A stretch of DNA of 51,923 nt, from contig JAENYD010000016.1 of NCBI GenBank assembly GCA_016842005.1, positions 1 to 51,923 of the forward strand, read 5' to 3'. Below are positions 1 to 51,923 of the stretch, one piece after another; the first letter of the stretch is position 1, and every line of letters begins with the position of its first letter. The notes under the pieces were generated by a model. The model was given only the letters and a program-made list of their open reading frames with translations. It ran no database searches and was not told where the DNA came from. The translations under genes were made by a program, and so were the position numbers. The DNA is from Clostridium thermobutyricum. GTDB lineage: Bacteria > Bacillota > Clostridia > Ch29.

Positions 1-78
1 GGAGGAGCGGTTTACATAATTGTTTTGATGGCATTTTATACCTGCGGAATATCGGTTATAAGTCTATTTAAACAATAG
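1..78 (+). CDS. C-terminal end of an unidentified membrane protein (partial)
   Basis: Frame 1 is open from the window edge to a TAG at 76-78 and gives 25 residues, mostly hydrophobic (Val, Ile, Leu, Met, Phe), ending in Phe-Lys-Gln. This looks like the last membrane helix of an integral membrane protein whose body lies outside the window. It points towards the pel/cotH operon and ends convergently with it. The family cannot be told from so short a tail. Confidence 0.5.
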   Translation, partial: GGAVYIIVLMAFYTCGISVISLFKQ

Positions 79-187
79 GATATTATCAAGAATAATTTGC
101 ATCAGCCCATTCAAGATAATATCCCTTACCCCTTAAGACTATTGTTTTGTGAAGGAGAAACCGCGGATCGCCCTATCTCTTTATAAT

Positions 188-227
188 ATTGTCAGGAGAA
201 CCGTCCCCCTGACAATCCCCCTGACAA
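188..227. repeat. GAACCGTCCCC-type repeat with hairpin
   Basis: Positions 188-195 (ATTGTCAG) and 209-216 (CTGACAAT) are a perfect 8-bp inverted repeat around a 13-nt loop containing AGAACCGTCCCC. The right arm is partly repeated at 219-227. A copy matching at 25 of 27 positions lies at 15158-15184 in the same orientation. The hairpin sits 4-44 nt beyond the stop of the last gene of the pel/cotH operon, so it may also act as that operon's 3' end, although no U-tract follows on either strand. Similar GGGGACGGTTC motifs are widespread intergenic repeats in Clostridia. Confidence 0.6.
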
Positions 228-231
228 TCCG

Positions 232-2301
232 TTATGGGAGTTTTAACACTGTCCCCACGGGAATATCATATATGTCTTCTATGTCGTTTAACTCCCGAAT
301 CACTTCTATCATTCTCTTGGTACCGTAAAATTTCATGCTGATTGAATAAAGGGTGTCCCCTGCTTTCACTATATAATAATCATACGTATCATTTAAGCCC
401 TGGTTACTCTGTGTATTTCCCTGGGGTAAAGAAGTGTCCTTCGGATAATGTTCTGAATTTGTGTCTCTTCCTTCCTCTGATTTATTGCCGCTGCTATTCG
501 ATGCTCCTGAAGAGGTATTCCCGCCGGCTGCATCGGTATTCTCTTCTGCATCGTCCAATATGACGGGCCATACATCCTCCTCATCAGATATATTCAAAGC
601 TTTTGTCCTGTCTATCTCAAATTTTTTTATACCATAATACCTGTCTCCGAATGGGTCCCGATAAATATTGAAGGCTATCTGAGAGTTTCCTTTTGCGTCC
701 TTTGCGGTTACCCGCCAGTAGTATACGCCTGGTTTAAGATTTTGAATTTCAATCCCGGTATGCACTATATCTTTAAATGCAGTCACAACAGAAGAAAAAT
801 CCTTATCCCTGCTCAGCTCAAAATCGTAGGACAAGCTGTCTCCCTGAATATCATAGGACCCGGTCCAGGTGAACAGATATTTATTCCCCTTTTGCTCCGG
901 CCCCATTAAGTAAAAGGGCATGGGATTTTCCAGCAACTCGTAATAATAAAGGCGGTTTCTTTCAGTCAGCCGGGGCATATCTTCATACTGTCTCCTGTAT
1001 TCTTCCAGTGTGACGGGTAGATACTTGAGGTCAGGAAGGGCGGTTATGCTTGATAAAATGATATCGTAATAGGCATCCAGAAAAGCCCTTGTCTGTTCTT
1101 CATTGACAATGGTGCTCAACTCTTCAATCTTTTCGCTTAATGCCTCAACATTTTCAGGCTCCAGGAGAAACCTTCTATGCAGCACGTTATCCCAGCACAT
1201 GGATATGCCCTTCTGCCATTTGGGCCGGTCTTCACCAAGACCCCATGCTTCATCATAATCATACGGCATAAAATACCATTTATTAGAATTCAATGGGCTG
1301 TAAAGCAAGAAATTTGTATCAGATATCCCGTAGTTGTCAAACAGGATATTTGCAGCCAGCCACGTTAAATAGTTTTCTCTGTCAAAATATGTCTCTATAA
1401 TCTGGTCGATATCAATACTGCAATCATTAACAGCCTCCAGCATATCTATCAGCTTCTGATGGTCTTCATTGCCCTGTATCTCCAGTATCTCTTCAAAATC
1501 TTTTTTGGAATAGCCGCTGTCTCCCTTATTTTTTATGTTTTGAGGATACCGTAAAAACTTGAAATTTTCCGCTTCATACAGATGCCCGTTCGAATCCAGC
1601 CTGTGATTTGTCAGAAACAGCTTGTTTGGCTGCTCAACCTGAGTGAAGAGGCCGTAATTTTCAAATTTCTCATCCGGAGGTTCGGCAGACAAATCTTTTA
1701 TGAACAATGTGACAAACCTGGTCCTGAGACTGGTTATGTCCGGAATAATGGCAAAATAGTCAAAAGACAGCTTGTTACGTATTCTAAGGGGGTCAGAGTA
1801 ATCCTTGTTAAGGTTGATAATATTTTGATTGTGCCATAATCCTTCTCTGTCATATAACCTTATTTTAAACGACTTTTGGATGTCTTTTCCCTGAGACTTT
1901 CCTTTCAGCCCCATCACTGCATTGGGTTCCCTGATAAAAATGCCGTTATTGATAATACTGTTATTGCCATCCTGGAAATACACTTCGATTTCAGGTTTAG
2001 TCTCCTCATTATCTTCACTGTATGCTAAAAGGTCCTGAAAGCTGCAAGTCTGTTCACCGCTATATTCTTTCGGTTTCAGGACAGTAACATATATTTCATC
2101 CGGTTTTGTTTGTACATCATCTTTATAGATATCCCGGTTATCAGTTATACGGGCATTGTCAAGAGGATTGACCCAGTTTTCTTCATCGAATGCAGAGTAT
2201 GTTTGTTTCCGGCTATCATATAGGACAAAAAAATAAAGGCCATAATATATGGTAATACATAAAAGGACAAAAATAATACTGAGCTTCATCCAGCCCCTCA
2301 T
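232..2301 (-). CDS. CotH-family protein kinase with C-terminal LysM domain
   Basis: Predicted membrane-anchored CotH-type kinase of 689 residues. Residues 5-27 form a signal anchor. About residues 45-440 match the CotH fold, with conserved RNKLSFDYF, VEQPNK, FDNY, NFLLYSPLN and the DYD motif at about 348-350, which in CotH kinases belongs to the metal/ATP site. About 465-550 resemble a fibronectin-like Ig domain, 585-635 are a Ser/Asn-rich linker, and 640-689 are a LysM domain (VKAGDTLYSI). CotH proteins phosphorylate spore-coat proteins in Bacillus; the target here is unknown. LysM suggests binding to peptidoglycan or another GlcNAc polymer, perhaps the Pel polymer. It is the last gene of the operon and a paralogue of the protein at 3779-5497. 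The ATG at 2301 follows GGGGGT; an internal ATG four codons in is possible. Confidence 0.85.
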   Translation of the reverse strand: MRGWMKLSIIFVLLCITIYYGLYFFVLYDSRKQTYSAFDEENWVNPLDNARITDNRDIYKDDVQTKPDEIYVTVLKPKEYSGEQTCSFQDLLAYSEDNEETKPEIEVYFQDGNNSIINNGIFIREPNAVMGLKGKSQGKDIQKSFKIRLYDREGLWHNQNIINLNKDYSDPLRIRNKLSFDYFAIIPDITSLRTRFVTLFIKDLSAEPPDEKFENYGLFTQVEQPNKLFLTNHRLDSNGHLYEAENFKFLRYPQNIKNKGDSGYSKKDFEEILEIQGNEDHQKLIDMLEAVNDCSIDIDQIIETYFDRENYLTWLAANILFDNYGISDTNFLLYSPLNSNKWYFMPYDYDEAWGLGEDRPKWQKGISMCWDNVLHRRFLLEPENVEALSEKIEELSTIVNEEQTRAFLDAYYDIILSSITALPDLKYLPVTLEEYRRQYEDMPRLTERNRLYYYELLENPMPFYLMGPEQKGNKYLFTWTGSYDIQGDSLSYDFELSRDKDFSSVVTAFKDIVHTGIEIQNLKPGVYYWRVTAKDAKGNSQIAFNIYRDPFGDRYYGIKKFEIDRTKALNISDEEDVWPVILDDAEENTDAAGGNTSSGASNSSGNKSEEGRDTNSEHYPKDTSLPQGNTQSNQGLNDTYDYYIVKAGDTLYSISMKFYGTKRMIEVIRELNDIEDIYDIPVGTVLKLP

Positions 2302-2334
2302 AATGCGTATACCCCCGTTTTAATGATATAGCAC

Positions 2335-3015
2335 TTATTCTGCATAATCACCGTTATATTTCACCAGTACTGCACTGTCTACCCCTTCTATATTTGACAG
2401 GTTTTCTACGAATGAGGTATTATCCCCTACTTTTCTCAGTTCCAGCGTTAATTCAGTTTTTCCATTGGCAACCGTTTTGGATTTCAAAACATGCTTCAGT
2501 TTGTTCAGTATGAATAACACATCTTTTTGGGCGGCCTCATCATATTTCACAATTAAAAGATATGTTGTAATCTTCAGCTTTTTGCGGGACATAATTATCA
2601 TTACTATGCCAATAAACAGTGAACCGCCGATTGCAACAGGATATATCCCGGCTCCCGACGCTATTCCCGCCGCAATTGCCCAGAACATGAATGAAATATC
2701 CTTCGGGTCTTTTATGGCAGCCCTGAACCTTACAATACTCAATGCGCCCACCATGCCCAATGACAGCACTATATTAGAGCTGATTGTCATAATGACCAGA
2801 GAAGTAACCAGACTGAGCAACACCAGCGATGTATTGAAGCTGTGACTGTAAACCACACCCTGGAAGGTGATTTTGTATATACAGAATATAAACAGTGCTA
2901 CAGCCAGGGAGATAAAAAGTGCTATTAAAATATTAACCAGGGACGGGTCTGCAAAGTTTGGCAGTTCAAGTATGCTTTTTTTTATGATATCTTGAAAACT
3001 CAGTGGACCTTTCAT
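2335..3015 (-). CDS. DUF4956 family membrane protein
   Basis: 226-residue protein with about four membrane helices between residues 25 and 145 and a cytoplasmic C-terminal domain of about 80 residues. The stretch GMVGALSIVRFRAAIKDP followed by a Gly/Ala-rich helix is the DUF4956 signature. The function of the family is not established. It is often encoded beside VTC-type polyphosphate polymerases and CotH proteins, exactly as here. By analogy with eukaryotic VTC complexes it could help carry or couple polyphosphate or its precursor across the membrane; that is inference. Start ATG at 3015, preceded by GGAGGTTCTC. It lies 25 nt after the VTC gene, clearly in the same transcript. Confidence 0.85.
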   Translation of the reverse strand: MKGPLSFQDIIKKSILELPNFADPSLVNILIALFISLAVALFIFCIYKITFQGVVYSHSFNTSLVLLSLVTSLVIMTISSNIVLSLGMVGALSIVRFRAAIKDPKDISFMFWAIAAGIASGAGIYPVAIGGSLFIGIVMIIMSRKKLKITTYLLIVKYDEAAQKDVLFILNKLKHVLKSKTVANGKTELTLELRKVGDNTSFVENLSNIEGVDSAVLVKYNGDYAE

Positions 3016-3040
3016 GAGAACCTCCAGCAGTGAGAATGAT

Positions 3041-3745
3041 TTATTTCAGGCTGTTAACAGCCTCCATGCACAGCGCATATTTGGATGCCGCAGAAATATT
3101 ATGACTGCATATTTGAAGCAGGTTGTGGACATATGTCGGTAAGAATGCTCCATATTTGATTTCCAGAATCATTACCGGCTTGTCAAAGATTGCTTTAGTG
3201 GCAATTGTATCGTCAAATATGTCAAAAGAATTAATGCCTGCCCTCAGGTCCTTGTCGAAAGTAATTCTTACATTGCCGGCTCCCAGTGTATAGGCTTCCC
3301 TTTCATAATCCACTATTACCGCGGGTTTAAGCAAATTGTTCCTGATTTCAATGTAGAATTCGCGAAACAGGCTGCAACCGGCATTCAGCAAAAACTGACA
3401 GTCCCCTTGCAGGATTGCGTAGAACCAGTCTTTGGTGAGGTCCGCCGTTTTTTTGCTGATATATTTGTCGTATTTGCTTTTCTTCTCCAGCCTGATCACT
3501 GTATCCGCCAGATTGTATATGCGTATCCTGTATTTCTTCCTCTCAAATATGCCTGACTTTTTTTCATACAGTGCACTATTGTAGATATCGTCAAAATACA
3601 GACTCCTTACATGATATCCGTCGTTAACAGCTGCGTGCCTGTCCTTCTCCAGGACTGCGTCAAGCCGTCTTTTTAAATGCGTGTATTCGTGGAGATTAAT
3701 AAAATACTTCAGTTCATGCCTCAATAAATTATCACCGTACCTCAT
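3041..3745 (-). CDS. VTC-domain polyphosphate polymerase
   Basis: 234-residue soluble protein of the VTC (vacuolar transporter chaperone) domain family, which makes polyphosphate from ATP inside a basic tunnel. Visible tunnel motifs in order: RHELKYFI near residue 8, VRSLYFDD near 47, RKKYRIRIY near 68, RLEKKSKYDKYISKK near 85, YEREAY near 150, RITFDKDLR near 160 and ILEIKYGAFLP near 195. The basic and acidic residues expected for phosphate, nucleotide and metal binding are kept, so it looks active. It sits between a CotH gene and DUF4956, a recurring trio. Start ATG at 3745 follows GAGGAGAGAAA. Confidence 0.88.
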   Translation of the reverse strand: MRYGDNLLRHELKYFINLHEYTHLKRRLDAVLEKDRHAAVNDGYHVRSLYFDDIYNSALYEKKSGIFERKKYRIRIYNLADTVIRLEKKSKYDKYISKKTADLTKDWFYAILQGDCQFLLNAGCSLFREFYIEIRNNLLKPAVIVDYEREAYTLGAGNVRITFDKDLRAGINSFDIFDDTIATKAIFDKPVMILEIKYGAFLPTYVHNLLQICSHNISAASKYALCMEAVNSLK

Positions 3746-3778
3746 TTTCTCTCCTCATAGTTAGTAACGTTACCCTTT

Positions 3779-5497
3779 TCATTCGATAGTAATTTTTCTA
3801 ACCCCATAATAACTATGCCCCTCTCCATCATATTGGTCAAACGCTTCCTGCCAGTTCCCCTTCCCATCATGGGCAGTCGCTTTCCAGTAATACCGGCCTG
3901 GCTTCAAATCTCCCACGCTGCAGCCGGTCTTTTTTAAACCCTTGTATGAAGCTATAATGTTTTTGAATTCAGGGTCCTTACTTAACATGAAGTTATACGT
4001 CAGGTCATCGCCCTGGAGGTCATAGGAGGCATCCCACGCAAATACATAACTGCCGTTTTGTAGTACGGGTTCCCCCAGAAAAAACGGCATGGGATTTTCC
4101 AGGGAAGCAAAGTAGTCTTTCCTGTTCTGCTCTGTAAGCCCGACCAGAGAGTATAACTGTTCTTTATATTCGCTTTCGGGTATTTCCAGGTATTTCGCAT
4201 CAGGCATCCTGTAAATATTATCTTTTACGGCACTGTAATAGCTGTCCAGCAGCTTCCGTGTATTTTCCCCGTTGATGATGTCTGACAGGGCCTCAATTTT
4301 TCTGTTCAGCGCCTCAACATTATCGATATCTTTAAAAAACCTGTTGAACAGCGCCATCCCCCAGTAATTTGAGAGGCCTTTTTGCCATTTACCTCTTTGT
4401 GTTGCTCCCTCCCACGTTCCATCATAATCCCAGGGGATGAAAAACCATTTATCGGAATTCAACGGGCTGTACAGCAGAAAATTCCTGCTGCTGGTATCGT
4501 AATTGTCAAACAGAATATTTACTGCCAGCCACGTCAGTAAGTTGTCCCTATCAAAGTATTTGTCAACCACCTCATTTATATCTCTGCTATAATCATTGAC
4601 TGCCTCCAGCATCTCTGTCAGCTTTTTATGGTCATTGCTGCCGCACACTTCGAGAATTTCTTCAAATTTATTGCTGTCATAGGTTAGGTCCTCTTTTACC
4701 TTTATAGCGTCCTCATACCTGAAGAACTCGAAATATTCGGCTTTGTACAGATGACCGTTTTTATCGAGATTATGCCTTTCCAGGAACCTTTTGTTGGGCT
4801 GTTCAATAAAAGTATATAACCCGTAATATTGGAACTCTTTATCCGGTGTTCTGGATGACAGGTCCTTTATATAAAGCCTTACAAAACGCGTGCGCAAACT
4901 CACAAAATCGGGAAGCATTTCAAAATAATCAAAGGACAATTTATTTCTTATCCTTAATGGATCATAAAAATGTTTATTTAAATTTATAATTTGAAAGTCC
5001 AGCCATTTTTCCGTACCGTCAAACAGCTTTATTTTATAGGACTTCTGAGATGCTAACCGGGCAGATTGCCCTCTTACCTCCATAGTCGCATTAGGGACAG
5101 GAGGAGACACGTCTCTTTCGCCGGGCTCGCCCGCCTCGAATAAGACTTCAACCACCGGGTCAACGGCATCGCTGACATACCCCTCATCAATATTATACGC
5201 CATATTGTTCAGCTGTTCAAAAGTGACAGCGTCTGCACTTGCCGGAGGCAGCACGGTCACATATAAATTGTCCACACGGGCATCCTGGTCTTCTTTGTAT
5301 ATCCCCTTGTTATCCACAAGTTTAGCCGTATTCAGCGGGTTTTCCCAGTTTTCCGGGACGTCCCGGTTTTCATCACCGGTGATTTCCTCCGCGACATCCG
5401 ATGCTGCCTTTCTCTCTCCTGTGGATGTGCTCACCAGTATGATGATTAACAGCAATATGAAAAACCCAAGGCCCAAACCCTGACGGACACTATTCAT
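3779..5497 (-). CDS. CotH-family protein kinase, membrane anchored
   Basis: 572-residue paralogue of the protein at 232-2301 but without LysM. Residues 8-25 are a signal anchor and 26-50 an acidic linker. The CotH domain covers about 50-470, with RNKLSFDYF, FIEQPNKRF, the Asn-Phe-Leu-Leu-Tyr motif near 339 and DYD at about 357-359. A C-terminal Ig/fibronectin-like module (about 485-560) ends the protein. It would act outside the membrane, or on exported substrates, using ATP and a divalent metal. It starts 6 nt after the pelG stop, so the two are translationally linked, which ties this kinase to polysaccharide synthesis. The family assignment is firm; the substrate is not known. Confidence 0.85.
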   Translation of the reverse strand: MNSVRQGLGLGFFILLLIIILVSTSTGERKAASDVAEEITGDENRDVPENWENPLNTAKLVDNKGIYKEDQDARVDNLYVTVLPPASADAVTFEQLNNMAYNIDEGYVSDAVDPVVEVLFEAGEPGERDVSPPVPNATMEVRGQSARLASQKSYKIKLFDGTEKWLDFQIINLNKHFYDPLRIRNKLSFDYFEMLPDFVSLRTRFVRLYIKDLSSRTPDKEFQYYGLYTFIEQPNKRFLERHNLDKNGHLYKAEYFEFFRYEDAIKVKEDLTYDSNKFEEILEVCGSNDHKKLTEMLEAVNDYSRDINEVVDKYFDRDNLLTWLAVNILFDNYDTSSRNFLLYSPLNSDKWFFIPWDYDGTWEGATQRGKWQKGLSNYWGMALFNRFFKDIDNVEALNRKIEALSDIINGENTRKLLDSYYSAVKDNIYRMPDAKYLEIPESEYKEQLYSLVGLTEQNRKDYFASLENPMPFFLGEPVLQNGSYVFAWDASYDLQGDDLTYNFMLSKDPEFKNIIASYKGLKKTGCSVGDLKPGRYYWKATAHDGKGNWQEAFDQYDGEGHSYYGVRKITIE

Positions 5498-5503
5498 ATG
5501 ATA

Positions 5504-6949
5504 CTAGCCCCCTATTCTGTTCAGCCTGTCGGCAAGACCTGCCAGCAGGCCTCTTTCCTTTTCCTTCCACGAGACCTGTATACAGAAGACATAATAATCG
5601 ATATTATTAAGGTGCATTACCAGCTGAATAATGGAAAATATTAAAGACATCAGACCGGCCATAAAAAATCCCAAACCATAGTAGGTCACGCCAAGATAAA
5701 TCGTGGCAAAAGTAAAAAGAAAACTTGTTGCCATAAAATGCAAAGCTGTTTTGCAGGCGCTTTTCTCGTTGTCAAAATACAGCAGTATTGTCATGATGAC
5801 AAACATGATTATTACACAATAATATCCCAGCGCCAGGATATTGTACATGTCGACCATGCCGGCAGTAAATCCTGCTAATGGCAACAATTTCATCCCCAAA
5901 ATAATAGAAGCGATCGTGAAAAACAGCTGTACTTCCATTATATAGATAAGTTCCTTATAAATGGTTCTTTTCATTTCCTTTTTTGCTGTTGCAATATCTT
6001 CGTAACAGGCGCCGTTATTGACCAGATAAAAATATTTACTGTATTTTTCATAAAATTCGGTTTCAACTTTTACAATAAACATTACCAGGGTGGGAATTAC
6101 GCTCAAAAAGGCATAAAATGCAGGAATATCATATGACGGGGCGTAAACATAAGTGTTTTCCAGGACACGATGCATACCGGAGAATCCCCAGAAAACAAAG
6201 TTATGCCCATACAGCCCAACGGTAAAAAATATATTTGTGAAAAAAATCAGGTAAAAATGGTCGTAATATCGGATAAAATTAAAATATAAAGTGCTTTTGC
6301 CTTTAAAATAGCGTTGAACCTCACAGGCCAGGGAGACGATTACAACAAGGATGCACAGGTCAAAGGCAATTATTACGGACAAAATTTCCTCCAGAATGGT
6401 GTATTTGATCAATATATATCCGGTTATCAATCCCAGAACAGTACCGTAAAAAAAACTGTAGGCAACTTTTTTAAAGTTCTTGACTGCCGATACATACACG
6501 CTCAATACTGTCTCAATAACCAGTTCAATAAACAGCAAATAGGCAGAAAATCTATATGCCGTATCCAGGGGTGACATATAGTAGAATATACAGGCTGCCA
6601 GTCCCGCAACCATCAGTATTATCGCGAGGGAACCGTATAATGACGGCAGGATATCTTCTTTTTCCCCCAGATATAACCTGTCCGATAAATATCTGGACAG
6701 CATCATGCAATAACCGCTTGATATAATTACCGAAAATATGAAAGAGTACATAATGGTAGCCTGCAGAATATCCCTTTCATATCTTTCCACCCCTATATAC
6801 TTCAACATGAACTGCATAAAGGTTATTGCCGTGACACTGATCACTACCGGCCCAACCGTGACGAATATTGAATAAAGATAGGCTCTGGCGTTAGCCATCA
6901 ATCCTCTGTCTTTATAAAGCTTTTTTAACTCAAAGCCAATGCCTGCCAT
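5504..6949 (-). CDS. pelG: PelG, Pel polysaccharide export membrane protein
   Basis: 481 residues with about 12 membrane helices, the usual size for PelG (a MOP-flippase relative that passes the Pel polymer across the membrane together with PelD, PelE and PelF). The N-terminal GIGFELKKLYKDRG followed by the first helix is the family signature. It overlaps the end of pelF by 25 nt, and its stop is 6 nt before the next gene (cotH), so pelF, pelG and cotH are one translational unit. No truncation or frameshift is apparent. Confidence 0.93.
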   Translation of the reverse strand: MAGIGFELKKLYKDRGLMANARAYLYSIFVTVGPVVISVTAITFMQFMLKYIGVERYERDILQATIMYSFIFSVIISSGYCMMLSRYLSDRLYLGEKEDILPSLYGSLAIILMVAGLAACIFYYMSPLDTAYRFSAYLLFIELVIETVLSVYVSAVKNFKKVAYSFFYGTVLGLITGYILIKYTILEEILSVIIAFDLCILVVIVSLACEVQRYFKGKSTLYFNFIRYYDHFYLIFFTNIFFTVGLYGHNFVFWGFSGMHRVLENTYVYAPSYDIPAFYAFLSVIPTLVMFIVKVETEFYEKYSKYFYLVNNGACYEDIATAKKEMKRTIYKELIYIMEVQLFFTIASIILGMKLLPLAGFTAGMVDMYNILALGYYCVIIMFVIMTILLYFDNEKSACKTALHFMATSFLFTFATIYLGVTYYGLGFFMAGLMSLIFSIIQLVMHLNNIDYYVFCIQVSWKEKERGLLAGLADRLNRIGG

Positions 6950-8361
6950 TTTCGTTCACTTCCAAACTGTTCATATATTTTTTTATATTTGAAAACAAAA
7001 TCTTCCTTCCTGTATAAATGGGCAATTCTATTACAGGCATTCTGTCCCATTTCTTTCCGCAAACCCTCGTCTTTACACAGCTTGATTATGGACTGCGCTA
7101 TCCCGTTATAATCCATTATATGTTCGACAAAACCGGCTTGTCCGTAGTGGTCATGTTTCCCATAGAGGAGGTCCCTGCAGGCCCCGACATTTGTACACAC
7201 ATGGGGTTTCCGGGCTGCCATACCCTCCATGACGGCCAGGGGCTGCCCTTCGCTTATGCTGGTTAGGACCAGTATATCCATTTTCCCAATATAATCAGTT
7301 GTATTTACCTCACCTGTGAAATGGACATCCTGCAGGTCTAGCTGCCTTACAAGCTCCAGACATTCGTTATAATATTCAGGATTATCATCCGTAGGACCCA
7401 TGACAAAAAATTTCGCATTTTTAATCTCTTCTTTGACTATGTTAAAGCTGAGCAGCATGGTCTTTATATCTTTAATCGGCACCACTCTGATAATCGCTCC
7501 GATATTTATACTGTATTCGTCTTCCTTTTCAGGAATATCCCTGAACTCTGATACTTCAATGCCATTCGGAATAATGGTTATCTTTTCTTCCGGACATCCC
7601 AGCTCAACCTGCAGTTCTTTGTTGGTATCAAACAGAGATACCACCTTGTCTGCTGCATTGTATGCGCAGCGGGAAAGATTATAAAAATAGTTGATCCAGA
7701 CTTCCTTGTAATGCCCCTTAACCCAGTCAGCTTTTATGACCTCTTCCTCCCGTTCTCTTGTATAGATACCATGTTCAGACAATATAAAAGGCTTGTTATA
7801 TAAAAACTTGGCATAACTGGCCAGGACCCCGGCATATCCGGTAGAAACGCTGTGGTACAGGTCTGCCCGGGGCATATCCTGCATAAGAAGATAAAACAAA
7901 AAAATATACATTGACCGTATAGTCCAGATAAATTCGGTAAAGGGCGTATACGGATACTGGTTTCTGTACGTTTCTATTACGAGGTCATAAAAATCCTTGC
8001 TCATGAAAAAATCGGTCACATGTTTGAACCGGTTGCCCCTGAATATTTCAAATACTGCATTCCAGGAAAAGCTCTCCCCCGCCAGCAGTCCTTTCAAAGC
8101 TTCCCTTTCATCTTTACGGAGCTTATATCTTTTGCCTTTTGTCCCTCCCGCAAACTCTATATTATCCAGAAAAACGTCTGAAATTTTTATTACATTGGCA
8201 GGGAGTTTATATTTATACTCTCCCGCACAGCCGGAATCCGCTCCAATGGCATAAATAATAAACTCGTGTTCGGGGCAGGATGCAATCAATGTATTAATCC
8301 AGCCGGATACTCCACCTAATGTATACGGATAGCTTCCTTCAGCAAACATGCAAATGCGCAT
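6925..8361 (-). CDS. pelF: PelF, family GT4 glycosyltransferase of Pel synthesis
   Basis: 478-residue GT-B glycosyltransferase. The N-terminus (MRICMFAEGSYPYTLGGVSG) is the characteristic PelF opening. The C-terminal GT4 half carries the nucleotide-sugar EX7E motif at about Glu371 to Glu379 (SEGQPLAVMEG). PelF is soluble and in known systems polymerises UDP-linked aminosugar (GalNAc in Gram-positive and Pseudomonas work) at the inner face of the PelD/E/G complex. Start ATG at 8361 is preceded by AAGGTGAT and lies 4 nt after the deacetylase gene. Confidence 0.95.
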   Translation of the reverse strand: MRICMFAEGSYPYTLGGVSGWINTLIASCPEHEFIIYAIGADSGCAGEYKYKLPANVIKISDVFLDNIEFAGGTKGKRYKLRKDEREALKGLLAGESFSWNAVFEIFRGNRFKHVTDFFMSKDFYDLVIETYRNQYPYTPFTEFIWTIRSMYIFLFYLLMQDMPRADLYHSVSTGYAGVLASYAKFLYNKPFILSEHGIYTREREEEVIKADWVKGHYKEVWINYFYNLSRCAYNAADKVVSLFDTNKELQVELGCPEEKITIIPNGIEVSEFRDIPEKEDEYSINIGAIIRVVPIKDIKTMLLSFNIVKEEIKNAKFFVMGPTDDNPEYYNECLELVRQLDLQDVHFTGEVNTTDYIGKMDILVLTSISEGQPLAVMEGMAARKPHVCTNVGACRDLLYGKHDHYGQAGFVEHIMDYNGIAQSIIKLCKDEGLRKEMGQNACNRIAHLYRKEDFVFKYKKIYEQFGSERKWQALALS

Positions 8362-8365
8362 AAAA

Positions 8366-10192
8366 TCACCTTTTAAAATTTATTTGACATACGGGGTCAT
8401 GGCTTTCTATCAGGTAAACATCCCTGTCTATTTCTTTAACTCTGCAGTTTTCCGCATTTTGGATTTTTTTCTTGCTTCTCAGAACAAAATATGACTTATC
8501 AAAAAGATTGTCAGAGTATATCCTGATATAAGTATCCTTTTTTTCGTATACGGGGTCACATATAAGGTATTTAATCATTTCGTTCGCGCCTTCAGAGGCT
8601 GTCATGCCCCTTAGCCATCTGTAATTATCAAAAATAAATTTGTTGAACCGGTCATATTCCCTGTAAAGCCGGGACCATCCCTTGTTGCCGGTACGCTGGT
8701 AATCCAGAATATCATCAGGGTGAACAAAATGTGAAAAAACGCCGTGGGAAGTTATGCCATTTAATGCCAGCCAAACATTTTCCTCGGAATCGCTATATCC
8801 TGCTGTCAGTCTGGGAAATTCAACAATGCCATCCGGAGATATTTCAAATTCCTGGTCATAGGTATCTTTGCCTTCGGTTAATGCATACAGGGAACATATT
8901 ATTCTGATATCTGATTTTGCAGCCAAAATAGCTTCCCTCCCTTCAGGATATATTATGTTTGACGGCGGTACATATACCCTGAAGGTATAATTGGGAAAAG
9001 CTTTCTTGGACAACCTGTTTATTTCTTCAATCGCATCAATCATTGTATCGGTATCTTTCCACGGTTTATACCCGAGTTCTTTATCTGACAGCTCTTTGGT
9101 GGAAAACGGCTGGTGGTTGTATCCGTGTATACCAATTTCCCCGCCATGGGCGATAAGTTCCCGGCCATAAAAAATATAATCCTTTATGCTCAGGTCGGTT
9201 GACCCCGGTACAATTTTTTGGGTTTCATCATTGTATGTTCCTATCACAACGCCGGTATATTTAATATTATACTTTGCTGCCAGTTCCGCCATATCCGGCC
9301 ACCAGACATCTTTGTAAAACCGCGAGATGGTCATACCATATTCTTCGGTTATCTTCCCATAGGTTCCTTCCGGGATGGGGGCCGGAAAGTCATCGATAAA
9401 ACTCACTTTGGCATCAATGACCGGATATATAAAGTCTTCTTCCAGCAGGCCAAGGGCGCCTGTAATGAAGCCTCTGTTCCTTTTATCCGCCAGCACCGTC
9501 CCGTTGAAGTACATTATATTCCCCAGTCCATACCTCCTCTTCCATAATAGCGGTGTCCCGTCTATTGCCTCGGCATATTTCTCACAATCTCCTGTAAGTC
9601 TTAAACTGATTGATGAATTGGTCATTAACTCTTCTTCAGTTATTTCAAGCCCCTCGCCTTTTATAAGCACATTATCCAGAAGCCGGATGCCCTGGCAGTT
9701 GACAAAATCTCCGAATTCATAAATACCCAGTTTCCTGTAAATGGCCTGAAAATTCCCTGAAGGGGCCAGTCTGAAAGCGATGAACAAATTCCCGCCCTCG
9801 AATACATATGCCATCAAGTCATCTGGGTCGTAAAATCTGTCAATGTCCTCCAGAATCAGTATAACTGTATCGTATTCATCGTTAATATTACGAACACTGT
9901 CAACGTCAACAGCATCATACCCGATTTTTATATAGTCTAGCATCTTTTCAAAGTTCTCTTTTATTTTTAAAAATTCTTCCTTATCGTCATAAATCATAAG
10001 ATATCTGTCAGCAGGTATATCGTTAAGTAACGTTTTATCGATCCCCTTGCCCGATTTTTCATTAAAGTCAATGAGAGGCACATTTTCATTCCTGTTCAGC
10101 TTTATAATGAATTCTGAACGGGTGATTTCAATAAATAATGCCATCAGGACAACAAGCAACAGAACCACGGTGATTTGCTTTTTCCATTTCAT
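8366..10192 (-). CDS. pelA: PelA-type polysaccharide deacetylase (DUF2194)
   Basis: 608-residue exported protein. Residues 7-24 form a membrane anchor, about 45-250 a Rossmann-like N-terminal module, and about 255-545 a NodB-related deacetylase domain. The metal-site Asp pair is in FIDDFPAP (about 267-268) and the HxxxH motif in GIHGYNHQP (His356 and His360). It corresponds to the stand-alone deacetylase (PelA-DA) of Gram-positive pel operons. Those lack the Pseudomonas PelA hydrolase domain, and I see none here either. It would remove acetyl groups from the polymer outside the membrane. The ATG overlaps the pelE stop (TAAATG), with GGAAGGTG as the ribosome site. Confidence 0.88.
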   Translation of the reverse strand: MKWKKQITVVLLLVVLMALFIEITRSEFIIKLNRNENVPLIDFNEKSGKGIDKTLLNDIPADRYLMIYDDKEEFLKIKENFEKMLDYIKIGYDAVDVDSVRNINDEYDTVILILEDIDRFYDPDDLMAYVFEGGNLFIAFRLAPSGNFQAIYRKLGIYEFGDFVNCQGIRLLDNVLIKGEGLEITEEELMTNSSISLRLTGDCEKYAEAIDGTPLLWKRRYGLGNIMYFNGTVLADKRNRGFITGALGLLEEDFIYPVIDAKVSFIDDFPAPIPEGTYGKITEEYGMTISRFYKDVWWPDMAELAAKYNIKYTGVVIGTYNDETQKIVPGSTDLSIKDYIFYGRELIAHGGEIGIHGYNHQPFSTKELSDKELGYKPWKDTDTMIDAIEEINRLSKKAFPNYTFRVYVPPSNIIYPEGREAILAAKSDIRIICSLYALTEGKDTYDQEFEISPDGIVEFPRLTAGYSDSEENVWLALNGITSHGVFSHFVHPDDILDYQRTGNKGWSRLYREYDRFNKFIFDNYRWLRGMTASEGANEMIKYLICDPVYEKKDTYIRIYSDNLFDKSYFVLRSKKKIQNAENCRVKEIDRDVYLIESHDPVCQINFKR

Positions 10193-11065
10193 TTAGGCAC
10201 CTTCCAACCAGAATCTGACTATATCCAGACCTTTACCGGAAAGTTTCACCGGTGATTTCCTCAATCCTTCCAGAACAGCATAAAAGCTTTTTTTGTCTTT
10301 GATTAAATAATAATACTTCAAGTTAACCAGATAGGCCGCTTCGGTTTGGTTGTTTTCCAGAAATACCTTGCAGTAATTGCCTGCCCTGTCCAGTTCCCCC
10401 GCTTCAAACAAGGCATTAATCAGTTTACTGTAATATCTTTCATCGCTTTTACGGCTTTTTAGCATATTTTCCAGCATCTGGATATATATGTGCAATATTT
10501 TTTTACTATTGTACTGATCCAGCAGACCGCTCTCTAAATATTCTTCCAGCACGCTGGCATATTCTTTTGCCAGTTCCCCGTCAGCTTTATTTTTCTCATA
10601 TTGTACCGAAAATGCCTGGATTTTCAGGTCCAGGTTCCGCTTTATTTCGGACACGGCTGAAGCTGCATAATGGGCCGTTTCAACATCATCATCCCTGAGG
10701 GCAATTTTTAGCATATCAATATATTTGCTAGAATCTTTCTTCAGGGTATCAATAAGCTGTTGTCTTTTGGTTTTTGTATCATTGATGATCAATGTTTCTT
10801 CAAGGGGTACAAGGTTTGTTTCCTTTTCAATATTAATACGATCAGCAAATAATTCTACAATGCCTTTTATGCCAGGCTGGTCCTCAATTTCTTTATTCCC
10901 CTTGTTTCTTAGCAAATATAGAACCAATACGATAATATATCCCCCTACGGGGAAAAACAGGGATATTATGAAATTGGAAAATCTTTCCTGATTGTTTGCC
11001 CTGCCGGACCCCAAAAAGGCAATCAGGCAGCTAAGCGCTAAATGTGCTGTTATAAGGAGCTTCAT
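10193..11065 (-). CDS. pelE: PelE-like membrane protein
   Basis: 290 residues. Two N-terminal membrane helices (about 3-18 and 30-51) are followed by a largely helical cytoplasmic region with TPR-like repeats (Leu/Ala/Tyr periodicity, about 120-280). This matches PelE, the scaffold of the inner-membrane Pel complex, which is poorly conserved in sequence; the call rests on topology and position between pelD and the deacetylase. The ATG lies 35 nt inside the end of the upstream fusion gene, in another frame, with AAGGCGG as ribosome site. Confidence 0.75.
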   Translation of the reverse strand: MKLLITAHLALSCLIAFLGSGRANNQERFSNFIISLFFPVGGYIIVLVLYLLRNKGNKEIEDQPGIKGIVELFADRINIEKETNLVPLEETLIINDTKTKRQQLIDTLKKDSSKYIDMLKIALRDDDVETAHYAASAVSEIKRNLDLKIQAFSVQYEKNKADGELAKEYASVLEEYLESGLLDQYNSKKILHIYIQMLENMLKSRKSDERYYSKLINALFEAGELDRAGNYCKVFLENNQTEAAYLVNLKYYYLIKDKKSFYAVLEGLRKSPVKLSGKGLDIVRFWLEGA

Positions 11066-13256
11066 AGTATCCGCCTTCTTCCACCATTTCTACGCTTATA
11101 CCCATATCATTCAATCTCCTGATTACATACTGAGCTTCTTCAGCACTGGTATTTGACAATAGCATGAGCAGTTCATTGTTTTCATCAATACCAAGGTGGT
11201 CGGATTCCCGGATGCCTTTTTCAATTTGATATGCAATCCCCTTCTTCTCCCATTCATCCGCATCACGGATTTTCAGCAATATGAAATGGGTATTATTCTT
11301 TTGTTTTGATTCAATCTTGCTCTGAAGGAGTTGCCTGAAATACCCGCTTTTCAGTACGCATGTGCCTTTGATATATTTCTCGTCATAGATGGCCTGTTCA
11401 TATCGATAAGCCCGTGCCAGAGCCGATGTTACAAGGTTTGAAACCACCTGGAGAAGGTTTTGTTTGTACAGGGACATGGTTTCAAACTCCAGCGTATAGA
11501 CAGCAATTATGGCCAGCACCTTGTCGCCAACAATAATAGGTGACATCATCATGGGTAATGATTTTTTCAAATCCCTGTTGACAAATATGGATTTGTTGCG
11601 TATCAGATTTTCTATCTCAGGAATATCGCTCACTCTGATGGACTTGTCAACATTTATACTGCTTCCTTTGGACCTGGAAATCAGTCTTAAATAGTTCTGG
11701 TCCTTTGAAACAGAGAAAATATATACATCTTTTGATTTCATGACTTCTTCTATTACCCCTACAGTCCCGTCAAATACCTTCCCCGGTTCCAGGGTATCAA
11801 GGGCACTTGTAATGCTGTATATTTTGCCGAAACTGTCTTCAGCGTTGGTAATCTGGTCCTGGAGCTCTTTCCTTACAATCTTCCCTTCATTATACATATC
11901 ATAAAGAAAGTCAAATTTTTCTTTTATTTCTTTAATCTGTTCTTCTCTGTCTTCCACCTGGTACTTCTTGCTGTCCATGGAATAGCCCAGGACAGCCCCG
12001 ACAAAAATGTACAGGCTGAAATGAAGCAATGTGTTAACATTGTAAACGAGGGATATTATATCGTGGCCTGTTTCTCGAATTTCCCAGATGAACAGGATAC
12101 AGGAAAAAAAGGCTGCAATTGACGATTGTTTTAATCCGTAAAGGATACCGAAAATAATTATATAGACGAGTTTAAAGTCAACTATATCTTGCAACCCAAA
12201 TCCTTTGGAATACCGAGACAGGAAATATACGATAAGAAATGTCAGTAAATTTTCGATATATGGCACCAGTTTTTTAAATAAGTTATTGTTTTTCTTCTTT
12301 TCTTTAATCTTTTTTGGAGCGAGAATTCCAATTATATTTTCTCTTGTATAGCTTCTATACCACATGTATGTTTTTTTAATGCCCTGCTCCAGGCTGTACA
12401 TGGGTGTCCAGTTGAGCTCTTTTACCGCCTTGTCGTTCACCAGCCTGGAATGTAATATATCACCTTTCCTGGCCTTCGTATATTCTATTTTCACAGGAGA
12501 ATATATTTTTTGGACCAGTTTGGCCAGGTCCTGTATGCTATTTGAGACATTGGCAGATATATTGAGTATATCACACGAACAAAACTCTGCGGCCTTATAT
12601 ATGGCATCAACAACATCTTCCACATAAATAAAATCTCTCGTCTGTTCACCGCTGCCGTGAACCAGTAATGCTTTATTGTTGAAAATGTTATTCATGAAAG
12701 TGACAACAACGCCGCCCTCTCCTTTAGTTGATTGCCTTGGACCGTATACGTTTGAAAAACGGAGACATATTGTATCAAGACCATATATTTCCTTCCACAG
12801 CTTGCAATAATATTCTCCGGTCAGCTTGCTGACGCCATAGGGAGATACCGGATTGCATTCATCTTCTTCTGCAACGGCTGCCTCGCTGGAATTCCCGTAC
12901 ACTGCAGCAGAAGAGGCAAAAACAAATTTCCTTACATTGTATTTGCATGATAAGTACAGCATATTGATAAGGCCCAGGATATTGTACCGGGCGTCAGAAT
13001 AGGGGTCTTCCACAGAAGCCGCAGCATCAATATGCGCGGCCAAATGCACGACTACGTCAAATTCATTGTTCGCAAAGATTTCTTCGCATTTTCTATCTTC
13101 AACATTCATCTGATAGAACTTGTGCTTGATGTTAACATTTTCTTTGTGGCCTGACGAAAGATTGTCTATAATATATACCTTATAACCTTCTTTATAGAAT
13201 CTCTCGGCAGTATGGGAACCAATGAAACCATACCCCCCCGTTATAAGCACTTTCAT
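11031..13256 (-). CDS. pelD: Fusion of NAD-dependent sugar epimerase with PelD (c-di-GMP receptor)
   Basis: 741 residues from the ATG at 13256, chosen because AAGGGGG lies 9 nt ahead; an ATG at 13277 overlaps that site. Residues 1-305 are an extended SDR epimerase with the NAD motif GGYGFIG and catalytic Tyr140-Lys144 (YGVSK), of the UDP-GlcNAc/UDP-Glc 4-epimerase type (compare PelX). About 325-430 are four membrane helices, 470-615 a GAF domain, and 630-735 a degenerate GGDEF domain. An RxxD inhibitory-site motif (RESD, Arg683-Asp686) matches the c-di-GMP binding site of PelD. Epimerase and PelD are separate proteins in the model pel systems I know. The fusion would place UDP-aminosugar supply on the synthase complex. 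First gene of the operon. Confidence 0.88.
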   Translation of the reverse strand: MKVLITGGYGFIGSHTAERFYKEGYKVYIIDNLSSGHKENVNIKHKFYQMNVEDRKCEEIFANNEFDVVVHLAAHIDAAASVEDPYSDARYNILGLINMLYLSCKYNVRKFVFASSAAVYGNSSEAAVAEEDECNPVSPYGVSKLTGEYYCKLWKEIYGLDTICLRFSNVYGPRQSTKGEGGVVVTFMNNIFNNKALLVHGSGEQTRDFIYVEDVVDAIYKAAEFCSCDILNISANVSNSIQDLAKLVQKIYSPVKIEYTKARKGDILHSRLVNDKAVKELNWTPMYSLEQGIKKTYMWYRSYTRENIIGILAPKKIKEKKKNNNLFKKLVPYIENLLTFLIVYFLSRYSKGFGLQDIVDFKLVYIIIFGILYGLKQSSIAAFFSCILFIWEIRETGHDIISLVYNVNTLLHFSLYIFVGAVLGYSMDSKKYQVEDREEQIKEIKEKFDFLYDMYNEGKIVRKELQDQITNAEDSFGKIYSITSALDTLEPGKVFDGTVGVIEEVMKSKDVYIFSVSKDQNYLRLISRSKGSSINVDKSIRVSDIPEIENLIRNKSIFVNRDLKKSLPMMMSPIIVGDKVLAIIAVYTLEFETMSLYKQNLLQVVSNLVTSALARAYRYEQAIYDEKYIKGTCVLKSGYFRQLLQSKIESKQKNNTHFILLKIRDADEWEKKGIAYQIEKGIRESDHLGIDENNELLMLLSNTSAEEAQYVIRRLNDMGISVEMVEEGGYYEAPYNSTFSA

Positions 13257-13368
13257 GATGTTTGTCCCCCTTGACATACAAATAAATCATAGACAGGTAA
13301 GCGGTTGTCCAGGTTGTCATGATGCACTATTCATATTGCAGATGATTTTCCCCGCTGTTTAATAAAAC

Positions 13369-13398
13369 ATATATTGTACTCCCCAAAATACAATATAT
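13369..13398 (-). promoter_or_regulatory. Perfect 10-bp inverted repeat upstream of the pel operon (candidate operator)
   Basis: ATATATTGTA at 13369-13378 and TACAATATAT at 13389-13398 are exact reverse complements around a 10-bp spacer, centred about 127 nt before the pelD-fusion start. It has no GC-rich stem or U-tract and so looks like a DNA operator rather than a terminator. Which protein binds is unknown. The rest of the 380-nt spacer (13278-13657) holds an imperfect 8-bp hairpin near 13408-13432 and no clear riboswitch. Confidence 0.45.
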
Positions 13399-13657
13399 AA
13401 GCCTCTATGAAAACTGTCCGGAAGCAGTTTCAGGGTTTCATCCGAAACGCCCCGGTATTTTACATATGAAATGTAATTATGGTTTTTCTAGCATCAGAAC
13501 AGAAATTTCTTCAGTTTATATTATAATAGCAGTAATACCGGCGCTTTTCAAGCACTTAGTTCAAGCACAGTATCAATAGAATAATATGATATATTTCATA
13601 TATGTATCCTTTAAATTCTTCCTTTTAACGATTTCTTCAATTCTTTTACCTTTTGCC

Positions 13658-14854
13658 TTATCTGACTTCTCTCCAACCCCTTTTCCTGTAAAAGCCGACC
13701 ATTAGCATTGCAGCAATTAACGCCATCGCCGAACCAAAATAAAAAGGAGCGCTGTTGTCAACTTTGTCATACAGTATACCGGCTATAACACTCGCCGGGA
13801 GCAGCGTAATCCCGATAAGGGAATTGTATATTCCAAGCCCCGTACCCCTCTTGTTTTTATCTGTAAGATCGGAGACCAGCGCCTTCTGCACACCGTCTGT
13901 CACCGCACTGTAAAGTCCGTATAAGGCAAACAGCAGAACAACTGCCGCTTTATCATTTGTCCTCCCAAAACCGAAGTATACGATGGAGTAAAGTAAATAC
14001 CCGAAAACAATTAGTCTCTCCCGGCCAATTCTGTCCGAAAGTATGCCGGCAGGAACAGCGAAAATAACCGAGACCGAATTGAATATCAGGTAAACAAGAG
14101 GTATGAACAAGGCTTGTATACCGACATCGCCGGCTTTGACCAGTAACAAGGCATTGGTTGAATTGCCAAGGGTAAATATAAAGGAAATACCCAGGAACAT
14201 ATAATATCTCATCGGGAAGTCCCTGAACACAATCTTCCCGGGAAGCTCCGCCTTGCTTTTTTTAGCCTCCCTGACAAAAAGAACTATATTAATGACCCCC
14301 AGCATGCCCGGTACCGCTGAAAGCAGGAATACCTTGCGGTAATCCCCCGGAAAAACCGCCAGAACTGCAAAGGCCAGCAACGGCCCTGCTATTGCACCGC
14401 TGTTATCCATGGCTTTATGAAAGCCAAAGCTTCTTCCTTTTTTACCCTCACCGGATGATCCGGCTATAAGGCTGTCCCTGGGCGCAGTTCTTATTCCCTT
14501 TCCCACCCTTTCGGAAAATCTGATTATCAGGACCTGCAGGGGTGAAGTCACTATTGAAAATAATGGAGACAGAACAGCCGTAATTGCATAACCCGCCACC
14601 ATGAGAGGTTTGTTTTTGCCGATCCTGTCACTCCACCAGCCTGACAAGGCCTTGAGAAGCGATGCCGTGCTTTCTGCAACTCCTTCAATAAGAGACAGTT
14701 CTGTCTTTGATGCCCCTATAGACATTAAAAAAAGAGGCATAACAGCATATATCATCTTTGTAGTCGTATCAGTAAAAAAGCTGGTTAAGCCCGTAAAAAA
14801 TATATTCCGTTCAAGGCCTAAGATTTTTCTCTGCTTCCCGTTATCAACACTCAT
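13658..14854 (-). CDS. Major facilitator superfamily permease
   Basis: 398 residues with about 12 membrane helices. Two MFS loop motifs are visible (SDRIGKNKP near residue 75 and SDRIGRERL near 270), as is the GKGIRTAPRDSLIAGS segment of a subgroup usually annotated as MFS transporter without known substrate. Start ATG at 14854 follows AGAGGGGGACAGGT. It is separated from the pel operon by a 380-nt spacer and has the same orientation. Nothing around it identifies a substrate. Confidence 0.85.
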   Translation of the reverse strand: MSVDNGKQRKILGLERNIFFTGLTSFFTDTTTKMIYAVMPLFLMSIGASKTELSLIEGVAESTASLLKALSGWWSDRIGKNKPLMVAGYAITAVLSPLFSIVTSPLQVLIIRFSERVGKGIRTAPRDSLIAGSSGEGKKGRSFGFHKAMDNSGAIAGPLLAFAVLAVFPGDYRKVFLLSAVPGMLGVINIVLFVREAKKSKAELPGKIVFRDFPMRYYMFLGISFIFTLGNSTNALLLVKAGDVGIQALFIPLVYLIFNSVSVIFAVPAGILSDRIGRERLIVFGYLLYSIVYFGFGRTNDKAAVVLLFALYGLYSAVTDGVQKALVSDLTDKNKRGTGLGIYNSLIGITLLPASVIAGILYDKVDNSAPFYFGSAMALIAAMLMVGFYRKRGWREVR

Positions 14855-15157
14855 ACCTGTCCCCCTCTAACCGGCCTTTTCATATTATTAGCCATTATAC
14901 TCACAAACCTTGTCGCTATAGTTTCGAAAGTTTTTTTGCGTAATACAATTTCTCCTCTGCATAATCCCTTTGATTAAGAATGAAATATGCCTCTTGCCTC
15001 AATCTTCCAATACCACGAGAGCTTATGAAATTCTTAACCTGCAAACGTCTCGACAGCAATTGTTCTCGAATTGCCTGAAACAAATCCTTTCACTTTCATT
15101 GTATGACTCATCTCTTAAGTCATCGAAATGACTGACGTGTTCAGAAAAACCAATGTT

Positions 15158-15207
15158 GTCAGAAGAACCGTCCCCTTGACAATCGAAGAACCGTCCCCTT
15201 GACAATC
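15158..15207. repeat. Tandem 23-bp GAAGAACCGTCCCC repeat
   Basis: Two exact tandem copies of a 23-bp unit occupy 15162-15184 and 15185-15207; each begins GAAGAACCGTCCCC and ends TTGACAATC. A truncated third copy (CCCCTTGGCA) follows. The first copy is nearly identical to the repeat at 191-217. The unit belongs to the REP-like GGGGACGGTTC family common in clostridial spacers. The surrounding 14855-15224 shows no credible gene; a 64-codon frame there is built from the repeat. Confidence 0.7.
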
Positions 15208-15224
15208 CCCTTGGCATTAATTTA

Positions 15225-15250
15225 AATTTAAAAAGCGGCTTTCACCGCTT
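15225..15250 (-). terminator. Rho-independent terminator of veg
   Basis: On the minus strand AAGCGG (15245-15250) and CCGCTT (15233-15238) form a short stem with a 6-nt loop, followed by TTTAAATTT. It starts 7 nt after the veg stop codon. Confidence 0.6.
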
Positions 15251-15257
15251 CATATTG

Positions 15258-15524
15258 TCAACTGCATTTTATTTTTCTGTTTTCCCTGCACACCGTCAGT
15301 TCCACAGTCTCGGTCAGTATATCCGAATAGCTATACGAAACTCTTCTGACAGCATCTTGATTCCCGTCAAACTTAACGACAAATATGCTGGGATATGTCT
15401 GTTCCAGGACACCTTCTTTCACAAAGGTTTTCTTCCTGCCTTTGTTGGCTTTCAGTCTGACCTTCTCTCCAACATAGCTTTCCACATCTTTTTTTATTCT
15501 GTCAAGAGTTGTATTCACCCGCAT
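15258..15524 (-). CDS. veg: Veg protein
   Basis: 88-residue protein of the Veg family, small and highly expressed in Firmicutes; in B. subtilis it stimulates biofilm formation. The family core is clear: VRLKANKGRKKT, EGVLEQTYPSIFVV and SYSYSDILTETVEL. The ATG at 15524 follows GAGGTGATC. It has its own promoter and terminator, so it is a single-gene unit. It follows yabG and the SpoIID-amidase gene on the same strand, matching the yabG-veg order of B. subtilis. Confidence 0.93.
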   Translation of the reverse strand: MRVNTTLDRIKKDVESYVGEKVRLKANKGRKKTFVKEGVLEQTYPSIFVVKFDGNQDAVRRVSYSYSDILTETVELTVCRENRKIKCS

Positions 15525-15560
15525 ACCCGATCACCTCTCTCAGAGCTCTGTATCTATAAT

Positions 15561-15589
15561 ATTTTACCATAAACTCATTATAAAATCAA
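15561..15589 (-). promoter_or_regulatory. Sigma-A type promoter of veg
   Basis: Minus strand: -35 TTGATT (15584-15589), 17-bp spacer, -10 TAAAAT (15561-15566), placing transcription start about 30 nt before the veg ATG. Confidence 0.6.
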
Positions 15590-15657
15590 ACAAATATTGT
15601 ACCAATGGGCAGGGGTGATTGTCAAATATAATATTTCCCAAATACGAAGATTTATTT

Positions 15658-17088
15658 TCATATACCACCGTAATACTCCATTATTCCTTTATATATCCCT
15701 GTAGCAATCTGTTTTTTATACGTATCCCTTTCCAGCTTTTTTTCTTCCATGGGGTTTGATATATAGCCTATTTCCAGAATCAATGAGCTTACTTTTACTT
15801 CCCTTAAAATGTAAAAATTGGCTATCCTTACTCCCCGGTTTATAACACCCGCCTGGTCCACCATGTGTTTCATGATTGCCCCGCCCAGTTTTTCTCCTTC
15901 AGCATCCCCCTTAAAGTAATAGATCTCAGTACCGGATACTGTGGGATTTTCAATGGCATTGTGGTGTATGCTTATAAAAAAATGCGGTCTCAAATCATTG
16001 CCTATTTCCGCCCTCCTGGACATCAGTACTTTGCTGTCGTCTTCCCTGGTCAGGTAAACAACTGCTCCCGCTCCCCTCAGAGTTTCTGCAAGCATTTTGG
16101 ATATTTCCAGGTTAATGTCTTTTTCTTTCAGCCCTCCTATTCCCCTGTTATCACTGTCATCTCCTCCATGACCGGGGTCCAGGACAAATACTTTGCCCTT
16201 CAAGGGCTTATCTTTTTCAAAACTCCTTATGCCGGTTATCTCTACCCCTGTAAAGTAGTAATGGATTATCTCTCTATATCCATATCCCTTAGCTGCCATG
16301 GCATTGGCGCCATGCTGGCACATTCCCAGCCCATGACCTTTTCCTCCGCTGTAAATCCTGAAAATCAGCGGATCCCAGCCGAAACGGGTGGAGTTCAGCC
16401 CGAGAAGCTGCTTTACATCGCTACCCCTGAAACACTTGCCGCCAATTTTTATATTTCTTACTCTGCCTTCCCGGTCCCTTTCGATTTCATCAATTATGCC
16501 TTTCACCGAAGGCGCTTCAACGGCACTGGCCCTTTTTATCCTTACCCCAAGTTTTTCTTCCACTTCTTCTATGGTCACGTCCCTGGTATTCTCCCAGTAC
16601 AGGGATTCTCTGCAGTAATCGCACAATACTTTCCGTAGATATAATACCTTATTCCCTATTACGTCTTCCGAATTTTCGGTAGCCCCTCCGCAGCAGGGAT
16701 GATAATAGGGATGAATGGGCTTACTGTTAACCGTTACTATTTCTCCCCGGGTTGACAGGGCTGCCTCCATTATCCTGTCCCATTTTTCCTGATAACTGCC
16801 CCCCCAGAGCTCTTTCAACTCCTCCCTGGACAACCATTTCTCACAGTGCCCGCTGTTGCATATATCTGCTCCTGCATAAGCCCTGCACCCTTCACCATCG
16901 TATACGGGAAGCTGTCTTACTATGCCTGTCCTTATAAGAAGAGCCTGGGCCTTGAGTGCTTCCATGTTGAAGCACGGAGACATCCGGGAAGCCAGAAGCT
17001 CCGCCACCAGTTCGTCCAGGGGCATTTTGACCATACCATTCATATTATTATAATAAACTTTGATAATTACATTTTCTCCGCACGTCAA
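15658..17088 (-). CDS. SpoIID/LytB domain fused to Amidase_3 peptidoglycan amidase
   Basis: 476 residues. Residues 20-285 are SpoIID-like (PLDELVAELL, MEALKAQALLIRT, GHGLGMCQHGANAMAAKGY). Residues 298-474 are an N-acetylmuramoyl-L-alanine amidase with intact zinc and catalytic residues: His307 in DPGHGG, Glu322, His376 in SIHHNA and Glu439 in LILEIGY. The position of the SpoIID catalytic Glu (AAEMP in the family) reads ASRMS, with Arg35. The SpoIID half is Cys-rich (CNSGHC, HPCCGG, CDYC). No signal peptide or membrane helix is seen. Start is TTG at 17088, 9 nt after GGAGGAGG; the ATG just upstream runs straight into TGA. It lies 21 nt after yabG and so probably acts during sporulation, where SpoIID and an amidase remodel septal or cortex peptidoglycan. 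Confidence 0.88.
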   Translation of the reverse strand: MTCGENVIIKVYYNNMNGMVKMPLDELVAELLASRMSPCFNMEALKAQALLIRTGIVRQLPVYDGEGCRAYAGADICNSGHCEKWLSREELKELWGGSYQEKWDRIMEAALSTRGEIVTVNSKPIHPYYHPCCGGATENSEDVIGNKVLYLRKVLCDYCRESLYWENTRDVTIEEVEEKLGVRIKRASAVEAPSVKGIIDEIERDREGRVRNIKIGGKCFRGSDVKQLLGLNSTRFGWDPLIFRIYSGGKGHGLGMCQHGANAMAAKGYGYREIIHYYFTGVEITGIRSFEKDKPLKGKVFVLDPGHGGDDSDNRGIGGLKEKDINLEISKMLAETLRGAGAVVYLTREDDSKVLMSRRAEIGNDLRPHFFISIHHNAIENPTVSGTEIYYFKGDAEGEKLGGAIMKHMVDQAGVINRGVRIANFYILREVKVSSLILEIGYISNPMEEKKLERDTYKKQIATGIYKGIMEYYGGI

Positions 17089-17109
17089 ATCATTTTACCT
17101 CCTCCTATG

Positions 17110-17985
17110 CTAAATATAGGGGGATTTTGGCAGCCCTTCCCTGTATTTACCCCTGGTCTGAAGGCCGCCTATACCTTCCAGCCCTGTTATTGTGCTGGCA
17201 ATAAGCTCTTCCACCGATACTATTTTGTCAATTCCGGAATAGGATATTTTTTCACAAATAAAAACCGGGTCCAGTGCGTGAATCAGAACCCTGTTGGGAG
17301 AACTGGCAAAATTGGCCCCCGCCCCTAGAATAGCCTCAAAATGAGACTGGCAGGCCCCGGCAAAAATAACCAGGTCGTCATAGGAGGGGTCAAACTTCCT
17401 GGCCTCTTTTACAGCCGCAGTAAAGTACTTTGAATTTCTATAATAGTTTATATCCTTAATATCATCATATCCTTTAATAAGGCTGTCATGACCTGTTAAA
17501 ACCAGTATATCCGGCAGTTCTTCCCTTAATAGCTCCCCAACCACTGAGGGCTGTTCACTTTCGGGGACATAATGGCCTATCACCTTTATATCCAGTTTAT
17601 AGTATGTCTCCATGCACATATCAAGGTATTCTTTATCTCCATCCAGGTGAAGGACTTTTCCCGACCTGCCGAAAGAATTCTTGCTCCTGTACAGAAAGGC
17701 ATTCTTGATACCCCTTGAGTTGCTCCTGTTTTTCCTTTCGCTCATAACACTGGAGATGCGCTTGGAAATGATTTCATTATAGGTTTTCTTATAAGAGCTT
17801 GTATCTTTACCTGTCATCCTGACCAGGTCGGTTTCAGGAGCGTCTGCCAGAATCCTCAGATTGACCCCCTTTAATATAAAAACCCTCTCCTTGGCGGAGT
17901 GGTCTATTACTTCAACCACTTTAAACAATATATCACAATCGTATGATTTCCTGGCTACCAAGTCTCCAATTCTAATTCCGGTCAC
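17110..17985 (-). CDS. yabG: YabG sporulation-specific protease
   Basis: About 291 residues of the YabG family (peptidase U57), a mother-cell protease that trims spore-coat proteins. Matches include IGDLVARKSYDCDILF at the N-terminus, KVLHLDGD, VLTGHDSL, the segment YRNSKYFTAAV, VIFAGACQSHFEAI and GANFASSPNRVLIHALDPV. The cysteine and histidine of GACQSHF are the likely catalytic pair. I start it at GTG 17985, 6 nt after GGAGGG; an ATG at 17991 abuts the ribosome site and a TTG at 18012 lacks one. It forms an operon with the SpoIID-amidase gene. Confidence 0.92.
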   Translation of the reverse strand: MTGIRIGDLVARKSYDCDILFKVVEVIDHSAKERVFILKGVNLRILADAPETDLVRMTGKDTSSYKKTYNEIISKRISSVMSERKNRSNSRGIKNAFLYRSKNSFGRSGKVLHLDGDKEYLDMCMETYYKLDIKVIGHYVPESEQPSVVGELLREELPDILVLTGHDSLIKGYDDIKDINYYRNSKYFTAAVKEARKFDPSYDDLVIFAGACQSHFEAILGAGANFASSPNRVLIHALDPVFICEKISYSGIDKIVSVEELIASTITGLEGIGGLQTRGKYREGLPKSPYI

Positions 17986-18148
17986 TTCCATCCCTCCTGG
18001 ATAACCTTTCAATATGATTGATTAATATATATTATGAAGTGAAAGAGGAGGGTGTGCATTCGTCCCCGGCATACCCGGTTTGAATCATAGTTGTAATCGG
18101 AATAACCGCAGGTACGGCATCGACAAAAATTTTTCACTGTAGTAACGG

Positions 18149-18177
18149 TTAAAATAGGTCATATAATGTGATATAAT
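18149..18177 (+). promoter_or_regulatory. Probable promoter of mgtE
   Basis: -35 TTAAAA (18149-18154), 17-bp spacer, -10 TATAAT (18172-18177), about 24 nt before the M-box. The -10 is perfect and the -35 weak. Confidence 0.5.
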
Positions 18178-18200
18178 AAGTTATATAAAATAAATACTAT

Positions 18201-18360
18201 ATTTCGTTAGGTGAGGTTCCTATATAGATATACGCTACTGCCCAGAAATGTCGAGAGACGCCAATGGGTTAGCAAGTATTACCGGAATAAGGTTTTACTT
18301 AATGTAGCTGGATTTTGTCCAAAGCTATATAGTGCCAAAACTCAACGAGTGGAGGGTTAA
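18201..18360 (+). promoter_or_regulatory. M-box (ykoK) magnesium riboswitch
   Basis: The leader of mgtE matches the M-box consensus closely: TTCGTTAGGTGAGGTTCC at 18203, then TACGCTACTGCCCAGAAATG, TCGAGAGACGCCAATGGGTT, AATAAGGTTTTACTTAATG and AGTGCCAAAACTCAACGAG. M-box RNAs bind Mg2+ and, when bound, favour a downstream terminator, shutting off Mg2+ import. The terminator at 18373-18400 and mgtE as the next gene fit this fully. Confidence 0.95.
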
Positions 18361-18372
18361 TGCAGGAATTAA

Positions 18373-18400
18373 GCTTCTTCTTTGTTGAGGAAGCCTTTTT
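18373..18400 (+). terminator. Riboswitch-controlled terminator before mgtE
   Basis: GCTTCTTC (18373-18380) pairs with GAGGAAGC (18387-18394, one G-U) and is followed by CTTTTT. It lies between the M-box and mgtE, as expected for the expression platform. Confidence 0.85.
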
Positions 18401-18490
18401 AATTTGTCAGGCTATATTACCCGCCTTTTTTTCGAATTCATATAATGATAGAAACAGATTATATCCGGGACCGGAAAGGAGCTGAGAAAA

Positions 18491-19837
18491 ATGGAAAAGT
18501 TTAAAGATCTGTTTGAAGAAAAAAGATTCCGGGAATTAATGGAATACCTGAATGATATGAACGAGGTAGACCTGGCTGAATATCTGAAAGAACTGGATAA
18601 GAACCAAAAGATAATATTTTTCAGGCTGCTTAAAAAAGACAACGCGGCGGAGGTTTTCTCCTACATGGATACCGAAGAACAGCTGGATTTGATTGATTCC
18701 ATAACCGAGGCAAGGCTGAAGGAACTGATGGAGAATATGGCCTTTGACGATAAAATTGACCTGCTGGAAGAAATGCCTGCAAAAGTGGTAAAAAAAATAT
18801 TGCAGCACGTTACAAAAGACGAAAGGAAAATAATCAATCATTTTCTTAATTTCCCCGAGGATTCGGCCGGTTCTATCATGACTATAGAATACGTCGACCT
18901 GAAGAAATATTTTACGGTGAAAGACGCCCTGGAACACATAAAAAAAACCGGTGTCAACAAGGAAACCATTTACACCTGCTATGTGATCGACAGCAGCCGA
19001 CATCTTGAAGGAACAATATCTCTCAAGGACATTATTATGGCGAAAGAAGACAGTGAAATCGGTGAGCTTATGGACAACCGGGTCGTGGCCGTACAGACCA
19101 CCGATGACCAGGAGGAAGTAGCAGCCCTGTTCAAAAAATACGACCTTCTGTCCGTTCCCGTTATTGACAGGGAGAACAGGCTTGTTGGCATAATTACCAT
19201 TGACGACATAATCGATGTTATAGAAGAGGAGGATACGGAAGACTTTCACAAAATGGCAGCCATGGAGGCCAATGAAGTATCCTACCTGAAGACAGGGATA
19301 GTAACCCTTGCCCGAAAGAGAATATTATGGCTCATGGCACTTATGATCTCAGCCACCCTCACCGCCAAGATCGTTCAACATTTTGATATGGTGCTGCAGT
19401 CGGTTGTAAGCCTGGCATATTTCATACCCATGCTGATGGGTACAGGAGGAAATGCCGGGTCCCAGTCGGCAACACTGGTAATAAGGGGAATGGCGGTTGG
19501 AGAGCTGGACAGCAAGGACGCCATAAAGGTAATATCAAAGGAACTGAGAGTATCTTTTCTTGTGGGACTGGCCCTTGCAACAGTCAACTACATCAGAATC
19601 ATCCTGTTTGAAAACCTGGACACGGGCATTGCCCTTACGGTATCTCTGACCATCATGGTAACGGTAATGCTTGCAAAGCTTACAGGGGCAATGCTTCCCA
19701 TAATAGCCAAGGCTGTAAAGGTAGACCCGGCTATAATTGCCGCTCCCATGATCAGCACTATAGTAGATGCATTAACTCTCATCATGTATTTTAATATAGC
19801 GCGCATTATACTTGGGCGGGCCTTCGGCCTTGCCTGA
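18491..19837 (+). CDS. mgtE: MgtE magnesium transporter
   Basis: 448 residues. An acidic MgtE N-domain (about 1-125), paired CBS domains (about 130-250, with DSAGSIMTIEYV at the start) and a five-helix membrane domain (about 270-445, with GTGGNAGSQSATLVIRGMA in the pore region). MgtE is a Mg2+-gated Mg2+ channel; the CBS and N domains sense internal Mg2+, while the M-box upstream controls its transcript. ATG at 18491 follows AAAGGAG. Its last 66 nt overlap a convergent small gene. Confidence 0.96.
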   Translation: MEKFKDLFEEKRFRELMEYLNDMNEVDLAEYLKELDKNQKIIFFRLLKKDNAAEVFSYMDTEEQLDLIDSITEARLKELMENMAFDDKIDLLEEMPAKVVKKILQHVTKDERKIINHFLNFPEDSAGSIMTIEYVDLKKYFTVKDALEHIKKTGVNKETIYTCYVIDSSRHLEGTISLKDIIMAKEDSEIGELMDNRVVAVQTTDDQEEVAALFKKYDLLSVPVIDRENRLVGIITIDDIIDVIEEEDTEDFHKMAAMEANEVSYLKTGIVTLARKRILWLMALMISATLTAKIVQHFDMVLQSVVSLAYFIPMLMGTGGNAGSQSATLVIRGMAVGELDSKDAIKVISKELRVSFLVGLALATVNYIRIILFENLDTGIALTVSLTIMVTVMLAKLTGAMLPIIAKAVKVDPAIIAAPMISTIVDALTLIMYFNIARIILGRAFGLA

Positions 19838-20023
19838 TTTGACCTCTCGCCGCGACTTTAACAGTTCCCGGATCCTCTGCTTCAACTTTTTGTATTGTTT
19901 GGGCAGGACCAGATACATGCCGGTAAATATGAGGACCCAGCCGGGAAGCACCGGAAGCAGCAGTCCCGTTATTCCAATAATAATGCATACTATGCCTGTA
20001 AAAATTCTAACTATAATCAACAC
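19772..20023 (-). CDS. Small PGPGW-type transmembrane protein
   Basis: 83 residues from GTG 20023 (GGAGGT lies 4-5 nt ahead; a TTG three nt later is equally placed). One long or two short membrane helices contain GIVCIIIGITGLLLPVLPGW, resembling the putative transmembrane PGPGW family, followed by a basic, probably cytoplasmic tail. Function unknown. Its 3' end overlaps mgtE by 66 nt on the opposite strand; gene reality rests on the ribosome site and the Pro-Gly-Trp motif. Confidence 0.55.
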   Translation of the reverse strand: MLIIVRIFTGIVCIIIGITGLLLPVLPGWVLIFTGMYLVLPKQYKKLKQRIRELLKSRREVKSGKAEGPPKYNARYIKIHDES

Positions 20024-20170
20024 TATACCTCCATTGTACAATCTGACGTTCTTACTATAACACAGGGGAATGCTGGAGTAAAGCATATGAAAAATATACT
20101 ACTGATAAAGGAATTTGGTTAAGCAAGCAGAATTGTATTATAAATCTTACGAAAAACAGGAGGGGTGAAA

Positions 20171-21871
20171 ATGAAAGCCAAAATCATTGCAATAATGTCA
20201 GTATTTCAGTTTATGTTAACAGTAGCAGTATATGTTTTGATGGTAAGACTGATGCCCCGGAAGCTTGTAGACTTACTGGCTGACAGTCCGTCCGCCGATA
20301 TCCCTGACAGTATTATGCCCCTTATCAGCCAGGCTGCCTTGAAGTACTGGCTGGTGGCAGTCGCCGTTACTGTGGTCTTCAATGTTTTATTCTATGCTAT
20401 AATCAGATGCATTTATATAACGCCCATATCAAGTCTTGAGAAAGACCTGGAAGAAATAGAAAAGGGAGATATGCTCAGGAAACTGCCGGAAGACCTCAGG
20501 TCATCCATTGGCAAAATAGCCCGTACAACCAATAAAATCCTGATGAATACAAAAAGGACGATGGGGGAAATACTGACGGTTGCCGAGAAAACCAAAATCT
20601 ATGCTGAAGAGCTGTTAACCAATGCCGAAGAAACCAATCGCTCCGCAGAAGAAATCGCAATAACCATTTCTGAAATAGCCCAGGGCATAGAACAGGGCTC
20701 CGCTGCTGCAACCAGAACAAGGAACAATACCTCCGAAATGGTCAGGTCCTCGGAAAGCATTGCTCAATTTGCCGACGCCACCATGGAGGAAACCCTGAAA
20801 ATGGAAAAGACTATATCCGAAAGTATGGGTAATCTGGAAAGCCTGATTGAAAGAATCCGGGAGAGCTCCCTGACAAATAACCGCCTGGCTGAAGAGGTGG
20901 CTGTCCTTGAAAAACATGCGGGACAAATATCCAGTATCATTGTTGAAGTGACAGATATCAGCGAGCAGACCAACTTACTGGCCCTTAACGCCGCTATTGA
21001 AGCTGCCCGGGCGGGTGAACAGGGAAGGGGTTTTGCCGTTGTTGCCGAGGAAGTGAGAAAACTTGCGGAACAGTCAGCCATATCCGCCAGTAAGATCCAA
21101 AACCTGGTTAATTCCATAATCAATCAGATTGAGCTGGTGGTAGGAACCATGAAGTCCCAGGCTGACAGAGCCCGGGAAGACGCAAACCTGGCTGACAGCT
21201 CCAGGGAAGAATTCAGACGGATAAGCCAGGTAACCCGTTCGACTTCACAATCGGTACAAAGAATACTGCAACTGGCTGAAAAGCAGGTGGCCAGTGTAAG
21301 GGAAATCGATGCACTGATGGAGGACATAGTGGCATCCGCCCAGCAGGCTTCGGCGGGAACACAGCAGTCAGCGGCAGCGGCGGAACAGCAGTCGGCCTCC
21401 ATGGAGCAGGTATTCCAGTCGGTTAGAAACCTCAATGAAATCGCCGGGGAACTGGATGAGGCCTTTAATGAATATAGAAGGGGCCTCGCCCTGGGGGAAA
21501 AAGAAGAGAACAGAGCCCGCAGGGCGACTTCTGTTATGGCTGCCATGGTGGAAAGGGAGGAATTTAAAAAAGACCGCCCTGATGACATATTAAAACTGTT
21601 CAAAGAGAGTATATCCCAGAGTACCGGCCTGGAATTCCTGGCATATGTTGATAATACCGGTGAACTGGTCATAGGGTCCCAGGATATCGAAAATACCAAT
21701 GCGCGGCACAGGCCTTTCTTCATCGAGGCCATGAAAGGCAAAACCTACCGGTCCCAACCCTACGTCTCTTCTGTCACTCAGGAATTCTGTATTACCATAT
21801 CCATGCCCGTCAGGGACAGCAGGAACAATATAAAGGGAATACTGGTAGGAGACCTGAACCTGGGCGTATAG
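20171..21871 (+). CDS. Methyl-accepting chemotaxis protein with C-terminal Cache-like domain
   Basis: 566 residues. TM1 is at about 5-27 and TM2 at about 58-80, with an outside loop of only about 30 residues. A HAMP-like region follows, then the MCP signalling coiled coil with the conserved tip ([20 protein letters not shown] near 267). After the coiled coil (ending near 435) a further 110-residue domain has the sequence [16 protein letters not shown] and ISMPVRD, typical of the membrane-distal part of Cache sensors. Cache domains usually lie outside the membrane before TM2; here the domain would be cytoplasmic. The ATG at 20171 follows AGGAGGGG at 7 nt. It would signal through CheA/CheW. Confidence 0.92.
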
Positions 21872-21873
21872 AA

Positions 21874-21905
21874 AACAAACCCGCATTATGCGGGCTTATT
21901 TGTTT
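21874..21905. terminator. Bidirectional terminator between MCP gene and minus-strand gene
   Basis: CCCGC (21880-21884) and GCGGG (21890-21894) form the core stem, flanked by AAACAAA and TTTGTTT arms that also pair. It lies 3 nt after the MCP stop and 3 nt before the stop of the opposing gene, so it can serve both. Confidence 0.75.
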
Positions 21906-21907
21906 CC

Positions 21908-22918
21908 CTATTCCGGTTTCACCAGTATACCGGTATTTGCATCGACATATGCGAGCCAGTATCCGAAAACTCCCGGCCTTTTTCCCTTTCCCCTGGCAGG
22001 ATGCCAGTTATAGAATCCCCAGGCGTCCATTTGCCTTTCCATTTGCTCTCTGTATCCCCCCGGAACCCCGTATATATAATACTTTATCCTTTTATTATCA
22101 TCATATTTGATGCCGAACAGGTAATTATAATTGTTTATATACCACCAGTTGCACCCCTCTATGGGATGCTCAAAGGGCTGTACTTTGCAGTAGTACTTGA
22201 GCGCATCCTCAATGTAATTTTCAATTTTCCGGCCGGCCAGTTGTTCGCTTATTTGCCGGTATCCCTGTTCCATTTCTTTCAGCCGGTCTGTTTCATTCTT
22301 TTCTTCTTCTGTTTCAACCTCTGCCCTTTCACCCTTGCGATCTGTTCCGCCCTCCTCGGTTTCTTCAGCAACCGGGTTTCCCATCATCTGTTCATCCGCA
22401 GGCTTATCATCCGTATGTACTTCTTCCGGAATTTCAGCCTCATCATTCTGCAAAGACTCCTCTCCATAGTGTGTCTCATGGAAGATTTTTTCTTTCCAGT
22501 CTTTAGGCTCTTCCCCTGTATATCCTATGAGAGGACAGTATATGTCATGTTTATGGCTGTTTTTTCTCTGCGCCGTTACCCCTACCACATCAAAGCTGTC
22601 TATACCTTCTCCCGTATCTTTCACATCCCCGGGATCAAACCTCCAGACGTTTTCTCCTTTGCCTTTCTTATCTATAACCAGGACACCGGTATTAATCAGG
22701 TGGTTGCTGTTATCGCTCTGCGCCAGAAAGCCCTTGTATATCCATTCACCCTTCTCAAAATATTTCAAATTCTGGACATAAAGAGTAAGTACTCCTTTTC
22801 CGCCTCTTATCTCTAACCTTGCAAACCCTGCGGGACGCTTTCCTGCATCAGCCCTGTAACCGGGGTCTGATTCCTGCAGCATAATCATACGTCTGCTGAA
22901 ATTTCTGCCCGAGCCCAT
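21908..22918 (-). CDS. Conserved hypothetical protein, two domains with acidic linker
   Basis: 336 residues, not assigned to a named family. Residues 30-130 form a beta-rich domain (YKGFLAQSDNSNHLINTGVL and WRFDPGDVKDTGEGIDSFDV). Residues 140-225 are a Glu/Lys/Thr-rich linker. Residues 228-336 form an aromatic-rich C-terminal domain (FEHPIEGCNWWYINNYNY, VPGGYREQMERQMDAWGF, GVFGYWLAYVD). No signal peptide or membrane helix. The ATG at 22918 follows GGGAGGGAAGGGA. It sits after ksgA on the same strand, 61 nt away. The presence of two compact conserved-looking ends with a variable acidic middle suggests a scaffold; a sporulation role is possible from the neighbourhood but unsupported by motif. 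Confidence 0.6.
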   Translation of the reverse strand: MGSGRNFSRRMIMLQESDPGYRADAGKRPAGFARLEIRGGKGVLTLYVQNLKYFEKGEWIYKGFLAQSDNSNHLINTGVLVIDKKGKGENVWRFDPGDVKDTGEGIDSFDVVGVTAQRKNSHKHDIYCPLIGYTGEEPKDWKEKIFHETHYGEESLQNDEAEIPEEVHTDDKPADEQMMGNPVAEETEEGGTDRKGERAEVETEEEKNETDRLKEMEQGYRQISEQLAGRKIENYIEDALKYYCKVQPFEHPIEGCNWWYINNYNYLFGIKYDDNKRIKYYIYGVPGGYREQMERQMDAWGFYNWHPARGKGKRPGVFGYWLAYVDANTGILVKPE

Positions 22919-22979
22919 TCCCTTCCCTCCCTTTTTACAAAATGCTACACTACCAATATATGAAGGGATAGGCCAATGG

Positions 22980-23843
22980 TTACCTGATTTTACTCATGCA
23001 GTTTGCCAGCTTGCAGAATTCCTCTACAGAAAGGCTTTCACCCCTCCTGTTCCCGTCTATGCCTGCACTTTCAAGGGCCCTTCTCACGTATTCCTTGTCA
23101 TTAATGCCGGATATCCCTTTTAATGCATTAAGAAGGGTTTTCCTTCTATGGCCGAAGGCCTTTTTTACCAGTAAGAACAGGAGCTTTTCGTCCTTTACAT
23201 CAAATACCTGCTCTTTTCTTATATCCATCTTTACTATTGCTGAACTGACCTTGGGAGGGGGTATAAACACAGCAGGAGGTACAGTGGCTATCAAATGGGG
23301 CCTCGAATAATACTGCACTCCCACAGTAATAGCTCCATAATCTTTTGTCCCCGGGGCTGCCGTCATCCTCAGGGCTACTTCCTTCTGTACCATAACTACA
23401 ACCGATTCCAGGGGAAAATCTTCTTCCAGGAGTTTCATAATAACCGGAGAGGTTATGTAATAGGGCAGATTGGCCACAACTTTCACCCTTCCGGGTGAAA
23501 AAACTTCTTCCCACAATCTTCTCAGGTCAATTTTAAGTATATCCCGGTTTATCAGCTTGACATTAGATAAGCATGAAGTGGTTTCTTCCAGCACAGGCAT
23601 TAGCCTGCTGTCTATCTCAACGGCCACAAGCTTCCCCGCCCTGGCTGCCAGTTCCCGGGTCAAGGTCCCGATTCCCGGACCGATTTCCAGTACCCTGTCG
23701 TCCGGTTTCAGTTCGGCGCTGTCCACAATCTTCTTCAGTATATTTTTGTCGGCCAGAAAATTCTGCCCCAGCTTTTTATTAAGTGTTAAACGGTACTTTT
23801 TCAGGATATCCACCGTTTCCTTTATTGTAAATCCTTCATCCAT
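22980..23843 (-). CDS. rsmA: RsmA (KsgA), 16S rRNA dimethyladenosine transferase
   Basis: 287 residues from ATG 23843. It dimethylates two adjacent adenines near the 3' end of 16S rRNA using SAM. Motifs: KLGQNFLADKNILKKIVDSA, SAM site LEIGPGIGTLTREL, acidic VAVEID, catalytic NLPYYITSPVIMKLL, and HRRKTLLNAL in the C-terminal helical domain. Full length for the family. A TTG start at 23867 would overlap rnmV but has no ribosome site. The gene follows rnmV directly, as in B. subtilis. Confidence 0.96.
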   Translation of the reverse strand: MDEGFTIKETVDILKKYRLTLNKKLGQNFLADKNILKKIVDSAELKPDDRVLEIGPGIGTLTRELAARAGKLVAVEIDSRLMPVLEETTSCLSNVKLINRDILKIDLRRLWEEVFSPGRVKVVANLPYYITSPVIMKLLEEDFPLESVVVMVQKEVALRMTAAPGTKDYGAITVGVQYYSRPHLIATVPPAVFIPPPKVSSAIVKMDIRKEQVFDVKDEKLLFLLVKKAFGHRRKTLLNALKGISGINDKEYVRRALESAGIDGNRRGESLSVEEFCKLANCMSKIR

Positions 23844-23850
23844 AATGCTT

Positions 23851-24159
23851 TTACCCGCTCTCTTCAATGGTATTAAGACTTTTTTTAAATGCTTCCCGCG
23901 TTATCTGATACCCGTTTAACCGTTGCAGCATTTTCCTGGCACTACACCGGCCTATGCCCAGAACTTCGCCCGGCATATTTCTGCGGACACCGGCGCTGCC
24001 GGTACCTGCCAGCCCCGTCTTTAGCAGGTCCGCCATGGTGAAAACCGGCCTATGTCCCTCCAGTCTTTCAGTCCTGGCTCTGTCAAGAGGCCTGCGTATA
24101 TCCTTTTTTACAGCACTGATATCCTTGGGGCCTTCTACCACTATTATCTCTTTAATCAT
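23851..24159 (-). CDS. rnmV: Truncated ribonuclease M5 lacking most of the Toprim domain
   Basis: 102 residues against about 180 for ribonuclease M5, which matures 5S rRNA. The N-terminus (MIKEIIVVEGPKDISAVKK) matches the start of the Toprim domain, including the catalytic Glu. The sequence then passes directly to the C-terminal half (ADLLKTGLAG, LGIGRCSARKMLQRLNGY, ITREAFKKSLNTI). The Toprim core with the DxD metal motif, roughly 70-90 residues, is missing. The frame is open across the junction, so this is an in-frame loss rather than a frameshift. Its place directly before ksgA confirms the identity. It is probably inactive unless another protein supplies the site. Confidence 0.75.
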   Translation of the reverse strand: MIKEIIVVEGPKDISAVKKDIRRPLDRARTERLEGHRPVFTMADLLKTGLAGTGSAGVRRNMPGEVLGIGRCSARKMLQRLNGYQITREAFKKSLNTIEESG

Positions 24160-24280
24160 AACTGCATCCCTTTCTGCAGAATATCCACGGTTAATTGAAA
24201 CGGGGACCCGGAGTGGAATTTGACTGTCTGCTGGCATAGACCGGCCTGGACAGAGCTACGGGCGGTAGGACCGTGACAAA

Positions 24281-24304
24281 ACAGCCCACCTCGGGGTGGG
24301 CTGT
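24281..24304 (-). terminator. Strong terminator after the G5/3D gene
   Basis: ACAGCCCACC (24281-24290) and GGTGGGCTGT (24295-24304) form a perfect 10-bp stem with a 4-nt loop; on the minus strand TTTTGT follows. The stem begins within the stop codon of the gene, so rnmV and ksgA need another promoter or read-through. Confidence 0.88.
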
Positions 24305-25308
24305 CAATCCAGTATATACACTAAGACTTTTCGCTTTCCGAATTTCCTGACATCTTCGGGGGATTCGTAATACAGGTCTATTTTGTTTCCCTTTATGGCT
24401 CCTCCTGTATCCTCAGCGCTGGCGAAGCCGTAGTCCGGACGCCCGTCCAGGGATTTGACGTATAGTTTGGTCCCCAGGGGTATAACCCCGGGATCCACCG
24501 CCACAACTCCCGGCCTCACACGAGTACCGCTCCGGGTTATACCGTAGCCCTTATCCCCCGGCCTCTTACCGGTACTCTCATAGGTGGCATCATAAGCGGT
24601 AGCGGTCATATAGACAGCCTTCTCAAACCTCACAGCGCCTCTGGAAGTCTGAAGCAGATCCCTTGTTCCCAGGGCGACTATCTCTTTACGGGGCTCTTCA
24701 ATAATCTTACTGCTTATAACCGCCCTTTCCGTTTCTTCCCCGTCATGACGAACTATTTTGATTTCCTCTCTCACTTTGCCATTATAACCCTTTTGTGTGA
24801 CTTTTTCAATCCCTTTGTCCATCCGGTCAGTGGTCTGAACAATTCTTTCAAAAGGTATCTCCCTCTCACAGACTTTTATCTCTTCTGTTACTCTGACCAC
24901 TTTTATGCCCATCCCCCTGCTCACCGCTGTGGAAAGGCCAGGGTCAACAATATCCTTTTCCCCTATTTCTATCTCCAGCTCTTCCAGCGCCTGGCCCACC
25001 GTGTCGGCAGCAGACAGGTACTCCTTTTCTCCGTCTTTTGTAGTAATAGTTACGGGCACCGCCCTTTTTATCACAATCTCCATATTATCCCTCAGGGTCG
25101 TGTCAGGGCCCGGTATCAGCCTGTCACTGTCTCCCAGTGATATCCCTCTCTGCTCCACAAGGTCTTTAACATTTTTTTTGAAGGTTACCAGCTTTGTTAC
25201 ATCTTTTCCGTCTACAATAGTAACCCCCCTGGCCATAACACTAAAACCCGTTGCCAGTGCCATTATGAGCACCAGTAACGTTAAGGTAATAAAATTGTTT
25301 TTATTCAC
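24304..25308 (-). CDS. yabE: YabE-like G5/3D domain cell-wall protein
   Basis: 334 residues. Residues 4-24 are a membrane anchor. Two DUF348 repeats (about 30-145), a G5 domain (about 150-220) and a C-terminal 3D domain (about 230-332) follow. The three 3D aspartates are visible in GVVAVDPGVIPLGT, SAEDTGGAIKGN and KIDLYYES. This layout is that of YabE/Rpf-like cell-wall lytic enzymes (MltA-related double-psi barrel). Start GTG at 25308 has AAAGGAG 11 nt ahead; the frame extends back to TTG 25356 without a ribosome site. It is preceded by a leader of about 270 nt. Same position as yabE between tatD and rnmV in B. subtilis. Confidence 0.92.
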   Translation of the reverse strand: MNKNNFITLTLLVLIMALATGFSVMARGVTIVDGKDVTKLVTFKKNVKDLVEQRGISLGDSDRLIPGPDTTLRDNMEIVIKRAVPVTITTKDGEKEYLSAADTVGQALEELEIEIGEKDIVDPGLSTAVSRGMGIKVVRVTEEIKVCEREIPFERIVQTTDRMDKGIEKVTQKGYNGKVREEIKIVRHDGEETERAVISSKIIEEPRKEIVALGTRDLLQTSRGAVRFEKAVYMTATAYDATYESTGKRPGDKGYGITRSGTRVRPGVVAVDPGVIPLGTKLYVKSLDGRPDYGFASAEDTGGAIKGNKIDLYYESPEDVRKFGKRKVLVYILD

Positions 25309-25583
25309 AATAACATCTGCTCCTTTAGCAAATTTTAGTGTAACCACAGGCGGCAAAAATATTCAATTCTGACTGCCCCCGGTAATACTCCCGTTCTTTC
25401 TGGCGGCAGCCAAGCGGTACTGCATCCCTGAATAACGGTTTCCACACTTCCCGTTTATTAGCAATAATATAAAGCCCGCTCCGGGGGAACCCCCTATAAT
25501 ACCCTTAACCCCGGCAGGAGATAACCCTGCGGTTCGCAAGGCAAACAGAAGGACCGCTTCCTTTCTTCCTGCCTCTAATTATA
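25309..25583 (-). promoter_or_regulatory. Long structured 5' leader of the G5/3D gene, unidentified
   Basis: An extended -10 promoter (TGGTATAAT, 25578-25586) gives a leader of about 270 nt. It contains a 7-bp long-range pair (ACCGCTT 25553-25559 with AAGCGGT 25412-25418), a GCAGG/CCTGC hairpin, a GGGGG/CCCCC hairpin, and a 72-nt segment (25379-25450) related to the leader of spmA. I tested it by eye against the ydaO (c-di-AMP), SAM, lysine and GEMM consensus sequences and found no match. Confidence 0.5.
25379..25450 (-). repeat. Structured intergenic element, copy 1
   Basis: 72 nt that match 30369-30440 at 51 of 72 positions without gaps. On the minus strand it contains GCTTGGCTGCCG and CGGGAGTATTACCGG. 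The CGGGAG(T/C)AT core is shared with the copies near 30.4, 40.17, 40.95 and 43.8 kb, all in the same orientation. Confidence 0.6.
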
Positions 25584-25629
25584 CCAAAAATACCGGCTCT
25601 TATTTCCTGGTATTATTTGCAAAACAATA

Positions 25630-25662
25630 AAAACCTTGAAACGTCGCATGCGCTTCAAGGTT
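25630..25662 (-). terminator. Terminator of the Met/Pro-rich protein gene
   Basis: AACCTTGAA (25632-25640) pairs with TTCAAGGTT across a loop containing GCATGC; T-runs follow on both strands. It begins about 17 nt after the stop of the gene at 25679. Confidence 0.75.
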
Positions 25663-25678
25663 TTCATTTAACATTATG

Positions 25679-25996
25679 CTACCTGCCGTCATCCATGGGC
25701 ATAGTGGGCATATAAGGCCCCGGTCCCATACCCGGCATATACGGGCAGTAACCCATTCCCGGTCCTGGCCCCATTCCCATTCCCGGCATGAACGGGCCAT
25801 ATCCCATTCCATATCCCGGGTCCATCCCCGGCATGCAGGGTCCCGGTCCCATCATGGGCATAACAGGATAGCACATTACAGGATAGCATAGCATTGCCAT
25901 CATTGGCATCATAGGCATTGTGGGACCCATCTCAGGGGGCATTGCAGGCATCTCGGGCATTTCTGGCATGCAAGGTTTTTCAGGTTTTTTTTCCAA
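25679..25996 (-). CDS. Met/Pro/Gly-rich repetitive small protein
   Basis: 105 residues, dominated by Met, Pro and Gly in imperfect repeats such as MPEMPEMPAMPPEM, MPMMPMMAML, CYPVMCYPVMP and GPGPGMGYCPYMPGMGPGP. There is no signal peptide. TTG start at 25996 with AGGAGGGG 8 nt ahead; own terminator. Composition resembles small spore-coat or spore-associated proteins of Clostridia; the neighbourhood (yabE, yabG) fits sporulation, but no domain is recognised. Low-complexity composition makes homology weak. The strong ribosome site and terminator argue that it is a real, well-expressed gene. Confidence 0.7.
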   Translation of the reverse strand: MEKKPEKPCMPEMPEMPAMPPEMGPTMPMMPMMAMLCYPVMCYPVMPMMGPGPCMPGMDPGYGMGYGPFMPGMGMGPGPGMGYCPYMPGMGPGPYMPTMPMDDGR

Positions 25997-26080
25997 TTCA
26001 TACTCCCCTCCTATCCGGCTTCACTTCAATACTATTATATGATGGATAAAAGAGGAAGTTACTATCTGGCCTGTCCTTTC

Positions 26081-26857
26081 CTACTGTCCAAAATCTATTC
26101 CAAACAATTTCCCCGTATTGGCGGCTACGGCATCCATCAGTTCCTCGGTACTTATTCCTTTAATCCTGCTGATTTCTTCCGCCACATATTTTACGTTTCC
26201 GGGATAATTTCTTTTACCCCTGTAAGGAACGGGGGTAAGGTAAGGACAGTCAGTTTCCAGGAGCATCCTGTCCAGAGGGACATATGCCACTGCTTCTCTG
26301 GCCTTTCTTGCATTGTGAAAGGTAACGGGGCCTGCAAAGGATATAAAGAAATTCATATCCATACATTCTCTGGCGGTTTCCCGGCTACCGGAAAAACAAT
26401 GCATAACCCCTCCTATTTCAGAAGCCTTTTCCTCCTTCAGGATTTTTATAATATCCCCGTGGGCTTCCCTGTCATGGATCACTACGGGCAGTTTCATGTC
26501 CCTGGCGAGGTTCAGTTGCTGTCTGAAGGCAGCCTTCTGCCGGTCCCGCGGTGAAAAGTCATAATGATAATCCAGGCCTATCTCCCCGATTGCCACCACT
26601 TTGTCCTTTCGGGCCAGGGAACCGAGTATTTCTACAGAGTTCCCGTCCATGGTCCTGGCATCATGGGGATGTATCCCTACGGCGGCATATATGAACGGAT
26701 ATCTGGATGCCAGATTTATGGATTTTATACTGGAAGAGACATTGACCCCCGCATTGATAATACAAAGGACCCCTTCTTCCCTGCACTGCTCAATAATCTG
26801 TTTCCTGTCCCTGTCAAACCGCCTGTCATCCAGGTGTGCATGGGTATCAATCAGCAT
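26081..26857 (-). CDS. tatD: TatD-family metal-dependent hydrolase
   Basis: 258 residues, the normal length for TatD (YabD in B. subtilis), a TIM-barrel DNase with a two-metal site. Motifs: DTHAHLDD at residue 4, VGIHPHDA near 62, GEIGLDYHYD near 92 with the bridging Glu, VIHDREAHGD near 128, GGVMHCFSG near 150 and ETDCPYLTPVPYRG near 200. ATG at 26857, 15 nt after metS, so co-transcribed with it. Confidence 0.94.
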   Translation of the reverse strand: MLIDTHAHLDDRRFDRDRKQIIEQCREEGVLCIINAGVNVSSSIKSINLASRYPFIYAAVGIHPHDARTMDGNSVEILGSLARKDKVVAIGEIGLDYHYDFSPRDRQKAAFRQQLNLARDMKLPVVIHDREAHGDIIKILKEEKASEIGGVMHCFSGSRETARECMDMNFFISFAGPVTFHNARKAREAVAYVPLDRMLLETDCPYLTPVPYRGKRNYPGNVKYVAEEISRIKGISTEELMDAVAANTGKLFGIDFGQ

Positions 26858-26872
26858 ATCCTCATCTCCTGT

Positions 26873-28795
26873 TTACCTTACTTTTGAACCGGCAGGAATA
26901 TCTCTGTCAAGGGTGACTATTGAAAGCTCCCCATCATTCTCTGTAGAAGCCGCCAAAATCATGCCGCGGGATTCAACCCCCATTAGCTTCACCGGTTTCA
27001 GGTTTTCCACCACCACAACCTTCTTCCCTACCAGTTCTTCCGGACCGTAAAATTTGGAGATGCCCGAAACAATCTGCCTGGTCTCCTCCCCGATTTTGAC
27101 CTGAAGTTTCAGGAGTTTGTTGGATTTTTCAACCTTTTCACACTTTAGCACATCGGCAACCCGCAGATTAATCTTTGCAAAGTCATCTATGGTTATATGA
27201 TTATTATCCATTGAACCTGTCTCTCCTTTTTTTCTTTCATTATCTCCCGTGGTCTGCTTGTCTTTCTCTATTCTGGGGAAGATTATCTCGCCTTTTCTCA
27301 CCTTCAACCCTGCGGGCAGCCTGCCGGGCTGCAGGGCATCCTCCCACCCGGTACCCTGGCCATGGTCCATTCCCAGCTGATTCCATATCCTGGCAGGAGT
27401 GTTGGGCATAAAAGGGCTGATAAGGACTGATATTATCCTGATGCAGTCTGCCAGATTGTATAGCACGGTCGCCAGCCTGTCCTTCCTGGCAGGGTCTTTT
27501 CCCAGAACCCACGGCATGGTCTGGTCTATATATTTGTTTGCTCTGCCAACCAGCTTCCAGATTTCTGCAAGGGCATCACTGAACTGAAGATTGTTCATAT
27601 ATTCTTCCACTTTGCCCGGGATAGCGGCGGCCACATCCTTCAGTTCGCCGTCGGGGTCGGCTGTTTCTCCCGGTGAGGGAATTATTCCGCCGAAATATTT
27701 CTCGATCATGGTGACAGTTCTGTTTATCAGATTGCCCAGGTCATTGGCAAGGTCCGCATTTATCCTGTTCTCAAGGGCCTCGGTGGAAAATACGCCGTCT
27801 GCGCCAAAGGGCACCTCCCTCAACAGGAAATATCTTACAGCATCCACTCCATACTTATCCACCAGTATCACCGGGTCCACAACATTTCCCTTGGACTTTG
27901 ACATCTTGCCCCCTTCCAGGATAAGCCATCCATGTCCGAATACCTTCCTGGGCAGTTCTTCACCCAGGGCCATCAGCATAATGGGCCATATTATAGTATG
28001 GAATCTTACTATTTCTTTCCCTACCAGATGCACATCTGCCGGCCAGTATTTTTTATAACCGGACTGGTCGTCCGAAAGGTAGCCCAGAGCCGTTATATAA
28101 TTGGACAGGGCATCAATCCATACATAAACCACGTGTCCCGGGTCGAAGGTCACAGGTACGCCCCAGTCAAAAGATGTCCTTGAAACACAGAGGTCCTCAA
28201 GGCCGGGTTTCAGGAAATTGTTTATCATCTCGTTTTTCCTGGATGCCGGTTGAATGAAATCGCTTTCTTCAATGAATTTCATAAGTTTGTCCTGGTATTT
28301 GGACAGCTTGAAGAAATAAGCCTCTTCCCTGGTCAGCTCCACATCCCTTCCACAGTCGGGACATTTGCCCTCCACCAGCTGGTGCTCTGTCCAGAAGGAT
28401 TCGCAGGGGGTGCAGTACCAGCCTTCATAATGACTTTTGTAGATATCTCCCTGATTGTAAAGCTTCTCAAAAATCTTCTGCACTGCTTTAATGTGACGGG
28501 GTTCGGTGGTCCTTATAAAATCATCGTAGGATATGTCCAAAAGCTTCCACAGCTTTTTTATCCCCGCTACAATCTTATCCACATATTCTATGGGTGTCAC
28601 TCCGCTGTCAGCAGCTACTCTCTGAATTTTCTGCCCGTGTTCATCGGTACCGGTAAGAAACATTACATCATACCCTGTCAGCCTTTTAAACCTGGCCATT
28701 GCATCAGCCGCCACCGTTGTGTAGGAATGGCCTATATGCAGCTTATCGCTGGGGTAATAGATGGGTGTGGTAATATAAAAGGTTTTGTCTGACAT
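26873..28795 (-). CDS. metS: Methionyl-tRNA synthetase
   Basis: 640 residues. It charges tRNA-Met with methionine. The HIGH motif lies in KLHIGHSY, the zinc knuckle is C-x2-C plus C-x2-C near residues 126-147, and the KMSKS loop is in GGKMSKSKGN near 296. A C-terminal EMAP/Trbp111-type tRNA-binding domain (about 535-640, with KVGEETRQIVSGISKFY) is present, as in the dimeric bacterial enzyme. ATG at 28795. It is controlled by the T-box leader upstream and leads into tatD. Confidence 0.97.
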   Translation of the reverse strand: MSDKTFYITTPIYYPSDKLHIGHSYTTVAADAMARFKRLTGYDVMFLTGTDEHGQKIQRVAADSGVTPIEYVDKIVAGIKKLWKLLDISYDDFIRTTEPRHIKAVQKIFEKLYNQGDIYKSHYEGWYCTPCESFWTEHQLVEGKCPDCGRDVELTREEAYFFKLSKYQDKLMKFIEESDFIQPASRKNEMINNFLKPGLEDLCVSRTSFDWGVPVTFDPGHVVYVWIDALSNYITALGYLSDDQSGYKKYWPADVHLVGKEIVRFHTIIWPIMLMALGEELPRKVFGHGWLILEGGKMSKSKGNVVDPVILVDKYGVDAVRYFLLREVPFGADGVFSTEALENRINADLANDLGNLINRTVTMIEKYFGGIIPSPGETADPDGELKDVAAAIPGKVEEYMNNLQFSDALAEIWKLVGRANKYIDQTMPWVLGKDPARKDRLATVLYNLADCIRIISVLISPFMPNTPARIWNQLGMDHGQGTGWEDALQPGRLPAGLKVRKGEIIFPRIEKDKQTTGDNERKKGETGSMDNNHITIDDFAKINLRVADVLKCEKVEKSNKLLKLQVKIGEETRQIVSGISKFYGPEELVGKKVVVVENLKPVKLMGVESRGMILAASTENDGELSIVTLDRDIPAGSKVR

Positions 28796-28857
28796 GTTTT
28801 ATCATCTCCTCCTCAAAATTGTTAAAGTGAAACTTCTATCAGCTCAGTAAATAAATA

Positions 28858-29128
28858 AGCCCCTACCAAACCGGCAGGGGCGACTTTTGGTCACGGTACC
28901 ACCCTATTTCGTCATCCATCAGGACAACCTCATTATCGGCAACCCAGCGATTGCCTAGCCCTTTTAACGGAGGCGTCCGCTGCCGCCTACTCAGAAATTT
29001 CAGCGGCATGGTTCAGGGGCCATCTTCAGCGTATTCCCCGGTACCGGCTCTCACCTTTTCCGGCTCTCTGGGACAGGGGTAAGCACACCTACTCTTCCCA
29101 TCATAACTTTTGAGCGAATATTATTCTG
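28858..29128 (-). promoter_or_regulatory. T-box riboswitch of metS
   Basis: The minus strand carries the T-box sequence AGGGTGGTACCGTGA (28891-28905). A terminator stem follows (CCCCTGCC with GGTAGGGG, 28860-28880). The antiterminator can form with the T-box. Upstream are Stem I features: AGAGAGCCGG, GGTGAGAGCC and an AGTA bulge. An ATG in the context GAACCATGCC (29007-29009 on the plus strand) is the likely specifier codon and matches Met; an ATG in GAAGATGGCC nearby is the alternative. Uncharged tRNA-Met would allow read-through into metS. Confidence 0.92.
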
Positions 29129-29184
29129 CGTATTACTTATATTAGCTTATTTATGTCATAATATACATAAATTTTATCCTTTTG

Positions 29185-29721
29185 TCAACCACCAAATACC
29201 AGACGGCACACGAGAACCGAAGCTATAACGCCGGCCAGGTCCGCCAGCAGGGCCGCCGGCAGTACATGGCGGATATTCCGGATACCTACTGCCCCGAAGT
29301 AGACAGCAATGGTATAAAAGATAGTCTCGGTGGAGCCCATCATTGTGCTGGCCACCCTGCCTACAAATGAATCCGGGCCGTATACTTTAAGCGTCTCTGA
29401 AAGTACCCCCAGGGCCCCGCTCCCCGAAAGGGGACGCATCAATACCAGGGGTATAATCTCCGGTGGTATACCCATGAGTCTGGCGGGATACTTAATAACA
29501 TATATGAAGATCTCCATTGCCCCCGAGTACCTGAATACGCCGATGGCCAGGAGCATGGCCAGAAGATAGGGCAGTATTCTGACTGATATTTTGATCCCTT
29601 CACCGGCACCTTCCACAAAAACCTCGTATACCCTTACCCCTTTATAATAACCGTACAACAGGACCATCAGCACTATGAAAGGAATAGCCAGGGTTGATAC
29701 AGTCTCTATTATTGAATACAT
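29185..29721 (-). CDS. spmB: Spore maturation protein B
   Basis: 178 residues with about five membrane helices and the nucleoside-recognition (Gate) domain. Typical segments: YGYYKGVRVYEVFVEGAGEG, LPYLLAMLLAIGVFR, RPLSGSGALGVLSET and MMGSTETIFYTIAVYFGAVG. SpmA and SpmB act in the mother cell or forespore membrane and are needed for full core dehydration of spores. It starts 11 nt after spmA. Confidence 0.95.
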   Translation of the reverse strand: MYSIIETVSTLAIPFIVLMVLLYGYYKGVRVYEVFVEGAGEGIKISVRILPYLLAMLLAIGVFRYSGAMEIFIYVIKYPARLMGIPPEIIPLVLMRPLSGSGALGVLSETLKVYGPDSFVGRVASTMMGSTETIFYTIAVYFGAVGIRNIRHVLPAALLADLAGVIASVLVCRLVFGG

Positions 29722-29732
29722 ATCCTTCTCTC

Positions 29733-30308
29733 CTAATAGAATCTCTGCAGTATCTTTACTGCAGCAAGACCTGCCAGCGTAGAGCAGGCTGTAGCAATAA
29801 GAGCCGTTCCCACGATTTCAGTGGGATTGGCTGAACCCGCCGCTGCCCTTAATCCTATTACTGTTGCAGGAACAAGCTGCACCGATGATGTATTGATTAC
29901 CAGAAAAGTGCACATGGCATTGGTAGCCGTACGGGGACAAGGATTAAGATGCTGGAGTTCCCGCATGGCATTTATGCCCAGGGGTGTGGCTGCGTTACCC
30001 AGGCCCAGCATATTTGCAGTAATGTTCATCACCATGGCTCCCATAGCCGGATGCCGGGGTGGAATCTCAGGAAATATCCTGCTCAGCACCGGTCTTATGA
30101 CCAGAGAAATCCGCCTGACAAGCCCCGATTCCTCTGCCACCCGCATGACCCCCACCCACAGTGCCATCATACCCACCAGTCCGATAACAAGCTCCACAGA
30201 ATAAGATACACTGTTCATCATCCCGGCGGTAACCTCTTCAACCCTGCCGGTTATCACGGAAACTATTATCCCCGCCACAATCAATACCAGCCATACAACA
30301 TTTATCAT
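29733..30308 (-). CDS. spmA: Spore maturation protein A
   Basis: 191 residues, membrane protein with the Gate domain. Segments: VELVIGLVGMMALWVGVMRV, PAMGAMVMNITANMLGLGNA, ATPLGINAM and the typical TSSVQLVP. It pairs with SpmB. ATG at 30308 preceded by GGTGAGGGGTAGGTAAA. It is preceded by a leader of about 180 nt that contains one of the structured elements. Confidence 0.95.
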   Translation of the reverse strand: MINVVWLVLIVAGIIVSVITGRVEEVTAGMMNSVSYSVELVIGLVGMMALWVGVMRVAEESGLVRRISLVIRPVLSRIFPEIPPRHPAMGAMVMNITANMLGLGNAATPLGINAMRELQHLNPCPRTATNAMCTFLVINTSSVQLVPATVIGLRAAAGSANPTEIVGTALIATACSTLAGLAAVKILQRFY

Positions 30309-30368
30309 TTTACCTACCCCTCACCCCATCATATTAGACTGCCAGGACTTTTTGTCCCATGACTAGCG

Positions 30369-30482
30369 CCGCAGATGCTCCCGCCCTCTCAGACGGCAGC
30401 CAAACAGTGCTACACCCCGGGATAGCGGTTTCTGACCTTCCTGCGGGGTTACGGTCCCGCCCGAAGCCAAGCATACTGTTTG
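30369..30482 (-). repeat. Structured intergenic element, copy 2 (spmA leader)
   Basis: 30369-30440 aligns without gaps to 25379-25450 (51 of 72). CAAACAGT (30401-30408) and ACTGTTTG (30475-30482) are perfect complements that would close the structure. In copy 1 the aligned positions are AAGCGGT/ACCGCTT, so the helix is kept with different bases. A TATAAT box lies at 30496-30501 on the minus strand, so the element is probably transcribed as part of the spmAB leader. Confidence 0.6.
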
Positions 30483-30525
30483 CCCGGTACAATTAATTAT
30501 ATGTGGGTGTAACGGCCGGTATTAT

Positions 30526-30996
30526 TCAATATCTCAGTGTTGCTTTAATACGATCGGGATTTAACAAGAGGCCAATAGCATGAACCGGTGATGTTACAAG
30601 GATATCGCAGGCATTCACAATACCTGCAAAACAACCTTCCGGACCTATTATACCTATGCCCAGGCAGCTTTCCTTCAGCATCCCGGCATCATTCCTGCCG
30701 TTGCCCACTGCAACCGTTTTTTCACTGCCAAGTTTGGTAAGAAAATTTTTTTTGAAGGTCTTGCCACAGTCACTGTTAATAATCACTACTTTCACGGGTA
30801 TGTCCTTAAAGTAGTTTTTTACCGTACCGAAAGTATCCGCAGTGACTATGTACAGGTTCACTCTTCCGGCCAGAACTTCAAAGGCCTCCTTCAGCCCTTC
30901 AGCCGGTTTGCCGTCCAACGCCAGGGTACCGTTATAGTCAAATATGACATTGTGAATGTTCACAGGACCCCTGCCCGGGATATCTATTTTAATCAT
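30526..30996 (-). CDS. HAD-family protein, soluble P-type ATPase-like
   Basis: 156 residues, a compact HAD fold. Motif I is FDYNGTLA (nucleophile Asp kept, the second Asp replaced by Asn). Motif II is in VNLYIVTADT, the Lys is near residue 84, and motif IV is VGNGRNDAGML. These are the features of the group annotated as soluble P-type ATPases (COG4087). There are no membrane helices. Substrate unknown. It overlaps the next HAD gene by 8 nt and is translated after it. Confidence 0.75.
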   Translation of the reverse strand: MIKIDIPGRGPVNIHNVIFDYNGTLALDGKPAEGLKEAFEVLAGRVNLYIVTADTFGTVKNYFKDIPVKVVIINSDCGKTFKKNFLTKLGSEKTVAVGNGRNDAGMLKESCLGIGIIGPEGCFAGIVNACDILVTSPVHAIGLLLNPDRIKATLRY

Positions 30997-31669
30997 CGGT
31001 TAATTCCTCCATCCATTGGATAATATCCTTAAAACTTTCAAAGGGAATACATGAAATATCCTTGTCCCGGCAGTATTCCAGCAATCCGCCCTTGGCGAAA
31101 ACCCACCGGGCCTGGGGTGCCGGGCATATATCCGAATGCCCGTCCCCTACATAAGCCACCCTGTTTCCCTTTTCTTTTTCCTTTTTGAGAATATTGAGCT
31201 TGCAATTTCCGCATTTTTTGCATACCTTATCCTGCAAGGGAAAAGATGCCACCGCCCCACTGCCTGAAAAATGAAGGCTGTTGCTGTAAAATTCTATATC
31301 CTTCCAGCCGTACTTGTCCAGTATGTATCTGATGTTGAAATCATACCCGTCACTGACAATCTTAACTGTAATGTTCCTTTCCCGGCATTTTAGCAGGAAC
31401 CGGCCAAAGTAAGGGTCCACTTCTGTTCTGTCCAGCATATCCTCAAGGTCTTCCTGTGTAAAGGACATTTTCCCAAGAATATATTCGCTGCATTCCTGAG
31501 TGGTAAGCTCCCCTTTCTCCCACAGCTCATTAATGCCCCGACAGCTGCCTTCGAAGAGGAGTTCGCCCCTGTCGTCACAGTCCCCCTTGAAGAATTCTTC
31601 TGTCATCTGCACGCACGTATCCTTTAGGGTTACAGTACCATCGAAATCAACAAGGAAAACAATATTCAT
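30989..31669 (-). CDS. MtnX-like HAD phosphatase
   Basis: 226 residues. HAD motif I VDFDGTVTLKDTC, motif II IVSDGYDFNI and motif III/IV VAYVGDGHSD are all intact, with a C1-type helical cap. It resembles MtnX (2-hydroxy-3-keto-5-methylthiopentenyl-1-phosphate phosphatase) and phosphoserine phosphatase relatives. A CKKCGNCK cluster near residue 147 may bind metal. No other methionine-salvage gene is nearby, so the substrate remains open. It starts at the nucleotide after the ldcA stop; the three genes form an operon. Confidence 0.75.
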   Translation of the reverse strand: MNIVFLVDFDGTVTLKDTCVQMTEEFFKGDCDDRGELLFEGSCRGINELWEKGELTTQECSEYILGKMSFTQEDLEDMLDRTEVDPYFGRFLLKCRERNITVKIVSDGYDFNIRYILDKYGWKDIEFYSNSLHFSGSGAVASFPLQDKVCKKCGNCKLNILKKEKEKGNRVAYVGDGHSDICPAPQARWVFAKGGLLEYCRDKDISCIPFESFKDIIQWMEELTDD

Positions 31670-32590
31670 CTACACTACCCCGCTTTCTGCAATAAATATT
31701 CTGCCGCCCTCAATCACCGCTCTGCATCCCAGTGGCAGCGTAATATTGTACCTGCTGTGGCCTGTCATAAGGTTGGCAAGACAGGGCTTTTTCTCCTTAG
31801 AGGCCACATCCTCCAGAATCCTGCTCACCGAATACTCGGGATGCCTTTCATCCCTGCAATCGGTCCACTGGCCGAATACAACGGCAGCTGCATCCCTGAA
31901 CTTGCCGGCCATCCTGAGATGGTTCAGCATCCTGTCAATCTTGTGAGGAGGCTCCCCTATTTCTTCTATGAAAAATATACTGTCCCTGGTATCTATTTCG
32001 TATTCGGTCCCCAGTGTAGCACACAACAGGGACAGGTTTCCTCCTTTCAGCAGCCCTTCCGCATCACCGGGCACAAGGACTTCCAGAGACCCTTCCCCGG
32101 GAGGCTCCTTTATTTCTCCGGGAGGAGAGGGGTGAAACAGCACTTTCTCCAAATAGTATCTATTGTACCCGGGAAAAACTTCGGTCATCTCCGCCACCAT
32201 AGGGCCGTGGAATGTAACCAGTCCCGTTTTTTCCCCAATGGCCAGGTGAAGGGCGGTAATATCGCTGTAACCAATGAAAACTTTTGGATTTCGGGCTATC
32301 AAGCCGTAATCTACCATATCCAGGATTCTGGTGGAACCATAACCTCCCCTGGCACAAAAAATGCCCTTAATACCGGGGTCTGCAAACATCCTGTTCAGAT
32401 CTTCCGCCCTGTCCTCATCGACTCCCGCCATATAATATCTTTTGTCCATGACATGTTTACCCGGTTTTACCCGAAGCCCCATATCCTCCAGTGTACGTAT
32501 ACCTCTGTGCAGGTATCTTTCCTTCACAGGTCCCGCAGGGGATACCAACCCTATTACATCTCCTTTGCACAGTCTCTGTGGCTTAATCAT
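31670..32590 (-). CDS. ldcA: LD-carboxypeptidase (MccF/LdcA family, S66)
   Basis: 306 residues from ATG 32590, which follows AAGGGTGATTGG; the frame stays open upstream without a ribosome site. The Ser nucleophile is in ARGGYGSTRIL, the Glu in IEEIGEPPHKIDRML, and the His in MTGHSRYNITLPLG, which completes the S66 Ser-Glu-His triad. The family trims the terminal D-Ala from L,D-bonds of recycled muropeptides, or cleaves microcin C-like compounds (MccF). No signal peptide, so cytoplasmic. Divergent from abrB. Confidence 0.9.
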   Translation of the reverse strand: MIKPQRLCKGDVIGLVSPAGPVKERYLHRGIRTLEDMGLRVKPGKHVMDKRYYMAGVDEDRAEDLNRMFADPGIKGIFCARGGYGSTRILDMVDYGLIARNPKVFIGYSDITALHLAIGEKTGLVTFHGPMVAEMTEVFPGYNRYYLEKVLFHPSPPGEIKEPPGEGSLEVLVPGDAEGLLKGGNLSLLCATLGTEYEIDTRDSIFFIEEIGEPPHKIDRMLNHLRMAGKFRDAAAVVFGQWTDCRDERHPEYSVSRILEDVASKEKKPCLANLMTGHSRYNITLPLGCRAVIEGGRIFIAESGVV

Positions 32591-32648
32591 CCAATCACCC
32601 TTTTGATGAAAGATACTTTTATACCGAAACCCAATTATCCCATGCGTA

Positions 32649-32677
32649 TTAATAGGGACATATTTCCTGAATATCAA
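32649..32677 (-). promoter_or_regulatory. Possible promoter of the ldcA operon
   Basis: Minus strand TTGATA (32672-32677), 17-bp spacer, TATTAA (32649-32654), 59 nt before the ldcA ATG. Confidence 0.4.
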
Positions 32678-32803
32678 CAGATTGACCCTGCGCAATCTAC
32701 TATTAAGTATATTAATTTTTTGACGGCCAGGGAAGGGTATATAGGATTTAATTAAAGGTTTCCGGATAATTTGTATCAATTGTAAAAAATTAAAATTTTA
32801 TTG

Positions 32804-32832
32804 TTGACTTTAATTGGTATTTTTGGTATGCT
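32804..32832 (+). promoter_or_regulatory. Sigma-A type promoter of abrB
   Basis: TTGACT (32804-32809), 17-bp spacer, TATGCT (32827-32832), in a very A/T-rich stretch that would also suit AbrB autoregulation. Confidence 0.7.
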
Positions 32833-32879
32833 TTAATTAAAAAAATATGTCGAAATTTATGGATTATGAAAGGGGGAAA

Positions 32880-33134
32880 ATGATGAAGTCTACAGGTATT
32901 GTGAGGAAGGTGGATGAGCTGGGCAGGGTTGTAATCCCCATTGAGTTAAGGAGAACCCTTAACATTGCAGAGAAAGACGCTTTAGAAATATATGTTGATG
33001 GGGAACATATTATTCTGAAAAAGTACGAGCCTGCCTGTATCTTTTGCGGAAACGCAAGGGATGTCGTGAATTATAAGGGGAAAAACATCTGCCCGAAGTG
33101 TTTTGAGGAGATAAAACAATTAAGGACTTATTAG
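32880..33134 (+). CDS. abrB: AbrB-family transition-state regulator with zinc ribbon
   Basis: 84 residues. The N-terminal 53 match AbrB almost exactly (MKSTGIVRKVDELGRVVIPI, ELRRTL, EKDALEIYVDG), a swapped-hairpin DNA-binding domain. The C-terminal part is a clostridial-type zinc ribbon (C-x2-C ... C-x2-C, about 57-77) in place of the Bacillus multimerisation domain. AbrB represses post-exponential and sporulation genes. Two adjacent ATGs (32880, 32883) follow AAAGGGGG; the second has the better spacing. It stands alone on the plus strand among minus-strand genes, with its own promoter and terminator. Confidence 0.95.
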   Translation: MMKSTGIVRKVDELGRVVIPIELRRTLNIAEKDALEIYVDGEHIILKKYEPACIFCGNARDVVNYKGKNICPKCFEEIKQLRTY

Positions 33135-33142
33135 TCAGACTG

Positions 33143-33175
33143 AAGCAGTCGATGAAAATCGGCTGCTTTTGTTTG
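33143..33175 (+). terminator. Terminator of abrB
   Basis: AGCAGTCGAT and ATCGGCTGCT form a 10-bp stem (one G-U) with a GAAA loop, followed by TTTGTTTG. It also lies just beyond the stop of rsmI on the other strand. Confidence 0.88.
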
Positions 33176-33181
33176 TCCTCC

Positions 33182-34024
33182 CTATATATCAAGGCTTTCT
33201 GCATATACCTGTCTTTTGGGTATCCCCCTTTCCCTGGCGGTTACCCGGACAGCGTCTTTCTTTGAAAGCCCTTTTTTCATGTTCCAGAGTATATGACTTT
33301 TTATATCCATGGACTGCCATGGCTGATTTTCTTCCCCCTGTACCGACGAATTCCCTTCGATTAACAATACCATCTCGCCTTTTATCTCTCTGTTTGACAG
33401 GAGGGTTATCACATCCGACAGCTGTCCCCTTATAAACTCCTCATATTTTTTTGTAAGCTCCCGGGCCAGTACTATCTTCCGGTTGCCCAGTATTCCTCTG
33501 CAATCTTCCAGTACATCCAGTACCCTGTGAGGGGCAACATATAACACTATTGTATCTTTCAAACCTTTCAAGTCCTCCAGGCACAGCCTTCTTTCCTTTG
33601 CATTCCTGGGCAGAAATCCCCTGAAAAAAAAATTCCCGGCAGGCAGCCCCGATGCTACCAGGGCAGTTGTTATGGCTGTGGGGCCGGGAAGTGAAACAAC
33701 CTGTATTCCCTCCTCAAGGGCCTTTTTTACCAGCTCTTCACCGGGGTCGGATATCCCCGGTGTCCCTGCATCAGATACCAGGGCTATGTTTTTCCCTGCT
33801 TTAAGCTGTTCAATCAAATACGTACTTTTCTGCTGTTTGTTGTGTTCATAATAGCTTGTCATAGGTGTTTTTATGTTATAATGATTCAGCAGTTTCAAAG
33901 TCCTCCTGGTATCTTCGGCCGCAATAAGGTCGGCCTCTTGCAGAACCCTTAATGCCCTCAGGGTTATATCCTCCAGATTGCCTATGGGCGTCGGGCATAT
34001 ATAAAGTATCCCGGTTTTTATCAT
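33182..34024 (-). CDS. rsmI: RsmI, 16S rRNA C1402 ribose 2'-O-methyltransferase
   Basis: 280 residues, TP-methylase fold. Motifs: GILYICPTPIGNLEDITLRA at the start, AAEDTRRTLKLLNHY, VSDAGTPGISDPGEELV, and SLPGPTAITTALVASGLP for SAM binding. A C-terminal region after residue 225 is the usual extra domain. It methylates the ribose of C1402 in the decoding centre. It starts 5 nt after trmN6. Confidence 0.95.
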   Translation of the reverse strand: MIKTGILYICPTPIGNLEDITLRALRVLQEADLIAAEDTRRTLKLLNHYNIKTPMTSYYEHNKQQKSTYLIEQLKAGKNIALVSDAGTPGISDPGEELVKKALEEGIQVVSLPGPTAITTALVASGLPAGNFFFRGFLPRNAKERRLCLEDLKGLKDTIVLYVAPHRVLDVLEDCRGILGNRKIVLARELTKKYEEFIRGQLSDVITLLSNREIKGEMVLLIEGNSSVQGEENQPWQSMDIKSHILWNMKKGLSKKDAVRVTARERGIPKRQVYAESLDI

Positions 34025-34029
34025 AGTCT

Positions 34030-34779
34030 TTACATCCTCTTCCCTCTGTAGTATATATCATATACTTCCTGGGTATAATTGCCATCCCCGTCATACAATA
34101 CAAGGGGTTTTAAGACCTTCAAAAACGCACCTCCGGATTTCTGTCCTTCCACTAAAAAAAGGTTTGATGCCTTATGGGCTGCAGGATATATCATTCTCAG
34201 CACTTTGGGCTCAATACCCTTAATCCGCATGGTGTACAGCACATCCACCAGGCGGTTGCTCCGGTGAATCATGGCCAGGCGTCCCCCGTTTCTCAATATC
34301 CTGGCTGCCGAAGAAACTACGTCCTCAAGACTGCACAGTATCTCGTGACGGGACACTGCCTTGCTGCTGTCGGGATTTACCAGGCCCTTTCCGCTGTTCA
34401 TATAGGGAGGGTTGGTTGTTACCAGGTCAATGGAATTGTCTTTGAAATACCGGTCAATCCTTTTTATATCACCGTGGACAATCCTTACCCTGTTCTGTAT
34501 ACCGTTCATGAGGACGCTCCTGGCTGCCATCTCCGCCATATCTTCCTGGATCTCAATGCCTGTAATACTGGAAGCAGCGGTTTTACCGGCAATAATTATA
34601 GGAATAATACCGGTGCCCGTTCCGAAATCCACTACAGTATCCCCTTTTTTCACAGTGGCAAAATTGGCCAGCAGCACAGCGTCTATACCGAAGCAAAACT
34701 TCCTGGGATGCTGGATGATTTTTAGACCGCCCAGCTGCAGGTCGTCAATCCTCTCATCCGCTTTCAGGTAATCTTCCAT
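34030..34779 (-). CDS. trmN6: TrmN6-like tRNA (adenine-N6)-methyltransferase
   Basis: 249 residues from ATG 34779. SAM-dependent N6-adenine methyltransferase of the YfiC/YabB type. The SAM motif is VVDFGTGTGIIPI near residue 48, the acidic loop GIEIQED, and the catalytic tetrapeptide is in TNPPYMNSGKG. In E. coli the enzyme modifies A37 of tRNA1-Val; in Firmicutes the exact target is less certain. The earlier open frame (to 34860) lacks a ribosome site. It starts 16 nt after the thioredoxin-like gene, and so shares its transcript. Confidence 0.88.
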   Translation of the reverse strand: MEDYLKADERIDDLQLGGLKIIQHPRKFCFGIDAVLLANFATVKKGDTVVDFGTGTGIIPIIIAGKTAASSITGIEIQEDMAEMAARSVLMNGIQNRVRIVHGDIKRIDRYFKDNSIDLVTTNPPYMNSGKGLVNPDSSKAVSRHEILCSLEDVVSSAARILRNGGRLAMIHRSNRLVDVLYTMRIKGIEPKVLRMIYPAAHKASNLFLVEGQKSGGAFLKVLKPLVLYDGDGNYTQEVYDIYYRGKRM

Positions 34780-34795
34780 GGCATTTCTCCCATCC

Positions 34796-35395
34796 CTACC
34801 GCTCTCTGAAGGCAGTCTGCACATATGCCTCCATCTGCCGGTAATCCATATAACCCACATGAACAGCGCTTATTATACCGCTTCTGGTGATTATAAAGCT
34901 GGTAGGCAGACCGGAAATAAGATACCGCTTGGCAACATCCGTTTTTCGGTCAAGGAGTATCCGGAAAAGGAATCCTTCTTCTTCTGCCATGGCAGAGACT
35001 TCCGTGGAGGACTCCCCTATATTGACTGCCAGAACTGCCAGGTCGCCGTCCTTGTAAGCTTCATATAACTGGTTAGCCAGGGGTAACTCCTTCCTGCACC
35101 ACGAGCAGCCGGTCTGCCAGAAATTCAGGAGCACCACCTTTTCCCGAAAGTCGGACAGCTTCACCAGATTCCCCTCCAGGTCCTCCAGCTCAAAGTCATA
35201 GGCTTTGTCCCCCGGGTATACCCCATAGTGGACTTCTCCTTCCTGACCGCCCTTTTGTTCCACATCAGCCCCACCGGATTGTCCGGCATTTTGGTCCTGG
35301 GAGTCTGTTCCGGGGGTGGTCTGCTGCCTCGGTATACATCCTGCAGTCATTCCCATCATTATAATTATTATTAATACCGCCGTTAATCTTTTCAT
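34796..35395 (-). CDS. ResA/TlpA-like thioredoxin lipoprotein
   Basis: 199 residues. A lipoprotein signal (MKRLTAVLIIIIMMGMTAGC, lipid Cys20) is followed by a Gln/Gly-rich linker (to about 62) and a thioredoxin fold of the AhpC/TlpA type. The active-site Cys pair is in GCSWCRKE (CSWC), and the cis-Pro is in ISGLPTSFII. It acts on the outer face of the membrane, reducing disulphides in partner proteins with electrons from CcdA. Its ATG overlaps the ccdA stop by one base, so the two are translationally coupled. The open frame running back to 35659 is a shadow of ccdA. Confidence 0.92.
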   Translation of the reverse strand: MKRLTAVLIIIIMMGMTAGCIPRQQTTPGTDSQDQNAGQSGGADVEQKGGQEGEVHYGVYPGDKAYDFELEDLEGNLVKLSDFREKVVLLNFWQTGCSWCRKELPLANQLYEAYKDGDLAVLAVNIGESSTEVSAMAEEEGFLFRILLDRKTDVAKRYLISGLPTSFIITRSGIISAVHVGYMDYRQMEAYVQTAFRER

Positions 35396-36087
35396 TAATA
35401 GATACCTCCAGTTGAAGTATATCCTGTATATATCATAATGCCCATCACAATCAAAAGTATTCCGCTCACTGCCTTTATGATGTTCAGATAAGGGGCAATC
35501 CTGTTCAGGCCCCTTGTGAAGCAACTTATCAGTAAGGCCGATGCCATAAAGGGCAGTCCCAGACCCAGGGAATATACCGCAAGAAAACCTATGCCGGCGA
35601 ATACGGTCCCGGAAGTGCCTGCCAGTATCAGCACCGAACCGAGAACAGGCCCCACACATGGAGTCCAGCCCAGACCAAAGGCAGTTCCCATGGCAAAGGA
35701 AGTCACCGCCCTGTTTCTTATGGCTTTCACTCTAATTCTTCTGTCCGCCTTTAGAAAAGGTATTTTTATAATGCCTGAAATATACATTCCCATTACAGCT
35801 ATAAGTATACCACTGATTTTTCTGAGTAGAGCCCTGTTGGAAAACATAAACCGTCCCAGAGCACTGGCGGTTGCCCCCAGTAAAATAAAAATAATGCCGA
35901 AGCCCAGTACGAAAAACAGGGCATTCAGTACGACAGTCTGTTTCCTGACCTCCATGCCGCTTTCCAGTTCTTCGAGGGAATACCCTGTTATATAGCTTAC
36001 ATATACAGGAATTAAAGGCAGTATACAGGGAGAAAGAAATGTAGCAACTCCCTCCAGGAATACTATATAAACTGTTATTCCTTCCAT
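35395..36087 (-). CDS. ccdA: CcdA/DsbD-type thiol-disulphide electron carrier
   Basis: 230 residues with six membrane helices. The two redox cysteines are in FLSPCILPLIPVY and GWTPCVGPVLGS, at equivalent ends of the inverted repeat. It carries electrons from cytoplasmic thioredoxin to extracytoplasmic partners, here the ResA-like protein encoded next. Used in cytochrome c maturation or in spore development; the window holds no cytochrome gene. ATG at 36087 follows GGAGGAGGCCCCC. Confidence 0.93.
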   Translation of the reverse strand: MEGITVYIVFLEGVATFLSPCILPLIPVYVSYITGYSLEELESGMEVRKQTVVLNALFFVLGFGIIFILLGATASALGRFMFSNRALLRKISGILIAVMGMYISGIIKIPFLKADRRIRVKAIRNRAVTSFAMGTAFGLGWTPCVGPVLGSVLILAGTSGTVFAGIGFLAVYSLGLGLPFMASALLISCFTRGLNRIAPYLNIIKAVSGILLIVMGIMIYTGYTSTGGIY

Positions 36088-36107
36088 TGGGGGCCTCCTC
36101 CTTCATA

Positions 36108-36133
36108 CGATAAAAGACCCTCGGCAGGGTCTT
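36108..36133 (-). terminator. Terminator between ferredoxin and ccdA
   Basis: AAGACCCT and AGGGTCTT (36113-36133) form an 8-bp stem with a CGGC/GCCG loop region, followed on the minus strand by TTTTAT. Confidence 0.85.
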
Positions 36134-36142
36134 TATCTTTTG

Positions 36143-36322
<180 letters not shown>

Positions 36323-36367
36323 TCAAAGTCACCTCCTTAACCAAATATACCCTAAGGTTCCTTTAAT

Positions 36368-36395
36368 ATTTTAACATTAGCACTATCATTTTCAA
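36368..36395 (-). promoter_or_regulatory. Promoter of the ferredoxin gene
   Basis: Minus strand TTGAAA (36390-36395), 16-bp spacer, TAAAAT (36368-36373), about 46 nt before the ATG. Confidence 0.55.
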
Positions 36396-36413
36396 AGTAA
36401 AAAATATTTTTCT

Positions 36414-37250
36414 TTAAAGGTCCTGTTTTTCTGTTCCATTATCGATTATTTTTTGCAACTGACCCACGGGATAGTCTTTGAAGTCGGTCTCTTCCTCCAG
36501 AACCAGTTTTACCCTGGCAGTCTGACGGAGGAGGTTGATGTCAACTATTATACCTTCTCCGTCAGGGGTCTTCACTTTTGTGCCTATCGGAAACATTTCC
36601 CGTCTGATGTCTTCATAAATTTCCTCTTCGTATTTCAAACAACACATAAGACGTCCACAGATCCCGGAAATCTTGGTTGGATTTAAGGAAAGGTTCTGTT
36701 CTTTGGCCATCTTTATGGATACAGGTTCAAAATCCCCCAGGAAAGTAGCACAGCACAGGGGCCTGCCGCAGGGTCCCAGCCCTCCCAGCATCTTGGCTTC
36801 ATCCCTGACTCCTATCTGCCTGAGTTCTATCCTTGTTTTAAAGATTGCGGCAAGGTCCTTCACCAGTTCCCTGAAATCCACTCTCCCGTCAGCGGTAAAA
36901 TAGAATATTATTTTTTTGTTGTCAAAGGTATATTCAACATCTACCAGCTTCATTTCCAGGTTGTGTTCCTCAATCTTTTGAAGACATATCTGGAAGGCGT
37001 CTTTTTCTTTTTCCTTGTTTTGCCTGTCATGGTCACAATCCCCGGGTGTCGCCACCCTTATCACCTGTTTCAGCGGGGCGACCACTTCATTTTCATCCAC
37101 CATTTTGGGCCCCACCGCCACTTCTCCCATCTCTATCCCTCTTACAGTCTCAACTATTATTTTCTGACCAATCTGTATATCAATATCGCCGGGATTAAAA
37201 TAATATACCTTACCGGCTCTTTTGAACCGTATTCCTACCACTTTTATCAT
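36414..37250 (-). CDS. yaaT: YaaT (RicT), PSP1-domain protein
   Basis: 278 residues. PSP1 domain with many conserved Cys: LGGLGPCGRPLCCATFLGDF near 154 and KISGICGRLMCCLKYE near 193. In B. subtilis YaaT joins YlbF and YmcA in a complex carrying Fe-S clusters that supports RNase Y mRNA processing, sporulation and biofilm formation. Its ATG overlaps the end of holB by 4 nt (ATGA). Same order as in B. subtilis. Confidence 0.95.
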   Translation of the reverse strand: MIKVVGIRFKRAGKVYYFNPGDIDIQIGQKIIVETVRGIEMGEVAVGPKMVDENEVVAPLKQVIRVATPGDCDHDRQNKEKEKDAFQICLQKIEEHNLEMKLVDVEYTFDNKKIIFYFTADGRVDFRELVKDLAAIFKTRIELRQIGVRDEAKMLGGLGPCGRPLCCATFLGDFEPVSIKMAKEQNLSLNPTKISGICGRLMCCLKYEEEIYEDIRREMFPIGTKVKTPDGEGIIVDINLLRQTARVKLVLEEETDFKDYPVGQLQKIIDNGTEKQDL

Positions 37251-38098
37251 ATGAATACCTCCTGCATTTCTAAGGACAATACTTCCATCGTTAACTGCAC
37301 ATTTGCGTTGCCTCTCAGCGCTTCGGATGCACCGGAAACAGCATTTATAAGTTTGTCCAATCTATCATAGCTTATATCGGACGCTGCTCTCATGGTTATG
37401 TGGTCATATTCTCTCAGGCACAGTAAATCGTTCCGTCCTGTAGCTTTCAATACCAGAATATCCCTTAGTTCGGTTAGCAGTAAATCAAGAAATTCTGCTG
37501 CCCATTGATTTGTTTCTTTGGACAGCTGTTCAATTTTTGATGAGGTCTTTACAAAATCTCCTTCCATCAAACAACCCATGAAGTCCTCATACAAATCAGG
37601 GTTCATGTTTCTGTTCCGGGCAGACAGCTTTATTACCTGACATCTGGAGATAATAGTGGGTAAAAGGTTGTGATGATTGGAAGATATTATAATAATGGTC
37701 CCTGCCCCCGGCGGGTCCTCCAGGACCTTCAACAGGCAGTTCTGGGCCTGCACGGTCATTTTTTCCCCTTCTGCGATTATATATACTTTTCTGATGCCCT
37801 CATATGGTTTCACATGTATGTCTTCCTGTAAACCCCTTATCACGTCTATCCCTACGGATGCTCCCCCGGTCCTGATTACGGATACATCGGGATGATTGCT
37901 GTTTTTAATCTTCCTGCACGGAATACACTGATCGCAGGGTTTACGGGTTTCAGACATGCAGTTTCCGGCCCTGGCGATATACAAAGCCATATCCAGGGCA
38001 TCATCTTCCCGGCCTGCTATAATGTAAGCATGGGAGAGTTTTCTCCTTTCCGCCGCCTGTGATATTTTTTCCTTCAGATCCACCCGGTTTGCCTCCAA
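37247..38098 (-). CDS. holB: DNA polymerase III delta' subunit
   Basis: 283 residues of the clamp-loader delta' family. The zinc site is C-x8-C-x2-C-x2-C (CMSETRKPCDQCIPCRK, about 47-61). DVSVIRTGGASVGIDVIRGL, VYIIAEGEKMTVQAQNCLLK and LEDPPGAGTIIIISSN follow. The P-loop region (AGREDDALDMAL) is degenerate, as expected because delta' does not hydrolyse ATP. ATG at 38098, directly after the yaaR stop. Confidence 0.93.
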   Translation of the reverse strand: MEANRVDLKEKISQAAERRKLSHAYIIAGREDDALDMALYIARAGNCMSETRKPCDQCIPCRKIKNSNHPDVSVIRTGGASVGIDVIRGLQEDIHVKPYEGIRKVYIIAEGEKMTVQAQNCLLKVLEDPPGAGTIIIISSNHHNLLPTIISRCQVIKLSARNRNMNPDLYEDFMGCLMEGDFVKTSSKIEQLSKETNQWAAEFLDLLLTELRDILVLKATGRNDLLCLREYDHITMRAASDISYDRLDKLINAVSGASEALRGNANVQLTMEVLSLEMQEVFI

Positions 38099-38554
38099 TC
38101 AGGTATATAAATCAATCAAAAGTCCTCTTATGCTGTCTACCTTCTCCAGGATTTTTATCCTGTCTTTCTGCTCTTCCATCATCTGAGCAGTCAATTCTTC
38201 CAGTTCCCTGTTAACCTTTTTGACAAGGGCATATATCTTGTGCCGCCCTCTCCTGTCCAAAACGGATTCTTTGGAATATTTGAGCATACCGTGAACAGCT
38301 TCATCAATGAATTCCCTTACCCTTTCCCTGAATATCAAAAGGTCTTTAAGATTGAGGGTGTCTGTCAGTCTCTGCCCCTGCTCTTCTATTTCCTGCAGTA
38401 TACCGGCCATTCTCTCTTCAACGTTGGTCAGCCGGGACTTGTTCAGGGTATCTCTGAAGCTGATATAGCCGGTATCCGGCCTGCTGGCCTTGTCGCCTTT
38501 TATATTTTCACTTACCCTCTCAGCAGGTCTGCCTGCCACATCTCTTATCTTCAT
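38099..38554 (-). CDS. yaaR: YaaR (DUF327) protein
   Basis: 151 residues, mostly helical, of the YaaR family (ISFRDTL, LLIFRERVREFIDEAVHG, RRGRHKIYALVKKVNREL). Function unknown; always near holB and tmk in Firmicutes. The usual DarA/yaaQ gene (c-di-AMP receptor) is absent between tmk and yaaR here. Its place is taken by the sigma-54 activator. Confidence 0.9.
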   Translation of the reverse strand: MKIRDVAGRPAERVSENIKGDKASRPDTGYISFRDTLNKSRLTNVEERMAGILQEIEEQGQRLTDTLNLKDLLIFRERVREFIDEAVHGMLKYSKESVLDRRGRHKIYALVKKVNRELEELTAQMMEEQKDRIKILEKVDSIRGLLIDLYT

Positions 38555-38700
38555 CCCGGATTACCTCCGTTTTTTTGCCCTTGAGCAGCGGCATCCACCG
38601 CTTTCTTTATATATTACCGATGCATCTCTCTGCTATCATCTCTACCATTATATCACATACCTTTCACAACAAAAATCCCGTACAGATGAATGATAATGTA

Positions 38701-40128
38701 TTATTCTACTCGTGTTTCCCATCGGATATTATATTTTTTTATCTTGTTAAAAAGGGTTTGCCTGGGTACTTTCAGGAGCCTTGCTGCCATGGCACAGTTG
38801 CCGTTGGCCCTTTCTATGGCCTTTTCAATCAGCGCTTTTTCATAATCCCTGAGGGCATTAACAAGGGGGGGAAGGTCCTCCCCGGCTCTCTCCCTGCGGC
38901 TGCCGTCCCCTGAACCGGAAAAATGATTTGATATGTTGGGCGGCAGGTCATCCATGCGTATAATATCCCCTTCAATAAAATTCATGATGCTCTCAATGGT
39001 GTATTTAAGCTCCCTGACGTTGCCGGGCCAGTGATATTCGAGAAAAGCGCTCATTACCCGGGGTGAGACATTCCTGGTGTTTTTGCGCAGCTTCTTGCTG
39101 TATATATTTATAAAATAATCCACCAGTAGAGGTATATCCTCTTTTCTTTCCCGCAAGGGAGGTATATTGAGGGAAATAACATTTAACCTGTAATACAGGT
39201 CTTCCCTTAACTGTTTTCTTTGAACCGCTTCCATGGGTAACTGGTTGGTGGAAGCCATAACCCGTACATCCACTACCACTGTTTTGGCTCCCCCAATCCT
39301 CCGGATTATACCGTCCTGGAGAACCCGCAGCAATTTGGTCTGGAGGTCAATATCCATGGAATTTATTTCATCCAGAAAAAGAGTACCCCCGTCAGCCAGT
39401 TCGAAAAGACCCGGCTTGTCTTTTGCCCCTGTAAAACTGCCCGAGGAGGTGCCAAAAAGTATACCTTCCAGCAGTGTTCTGGGCAACGCAGCACAGTTCT
39501 GGGCAATAAACGGTTTGCTCCGTCTTTTGGAACCCGCATTGTGAATGGCCTGCACAAGCAATTCTTTCCCTGTTCCTGTCTCACCATAAACCAGGACGGG
39601 GGAATCGCTGTCTGCTATTTTGTTTGCCCTTTCTTTTAAATGCTTTATAGCGCTGCTCTGACCTATTATATCATCAAATGTATATATGGTACCGTTGCCC
39701 CTGTAAGTTTTTGCCCCGCATGTCTTCTTGAACAGCTCCTTCTGCAGGGAAACAACCTTTTCGGACAGTTCCTTTACGTCGGTCAGGTCCCTGTATATCT
39801 CCAGGGCGCCCACAATCTCCCCGTTCCTGATTAAAGGGATGGTGGATGTTACGGTTGAAACCTTATTCCCCTGAAAATTGGTATATGTCATAATATAGTC
39901 AACCAATGGCTTTTTGGTTCTAAGGACGTAATAGAAGGTGCTGGTTTCAGGGGTCAGGTCGGGAAAGATCTCAAGAATATTTTTGCCGATAGCCTTTTCA
40001 CTGTCTATGCCGGCTATATTTGAGGCGGGCTCGTTAAAAAAAATTACATTGGCATCGGTATCCACAACCAGAATACCTTCATTCAGGTATGTCAAAAGTG
40101 ATTCCAGAAGATATTTGCAGTCCATCAT
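38701..40128 (-). CDS. RocR-like sigma-54-dependent transcriptional activator with PAS domain
   Basis: 475 residues from ATG 40128 (AAGGGAG ahead). A PAS domain covers about 10-115, a coiled linker to about 140, and the AAA+ domain about 155-385, with Walker A GETGTGKE, the sigma-54 loop GSFTGAKD (GAFTGA variant), Walker B GGTLFLDE and the arginine finger region LREDLYYRLNV. A Fis-type HTH covers about 430-472 (NCAMAARLLKVPRQTLFNKI). It is close to RocR, which turns on arginine/ornithine catabolism. The nearby decarboxylase gene may be a target, but I find no TGGCA-N8-TTGC promoter beside it. Confidence 0.9.
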   Translation of the reverse strand: MMDCKYLLESLLTYLNEGILVVDTDANVIFFNEPASNIAGIDSEKAIGKNILEIFPDLTPETSTFYYVLRTKKPLVDYIMTYTNFQGNKVSTVTSTIPLIRNGEIVGALEIYRDLTDVKELSEKVVSLQKELFKKTCGAKTYRGNGTIYTFDDIIGQSSAIKHLKERANKIADSDSPVLVYGETGTGKELLVQAIHNAGSKRRSKPFIAQNCAALPRTLLEGILFGTSSGSFTGAKDKPGLFELADGGTLFLDEINSMDIDLQTKLLRVLQDGIIRRIGGAKTVVVDVRVMASTNQLPMEAVQRKQLREDLYYRLNVISLNIPPLRERKEDIPLLVDYFINIYSKKLRKNTRNVSPRVMSAFLEYHWPGNVRELKYTIESIMNFIEGDIIRMDDLPPNISNHFSGSGDGSRRERAGEDLPPLVNALRDYEKALIEKAIERANGNCAMAARLLKVPRQTLFNKIKKYNIRWETRVE

Positions 40129-40156
40129 AATACTCTCCCTTAACCATACCGTGTGA

Positions 40157-40194
40157 CATACTCCCGCCACCTGCGCTATCGCTCAGAAGCGGGA
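40157..40194 (-). repeat. Structured intergenic element, copy 3 (short)
   Basis: Minus strand CCCGCTTCTGA, an inner GCGATAGCGC hairpin, then GGCGGGAGTATGTC. It shares the CTTCTGA ... GGCGGGAGTAT pattern with copies 4 and 5 and lies 29 nt before the sigma-54 activator start. The CCCGC/GCGGG stem is complete. Confidence 0.45.
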
Positions 40195-40216
40195 TCTTCT
40201 CGGGTAATCCCTTCCA

Positions 40217-40894
40217 TTAAAGTATTCTCATTATTATCCGGTAAATTTCACGGTGAACGTCTTCAATAGTTTTCAACCGTCCTTCATGGAAACATTTTAT
40301 CCTGTCCCAGTGATATCTGGCAGCAACCTGACATGCGTTGTTATAGGATTTCAGCAGATATTCATAATTACCTTCATGGATATCCTTTTCTGCGCCGCCG
40401 GTAAACTTATTTTTCCTGTCTTTCATTAATTCCCGGCTTATCTCCGGGTGCATATCCAGAAAAATCACACAATCCGGGACAGGGAGACCGAATTTGTTAA
40501 ACTCAAGGTCCCACAGCCACTCAAGGTACCTGCTTCTTTCTACGGTATCTTCAATCTTTGAGGCCTGGTAGACCATATTGGACGTGGTATACCTGTCGGC
40601 TATAACAATACCTCCGCTCTGGTAGAAGTCTTTCCATTCCTTGTGAAAAGAGGCATACCTGTCAACGGCATAAAAAGCCGAAGCCGCATAGGGATTTACA
40701 TCCTCCGGCGCAAGGCCGAATTCACCCTTCAGGTACATTTTAATCAGTGAAGAAGAGGGACTATCATAGTTGGGATATTCAATTTTACGGACACTATACC
40801 CTTCTCCGGCCAGCCTGTCAAAAAGCAGTCCTGTCTGAGTGGCCTTGCCGCTGGCATCGGTTCCGGATTCTATTATAATAAGCTTCCCTGTCAT
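40217..40894 (-). CDS. tmk: Thymidylate kinase
   Basis: 225 residues. dTMP kinase making dTDP. The P-loop reads ESGTDASGKATQ, a variant with Ala in place of the Ser/Thr that usually follows the Lys; DR(Y/F) motif DRYTTSNMVYQ and LDMHPEIS are present. The LID region (RKNKFTGGAEKDIHE) is typical of this longer clostridial/archaeal-like group. ATG at 40894 with AAAGGGG 9 nt ahead. In line with the yaaO-tmk order of B. subtilis. Confidence 0.9.
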   Translation of the reverse strand: MTGKLIIIESGTDASGKATQTGLLFDRLAGEGYSVRKIEYPNYDSPSSSLIKMYLKGEFGLAPEDVNPYAASAFYAVDRYASFHKEWKDFYQSGGIVIADRYTTSNMVYQASKIEDTVERSRYLEWLWDLEFNKFGLPVPDCVIFLDMHPEISRELMKDRKNKFTGGAEKDIHEGNYEYLLKSYNNACQVAARYHWDRIKCFHEGRLKTIEDVHREIYRIIMRIL

Positions 40895-40914
40895 ACAGCA
40901 TTCCCCTTTAGTAT

Positions 40915-40980
40915 TTTATCCGGTAGCTGCCACCGCTAATACTCCCGGCCTGTAGAGGTCAGGGAACACACCTGCTGAAG
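40915..40980 (-). repeat. Structured intergenic element, copy 4
   Basis: 40921-40980 matches 43794-43854 at about 53 of 61 positions. Minus strand: CTTCAGCAGGTGTGTTCCCTG, then CGGGAGTATTAGCGGTGGCA, then GATAAA. CGGT/ACCG closes a hairpin. It ends about 21 nt before the tmk start. Confidence 0.65.
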
Positions 40981-41002
40981 TCCCGGTATTCTTCTGTGGA
41001 CA

Positions 41003-41027
41003 GGAATGTCCCCATCGGAATGTCCCC
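41003..41027. repeat. Tandem GGAATGTCCCC repeat
   Basis: GGAATGTCCCC occurs exactly at 41003-41013 and 41017-41027. Reversed (GGGGACATTCC), it resembles the GGGGACGGTTC family found at 188 and 15158. Confidence 0.5.
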
Positions 41028-41116
41028 AACTAAAGATAAGCGGAGCTACGCCCCTGCGCTTCGGATGGGATTAGCCCCCCTCCTGCGGCCCGGAAACCTG
41101 TTTATCGCAGTGCAAC

Positions 41117-41156
41117 CGTCCGTAAGCCCCCTGCCTCAGCCTGAGGTCAACGGACG
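41117..41156. repeat. Nested palindrome in the tmk-decarboxylase spacer
   Basis: Outer arms CGTCCGT (41117-41123) and ACGGACG (41150-41156) enclose an inner palindrome CCTCAG-C-CTGAGG (41134-41146). A third hairpin (CATTCAG with CTGAATG) lies at about 41183-41214, near the decarboxylase stop. The 324-nt spacer 40895-41218 has no gene that I can support. Confidence 0.55.
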
Positions 41157-41218
41157 CTAACACCCCGATTGGTTCAACTACCATTCAGCCGGAGTAAAAA
41201 CTCTGCCTGAATGAAGTT

Positions 41219-42643
41219 TCACTTTACCGTCTCCACCATCCCGTCCGCATATCCTTTAATACTGATATGCAGCTGTGCATATAATTTTATCATATTTATT
41301 ATCTGCGGGGAAATCTCTTCTCCGGGGCATACAAGCGGCACTCCTGGAGGATAAGGCGTTATGCTCGCAGCGGCCGTCAGTCCCCGGGCGTCTTCCAGAG
41401 GGACCCTCTGCCGTTCCATTTCCATTACTTCCCATAATTTCATCCGGGGCTTCTGAACCGGCAAACCCATATCCGGAAGGCCCATCCTCCTACCGGCCGG
41501 CTCTATATCCCTGCATGCCTTCACCAACTGATCGAAGTCCTCAGGGCTGTTGCCGGGAGTGGTTACCCCCAGCCAGTTGACCAGGTCGTACAATTCCCCG
41601 TATATGCCCTTTTCCTTCCTGAACCTGTAATCCAGCTGGTAACCATTCATGCCTGCATCCCTGCAGTGTATTATGAGCCTGGTCTCGTCAAAGCCGAAGC
41701 AGCCTTTTTCTTTAAAATAATCACTGTCAGGGGCGAATAATCCGTTATTCAGGAGGTTTATACTTTCCCGGGTATACCTGGTATGTCGTATCAGGGTCTC
41801 CAGCATCTCTTTCCCTTCCTTTACCATTACATACCTGGCCATATCCAGTGAAGCCATAAGAGGGTATGACGGACTGGTTGTCTGGAAAACTCCCAGCATT
41901 CTCTCCAGTCTGTCCCTGTCGACCCTGGCACCCTTTACATGGAGCCATGCACCCTGGGTCATGGCCGGAAGGGTCTTATGGGCACTCTGCACCACCAGGT
42001 CTGCCCCCGTGTCAACGGCGCTTTGGGGCAGCCAGTTATTGAATTTGAGATGCGCCCCGTGAGCCTCGTCAACAATAAGGACCATCCCGTGTTTATGGGC
42101 CAGCCGGGCGATTGGTTCCAGGTCGGAACATATTCCATAATAATTGGGATTGGTGACTATTATGGCTTTTGCCCCGCTATTTTCTATAATTTCCCGGACT
42201 TCTTCATGGTCTATTGAAAGGGGTATACCTGTGGCGCTGTCTATCTTTCTGCCAAAATATACGGGTTCCAGCCTTCCCAGCATAACACCGTTCAATACCG
42301 AAGAATGACATCCCCTGTCTATTATAACTTTATCCCCCGGCCGGGCAGTGCCCAGGATACCGGCGAGAATCCCGGCCGTACTGCCGTTGACCAGAAAATA
42401 AGTGCTGTCAACGCCGTAGGCCCGGGCCGCAAGGTCCTGGGCCTCTTTTATAATCCCTGCAGGGCTATGGAGGTTATCCATCCCGGGTATCTCGGTCAGG
42501 TCAATATGCAGGATATTTTCCCATACGGCAGTACCCAGGGTATTGTAAAAAACCCCGTTTTTATGACCCGGGACATGGAAACTCACATGCCGGGCTTTAC
42601 TGTAATTATAAAGCGCATCGAATACGGGTTTCTTATTCTGCAC
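41219..42643 (-). CDS. Orn/Lys/Arg decarboxylase family protein (YaaO-like)
   Basis: 474 residues of the fold-type I PLP decarboxylases. VSFHVPGHKNG and LTEIPGMDNLHSPAGIIKEA near the N-terminus, FLVNGSTAGILAGILG, VDEAHGAHLKF, and the PLP-lysine in VQSAHKTLPAMTQGAWLH near residue 228. The C-terminal domain is short, as in B. subtilis YaaO/SpeA. It decarboxylates an amino acid (Arg, Lys or Orn) to a polyamine precursor; which one cannot be told from sequence. It precedes tmk in the transcription direction, as yaaO does. Confidence 0.9.
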   Translation of the reverse strand: MQNKKPVFDALYNYSKARHVSFHVPGHKNGVFYNTLGTAVWENILHIDLTEIPGMDNLHSPAGIIKEAQDLAARAYGVDSTYFLVNGSTAGILAGILGTARPGDKVIIDRGCHSSVLNGVMLGRLEPVYFGRKIDSATGIPLSIDHEEVREIIENSGAKAIIVTNPNYYGICSDLEPIARLAHKHGMVLIVDEAHGAHLKFNNWLPQSAVDTGADLVVQSAHKTLPAMTQGAWLHVKGARVDRDRLERMLGVFQTTSPSYPLMASLDMARYVMVKEGKEMLETLIRHTRYTRESINLLNNGLFAPDSDYFKEKGCFGFDETRLIIHCRDAGMNGYQLDYRFRKEKGIYGELYDLVNWLGVTTPGNSPEDFDQLVKACRDIEPAGRRMGLPDMGLPVQKPRMKLWEVMEMERQRVPLEDARGLTAAASITPYPPGVPLVCPGEEISPQIINMIKLYAQLHISIKGYADGMVETVK

Positions 42644-42966
42644 CAGCCTTCTCCTTTCTCAATCCAGACCGTGAATTAATGCCCCTTACAAAACATTAGT
42701 TTTCCCGAATGGGATGTGCCTTGATTTTATTCAAAATCTTGGTCCCAGGTTTATCCTTCAGGTGGATTTTAACTCCATCCAAAGGCCAAAAATCATTATC
42801 CAGAAACGCGGCATCGCTTATCTTCTCTCTGAGAGAAGTGGAGTATCAGTGGCTATGGTCATCGGTAAATTTAGTTTTGAGATTGTTTATCTATAGTTTT
42901 CTATGTAAAGACATTCACTCCTCTACCGTATATAAAAATTTTTTAAGGGCAGTATAGTATGGAGGG
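42644..42966. other. 323-nt spacer without a supported gene
   Basis: Short frames of 60 and 82 codons exist on the plus strand (42709-42957 and 42714-42896), but neither has a ribosome site or a recognisable family. The 42714 frame contains RPKIIIQKRGIAYLLSERSG, which looks mildly protein-like and could be a decayed gene. A weak promoter for the small gene at 42973 may lie in the A/T-rich end (about 42900-42955). Confidence 0.4.
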
Positions 42967-42972
42967 ATGAAA

Positions 42973-43146
42973 ATGGATAACGTAAAGGAATATATAAGAC
43001 TGTTCGGGAAATTCCAGACTGACGAAGAAATCGCCATGGCAACGGGTGTCACCCTTCAGGAAATACAAAAGATTAAAAACCAGCTAAATAAAGAACTGTG
43101 GGCAGAAAGAATCCGCAGGAGCAAAAAAAGAACGGGCAGGTTTTAA
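42973..43146 (+). CDS. Small HTH-like protein
   Basis: 57 residues (MDNVKEYIRLFGKFQT..., ending KKRTGRF). The middle part TDEEIAMATGVTLQEIQKIK has the helix-turn-helix pattern of Xre-like or sigma-region-4-like proteins, and the C-terminus is strongly basic. ATG at 42973 is 6 nt after GGAGGG; an in-frame ATG at 42967 abuts the ribosome site. The last 4 nt overlap the convergent PH-domain gene. Function unknown; a DNA-binding role is plausible. Confidence 0.65.
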   Translation: MDNVKEYIRLFGKFQTDEEIAMATGVTLQEIQKIKNQLNKELWAERIRRSKKRTGRF

Positions 43147-43625
43147 CCCATTCTTTTTTTGGCAGCGTCAACCAGCTTTTCCTCCGGCCGAAAAACCGCA
43201 CCATAAATTTTACCTTTATGCACAAATGTCATGATATACCGGCCGGGTGCTTTCCTGTCACACAAAAAATAATAAGTCCTGACAGCCTTTATCCTGTCAT
43301 CTGCAGGCTGTATGCCTTCGATAGCCTCATAGGGGACCTCGAGTACGGTTTTCTCCCGGCGGCCGGTCACTTTCTGGAAGACCATATTCTTATCCGTAAG
43401 AATATAATTGTATTCCACTACTTTTCTGTCTATAACCCTGTAGGTTAACCACATGGTACCCAGCATTAACGCTACACTTGCTGCAGCAGCAATACCGGGC
43501 TGGAACCTGTTTGCAGCAGCGACAATAACGTTTATTGCAACAATCACTCCCGTTATGAATATAAAAGCCTTCAGGCCGGAGATCCTGGGCTGGCGGTCCC
43601 TCTGAATCATTTTCATATTATCCAC
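43143..43625 (-). CDS. Small membrane protein with bacterial PH-like domain
   Basis: 160 residues. Two membrane helices (about 18-40 and 44-64) are followed by a beta-rich domain (YNYILTDKNMVFQK, REKTVLEVPYEAIEGIQP, YIMTFVHKGKIYGAVFRPEE) of the bacterial PH type. Function not known. Start GTG at 43625 with GAGGGG ahead. It is preceded by a spacer containing structured element copy 5. Confidence 0.65.
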   Translation of the reverse strand: MDNMKMIQRDRQPRISGLKAFIFITGVIVAINVIVAAANRFQPGIAAAASVALMLGTMWLTYRVIDRKVVEYNYILTDKNMVFQKVTGRREKTVLEVPYEAIEGIQPADDRIKAVRTYYFLCDRKAPGRYIMTFVHKGKIYGAVFRPEEKLVDAAKKRMG

Positions 43626-43787
43626 TGTAAATCCCCTCTTCCTGACCGATATTTTTACAGCAACGGGTCTTTATATAACCAGTTTGGCATATATCGGTTG
43701 GCCAGCAGCTGCCCCCACCAATTCTTTCGCTTCATCCGGGACAAATACAAAGATTAGCGTATATCCGCACCGCCAGCCCCGTCCTCC

Positions 43788-43854
43788 TTTATCCGATGGC
43801 TGTCACCGCTAATACTCCCGTCCTGTCAGAAGCCAGGGGACACACCTGCTGAAG
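43788..43854 (-). repeat. Structured intergenic element, copy 5
   Basis: About 87% identical to 40915-40980, same orientation. The terminal hairpin is CGGT/ATCG in place of CGGT/ACCG, which keeps pairing through G-U. The upstream words GATAAACAGG and CTTCAGCAGGTGTGT are also shared with the copy 4 region. It lies between the iclR stop and the PH-domain gene. Confidence 0.65.
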
Positions 43855-43870
43855 CTTAGAATCCTGTTTA

Positions 43871-44650
43871 TCAGCGTCCATATCCCAACTGGACGGATAA
43901 CCCGTCTGCAGCTTCTTTTACAAGTTTAATCATTTCATTCAAATCTTTATCTCCGCCGTCCAGCCTGTACTTGGGAACTGCAATGCTGAGGGCAGCGACA
44001 ACTTCCCCTTTGAAACTCATCACGGGCGCAGCCACACATACAAGTCCCTGCACATATTCTTCATTATCTATGCAATATCCCTTTTCTCTGACCTTTTCCA
44101 GTTCTTCTAAAAGTTTCGGCAATTCAATGATGGTATTTTTTGTGTATTTAACTAAATTTTCATGGGCAAAAAATTCTATGGTTTTCTCTGGCGGCATATA
44201 TGCCAGCATAGCTTTGCCGAGGCCTGTACAGTAAGCAGGCAGTCGCTTGCCCACCCTCAGGTCTACCTTTATGGTCTCGGAACTTTCAATCTTGTCTATA
44301 TAAAGCATATGTTTACCATCCATGATAGCCAGGTTTACCGCTTCATGACTTCTCTCGGCAAGTTTTTCCATGAACGGCTGCGCCTGGCGCCTCAGGCCCA
44401 GCCCCTCCACAACATTATTGCCCATTTCAAACAGTTTGAAGCTGTTTGAGTATTTTGAATTGGCTGCATTCTGTACTACATATCCTTTATGTTTCAAAGT
44501 GGATATCAGCCTGTAAACGGTACTCTTCTGCAATCCGAGTTCCTGTCCGATATCGCTTATACCCATCTCGCCTTTACTATCCAGGAGTTCAATAATATCA
44601 AGGGCTTTAATCAAAGACTGTATCAGATTGCTCCGTTTGGTCAACCCCAT
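43871..44650 (-). CDS. IclR-family transcriptional regulator
   Basis: 259 residues. The winged HTH (about 8-65, MGISDIGQELGLQKSTVYRL) and the IclR effector domain (about 80-255, LPAYCTGLGKAMLAYM, GYCIDNEEYVQGLVCVAAPV, AALSIAVPKYRL) are complete. IclR proteins usually control adjacent catabolic or transport genes. It follows dctM in the same direction, so the TRAP operon is the natural target. ATG at 44650 after GAGGGGAGAGA. Confidence 0.92.
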   Translation of the reverse strand: MGLTKRSNLIQSLIKALDIIELLDSKGEMGISDIGQELGLQKSTVYRLISTLKHKGYVVQNAANSKYSNSFKLFEMGNNVVEGLGLRRQAQPFMEKLAERSHEAVNLAIMDGKHMLYIDKIESSETIKVDLRVGKRLPAYCTGLGKAMLAYMPPEKTIEFFAHENLVKYTKNTIIELPKLLEELEKVREKGYCIDNEEYVQGLVCVAAPVMSFKGEVVAALSIAVPKYRLDGGDKDLNEMIKLVKEAADGLSVQLGYGR

Positions 44651-44715
44651 TCTCTCCCCTCATAGCCGAAACAGATTGGACAAAATTTTAAAGTATACAA
44701 TATCCTTCTCCCTAT

Positions 44716-44744
44716 ATATTACTTGTTTTTTGTACAAAACTCAA
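44716..44744 (-). promoter_or_regulatory. iclR promoter with palindrome in the spacer
   Basis: Minus strand -35 TTGAGT (44739-44744), 17-bp spacer, -10 TAATAT (44716-44721). The spacer contains the perfect 12-bp palindrome TTTTGTACAAAA (44728-44739). A protein bound there would block RNA polymerase; autoregulation by the IclR protein is the simplest reading. Confidence 0.5.
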
Positions 44745-44768
44745 AATATTTGATGTTTTCCTATAACA

Positions 44769-46046
44769 CTACATGCCTAACGCCTTTGGCAGGAAAGTAG
44801 ATACAGCAGGTATATAGGTTATTATCAGTATATCCACTATCATGGCAACGAGAAATGGCAAAATGGCCTTTGAGATGTCTTCAAGGGTGATTTTGGCTAT
44901 ACTGCACCCCACAAACAGACATACCCCCAGCGGAGGAGTTATCATACCTACAGCAAGATTCACCACAACTATCAGCCCAAAATGCAGGGGGTCCACCCCT
45001 ATCTGCGTAACAATGGGCAGGAGCACCGGTACCACTATTATGATAGCAGCAATGGTCTCCATAAATGTCCCGATAAAGAGCAGCAGTATATTTATCAATG
45101 CCAGTATCACTACGGGATTTATAGAAATGGACAGTATCCCACCGGCAATAACCTGGGGAATTTGTTCAGACGCCAGCACCCAGCCGAAAACCGATGCGGT
45201 TGCTATGATGAACATGATAACTGCTGTGCTGACAACCGAGTCCACCATTATATCCTTGATATCTTTTAATTTAAGCTCTCTGTATACGAAAAACCCTACT
45301 ATAAATCCGTAAACCACTGCGACGACAGAAGCCTCTGTGGGGGTGAAAACGGCCCCGTATATCCCTCCAAGTATTATGACAGGCATCAGCAATGCAAACA
45401 CAGCTTCCTTAAATGCCTTTAGTATTTTTCTTATGTCGGGCTTTTCATCCCCCTTGTATCCTCTTTCCCGGGCTATCCTGTATCCAACCACCATCAAAGT
45501 GATGCCGACCAGTATCCCCGGTACTATGCCGCCTATAAAAAGGGCACCAACCGATACCCCGGTTAAAACCCCATATATAACAAGGGGAATACTGGGAGGG
45601 ATCATTACCCCCAGTGTACCTGCAGATGCCGATACAGCAGTGGAATAATTGGTATCATATCCTCTTTTTATCATTGCAGGGATCAGGATGCCTCCAATGG
45701 CCGCCACTGTGGCTGCAGCCGACCCGGAAATAGCTCCGAAGAACAGGCTGGCAATTATGGCAACCAGGGCAAGCCCTCCTGAGGCATTACCCACAATAGA
45801 ATAGGCAAAATCCACAAGCCTGCGGGATATGCCGCCATACTCCATCAATGAACCGCTGAGAATAAAAAACGGCACTGCCATCAGAGGAAAAGAATCGGTA
45901 GCGGTAAACATTTTCTGGACAACAATTATAAAGGGTATATCCCCCTGAATCATTATTGCAACTATGGATGACAGTGCAATGGCTATCCCTATGGGTATAT
46001 TTATTATAAAGAAAAACAGCAAACTGATGAACAGAGCAGCAATCAA
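44769..46046 (-). CDS. dctM: TRAP transporter large permease (DctM)
   Basis: 425 residues with about 12 membrane helices. Family segments: MAVPFFILSGSLMEYGGIS, FGAISGSAAATVAAIGGILIP, MIPPSIPLVIYGVLTGVSVG, GTFMETIAAIIIVVPVLLP and VVNLAVGMITPPLGVCLFVG. It forms the transport channel with DctQ, driven by the sodium gradient. TTG start at 46046 directly after the dctQ stop, with GGAGG at 8 nt. Confidence 0.95.
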   Translation of the reverse strand: MIAALFISLLFFFIINIPIGIAIALSSIVAIMIQGDIPFIIVVQKMFTATDSFPLMAVPFFILSGSLMEYGGISRRLVDFAYSIVGNASGGLALVAIIASLFFGAISGSAAATVAAIGGILIPAMIKRGYDTNYSTAVSASAGTLGVMIPPSIPLVIYGVLTGVSVGALFIGGIVPGILVGITLMVVGYRIARERGYKGDEKPDIRKILKAFKEAVFALLMPVIILGGIYGAVFTPTEASVVAVVYGFIVGFFVYRELKLKDIKDIMVDSVVSTAVIMFIIATASVFGWVLASEQIPQVIAGGILSISINPVVILALINILLLFIGTFMETIAAIIIVVPVLLPIVTQIGVDPLHFGLIVVVNLAVGMITPPLGVCLFVGCSIAKITLEDISKAILPFLVAMIVDILIITYIPAVSTFLPKALGM

Positions 46047-46532
46047 TTATATCTCCTCCCCTGATCCCTTAATAATTGTCATGAAGTGGTATGACGAATA
46101 AATCAGCATCAATATGCCTCCGGTCAATATAGCTGCATAAGGAAGGGCCATGGAAATCTCCATGGCAGGAGATAGCTGGGAAGCCACCACTCCCAGTATT
46201 TTATGTCCCCAGATAACAATAATAACAAAAAAGCCCATGGATAATGCATTGGCAATAAGGGATACGATGATTTTTACCCTGCCGGGGAGCACATTGACAA
46301 CAGCGGCAATACCTATATGTCCTTTTCTCTTAACGCCAATACTTGCTCCCAGGAAAGAAATCCACACCAGCAGATACCTGGCCAGTTCTTCTGACCAGGG
46401 TATGGCTGATTTTACTATAAACCTGAATATCACCTGTAAAAATACCACAATCACCATTACTATGAGCATAGCTGTTACTGCGTACTCTACAGCCCTGTTC
46501 ACCCTGTCCAAAATTCTTCCAAAAATATTCAT
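46047..46532 (-). CDS. dctQ: TRAP transporter small permease (DctQ)
   Basis: 161 residues, four membrane helices. The conserved IPWSEELARYLLVWISFLGA and GVKRKGHIGI segments are typical. It partners DctM in the membrane. ATG at 46532; separated from dctP by a strong hairpin. Confidence 0.94.
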   Translation of the reverse strand: MNIFGRILDRVNRAVEYAVTAMLIVMVIVVFLQVIFRFIVKSAIPWSEELARYLLVWISFLGASIGVKRKGHIGIAAVVNVLPGRVKIIVSLIANALSMGFFVIIVIWGHKILGVVASQLSPAMEISMALPYAAILTGGILMLIYSSYHFMTIIKGSGEEI

Positions 46533-46570
46533 GATTTCTCACCCCTTCTGCATAACTTCCCTGCTATGTA

Positions 46571-46603
46571 GCTGGGGTTGGCAGCTATACTGCCAACCCC
46601 AGC
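46571..46603 (-). other. Intercistronic hairpin between dctP and dctQ
   Basis: Arms 46571-46584 (GCTGGGGTTGGCAG) and 46590-46603 form a perfect 14-bp stem with a 5-nt loop and no U-tract. Such hairpins after a binding-protein gene often protect the 5' mRNA, giving more binding protein than permease. It begins 6 nt after the dctP stop. Confidence 0.75.
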
Positions 46604-46609
46604 CATCCG

Positions 46610-47629
46610 CTACTTGGTATTGATAATATCGTCCAGCAGCTTTGCATCGTCTCCCAGTTCACCTTTAAACTCATCGTATACAGACATGGTCGCCTGGAGA
46701 AAAGCAGCTTTATCCGGGTTGGAAACAATCATGCCTTCAGCTTTCAGTTTATCCACCTGCTCGTTTTCCATCTGTGTGATCATCTGTCGCTCCAGGGCAC
46801 CGGATTCCTGGGCCGCTTCAATAAATATCTCCTGGTACTCTGCGGGAAGTTTGTCAAATTGCGCCTTGCTCATCAGCAATACAGCGGGCGAATATACATG
46901 CCCCGTCAGGGAAAGATATTTTTGAACCTCATACACTTTCTGAGTATAGATAATGGGAATGGGGTTTTCCTGTCCATCAACCGTCCCCTGCTGCAGGGCA
47001 GTAAATACTTCCCCCCATGCCATCGGAGTGGGAATAGCGTCAAGGGCTTTCCATATGCCCATATGCACCTTGTTCTCCATTGTTCTCAGCTTCATGCCTT
47101 TTACATCTTCAGGGGTCAAAACTTCTTTTTTGGAATTGGTAAAATGTCTGAAACCATTTTCATACCAGGCCAGTCCCTTTATTCCCTGTTTTTCCAGAAG
47201 GCCCAGCACATACTGACCTATTTCCCCGTCCAATACTTTATATGCGTGTTCCTTGTCCCTGAACAGGAACGGAAAATCGAACAACATGAATTTCTTCTCA
47301 AACCCGCTTAAAGGGCCGGTGGAAGTTACCACCAGGTCAACGGTACCAAGCTGTAATCCCTCTACCATGTCTCTCTCGCCGGAACCGAGCTGGTTGTTAG
47401 GATACAGTTTTATTTCAACATTTCCACCTGTTCTCTCTTCAACTATCTCCTTAAACTTTACGGCACCGGCATGATAGGGATGCTGCTCATTTACGGCATG
47501 TCCCAGTTTAAAGACAAACTTTTCTGTATCGCCCGGGGTGTCTTTTCCAGTATCCTGACTGCACCCTGCTGCAAGGCCTATTATCATAATAACGATCAGC
47601 AATGAAACTAGAACCCTGCTTTTGTTCAC
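46610..47629 (-). CDS. dctP: TRAP transporter substrate-binding lipoprotein (DctP)
   Basis: 339 residues. Lipoprotein signal with lipobox LAAGC (Cys23), then the DctP fold. The Arg that holds the carboxylate of the substrate is in GMKLRTMENKVHM, and WGEVFTALQQGTVDGQENP is diagnostic. Family ligands are C4-dicarboxylates, 2-oxo acids, sialic acid and others. The context with panB and panE hints at a branched 2-oxo or hydroxy acid, an inference. GTG start at 47629 with AAAGGGGG at 7 nt. Confidence 0.94.
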   Translation of the reverse strand: MNKSRVLVSLLIVIMIIGLAAGCSQDTGKDTPGDTEKFVFKLGHAVNEQHPYHAGAVKFKEIVEERTGGNVEIKLYPNNQLGSGERDMVEGLQLGTVDLVVTSTGPLSGFEKKFMLFDFPFLFRDKEHAYKVLDGEIGQYVLGLLEKQGIKGLAWYENGFRHFTNSKKEVLTPEDVKGMKLRTMENKVHMGIWKALDAIPTPMAWGEVFTALQQGTVDGQENPIPIIYTQKVYEVQKYLSLTGHVYSPAVLLMSKAQFDKLPAEYQEIFIEAAQESGALERQMITQMENEQVDKLKAEGMIVSNPDKAAFLQATMSVYDEFKGELGDDAKLLDDIINTK

Positions 47630-47659
47630 TTTTATTCCCCCTTTTTATATTTAATAACC

Positions 47660-47745
47660 TGCTGTGCCGGTATACTACCGGAATATTATATATAGTACCT
47701 GATATGAGCCGCTAATTCAAATATAACAATGATACCGGCACAGCA
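47660..47745 (-). promoter_or_regulatory. 14-bp inverted repeat with nested palindrome upstream of dctP
   Basis: TGCTGTGCCGGTAT (47660-47673) and ATACCGGCACAGCA (47732-47745) are exact complements, 58 nt apart. The dctP-proximal arm also contains CCGGTA-TAC-TACCGG (47667-47681), a 15-bp palindrome that competes with the long pairing. A TATAAT-like box lies in the loop. This may be operator, attenuator or panE terminator. Confidence 0.5.
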
Positions 47746-47751
47746 AACACA

Positions 47752-48681
47752 TTAGTCCCTGACGTCATATGTCTCCTGTATCACCGAAACCAGACCGGTC
47801 AGCACTCTGTTGACGGGAGTGGGAATGCCTTCTTTTTCTCCTTCTCGTACAACAGCACCATTTATCATGTCAATTTCTGTCCTTCGTTTGTTAAGTACGT
47901 CCTGCAGCATTGATGCCTTATTCTGGGCTGTAAGTCTGCATACGTCCTTTACATGGGCCACAGGGTCCTCATACTGCAGTTTTATTCCCCTGGCCCGTGC
48001 AACCTTCACAGCCTCGGATACGGCCAGTTCCAGTATATCGCTGGTACCCTCATATTCAATAATCTGACCATTTTTTAATCCGGTAATAGCCGTCAGAGCA
48101 TTTATCCCTACATTAACAATCAATTTGCTCCATATAAGGCTTGATATATTGTCTGCAGGGCTGCACTTTATCCCTGCACTGTTCAGCATATCTACAACCT
48201 TCTCCAGCCTGCCGGTAATGCTTCCGTCTGTCTCACCAATATACGTATCACCCTGACCTGCATGTATGATATGTCCGGGGCCTATCAGGGTTGAGCCGTG
48301 TGACGTAACTCCTGCCAAAACCCTGCCCTTCCCTGCTACCTTTTCAATCTTTTCCACATTTCCAAGCCCGTTTTGCAGCGTCAGAATCACGGTATTACTG
48401 CCTATAACCGGTCTTGCATTTTTAACAGCCATGTCTGTAACCGTAGACTTGACAAACACTATCAGAAGGTCTGCTGTTCCAATCTGTGCATGATCTGTAG
48501 CAGCCTTTATATTTTTAATAATCCTGTCTCCGGTTATTCCCTCAATTCGCAGACCCTTTTCATTGATTCTATCAACATGCTCCTTCCAGATGTCCAAAAG
48601 CCATACTTCGTTACCGCTCTCTGCCAGCAGTCCTCCATAAAGACTACCCATGGCACCGGCTCCCAAAACCGCAATCTTCAC
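47752..48681 (-). CDS. panE: 2-dehydropantoate 2-reductase
   Basis: 309 residues. NADPH-dependent reduction of ketopantoate to pantoate. GAGAMGSLYGGLLAESG is the dinucleotide site, TLQNGLGNVEKI and the catalytic Lys region WSKLIVNVGINALTAITG near residue 173 are present, and the C-terminal helical domain includes DVLNKRRTEIDMINGAVV. GTG start at 48681 with GGGAGGG ahead. Follows panB at 24 nt, so one operon. A relative acting on another 2-oxo acid cannot be excluded. Confidence 0.92.
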   Translation of the reverse strand: MKIAVLGAGAMGSLYGGLLAESGNEVWLLDIWKEHVDRINEKGLRIEGITGDRIIKNIKAATDHAQIGTADLLIVFVKSTVTDMAVKNARPVIGSNTVILTLQNGLGNVEKIEKVAGKGRVLAGVTSHGSTLIGPGHIIHAGQGDTYIGETDGSITGRLEKVVDMLNSAGIKCSPADNISSLIWSKLIVNVGINALTAITGLKNGQIIEYEGTSDILELAVSEAVKVARARGIKLQYEDPVAHVKDVCRLTAQNKASMLQDVLNKRRTEIDMINGAVVREGEKEGIPTPVNRVLTGLVSVIQETYDVRD

Positions 48682-48705
48682 AGCAGCACCCTCCCGTTAT
48701 ATAGA

Positions 48706-49539
48706 TTAGTAAAGCCTTTTAAGTTCTTCTTCATCCACACCTCCGAAGACGTGCTCTTCCAACGGAAATTTTCCTTCTTTCACTTCCCTTTTAAACTCTT
48801 CCAATGCCTTTACTACCTCTTCTCCCAGGTTAACATATCGCTTCACAAATTTTGGTATAAACTTCTCGAAAAGCCCTACCATGTCATGGAACACCAGGAC
48901 CTGTCCATCACAATACCTGCCACCACCAATACCTATGGTTGGAATACCCACCTTTGCAGTAATCAGCCTTCCTACCTCTTCAGGAACACATTCCAGTACT
49001 ATTGAAAATGCGCCTGCTTCATCCAGGGCCCTGGCATCTGCCAGCAGTTTCTCCGCAGCTTCAGTACTCTTGCCCTGTACCTTAAAACCTCCCAGCTTGG
49101 ATATGGTCTGAGGGGTAAGACCTATATGCCCCATAACAGGTATCCCTGCATCTACAACAGCCTTAACAACACCGGCAATCTCTTTCCCGCCTTCCAGCTT
49201 TACCGCATCACAGCCTCCTTCTTTCATAAGCCGTGTTGCATTTGCCACCGCCTGTTCCTTTGACACGTTGTAAGACCCGAAAGGCATATCCCCTACTATC
49301 ATGGGATTAGGTGCTCCCTTTACCACGGGTTTTATGTGATGTATCATCTGCTCCATTGTAACGGGCACGGTAGTATCAAGTCCCAGTACTGTCATTGCCA
49401 GGGAATCCCCCACCAGAATGATTTCTATTCCCGCTTTATCCACAAAATAGGCAGTGGGATAATCATAAGCGGTTGTCATACTTATCCTTTCACCCTGCCC
49501 CTTCATCTTTTGTAATTTCTGTATGGTTACCTTTGACAT
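48706..49539 (-). CDS. panB: 3-methyl-2-oxobutanoate hydroxymethyltransferase
   Basis: 277 residues from ATG 49539 (AAAGGAG at 9 nt). It uses 5,10-methylene-THF to convert 2-oxoisovalerate into ketopantoate. Metal-site Asp in VGDSLAMTVLG, PMIVGDMPFGSY, AVKLEGG with the catalytic Glu region, PVMGHIGLTPQ and GIPTIGIGGGRYCDGQVLVFHDM are all conserved. Neither panC nor panD is in the window. Confidence 0.96.
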   Translation of the reverse strand: MSKVTIQKLQKMKGQGERISMTTAYDYPTAYFVDKAGIEIILVGDSLAMTVLGLDTTVPVTMEQMIHHIKPVVKGAPNPMIVGDMPFGSYNVSKEQAVANATRLMKEGGCDAVKLEGGKEIAGVVKAVVDAGIPVMGHIGLTPQTISKLGGFKVQGKSTEAAEKLLADARALDEAGAFSIVLECVPEEVGRLITAKVGIPTIGIGGGRYCDGQVLVFHDMVGLFEKFIPKFVKRYVNLGEEVVKALEEFKREVKEGKFPLEEHVFGGVDEEELKRLY

Positions 49540-49776
49540 TATAATCGACTCCTTTCCTTTCAAAAGCATACTGTAAATGGAAAATCCATACCCGGTACTG
49601 TTGCCTAATCCCGGCTCCTTTAAAGATTATTGTGCTGTTTATCTCCTCGCTTTCCAGATTTTTTGCCTTTTGGCCTTACGCAAACAATTTCCGGTTTTCC
49701 GTATTGCGTTACCTGTTTCCGCATTGCGTTCATTATGTTGTTTTGCAATTATTCTGCACAAATCTTCAGAATCCTT

Positions 49777-50634
49777 CTACAATTTAAATTTGTTTAATTT
49801 TTTTGCTGCAGCAACCACATGCTCCATCAATATAGTGGTCGTAACAGTCCCGACGCCCCCCGGTACAGGGGTTATCATGCCTGCTTTTGGGGCTACACTG
49901 TCAAAATCCACATCCCCTACCAGCTTCCCGTCAACAAGGTTAATACCTACATCAACCACTACTGCACCATCTTTCACGTGAAATTGTTTCACAAGCCGGG
50001 GAATCCCGGCAGCAGCCACCAGTATGTCGGCCTGTGCTGTCTCTGCGGGCAGGTCAACAGTCTTTGAATGACATATCGTAACAGTGGCATTTTCACCCAA
50101 CAGCATCATGGATACCGGCTTCCCCACTACAAGGCTCCTGCCTAATACTACCGCCCTCCTGCCTCCTGTGACCACCTGATAATAGTCCAGCACGTCCATA
50201 ACAGCCTGAGCAGTGCAGGGGTGAAAAACGTCCTTTCTACCCTGAAATACCCCTGCAAGATTTTCCGGAGAAATACCGTCTACATCTTTCTCCGGAGCAA
50301 TGCTATTCTCCACAGTCTTCCAGTCAATATGCGGGGGCAGAGGTCTCATTATCAATATTCCGTGCACCCGGGGTGCCTTATTTAATTCATTCATACTCTC
50401 TATAAATTCCTGCTGAGAAATATTTTCAGGATAGCTGTTTACCCCGCATTCTATGCCGCATCCTGCCAAAGCCTTCTCTGCGCTCCTTACATACGCTACA
50501 GCGTCTTCTTTTTTCCCCGCCAGCATTATTTCCAGTCTGGGGTTAATCCCTTCCGCTTTCATCCGCTCCACATCTCTGACTATTGCAGCCTTTTTAAAAT
50601 TAGCTACTTTTCTGCCGTCCAAAATTTCAGCCAT
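49777..50634 (-). CDS. folD: FolD-like methylene-THF dehydrogenase with altered active site
   Basis: 285 residues from ATG 50634 (AGGAGAGGGGAAT ahead). Both FolD domains are present: KDVDGISPENLAGVF, HPCTAQAVMDVL, VVLGRSLVVGKPVSMMLL, ATVTICHSKT and TPVPGGVGTVTTTILM. Two catalytic positions differ. The Lys of YVxxK is Ala (YVRSAEKA), and the Gln of GILVQLPLP is Met (GILIMRPLP). In human and bacterial FolD these residues serve the cyclohydrolase step, so this protein may be dehydrogenase only, or a divergent paralogue. It lies between panB and a decayed fhs gene. Confidence 0.88.
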   Translation of the reverse strand: MAEILDGRKVANFKKAAIVRDVERMKAEGINPRLEIMLAGKKEDAVAYVRSAEKALAGCGIECGVNSYPENISQQEFIESMNELNKAPRVHGILIMRPLPPHIDWKTVENSIAPEKDVDGISPENLAGVFQGRKDVFHPCTAQAVMDVLDYYQVVTGGRRAVVLGRSLVVGKPVSMMLLGENATVTICHSKTVDLPAETAQADILVAAAGIPRLVKQFHVKDGAVVVDVGINLVDGKLVGDVDFDSVAPKAGMITPVPGGVGTVTTTILMEHVVAAAKKLNKFKL

Positions 50635-50660
50635 TTTATTCCCCTCTCCTAATGTTATAC

Positions 50661-50995
50661 TCAAAACAATCCTGTAATCTTTCCATTGTCATCGATATCT
50701 ATAGCTTCAGCGCCGGTGATTTAGGCAGACCGGGCATTGTCATAATACTGCCCGTCAATGCCACTATAAACCCTGCCCCGGCTGATATTCTGATATCCTT
50801 GACCGGCAGGACAAAATTTTCAGGCCTTCCCAGAAGCCTGGGATTGTCCGAATTTGCCCTTTCTTTCAGCAGCTTTAGCCTTGTAATCTCCGTATGTTTC
50901 GATAAACCGCCTTTCTATACCGACTTACACGCTATTTTTGCAACAGGTTCCATGCTGGCCTGCTGAGCAATTTCAATATCGCTTTTACCCAGCAT
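50661..50995 (-). pseudogene. fhs: Decayed formate-tetrahydrofolate ligase (fhs)
   Basis: Minus-strand pieces of Fhs remain in order. The N-terminus reads MLGKSDIEIAQQASMEPVAK and then hits a stop. TYGDYKAK follows in another frame. Then come the C-terminal [32 protein letters not shown] and [13 protein letters not shown], and after a further frameshift DIDDNGKITGLF with the natural stop. The central part, more than 400 codons with the ATP site, is missing. The remnant sits just before folD, a usual fhs-folD pairing, so it is an internally deleted, frameshifted gene in its original place. Confidence 0.88.
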
Positions 50996-51000
50996 ACTTA

Positions 51001-51345
51001 TCCCCCCTCATTTTATTCCGCATTACACAACATTGTTCCGCTATGTATATATTCTGTTCTTCGTATGCCTTTAAAATCCTTCTTTAACCTGAAATTTTTT
51101 ATTAAAAAATGCCATGACACTATAATTATAAAGGTATTATCCTGCTATACATAGAATTATTTCAAATATTTATTAAATAATGAAAAACAATTATCCTTCT
51201 GTGGGCATGGACAAACAGGCTCAAAATTTAGCTTAACCCAGACTGAGATAAACCCTTATCATGAGAATAATTTGATAACAAACAGTTTATTATGGATTCA
51301 GTATTGTTTTGCTGCGCATTATAATATGTTCGGGAGTGGTGCTTT
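51001..51345. other. 345-nt spacer, A/T-rich, no supported gene
   Basis: Divergent region between the fhs remnant and the S58 peptidase gene. A TATAAT at 51320-51325 with TTCAGT 17 bp upstream (51297-51302) may be the promoter of the plus-strand gene. I see no hairpin, repeat or coding frame in the rest. Confidence 0.4.
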
Positions 51346-51923
51346 ATGAGGGAAATAAGACTTACTGAAATCAGGGGGATAAAGGTAGGGCATGCCCAGG
51401 ACTACAACGCCGCTACAGGCTGTACGGTAGTAATTTGCGAGGAGGGAGCAACGGCAGGTGTTGATGTAAGGGGAGGTTCCCCTGGCACGCGGGAAACCGA
51501 CCTTCTGAACCCGGTAAACCAGGTGGATAAAATTCATGCCGTTGCCATAGCAGGTGGAAGTGCCTTCGGATTGGAGGCTGCATCAGGCGTAATGCAGTTT
51601 CTGGAAGAAAGGGGCAAGGGATACGACGTGCATGTTACAAAGGTCCCGATAGTTTGCAGTGCAGTTCTGTTTGACCTTGCGATTGGGAATCATAAGGTAA
51701 GACCGGACAAAAAAATGGGATATGAGGCATGTGTAAATGCATTCTGCAAAGATTATACCGAAGGAAATGTAGGTGCAGGAACGGGTGCTACAGTTGGTAA
51801 AATCTTTGGCATGAACAGGGCTATGAAAGGAGGACTGGGTACTTATTGCCTGGAAGTGGGCGACTTGAAGCCTACATTCCCGGAATTTATAACGAGGGTG
51901 GTTCCACTCCTAATGCAGTGTAA
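51346..51923 (+). CDS. P1/DmpA-type (S58) peptidase, 5' part at the window edge
   Basis: 192 codons open to the edge, starting at ATG 51346 with GGGAGTGG ahead. Residues 4-175 match the S58 family of L-aminopeptidase/D-esterase proteins: GIKVGHAQDYNAATGCTVVI, AGVDVRGGSPGTRETDLL, VDKIHAVAIAGGSAFGLEAA, GNVGAGTGATVGKI and MKGGLGTYCLEVGDL. After GDLK the expected VGAIVAVNA-like stretch is replaced by PTFPEFITRV, which does not look like the family. Either the gene is broken near 51872 or the edge sequence is foreign. The self-processing site and C-terminal half are not visible. Confidence 0.8.
   Translation, partial: MREIRLTEIRGIKVGHAQDYNAATGCTVVICEEGATAGVDVRGGSPGTRETDLLNPVNQVDKIHAVAIAGGSAFGLEAASGVMQFLEERGKGYDVHVTKVPIVCSAVLFDLAIGNHKVRPDKKMGYEACVNAFCKDYTEGNVGAGTGATVGKIFGMNRAMKGGLGTYCLEVGDLKPTFPEFITRVVPLLMQC

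Follow-up and report, generated by a model that had tools for sequence, protein, structure and literature searches.

The nine-gene operon described here, from Clostridium thermobutyricum, probably encodes a c-di-GMP-controlled Pel synthase together with an envelope phosphate module that tunes the amount of the polymer and its retention. The pairing of pel genes with phosphate genes has already been published and partly tested by knockout, and this headline is not new; what is new here includes a physical tie of CotH to the Pel exporter, predicted from single open reading frames that join PelG and CotH. The phosphate genes are a portable unit, which is used far more often without Pel.

Organization of the operon

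Nine minus-strand open reading frames at positions 232–13256 of the window (the whole stretch of 51,923 nt of contig JAENYD010000016.1 that was analysed), the positions of which were confirmed, form a pel operon with a tail of phosphate genes:

11031–13256, minus strand: pelD, with an N-terminal UDP-sugar 4-epimerase domain (Epimerase, E=1.3e-58), followed by membrane, GAF-like and degenerate GGDEF-like parts
10193–11065, minus strand: pelE (no Pfam match; ORF homologs at the same position in most of 80 Pel loci)
8366–10192, minus strand: pelADA, DUF2194 polysaccharide deacetylase with an N-terminal anchor (PF09960, E=2e-153)
6925–8361, minus strand: pelF, GT4 glycosyltransferase, the Pel polymerase (NF038011 PelF equivalog, E=1.5e-106, above the cut-off)
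5504–6949, minus strand: pelG, polymer exporter (PF16933, E=1e-124)
5498–5520, minus strand: pelG–cotH1 junction, with a 6 nt gap
3779–5497, minus strand: cotH1, predicted outward-facing CotH kinase with an N-terminal membrane anchor (PF08757, E=2e-59)
3041–3745, minus strand: VTC polyphosphate polymerase domain, cytosolic (PF09359, E=4e-38)
2335–3015, minus strand: DUF4956 membrane protein with MgtC-like helices and an ACT-like cytosolic domain (PF16316, E=8e-13)
232–2301, minus strand: cotH2-LysM, CotH-like predicted pseudokinase with a Ser/Asn-rich linker and a C-terminal LysM domain (PF08757, E=1e-51; LysM, E=7e-8)

The intergenic distances range from −35 to +33 nt, and the single-operon layout proposed in the initial annotation is borne out by the coordinates: pelD and pelE overlap by 35 nt, pelE and pelADA are separated by 0 nt, pelADA and pelF by 4 nt, pelF and pelG overlap by 25 nt, and the gaps that follow are 6 nt (pelG and cotH1, as had been noted), 33 nt (cotH1 and VTC), 25 nt (VTC and DUF4956) and 33 nt (DUF4956 and cotH2). 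The ribosome site of cotH1 (AGGGGGC) overlaps the stop codon of pelG, and a promoter/terminator scan gave no terminator-like site in the gap between them; weak terminator-like sites inside the genes are about as frequent as in shuffled sequences. The window begins at the contig end, so that genes past cotH2-LysM are out of view.

The block is mildly richer in A/T, as had been claimed (G+C of 0.408 versus 0.464). A step in G+C at the block is found at other pel loci and is absent from two near relatives, and a horizontal origin inferred from G+C is not supported; the VTC of the window also groups firmly with those of other clostridial pel loci in the VTC tree, and the separate origin that had been suggested is not upheld.

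The Pel core

The start of pelD at 13256 (ATGAAAGTGC) is immediately preceded by a purine-rich ribosome site, and a longer frame opens at 13277. The best solved relative of its epimerase domain is the UDP-glucose 4-epimerase 4zrm (E=3e-67), and the GGYGFIG and SPYGVSK motifs are intact. In the 748-residue PelD frame the RESD at residue 690 matches the RxxD site for c-di-GMP, and RxxD occurs at the aligned position in all other PelD proteins except one; an Rfam scan found no c-di-GMP riboswitch in the pelD leader. The gene order D–E–ADA–F–G is present, with pelF and pelG adjacent, and the identification of the first five genes as Pel genes holds through Pfam and NCBIfam matches, whereas pelE and the PelD core, which have no Pfam match, were recognized from where they lie and from their homology to the corresponding genes of other pel loci. 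Judged from these domains and motifs, the epimerase domain and PelD, PelE, PelF and PelG are a predicted synthase and exporter for a GalNAc-type polymer under c-di-GMP control, which PelADA would deacetylate; Pel has been described as partly deacetylated galactosamine/N-acetylgalactosamine (PMC9135694).

The predicted polyphosphate polymerase and its membrane partner

The VTC sequence of the window by itself found nothing in the PDB, whereas a profile of the 71-sequence VTC family matches yeast Vtc4 (3g3q) with E=1.6e-21. In this alignment the six catalytic residues of the Vtc4 type (K200, R264, R266, K281, K294 and R361) correspond to K13, R73, R75, K89, K98 and R149 of the window protein, and all six are invariant in the 71 sequences. 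No PPK1 was found in the host genome.

DUF4956 carries a near-invariant Arg-rich motif, GALSIVRFRTAxKDP. A PDB sequence search with this protein gave no convincing match. In its model (pLDDT of 80) the C-terminal domain resembles MgtC (7qa5; Z of 9.7, r.m.s.d. of 2.3 over 78 residues), and many ACT-like folds are similar to it, those of 7qa5 and 2lqj included. The fold search placed this ACT-like end only, so that its lack of a Vtc1-like match speaks neither for nor against one in the membrane half. A weak MgtC Pfam match is found in 23 of the 71 members (best E 8e-6); MgtC is a regulator and not a known channel, and this likeness speaks against the envelope-module proposal.

The two CotH proteins and the tie to PelG

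The initial annotation had counted two CotH kinases; both belong to the CotH family, but a kinase assignment stands for the first one only. CotH1 matches the spore-coat CotH 5jd9 (E=3.5e-14), has a hydrophobic segment at residues 7–25 and possesses the equivalents of D228 and D251, which are 23 residues apart as in 5jd9; the D228Q and D251A substitutions each abolish CotH activity (PMC7821199). The kinase residues are retained in 48 of the 49 first CotH copies. The second CotH has lost Asp228 in the window and in the three other loci of its type, with G at this position in the window and K, A and K in its relatives L076, L077 and L078, and LysM is found on the second CotH of the window and is absent from those of the three relatives. 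CotH2 is thus a predicted pseudokinase, a CotH paralog without catalytic function that carries a domain for wall binding. We know of no CotH1 substrate, and no report of phosphate on Pel was found in the open-access papers searched; both points count against the envelope-module proposal.

An N-terminal hydrophobic segment is present in each of the 38 unfused pel CotH proteins. Seventeen loci have PelG and CotH in a single open reading frame, with an additional hydrophobic helix and a lipobox Cys that never varies at the junction, so that CotH would face outwards at the exporter. A ribosome site at the CotH start is absent from 16 of these fusions, and a start codon able to give CotH its own signal peptide is absent from six. 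The fusion probably arose twice, since the VTC tree unites 16 of the loci in one clade and sets one (L151) apart. An AlphaFold model of a fusion (pTM of 0.48) forms both domains, with an unstructured linker (residues 454–528) and undefined mutual placement. No earlier report of the fusion or of the VTC–DUF4956 pair was found in the open-access papers searched, which is not proof of novelty.

Distribution and comparison with known systems

CotH, VTC and/or DUF4956 were found within a few kilobases in six of the 11 PelG loci of 291 Clostridia genomes, with 0.04 expected, and the proposed co-occurrence above chance was thus confirmed. All three genes lie downstream of pelG in 45 of 71 complete named Pel loci and in every one of the 25 with an intact epimerase–PelD, whereas the module is wholly absent from 20 of the 39 complete loci with a degenerate epimerase; therefore, Pel does not need the module. 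The set had also been described as locked to Pel in the window: it does recur directly after pelG, but it is not Pel-specific, as the 291 genomes contain at least 52 VTC–CotH places without pelG within 15 kb. These places contradict the statement that the trio is absent outside pel (PMC12345266). About half of the genomes have VTC and DUF4956 as a nearly constant pair, mostly outside Pel, and its neighbour is either CotH or a Cthe_2159 protein, with both together in none of 150 places. This exclusivity was discarded as a statistic: some four changes of label on the VTC tree suffice, so that the Fisher value overstates it.

The link to Pel is not unreported: for streptococci, clostridia and bifidobacteria, Whitfield 2020 (PMC7112168) already describes pel loci contiguous with cotH, a polyphosphate polymerase and DUF4956. 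The Gram-positive pelDEADAFG set of that study shares with the window the core order, the accessory genes of its group 2 (cotH–PPP–DUF4956) directly 3′ of pelG and the epimerase–PelD fusion, and differs in a DUF4832 gene that is not in the window, where the contig ends past cotH2-LysM. The window has in addition the second, predicted dead CotH with LysM, and its epimerase motifs are intact, whereas clostridial epimerase domains are described there as altered and Brevibacillus ones as possibly functional.

In Streptococcus intermedius (SIR_1591–1594; PMC12345266) CotH, VTC and DUF4956 likewise adjoin pel, but streptococci are without the c-di-GMP control and the SIR_1591 glycoside hydrolase is absent from the window. 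There, pelDEADAFG is essential; without the CotH homologue both Pel and aggregation fall, and without the DUF4956 homologue Pel rises but aggregation falls. Deletion of VTC had no clear phenotype and the cells still aggregated, an observation against the envelope-module proposal; polyphosphate may be dispensable or may act under other conditions.

NELoc-2 of Clostridium perfringens has the order VTC–(226 aa)–VTC–(222 aa)–CotH–685 aa–HEAT–GT (PMC2879425), and its gene order and lengths match the modules of L161, L169 and other loci found here. Its 222–226 aa 'tubulin/FtsZ' genes are, from length and place alone, very likely DUF4956; the module serves a GT2 synthase locus, whereas that of the window sits with Pel. 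Like the window, the yeast VTC complex (3g3q, 8i6v; PMC9911596) combines a VTC domain that bears the Vtc4 catalytic residues with a partner in the membrane, but the window has no SPX domain, its DUF4956 partner resembles MgtC with no Vtc1 similarity found, and the bacterial outward partner is CotH or Cthe_2159. The Bacillus spore-coat kinase CotH (5jd9; PMC7821199) has the kinase domain and both catalytic Asp residues in common with CotH1, which, unlike it, is predicted to be anchored outside the membrane, and CotH2 is without Asp228.

Role of the phosphate module

The broad proposal that phosphate chemistry takes place at the envelope is judged to be right. In the arrangement that we favour, VTC would make polyphosphate at the inner membrane face, DUF4956, its constant membrane partner, would act as a coupler or regulator, CotH1, by its sequence an outward-facing atypical kinase, would act outside, at PelG, on the emerging polymer or on anchor proteins, and CotH2-LysM would be a scaffold in the wall or receive the CotH1 modification. 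The net effect would be to set the quantity of Pel and the firmness of its retention on the cells, with the module dispensable for Pel synthesis itself.

Several other roles were weighed. It is unlikely, if the least so of these, that VTC–DUF4956 is an MgtC-like sensor of phosphate or energy that adjusts the level of Pel to phosphate status and exports nothing: the MgtC similarity, the ACT-like C-terminal domain and the raised Pel on loss of the DUF4956 homologue (PMC12345266) are consistent with it, but the similarity is weak and an outward kinase or carbohydrate-binding protein as partner is left unexplained. That polyphosphate itself is the matrix partner, a polyanion holding partly deacetylated, cationic Pel, would agree with the deacetylation (PMC9135694), the intact VTC residues and the streptococcal DUF4956 phenotype (PMC12345266); CotH and its fusion to PelG would then be unaccounted for and the VTC deletion still aggregated, and we regard it as quite improbable. 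Exported polyphosphate could also be the phosphoryl donor, made by VTC, exported by DUF4956 and used by outward CotH where ATP is scarce. The outward-facing CotH, the recurrence of the three genes in and outside Pel, the Arg-rich motif, the feeding of polyphosphate by yeast Vtc4 into a membrane channel (PMC9911596) and the ATP source of spore-coat CotH, called unanswered (PMC7821199), point this way. However, CotH uses ATP in vitro (PMC7821199), the VTC knockout of S. intermedius had no clear effect (PMC12345266), many VTC–DUF4956 pairs adjoin Cthe_2159 proteins instead and no polyphosphate-dependent protein kinase was found in the open-access papers searched, which makes this role doubtful indeed. 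Its widest form is a long shot: VTC, DUF4956 and CotH would be a general extracellular phosphorylation system, with polyphosphate threaded out via DUF4956 as the donor for surface CotH, and the pel kinase, coupled to or translated with the exporter, would phosphorylate the emerging polymer or wall anchors.

Phosphorylation of PelD or PelE by CotH, as a control on synthesis, would follow the proposal of Whitfield et al. (PMC7112168) that protein phosphorylation regulates Pel biosynthesis, and loss of CotH does lower Pel (PMC12345266), but CotH is predicted to lie outside the membrane in the 38 unfused proteins and the fusions and the PelD sensor domain is cytosolic, and such regulation seems very improbable. 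Least probable of all is the sporulation-time or spore-surface Pel of the initial annotation. The host, with Spo0A, and with YabG and a SpoIID-amidase near the locus, probably forms spores, and the best-known CotH proteins are those of spore coats; however, the cassette occurs in non-sporulating streptococci (PMC12345266), all pel CotH copies have a membrane or signal segment at the N terminus, in contrast to a coat protein that the mother cell produces, and c-di-GMP control fits biofilm growth. The initial annotation as a whole is partly supported: it was right on Pel identity, operon and co-occurrence, whereas its spore-surface role has no positive support and its separate origin is weakly supported.

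In conclusion, deletion phenotypes are on record for the accessory genes that Gram-positive pel loci carry, but a mechanism is not. The exporter–kinase fusion would put CotH on the outer side, where the polymer leaves the cell; this speaks against regulation from the cytosol and offers a concrete protein for study. The VTC–DUF4956 pair with its interchangeable outward partners turns a Pel curiosity into a widespread putative phosphate system, with ties to NELoc-2.

Organization of the operon

The nine-gene block at 232-13256 is real and was correctly described in the initial annotation, all genes lying on the minus strand where it had placed them, with intergenic gaps, in order, of -35, 0, 4, -25, 6, 33, 25 and 33 nt. 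Its choice of 13256 as the start of pelD was also the better one, since a ribosome site is found there, the frame itself opening at 13277. Family searches identified the first five genes as an epimerase with the PelD core, pelE (without a Pfam match), the DUF2194 deacetylase PelADA, the polymerase PelF and the exporter PelG, and the last four as CotH, the polyphosphate polymerase VTC, DUF4956 and a second CotH with LysM. The window starts at the contig edge, 231 nt past the last operon gene and at a dispersed repeat, and the operon could therefore extend further. A copy of this 22-nt repeat, GGGGGACGGTTCTCCTGACAAT, separates the operon end from the contig end; 21 places in the genome match it with at most two mismatches, several of them as close inverted pairs. 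The repeat copies and other features of the window are as follows.

188-209 and 15155-15176 (-), copies of the 22-nt repeat
15658-17088 (-) and 17110-18012 (-), SpoIID and amidase_3 domains in one protein, adjoining the sporulation protease YabG
18196-18360 (+), M-box magnesium riboswitch (153 bits), preceding the next feature
18491-19837 (+), MgtE magnesium transporter gene
28873-29113 (-), T-box leader (114 bits)

Association of the accessory genes with Pel

Whitfield et al. (2020; PMC7112168) reported that streptococci, clostridia and bifidobacteria carry the accessory set beside pelDEADAFG and that it correlates with the epimerase domain on PelD, and a 2025 study of Streptococcus intermedius (PMC12345266) deleted each gene. 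As both are published, the co-occurrence test proposed in the initial annotation has in essence already been performed by others; the core association of pel with the accessory genes is known, and the novelty here lies in the variant features and in how much more widely the module is distributed. When the test was rerun on a single draw of 291 Clostridia genomes (VTC in 149, DUF4956 in 146, CotH in 110 and PelG above the cut-off in 11), co-occurrence was again above chance: CotH, VTC and/or DUF4956 flanked six of the 11 PelG loci, against an expectation of 0.04 loci for VTC within 10 kb of PelG.

Among 80 named Pel loci annotated with profiles built in this analysis, cotH-VTC-DUF4956 was present in every one of the 25 complete loci whose epimerase-PelD is intact, versus 18 of the 39 complete loci with a degenerate epimerase (VTC-DUF4956 only in one more; Fisher p = 2e-6, uncorrected for kinship), and in one of six loci scored without an epimerase, the PelD of that one being cut by the contig end. 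At one locus (L109:3-1321) VTC-DUF4956 precedes pelD rather than following pelG. The window epimerase retains GxxGxxG and YxxxK, as do those of the Bacilli pel loci examined, bar one truncated ORF, whereas Lachnospiraceae epimerases differ from it in these motifs; the alteration of clostridial epimerases described in PMC7112168 thus does not hold generally for this branch. The window PelD contains the c-di-GMP RxxD motif; in the nearest relative pelD is apparently split into two ORFs in the assembly (L076:3696-5919).

Occurrence of the module outside Pel

The VTC-DUF4956-CotH module is not Pel-specific. Among 150 VTC places listed in Clostridia, at least 129 lie on the same strand as a DUF4956 gene no more than 1.5 kb away, and at least 55 have CotH within 5 kb, at least 52 of these without PelG inside 15 kb. 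PMC12345266 states that the trio is absent outside pel; these counts contradict it. Places without CotH often have a Cthe_2159-family secreted protein in its stead, as in at least 43 of the places listed, none of which has both. The non-Pel settings, among them modules beside a two-component system, include the following, given by compared locus.

L161, L162, L166, L167, L169, L170, L173: VTC-DUF4956-CotH-720 aa secreted protein (no Pfam match)-HEAT-GT2 synthase
L156 (G000:C37:3078-6490): second VTC-DUF4956-CotH module in the same genome as the window, response regulator and histidine kinase downstream, no Pel genes across the 14 kb read
L179, L180, L183, L189-L193: VTC-DUF4956, then directly a Cthe_2159 (PF14262) secreted beta-helix protein in place of CotH

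NELoc-2 of C. perfringens (PMC2879425) has the same order as the L161-type GT2 cassette, with similar lengths; its DUF4956 seems to have been annotated as tubulin/FtsZ. On the VTC tree, partner types cluster strongly (four changes versus 34 in shuffles) and one or two origins suffice for pel-associated VTC, so that each subfamily has long been faithful to its partner; the window VTC groups with those of its relatives L076-L078 (support 100/99).

CotH copies and the PelG-CotH fusion

The first CotH aligns with spore-coat CotH (5jd9) and keeps the equivalents of D228 and D251, assigned from the alignment and the 23-residue spacing; the D228Q and D251A mutants are inactive (PMC7821199). The pair is kept in 48 of 49 first copies of pel loci, the other being cut off. 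Among pel loci the second copy, after DUF4956, is restricted to the window and L076-L078, where the D228 position holds G, K, A or K, and it is predicted from sequence to be a conserved pseudokinase. Its LysM and Ser/Asn-rich linker occur in the window only, without a counterpart in L076-L078.

In 17 loci PelG and CotH form a single open frame of 1029-1069 codons, both families being matched by Pfam in one chain. Sixteen belong to Paenibacillus, Brevibacillus, Psychrobacillus, Rummeliibacillus and Solibacillus and form one clade on the VTC tree, and the other is from a Lachnospiraceae genome (L151); the fusion therefore probably arose twice. Neither PMC7112168 nor PMC7112194 mentions it in the main text. 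At the junction there is an additional hydrophobic helix and, after it, a lipobox with a cysteine invariant in 17/17. A ribosome site is found there in only one fusion, and a separate CotH start with a signal is impossible in six of the 17, which have no suitable ATG, GTG or TTG. In an AlphaFold model a disordered linker (454-528) joins PelG to CotH, which has a beta-rich tail. Either the chain is cut by signal peptidase II into an exporter and a lipoprotein kinase or it is left joined; with either processing, CotH is predicted to lie outside, beside the exporter. Unfused pel CotH proteins have an N-terminal hydrophobic segment in 38/38 cases and a lipobox, by a simple pattern, in 14/38.

Functional implications

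The invariant VTC residues match K200, R264, R266, E279, K281, K294, Y359 and R361 of Vtc4 in the alignment (numbering counted from 8i6v_E), and PPK1 is absent from the host genome. DUF4956 bears a weak resemblance to MgtC; its end is ACT-like, and it carries a basic motif that is near-invariant. While the parts, their predicted membrane sides and the intact or lost active sites are established at the sequence level, the proposed mechanism goes further: VTC would synthesize polyphosphate, DUF4956 would couple this synthesis, and CotH may act on the polymer or on anchors where Pel leaves PelG. That polyphosphate is itself the phosphate donor for CotH is attractive, ATP being scarce at the location of CotH, but we consider it improbable. 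The main argument against a central role of polyphosphate is that deletion of the VTC homologue in S. intermedius had no clear effect (PMC12345266). In the same study Pel required pelDEADAFG, deletion of the CotH homologue decreased Pel and lowered aggregation by more than 50% in artificial sputum, and deletion of the DUF4956 homologue increased Pel and decreased aggregation. These published knockouts fit an accessory role of the module, in the amount and retention of Pel rather than in its synthesis.
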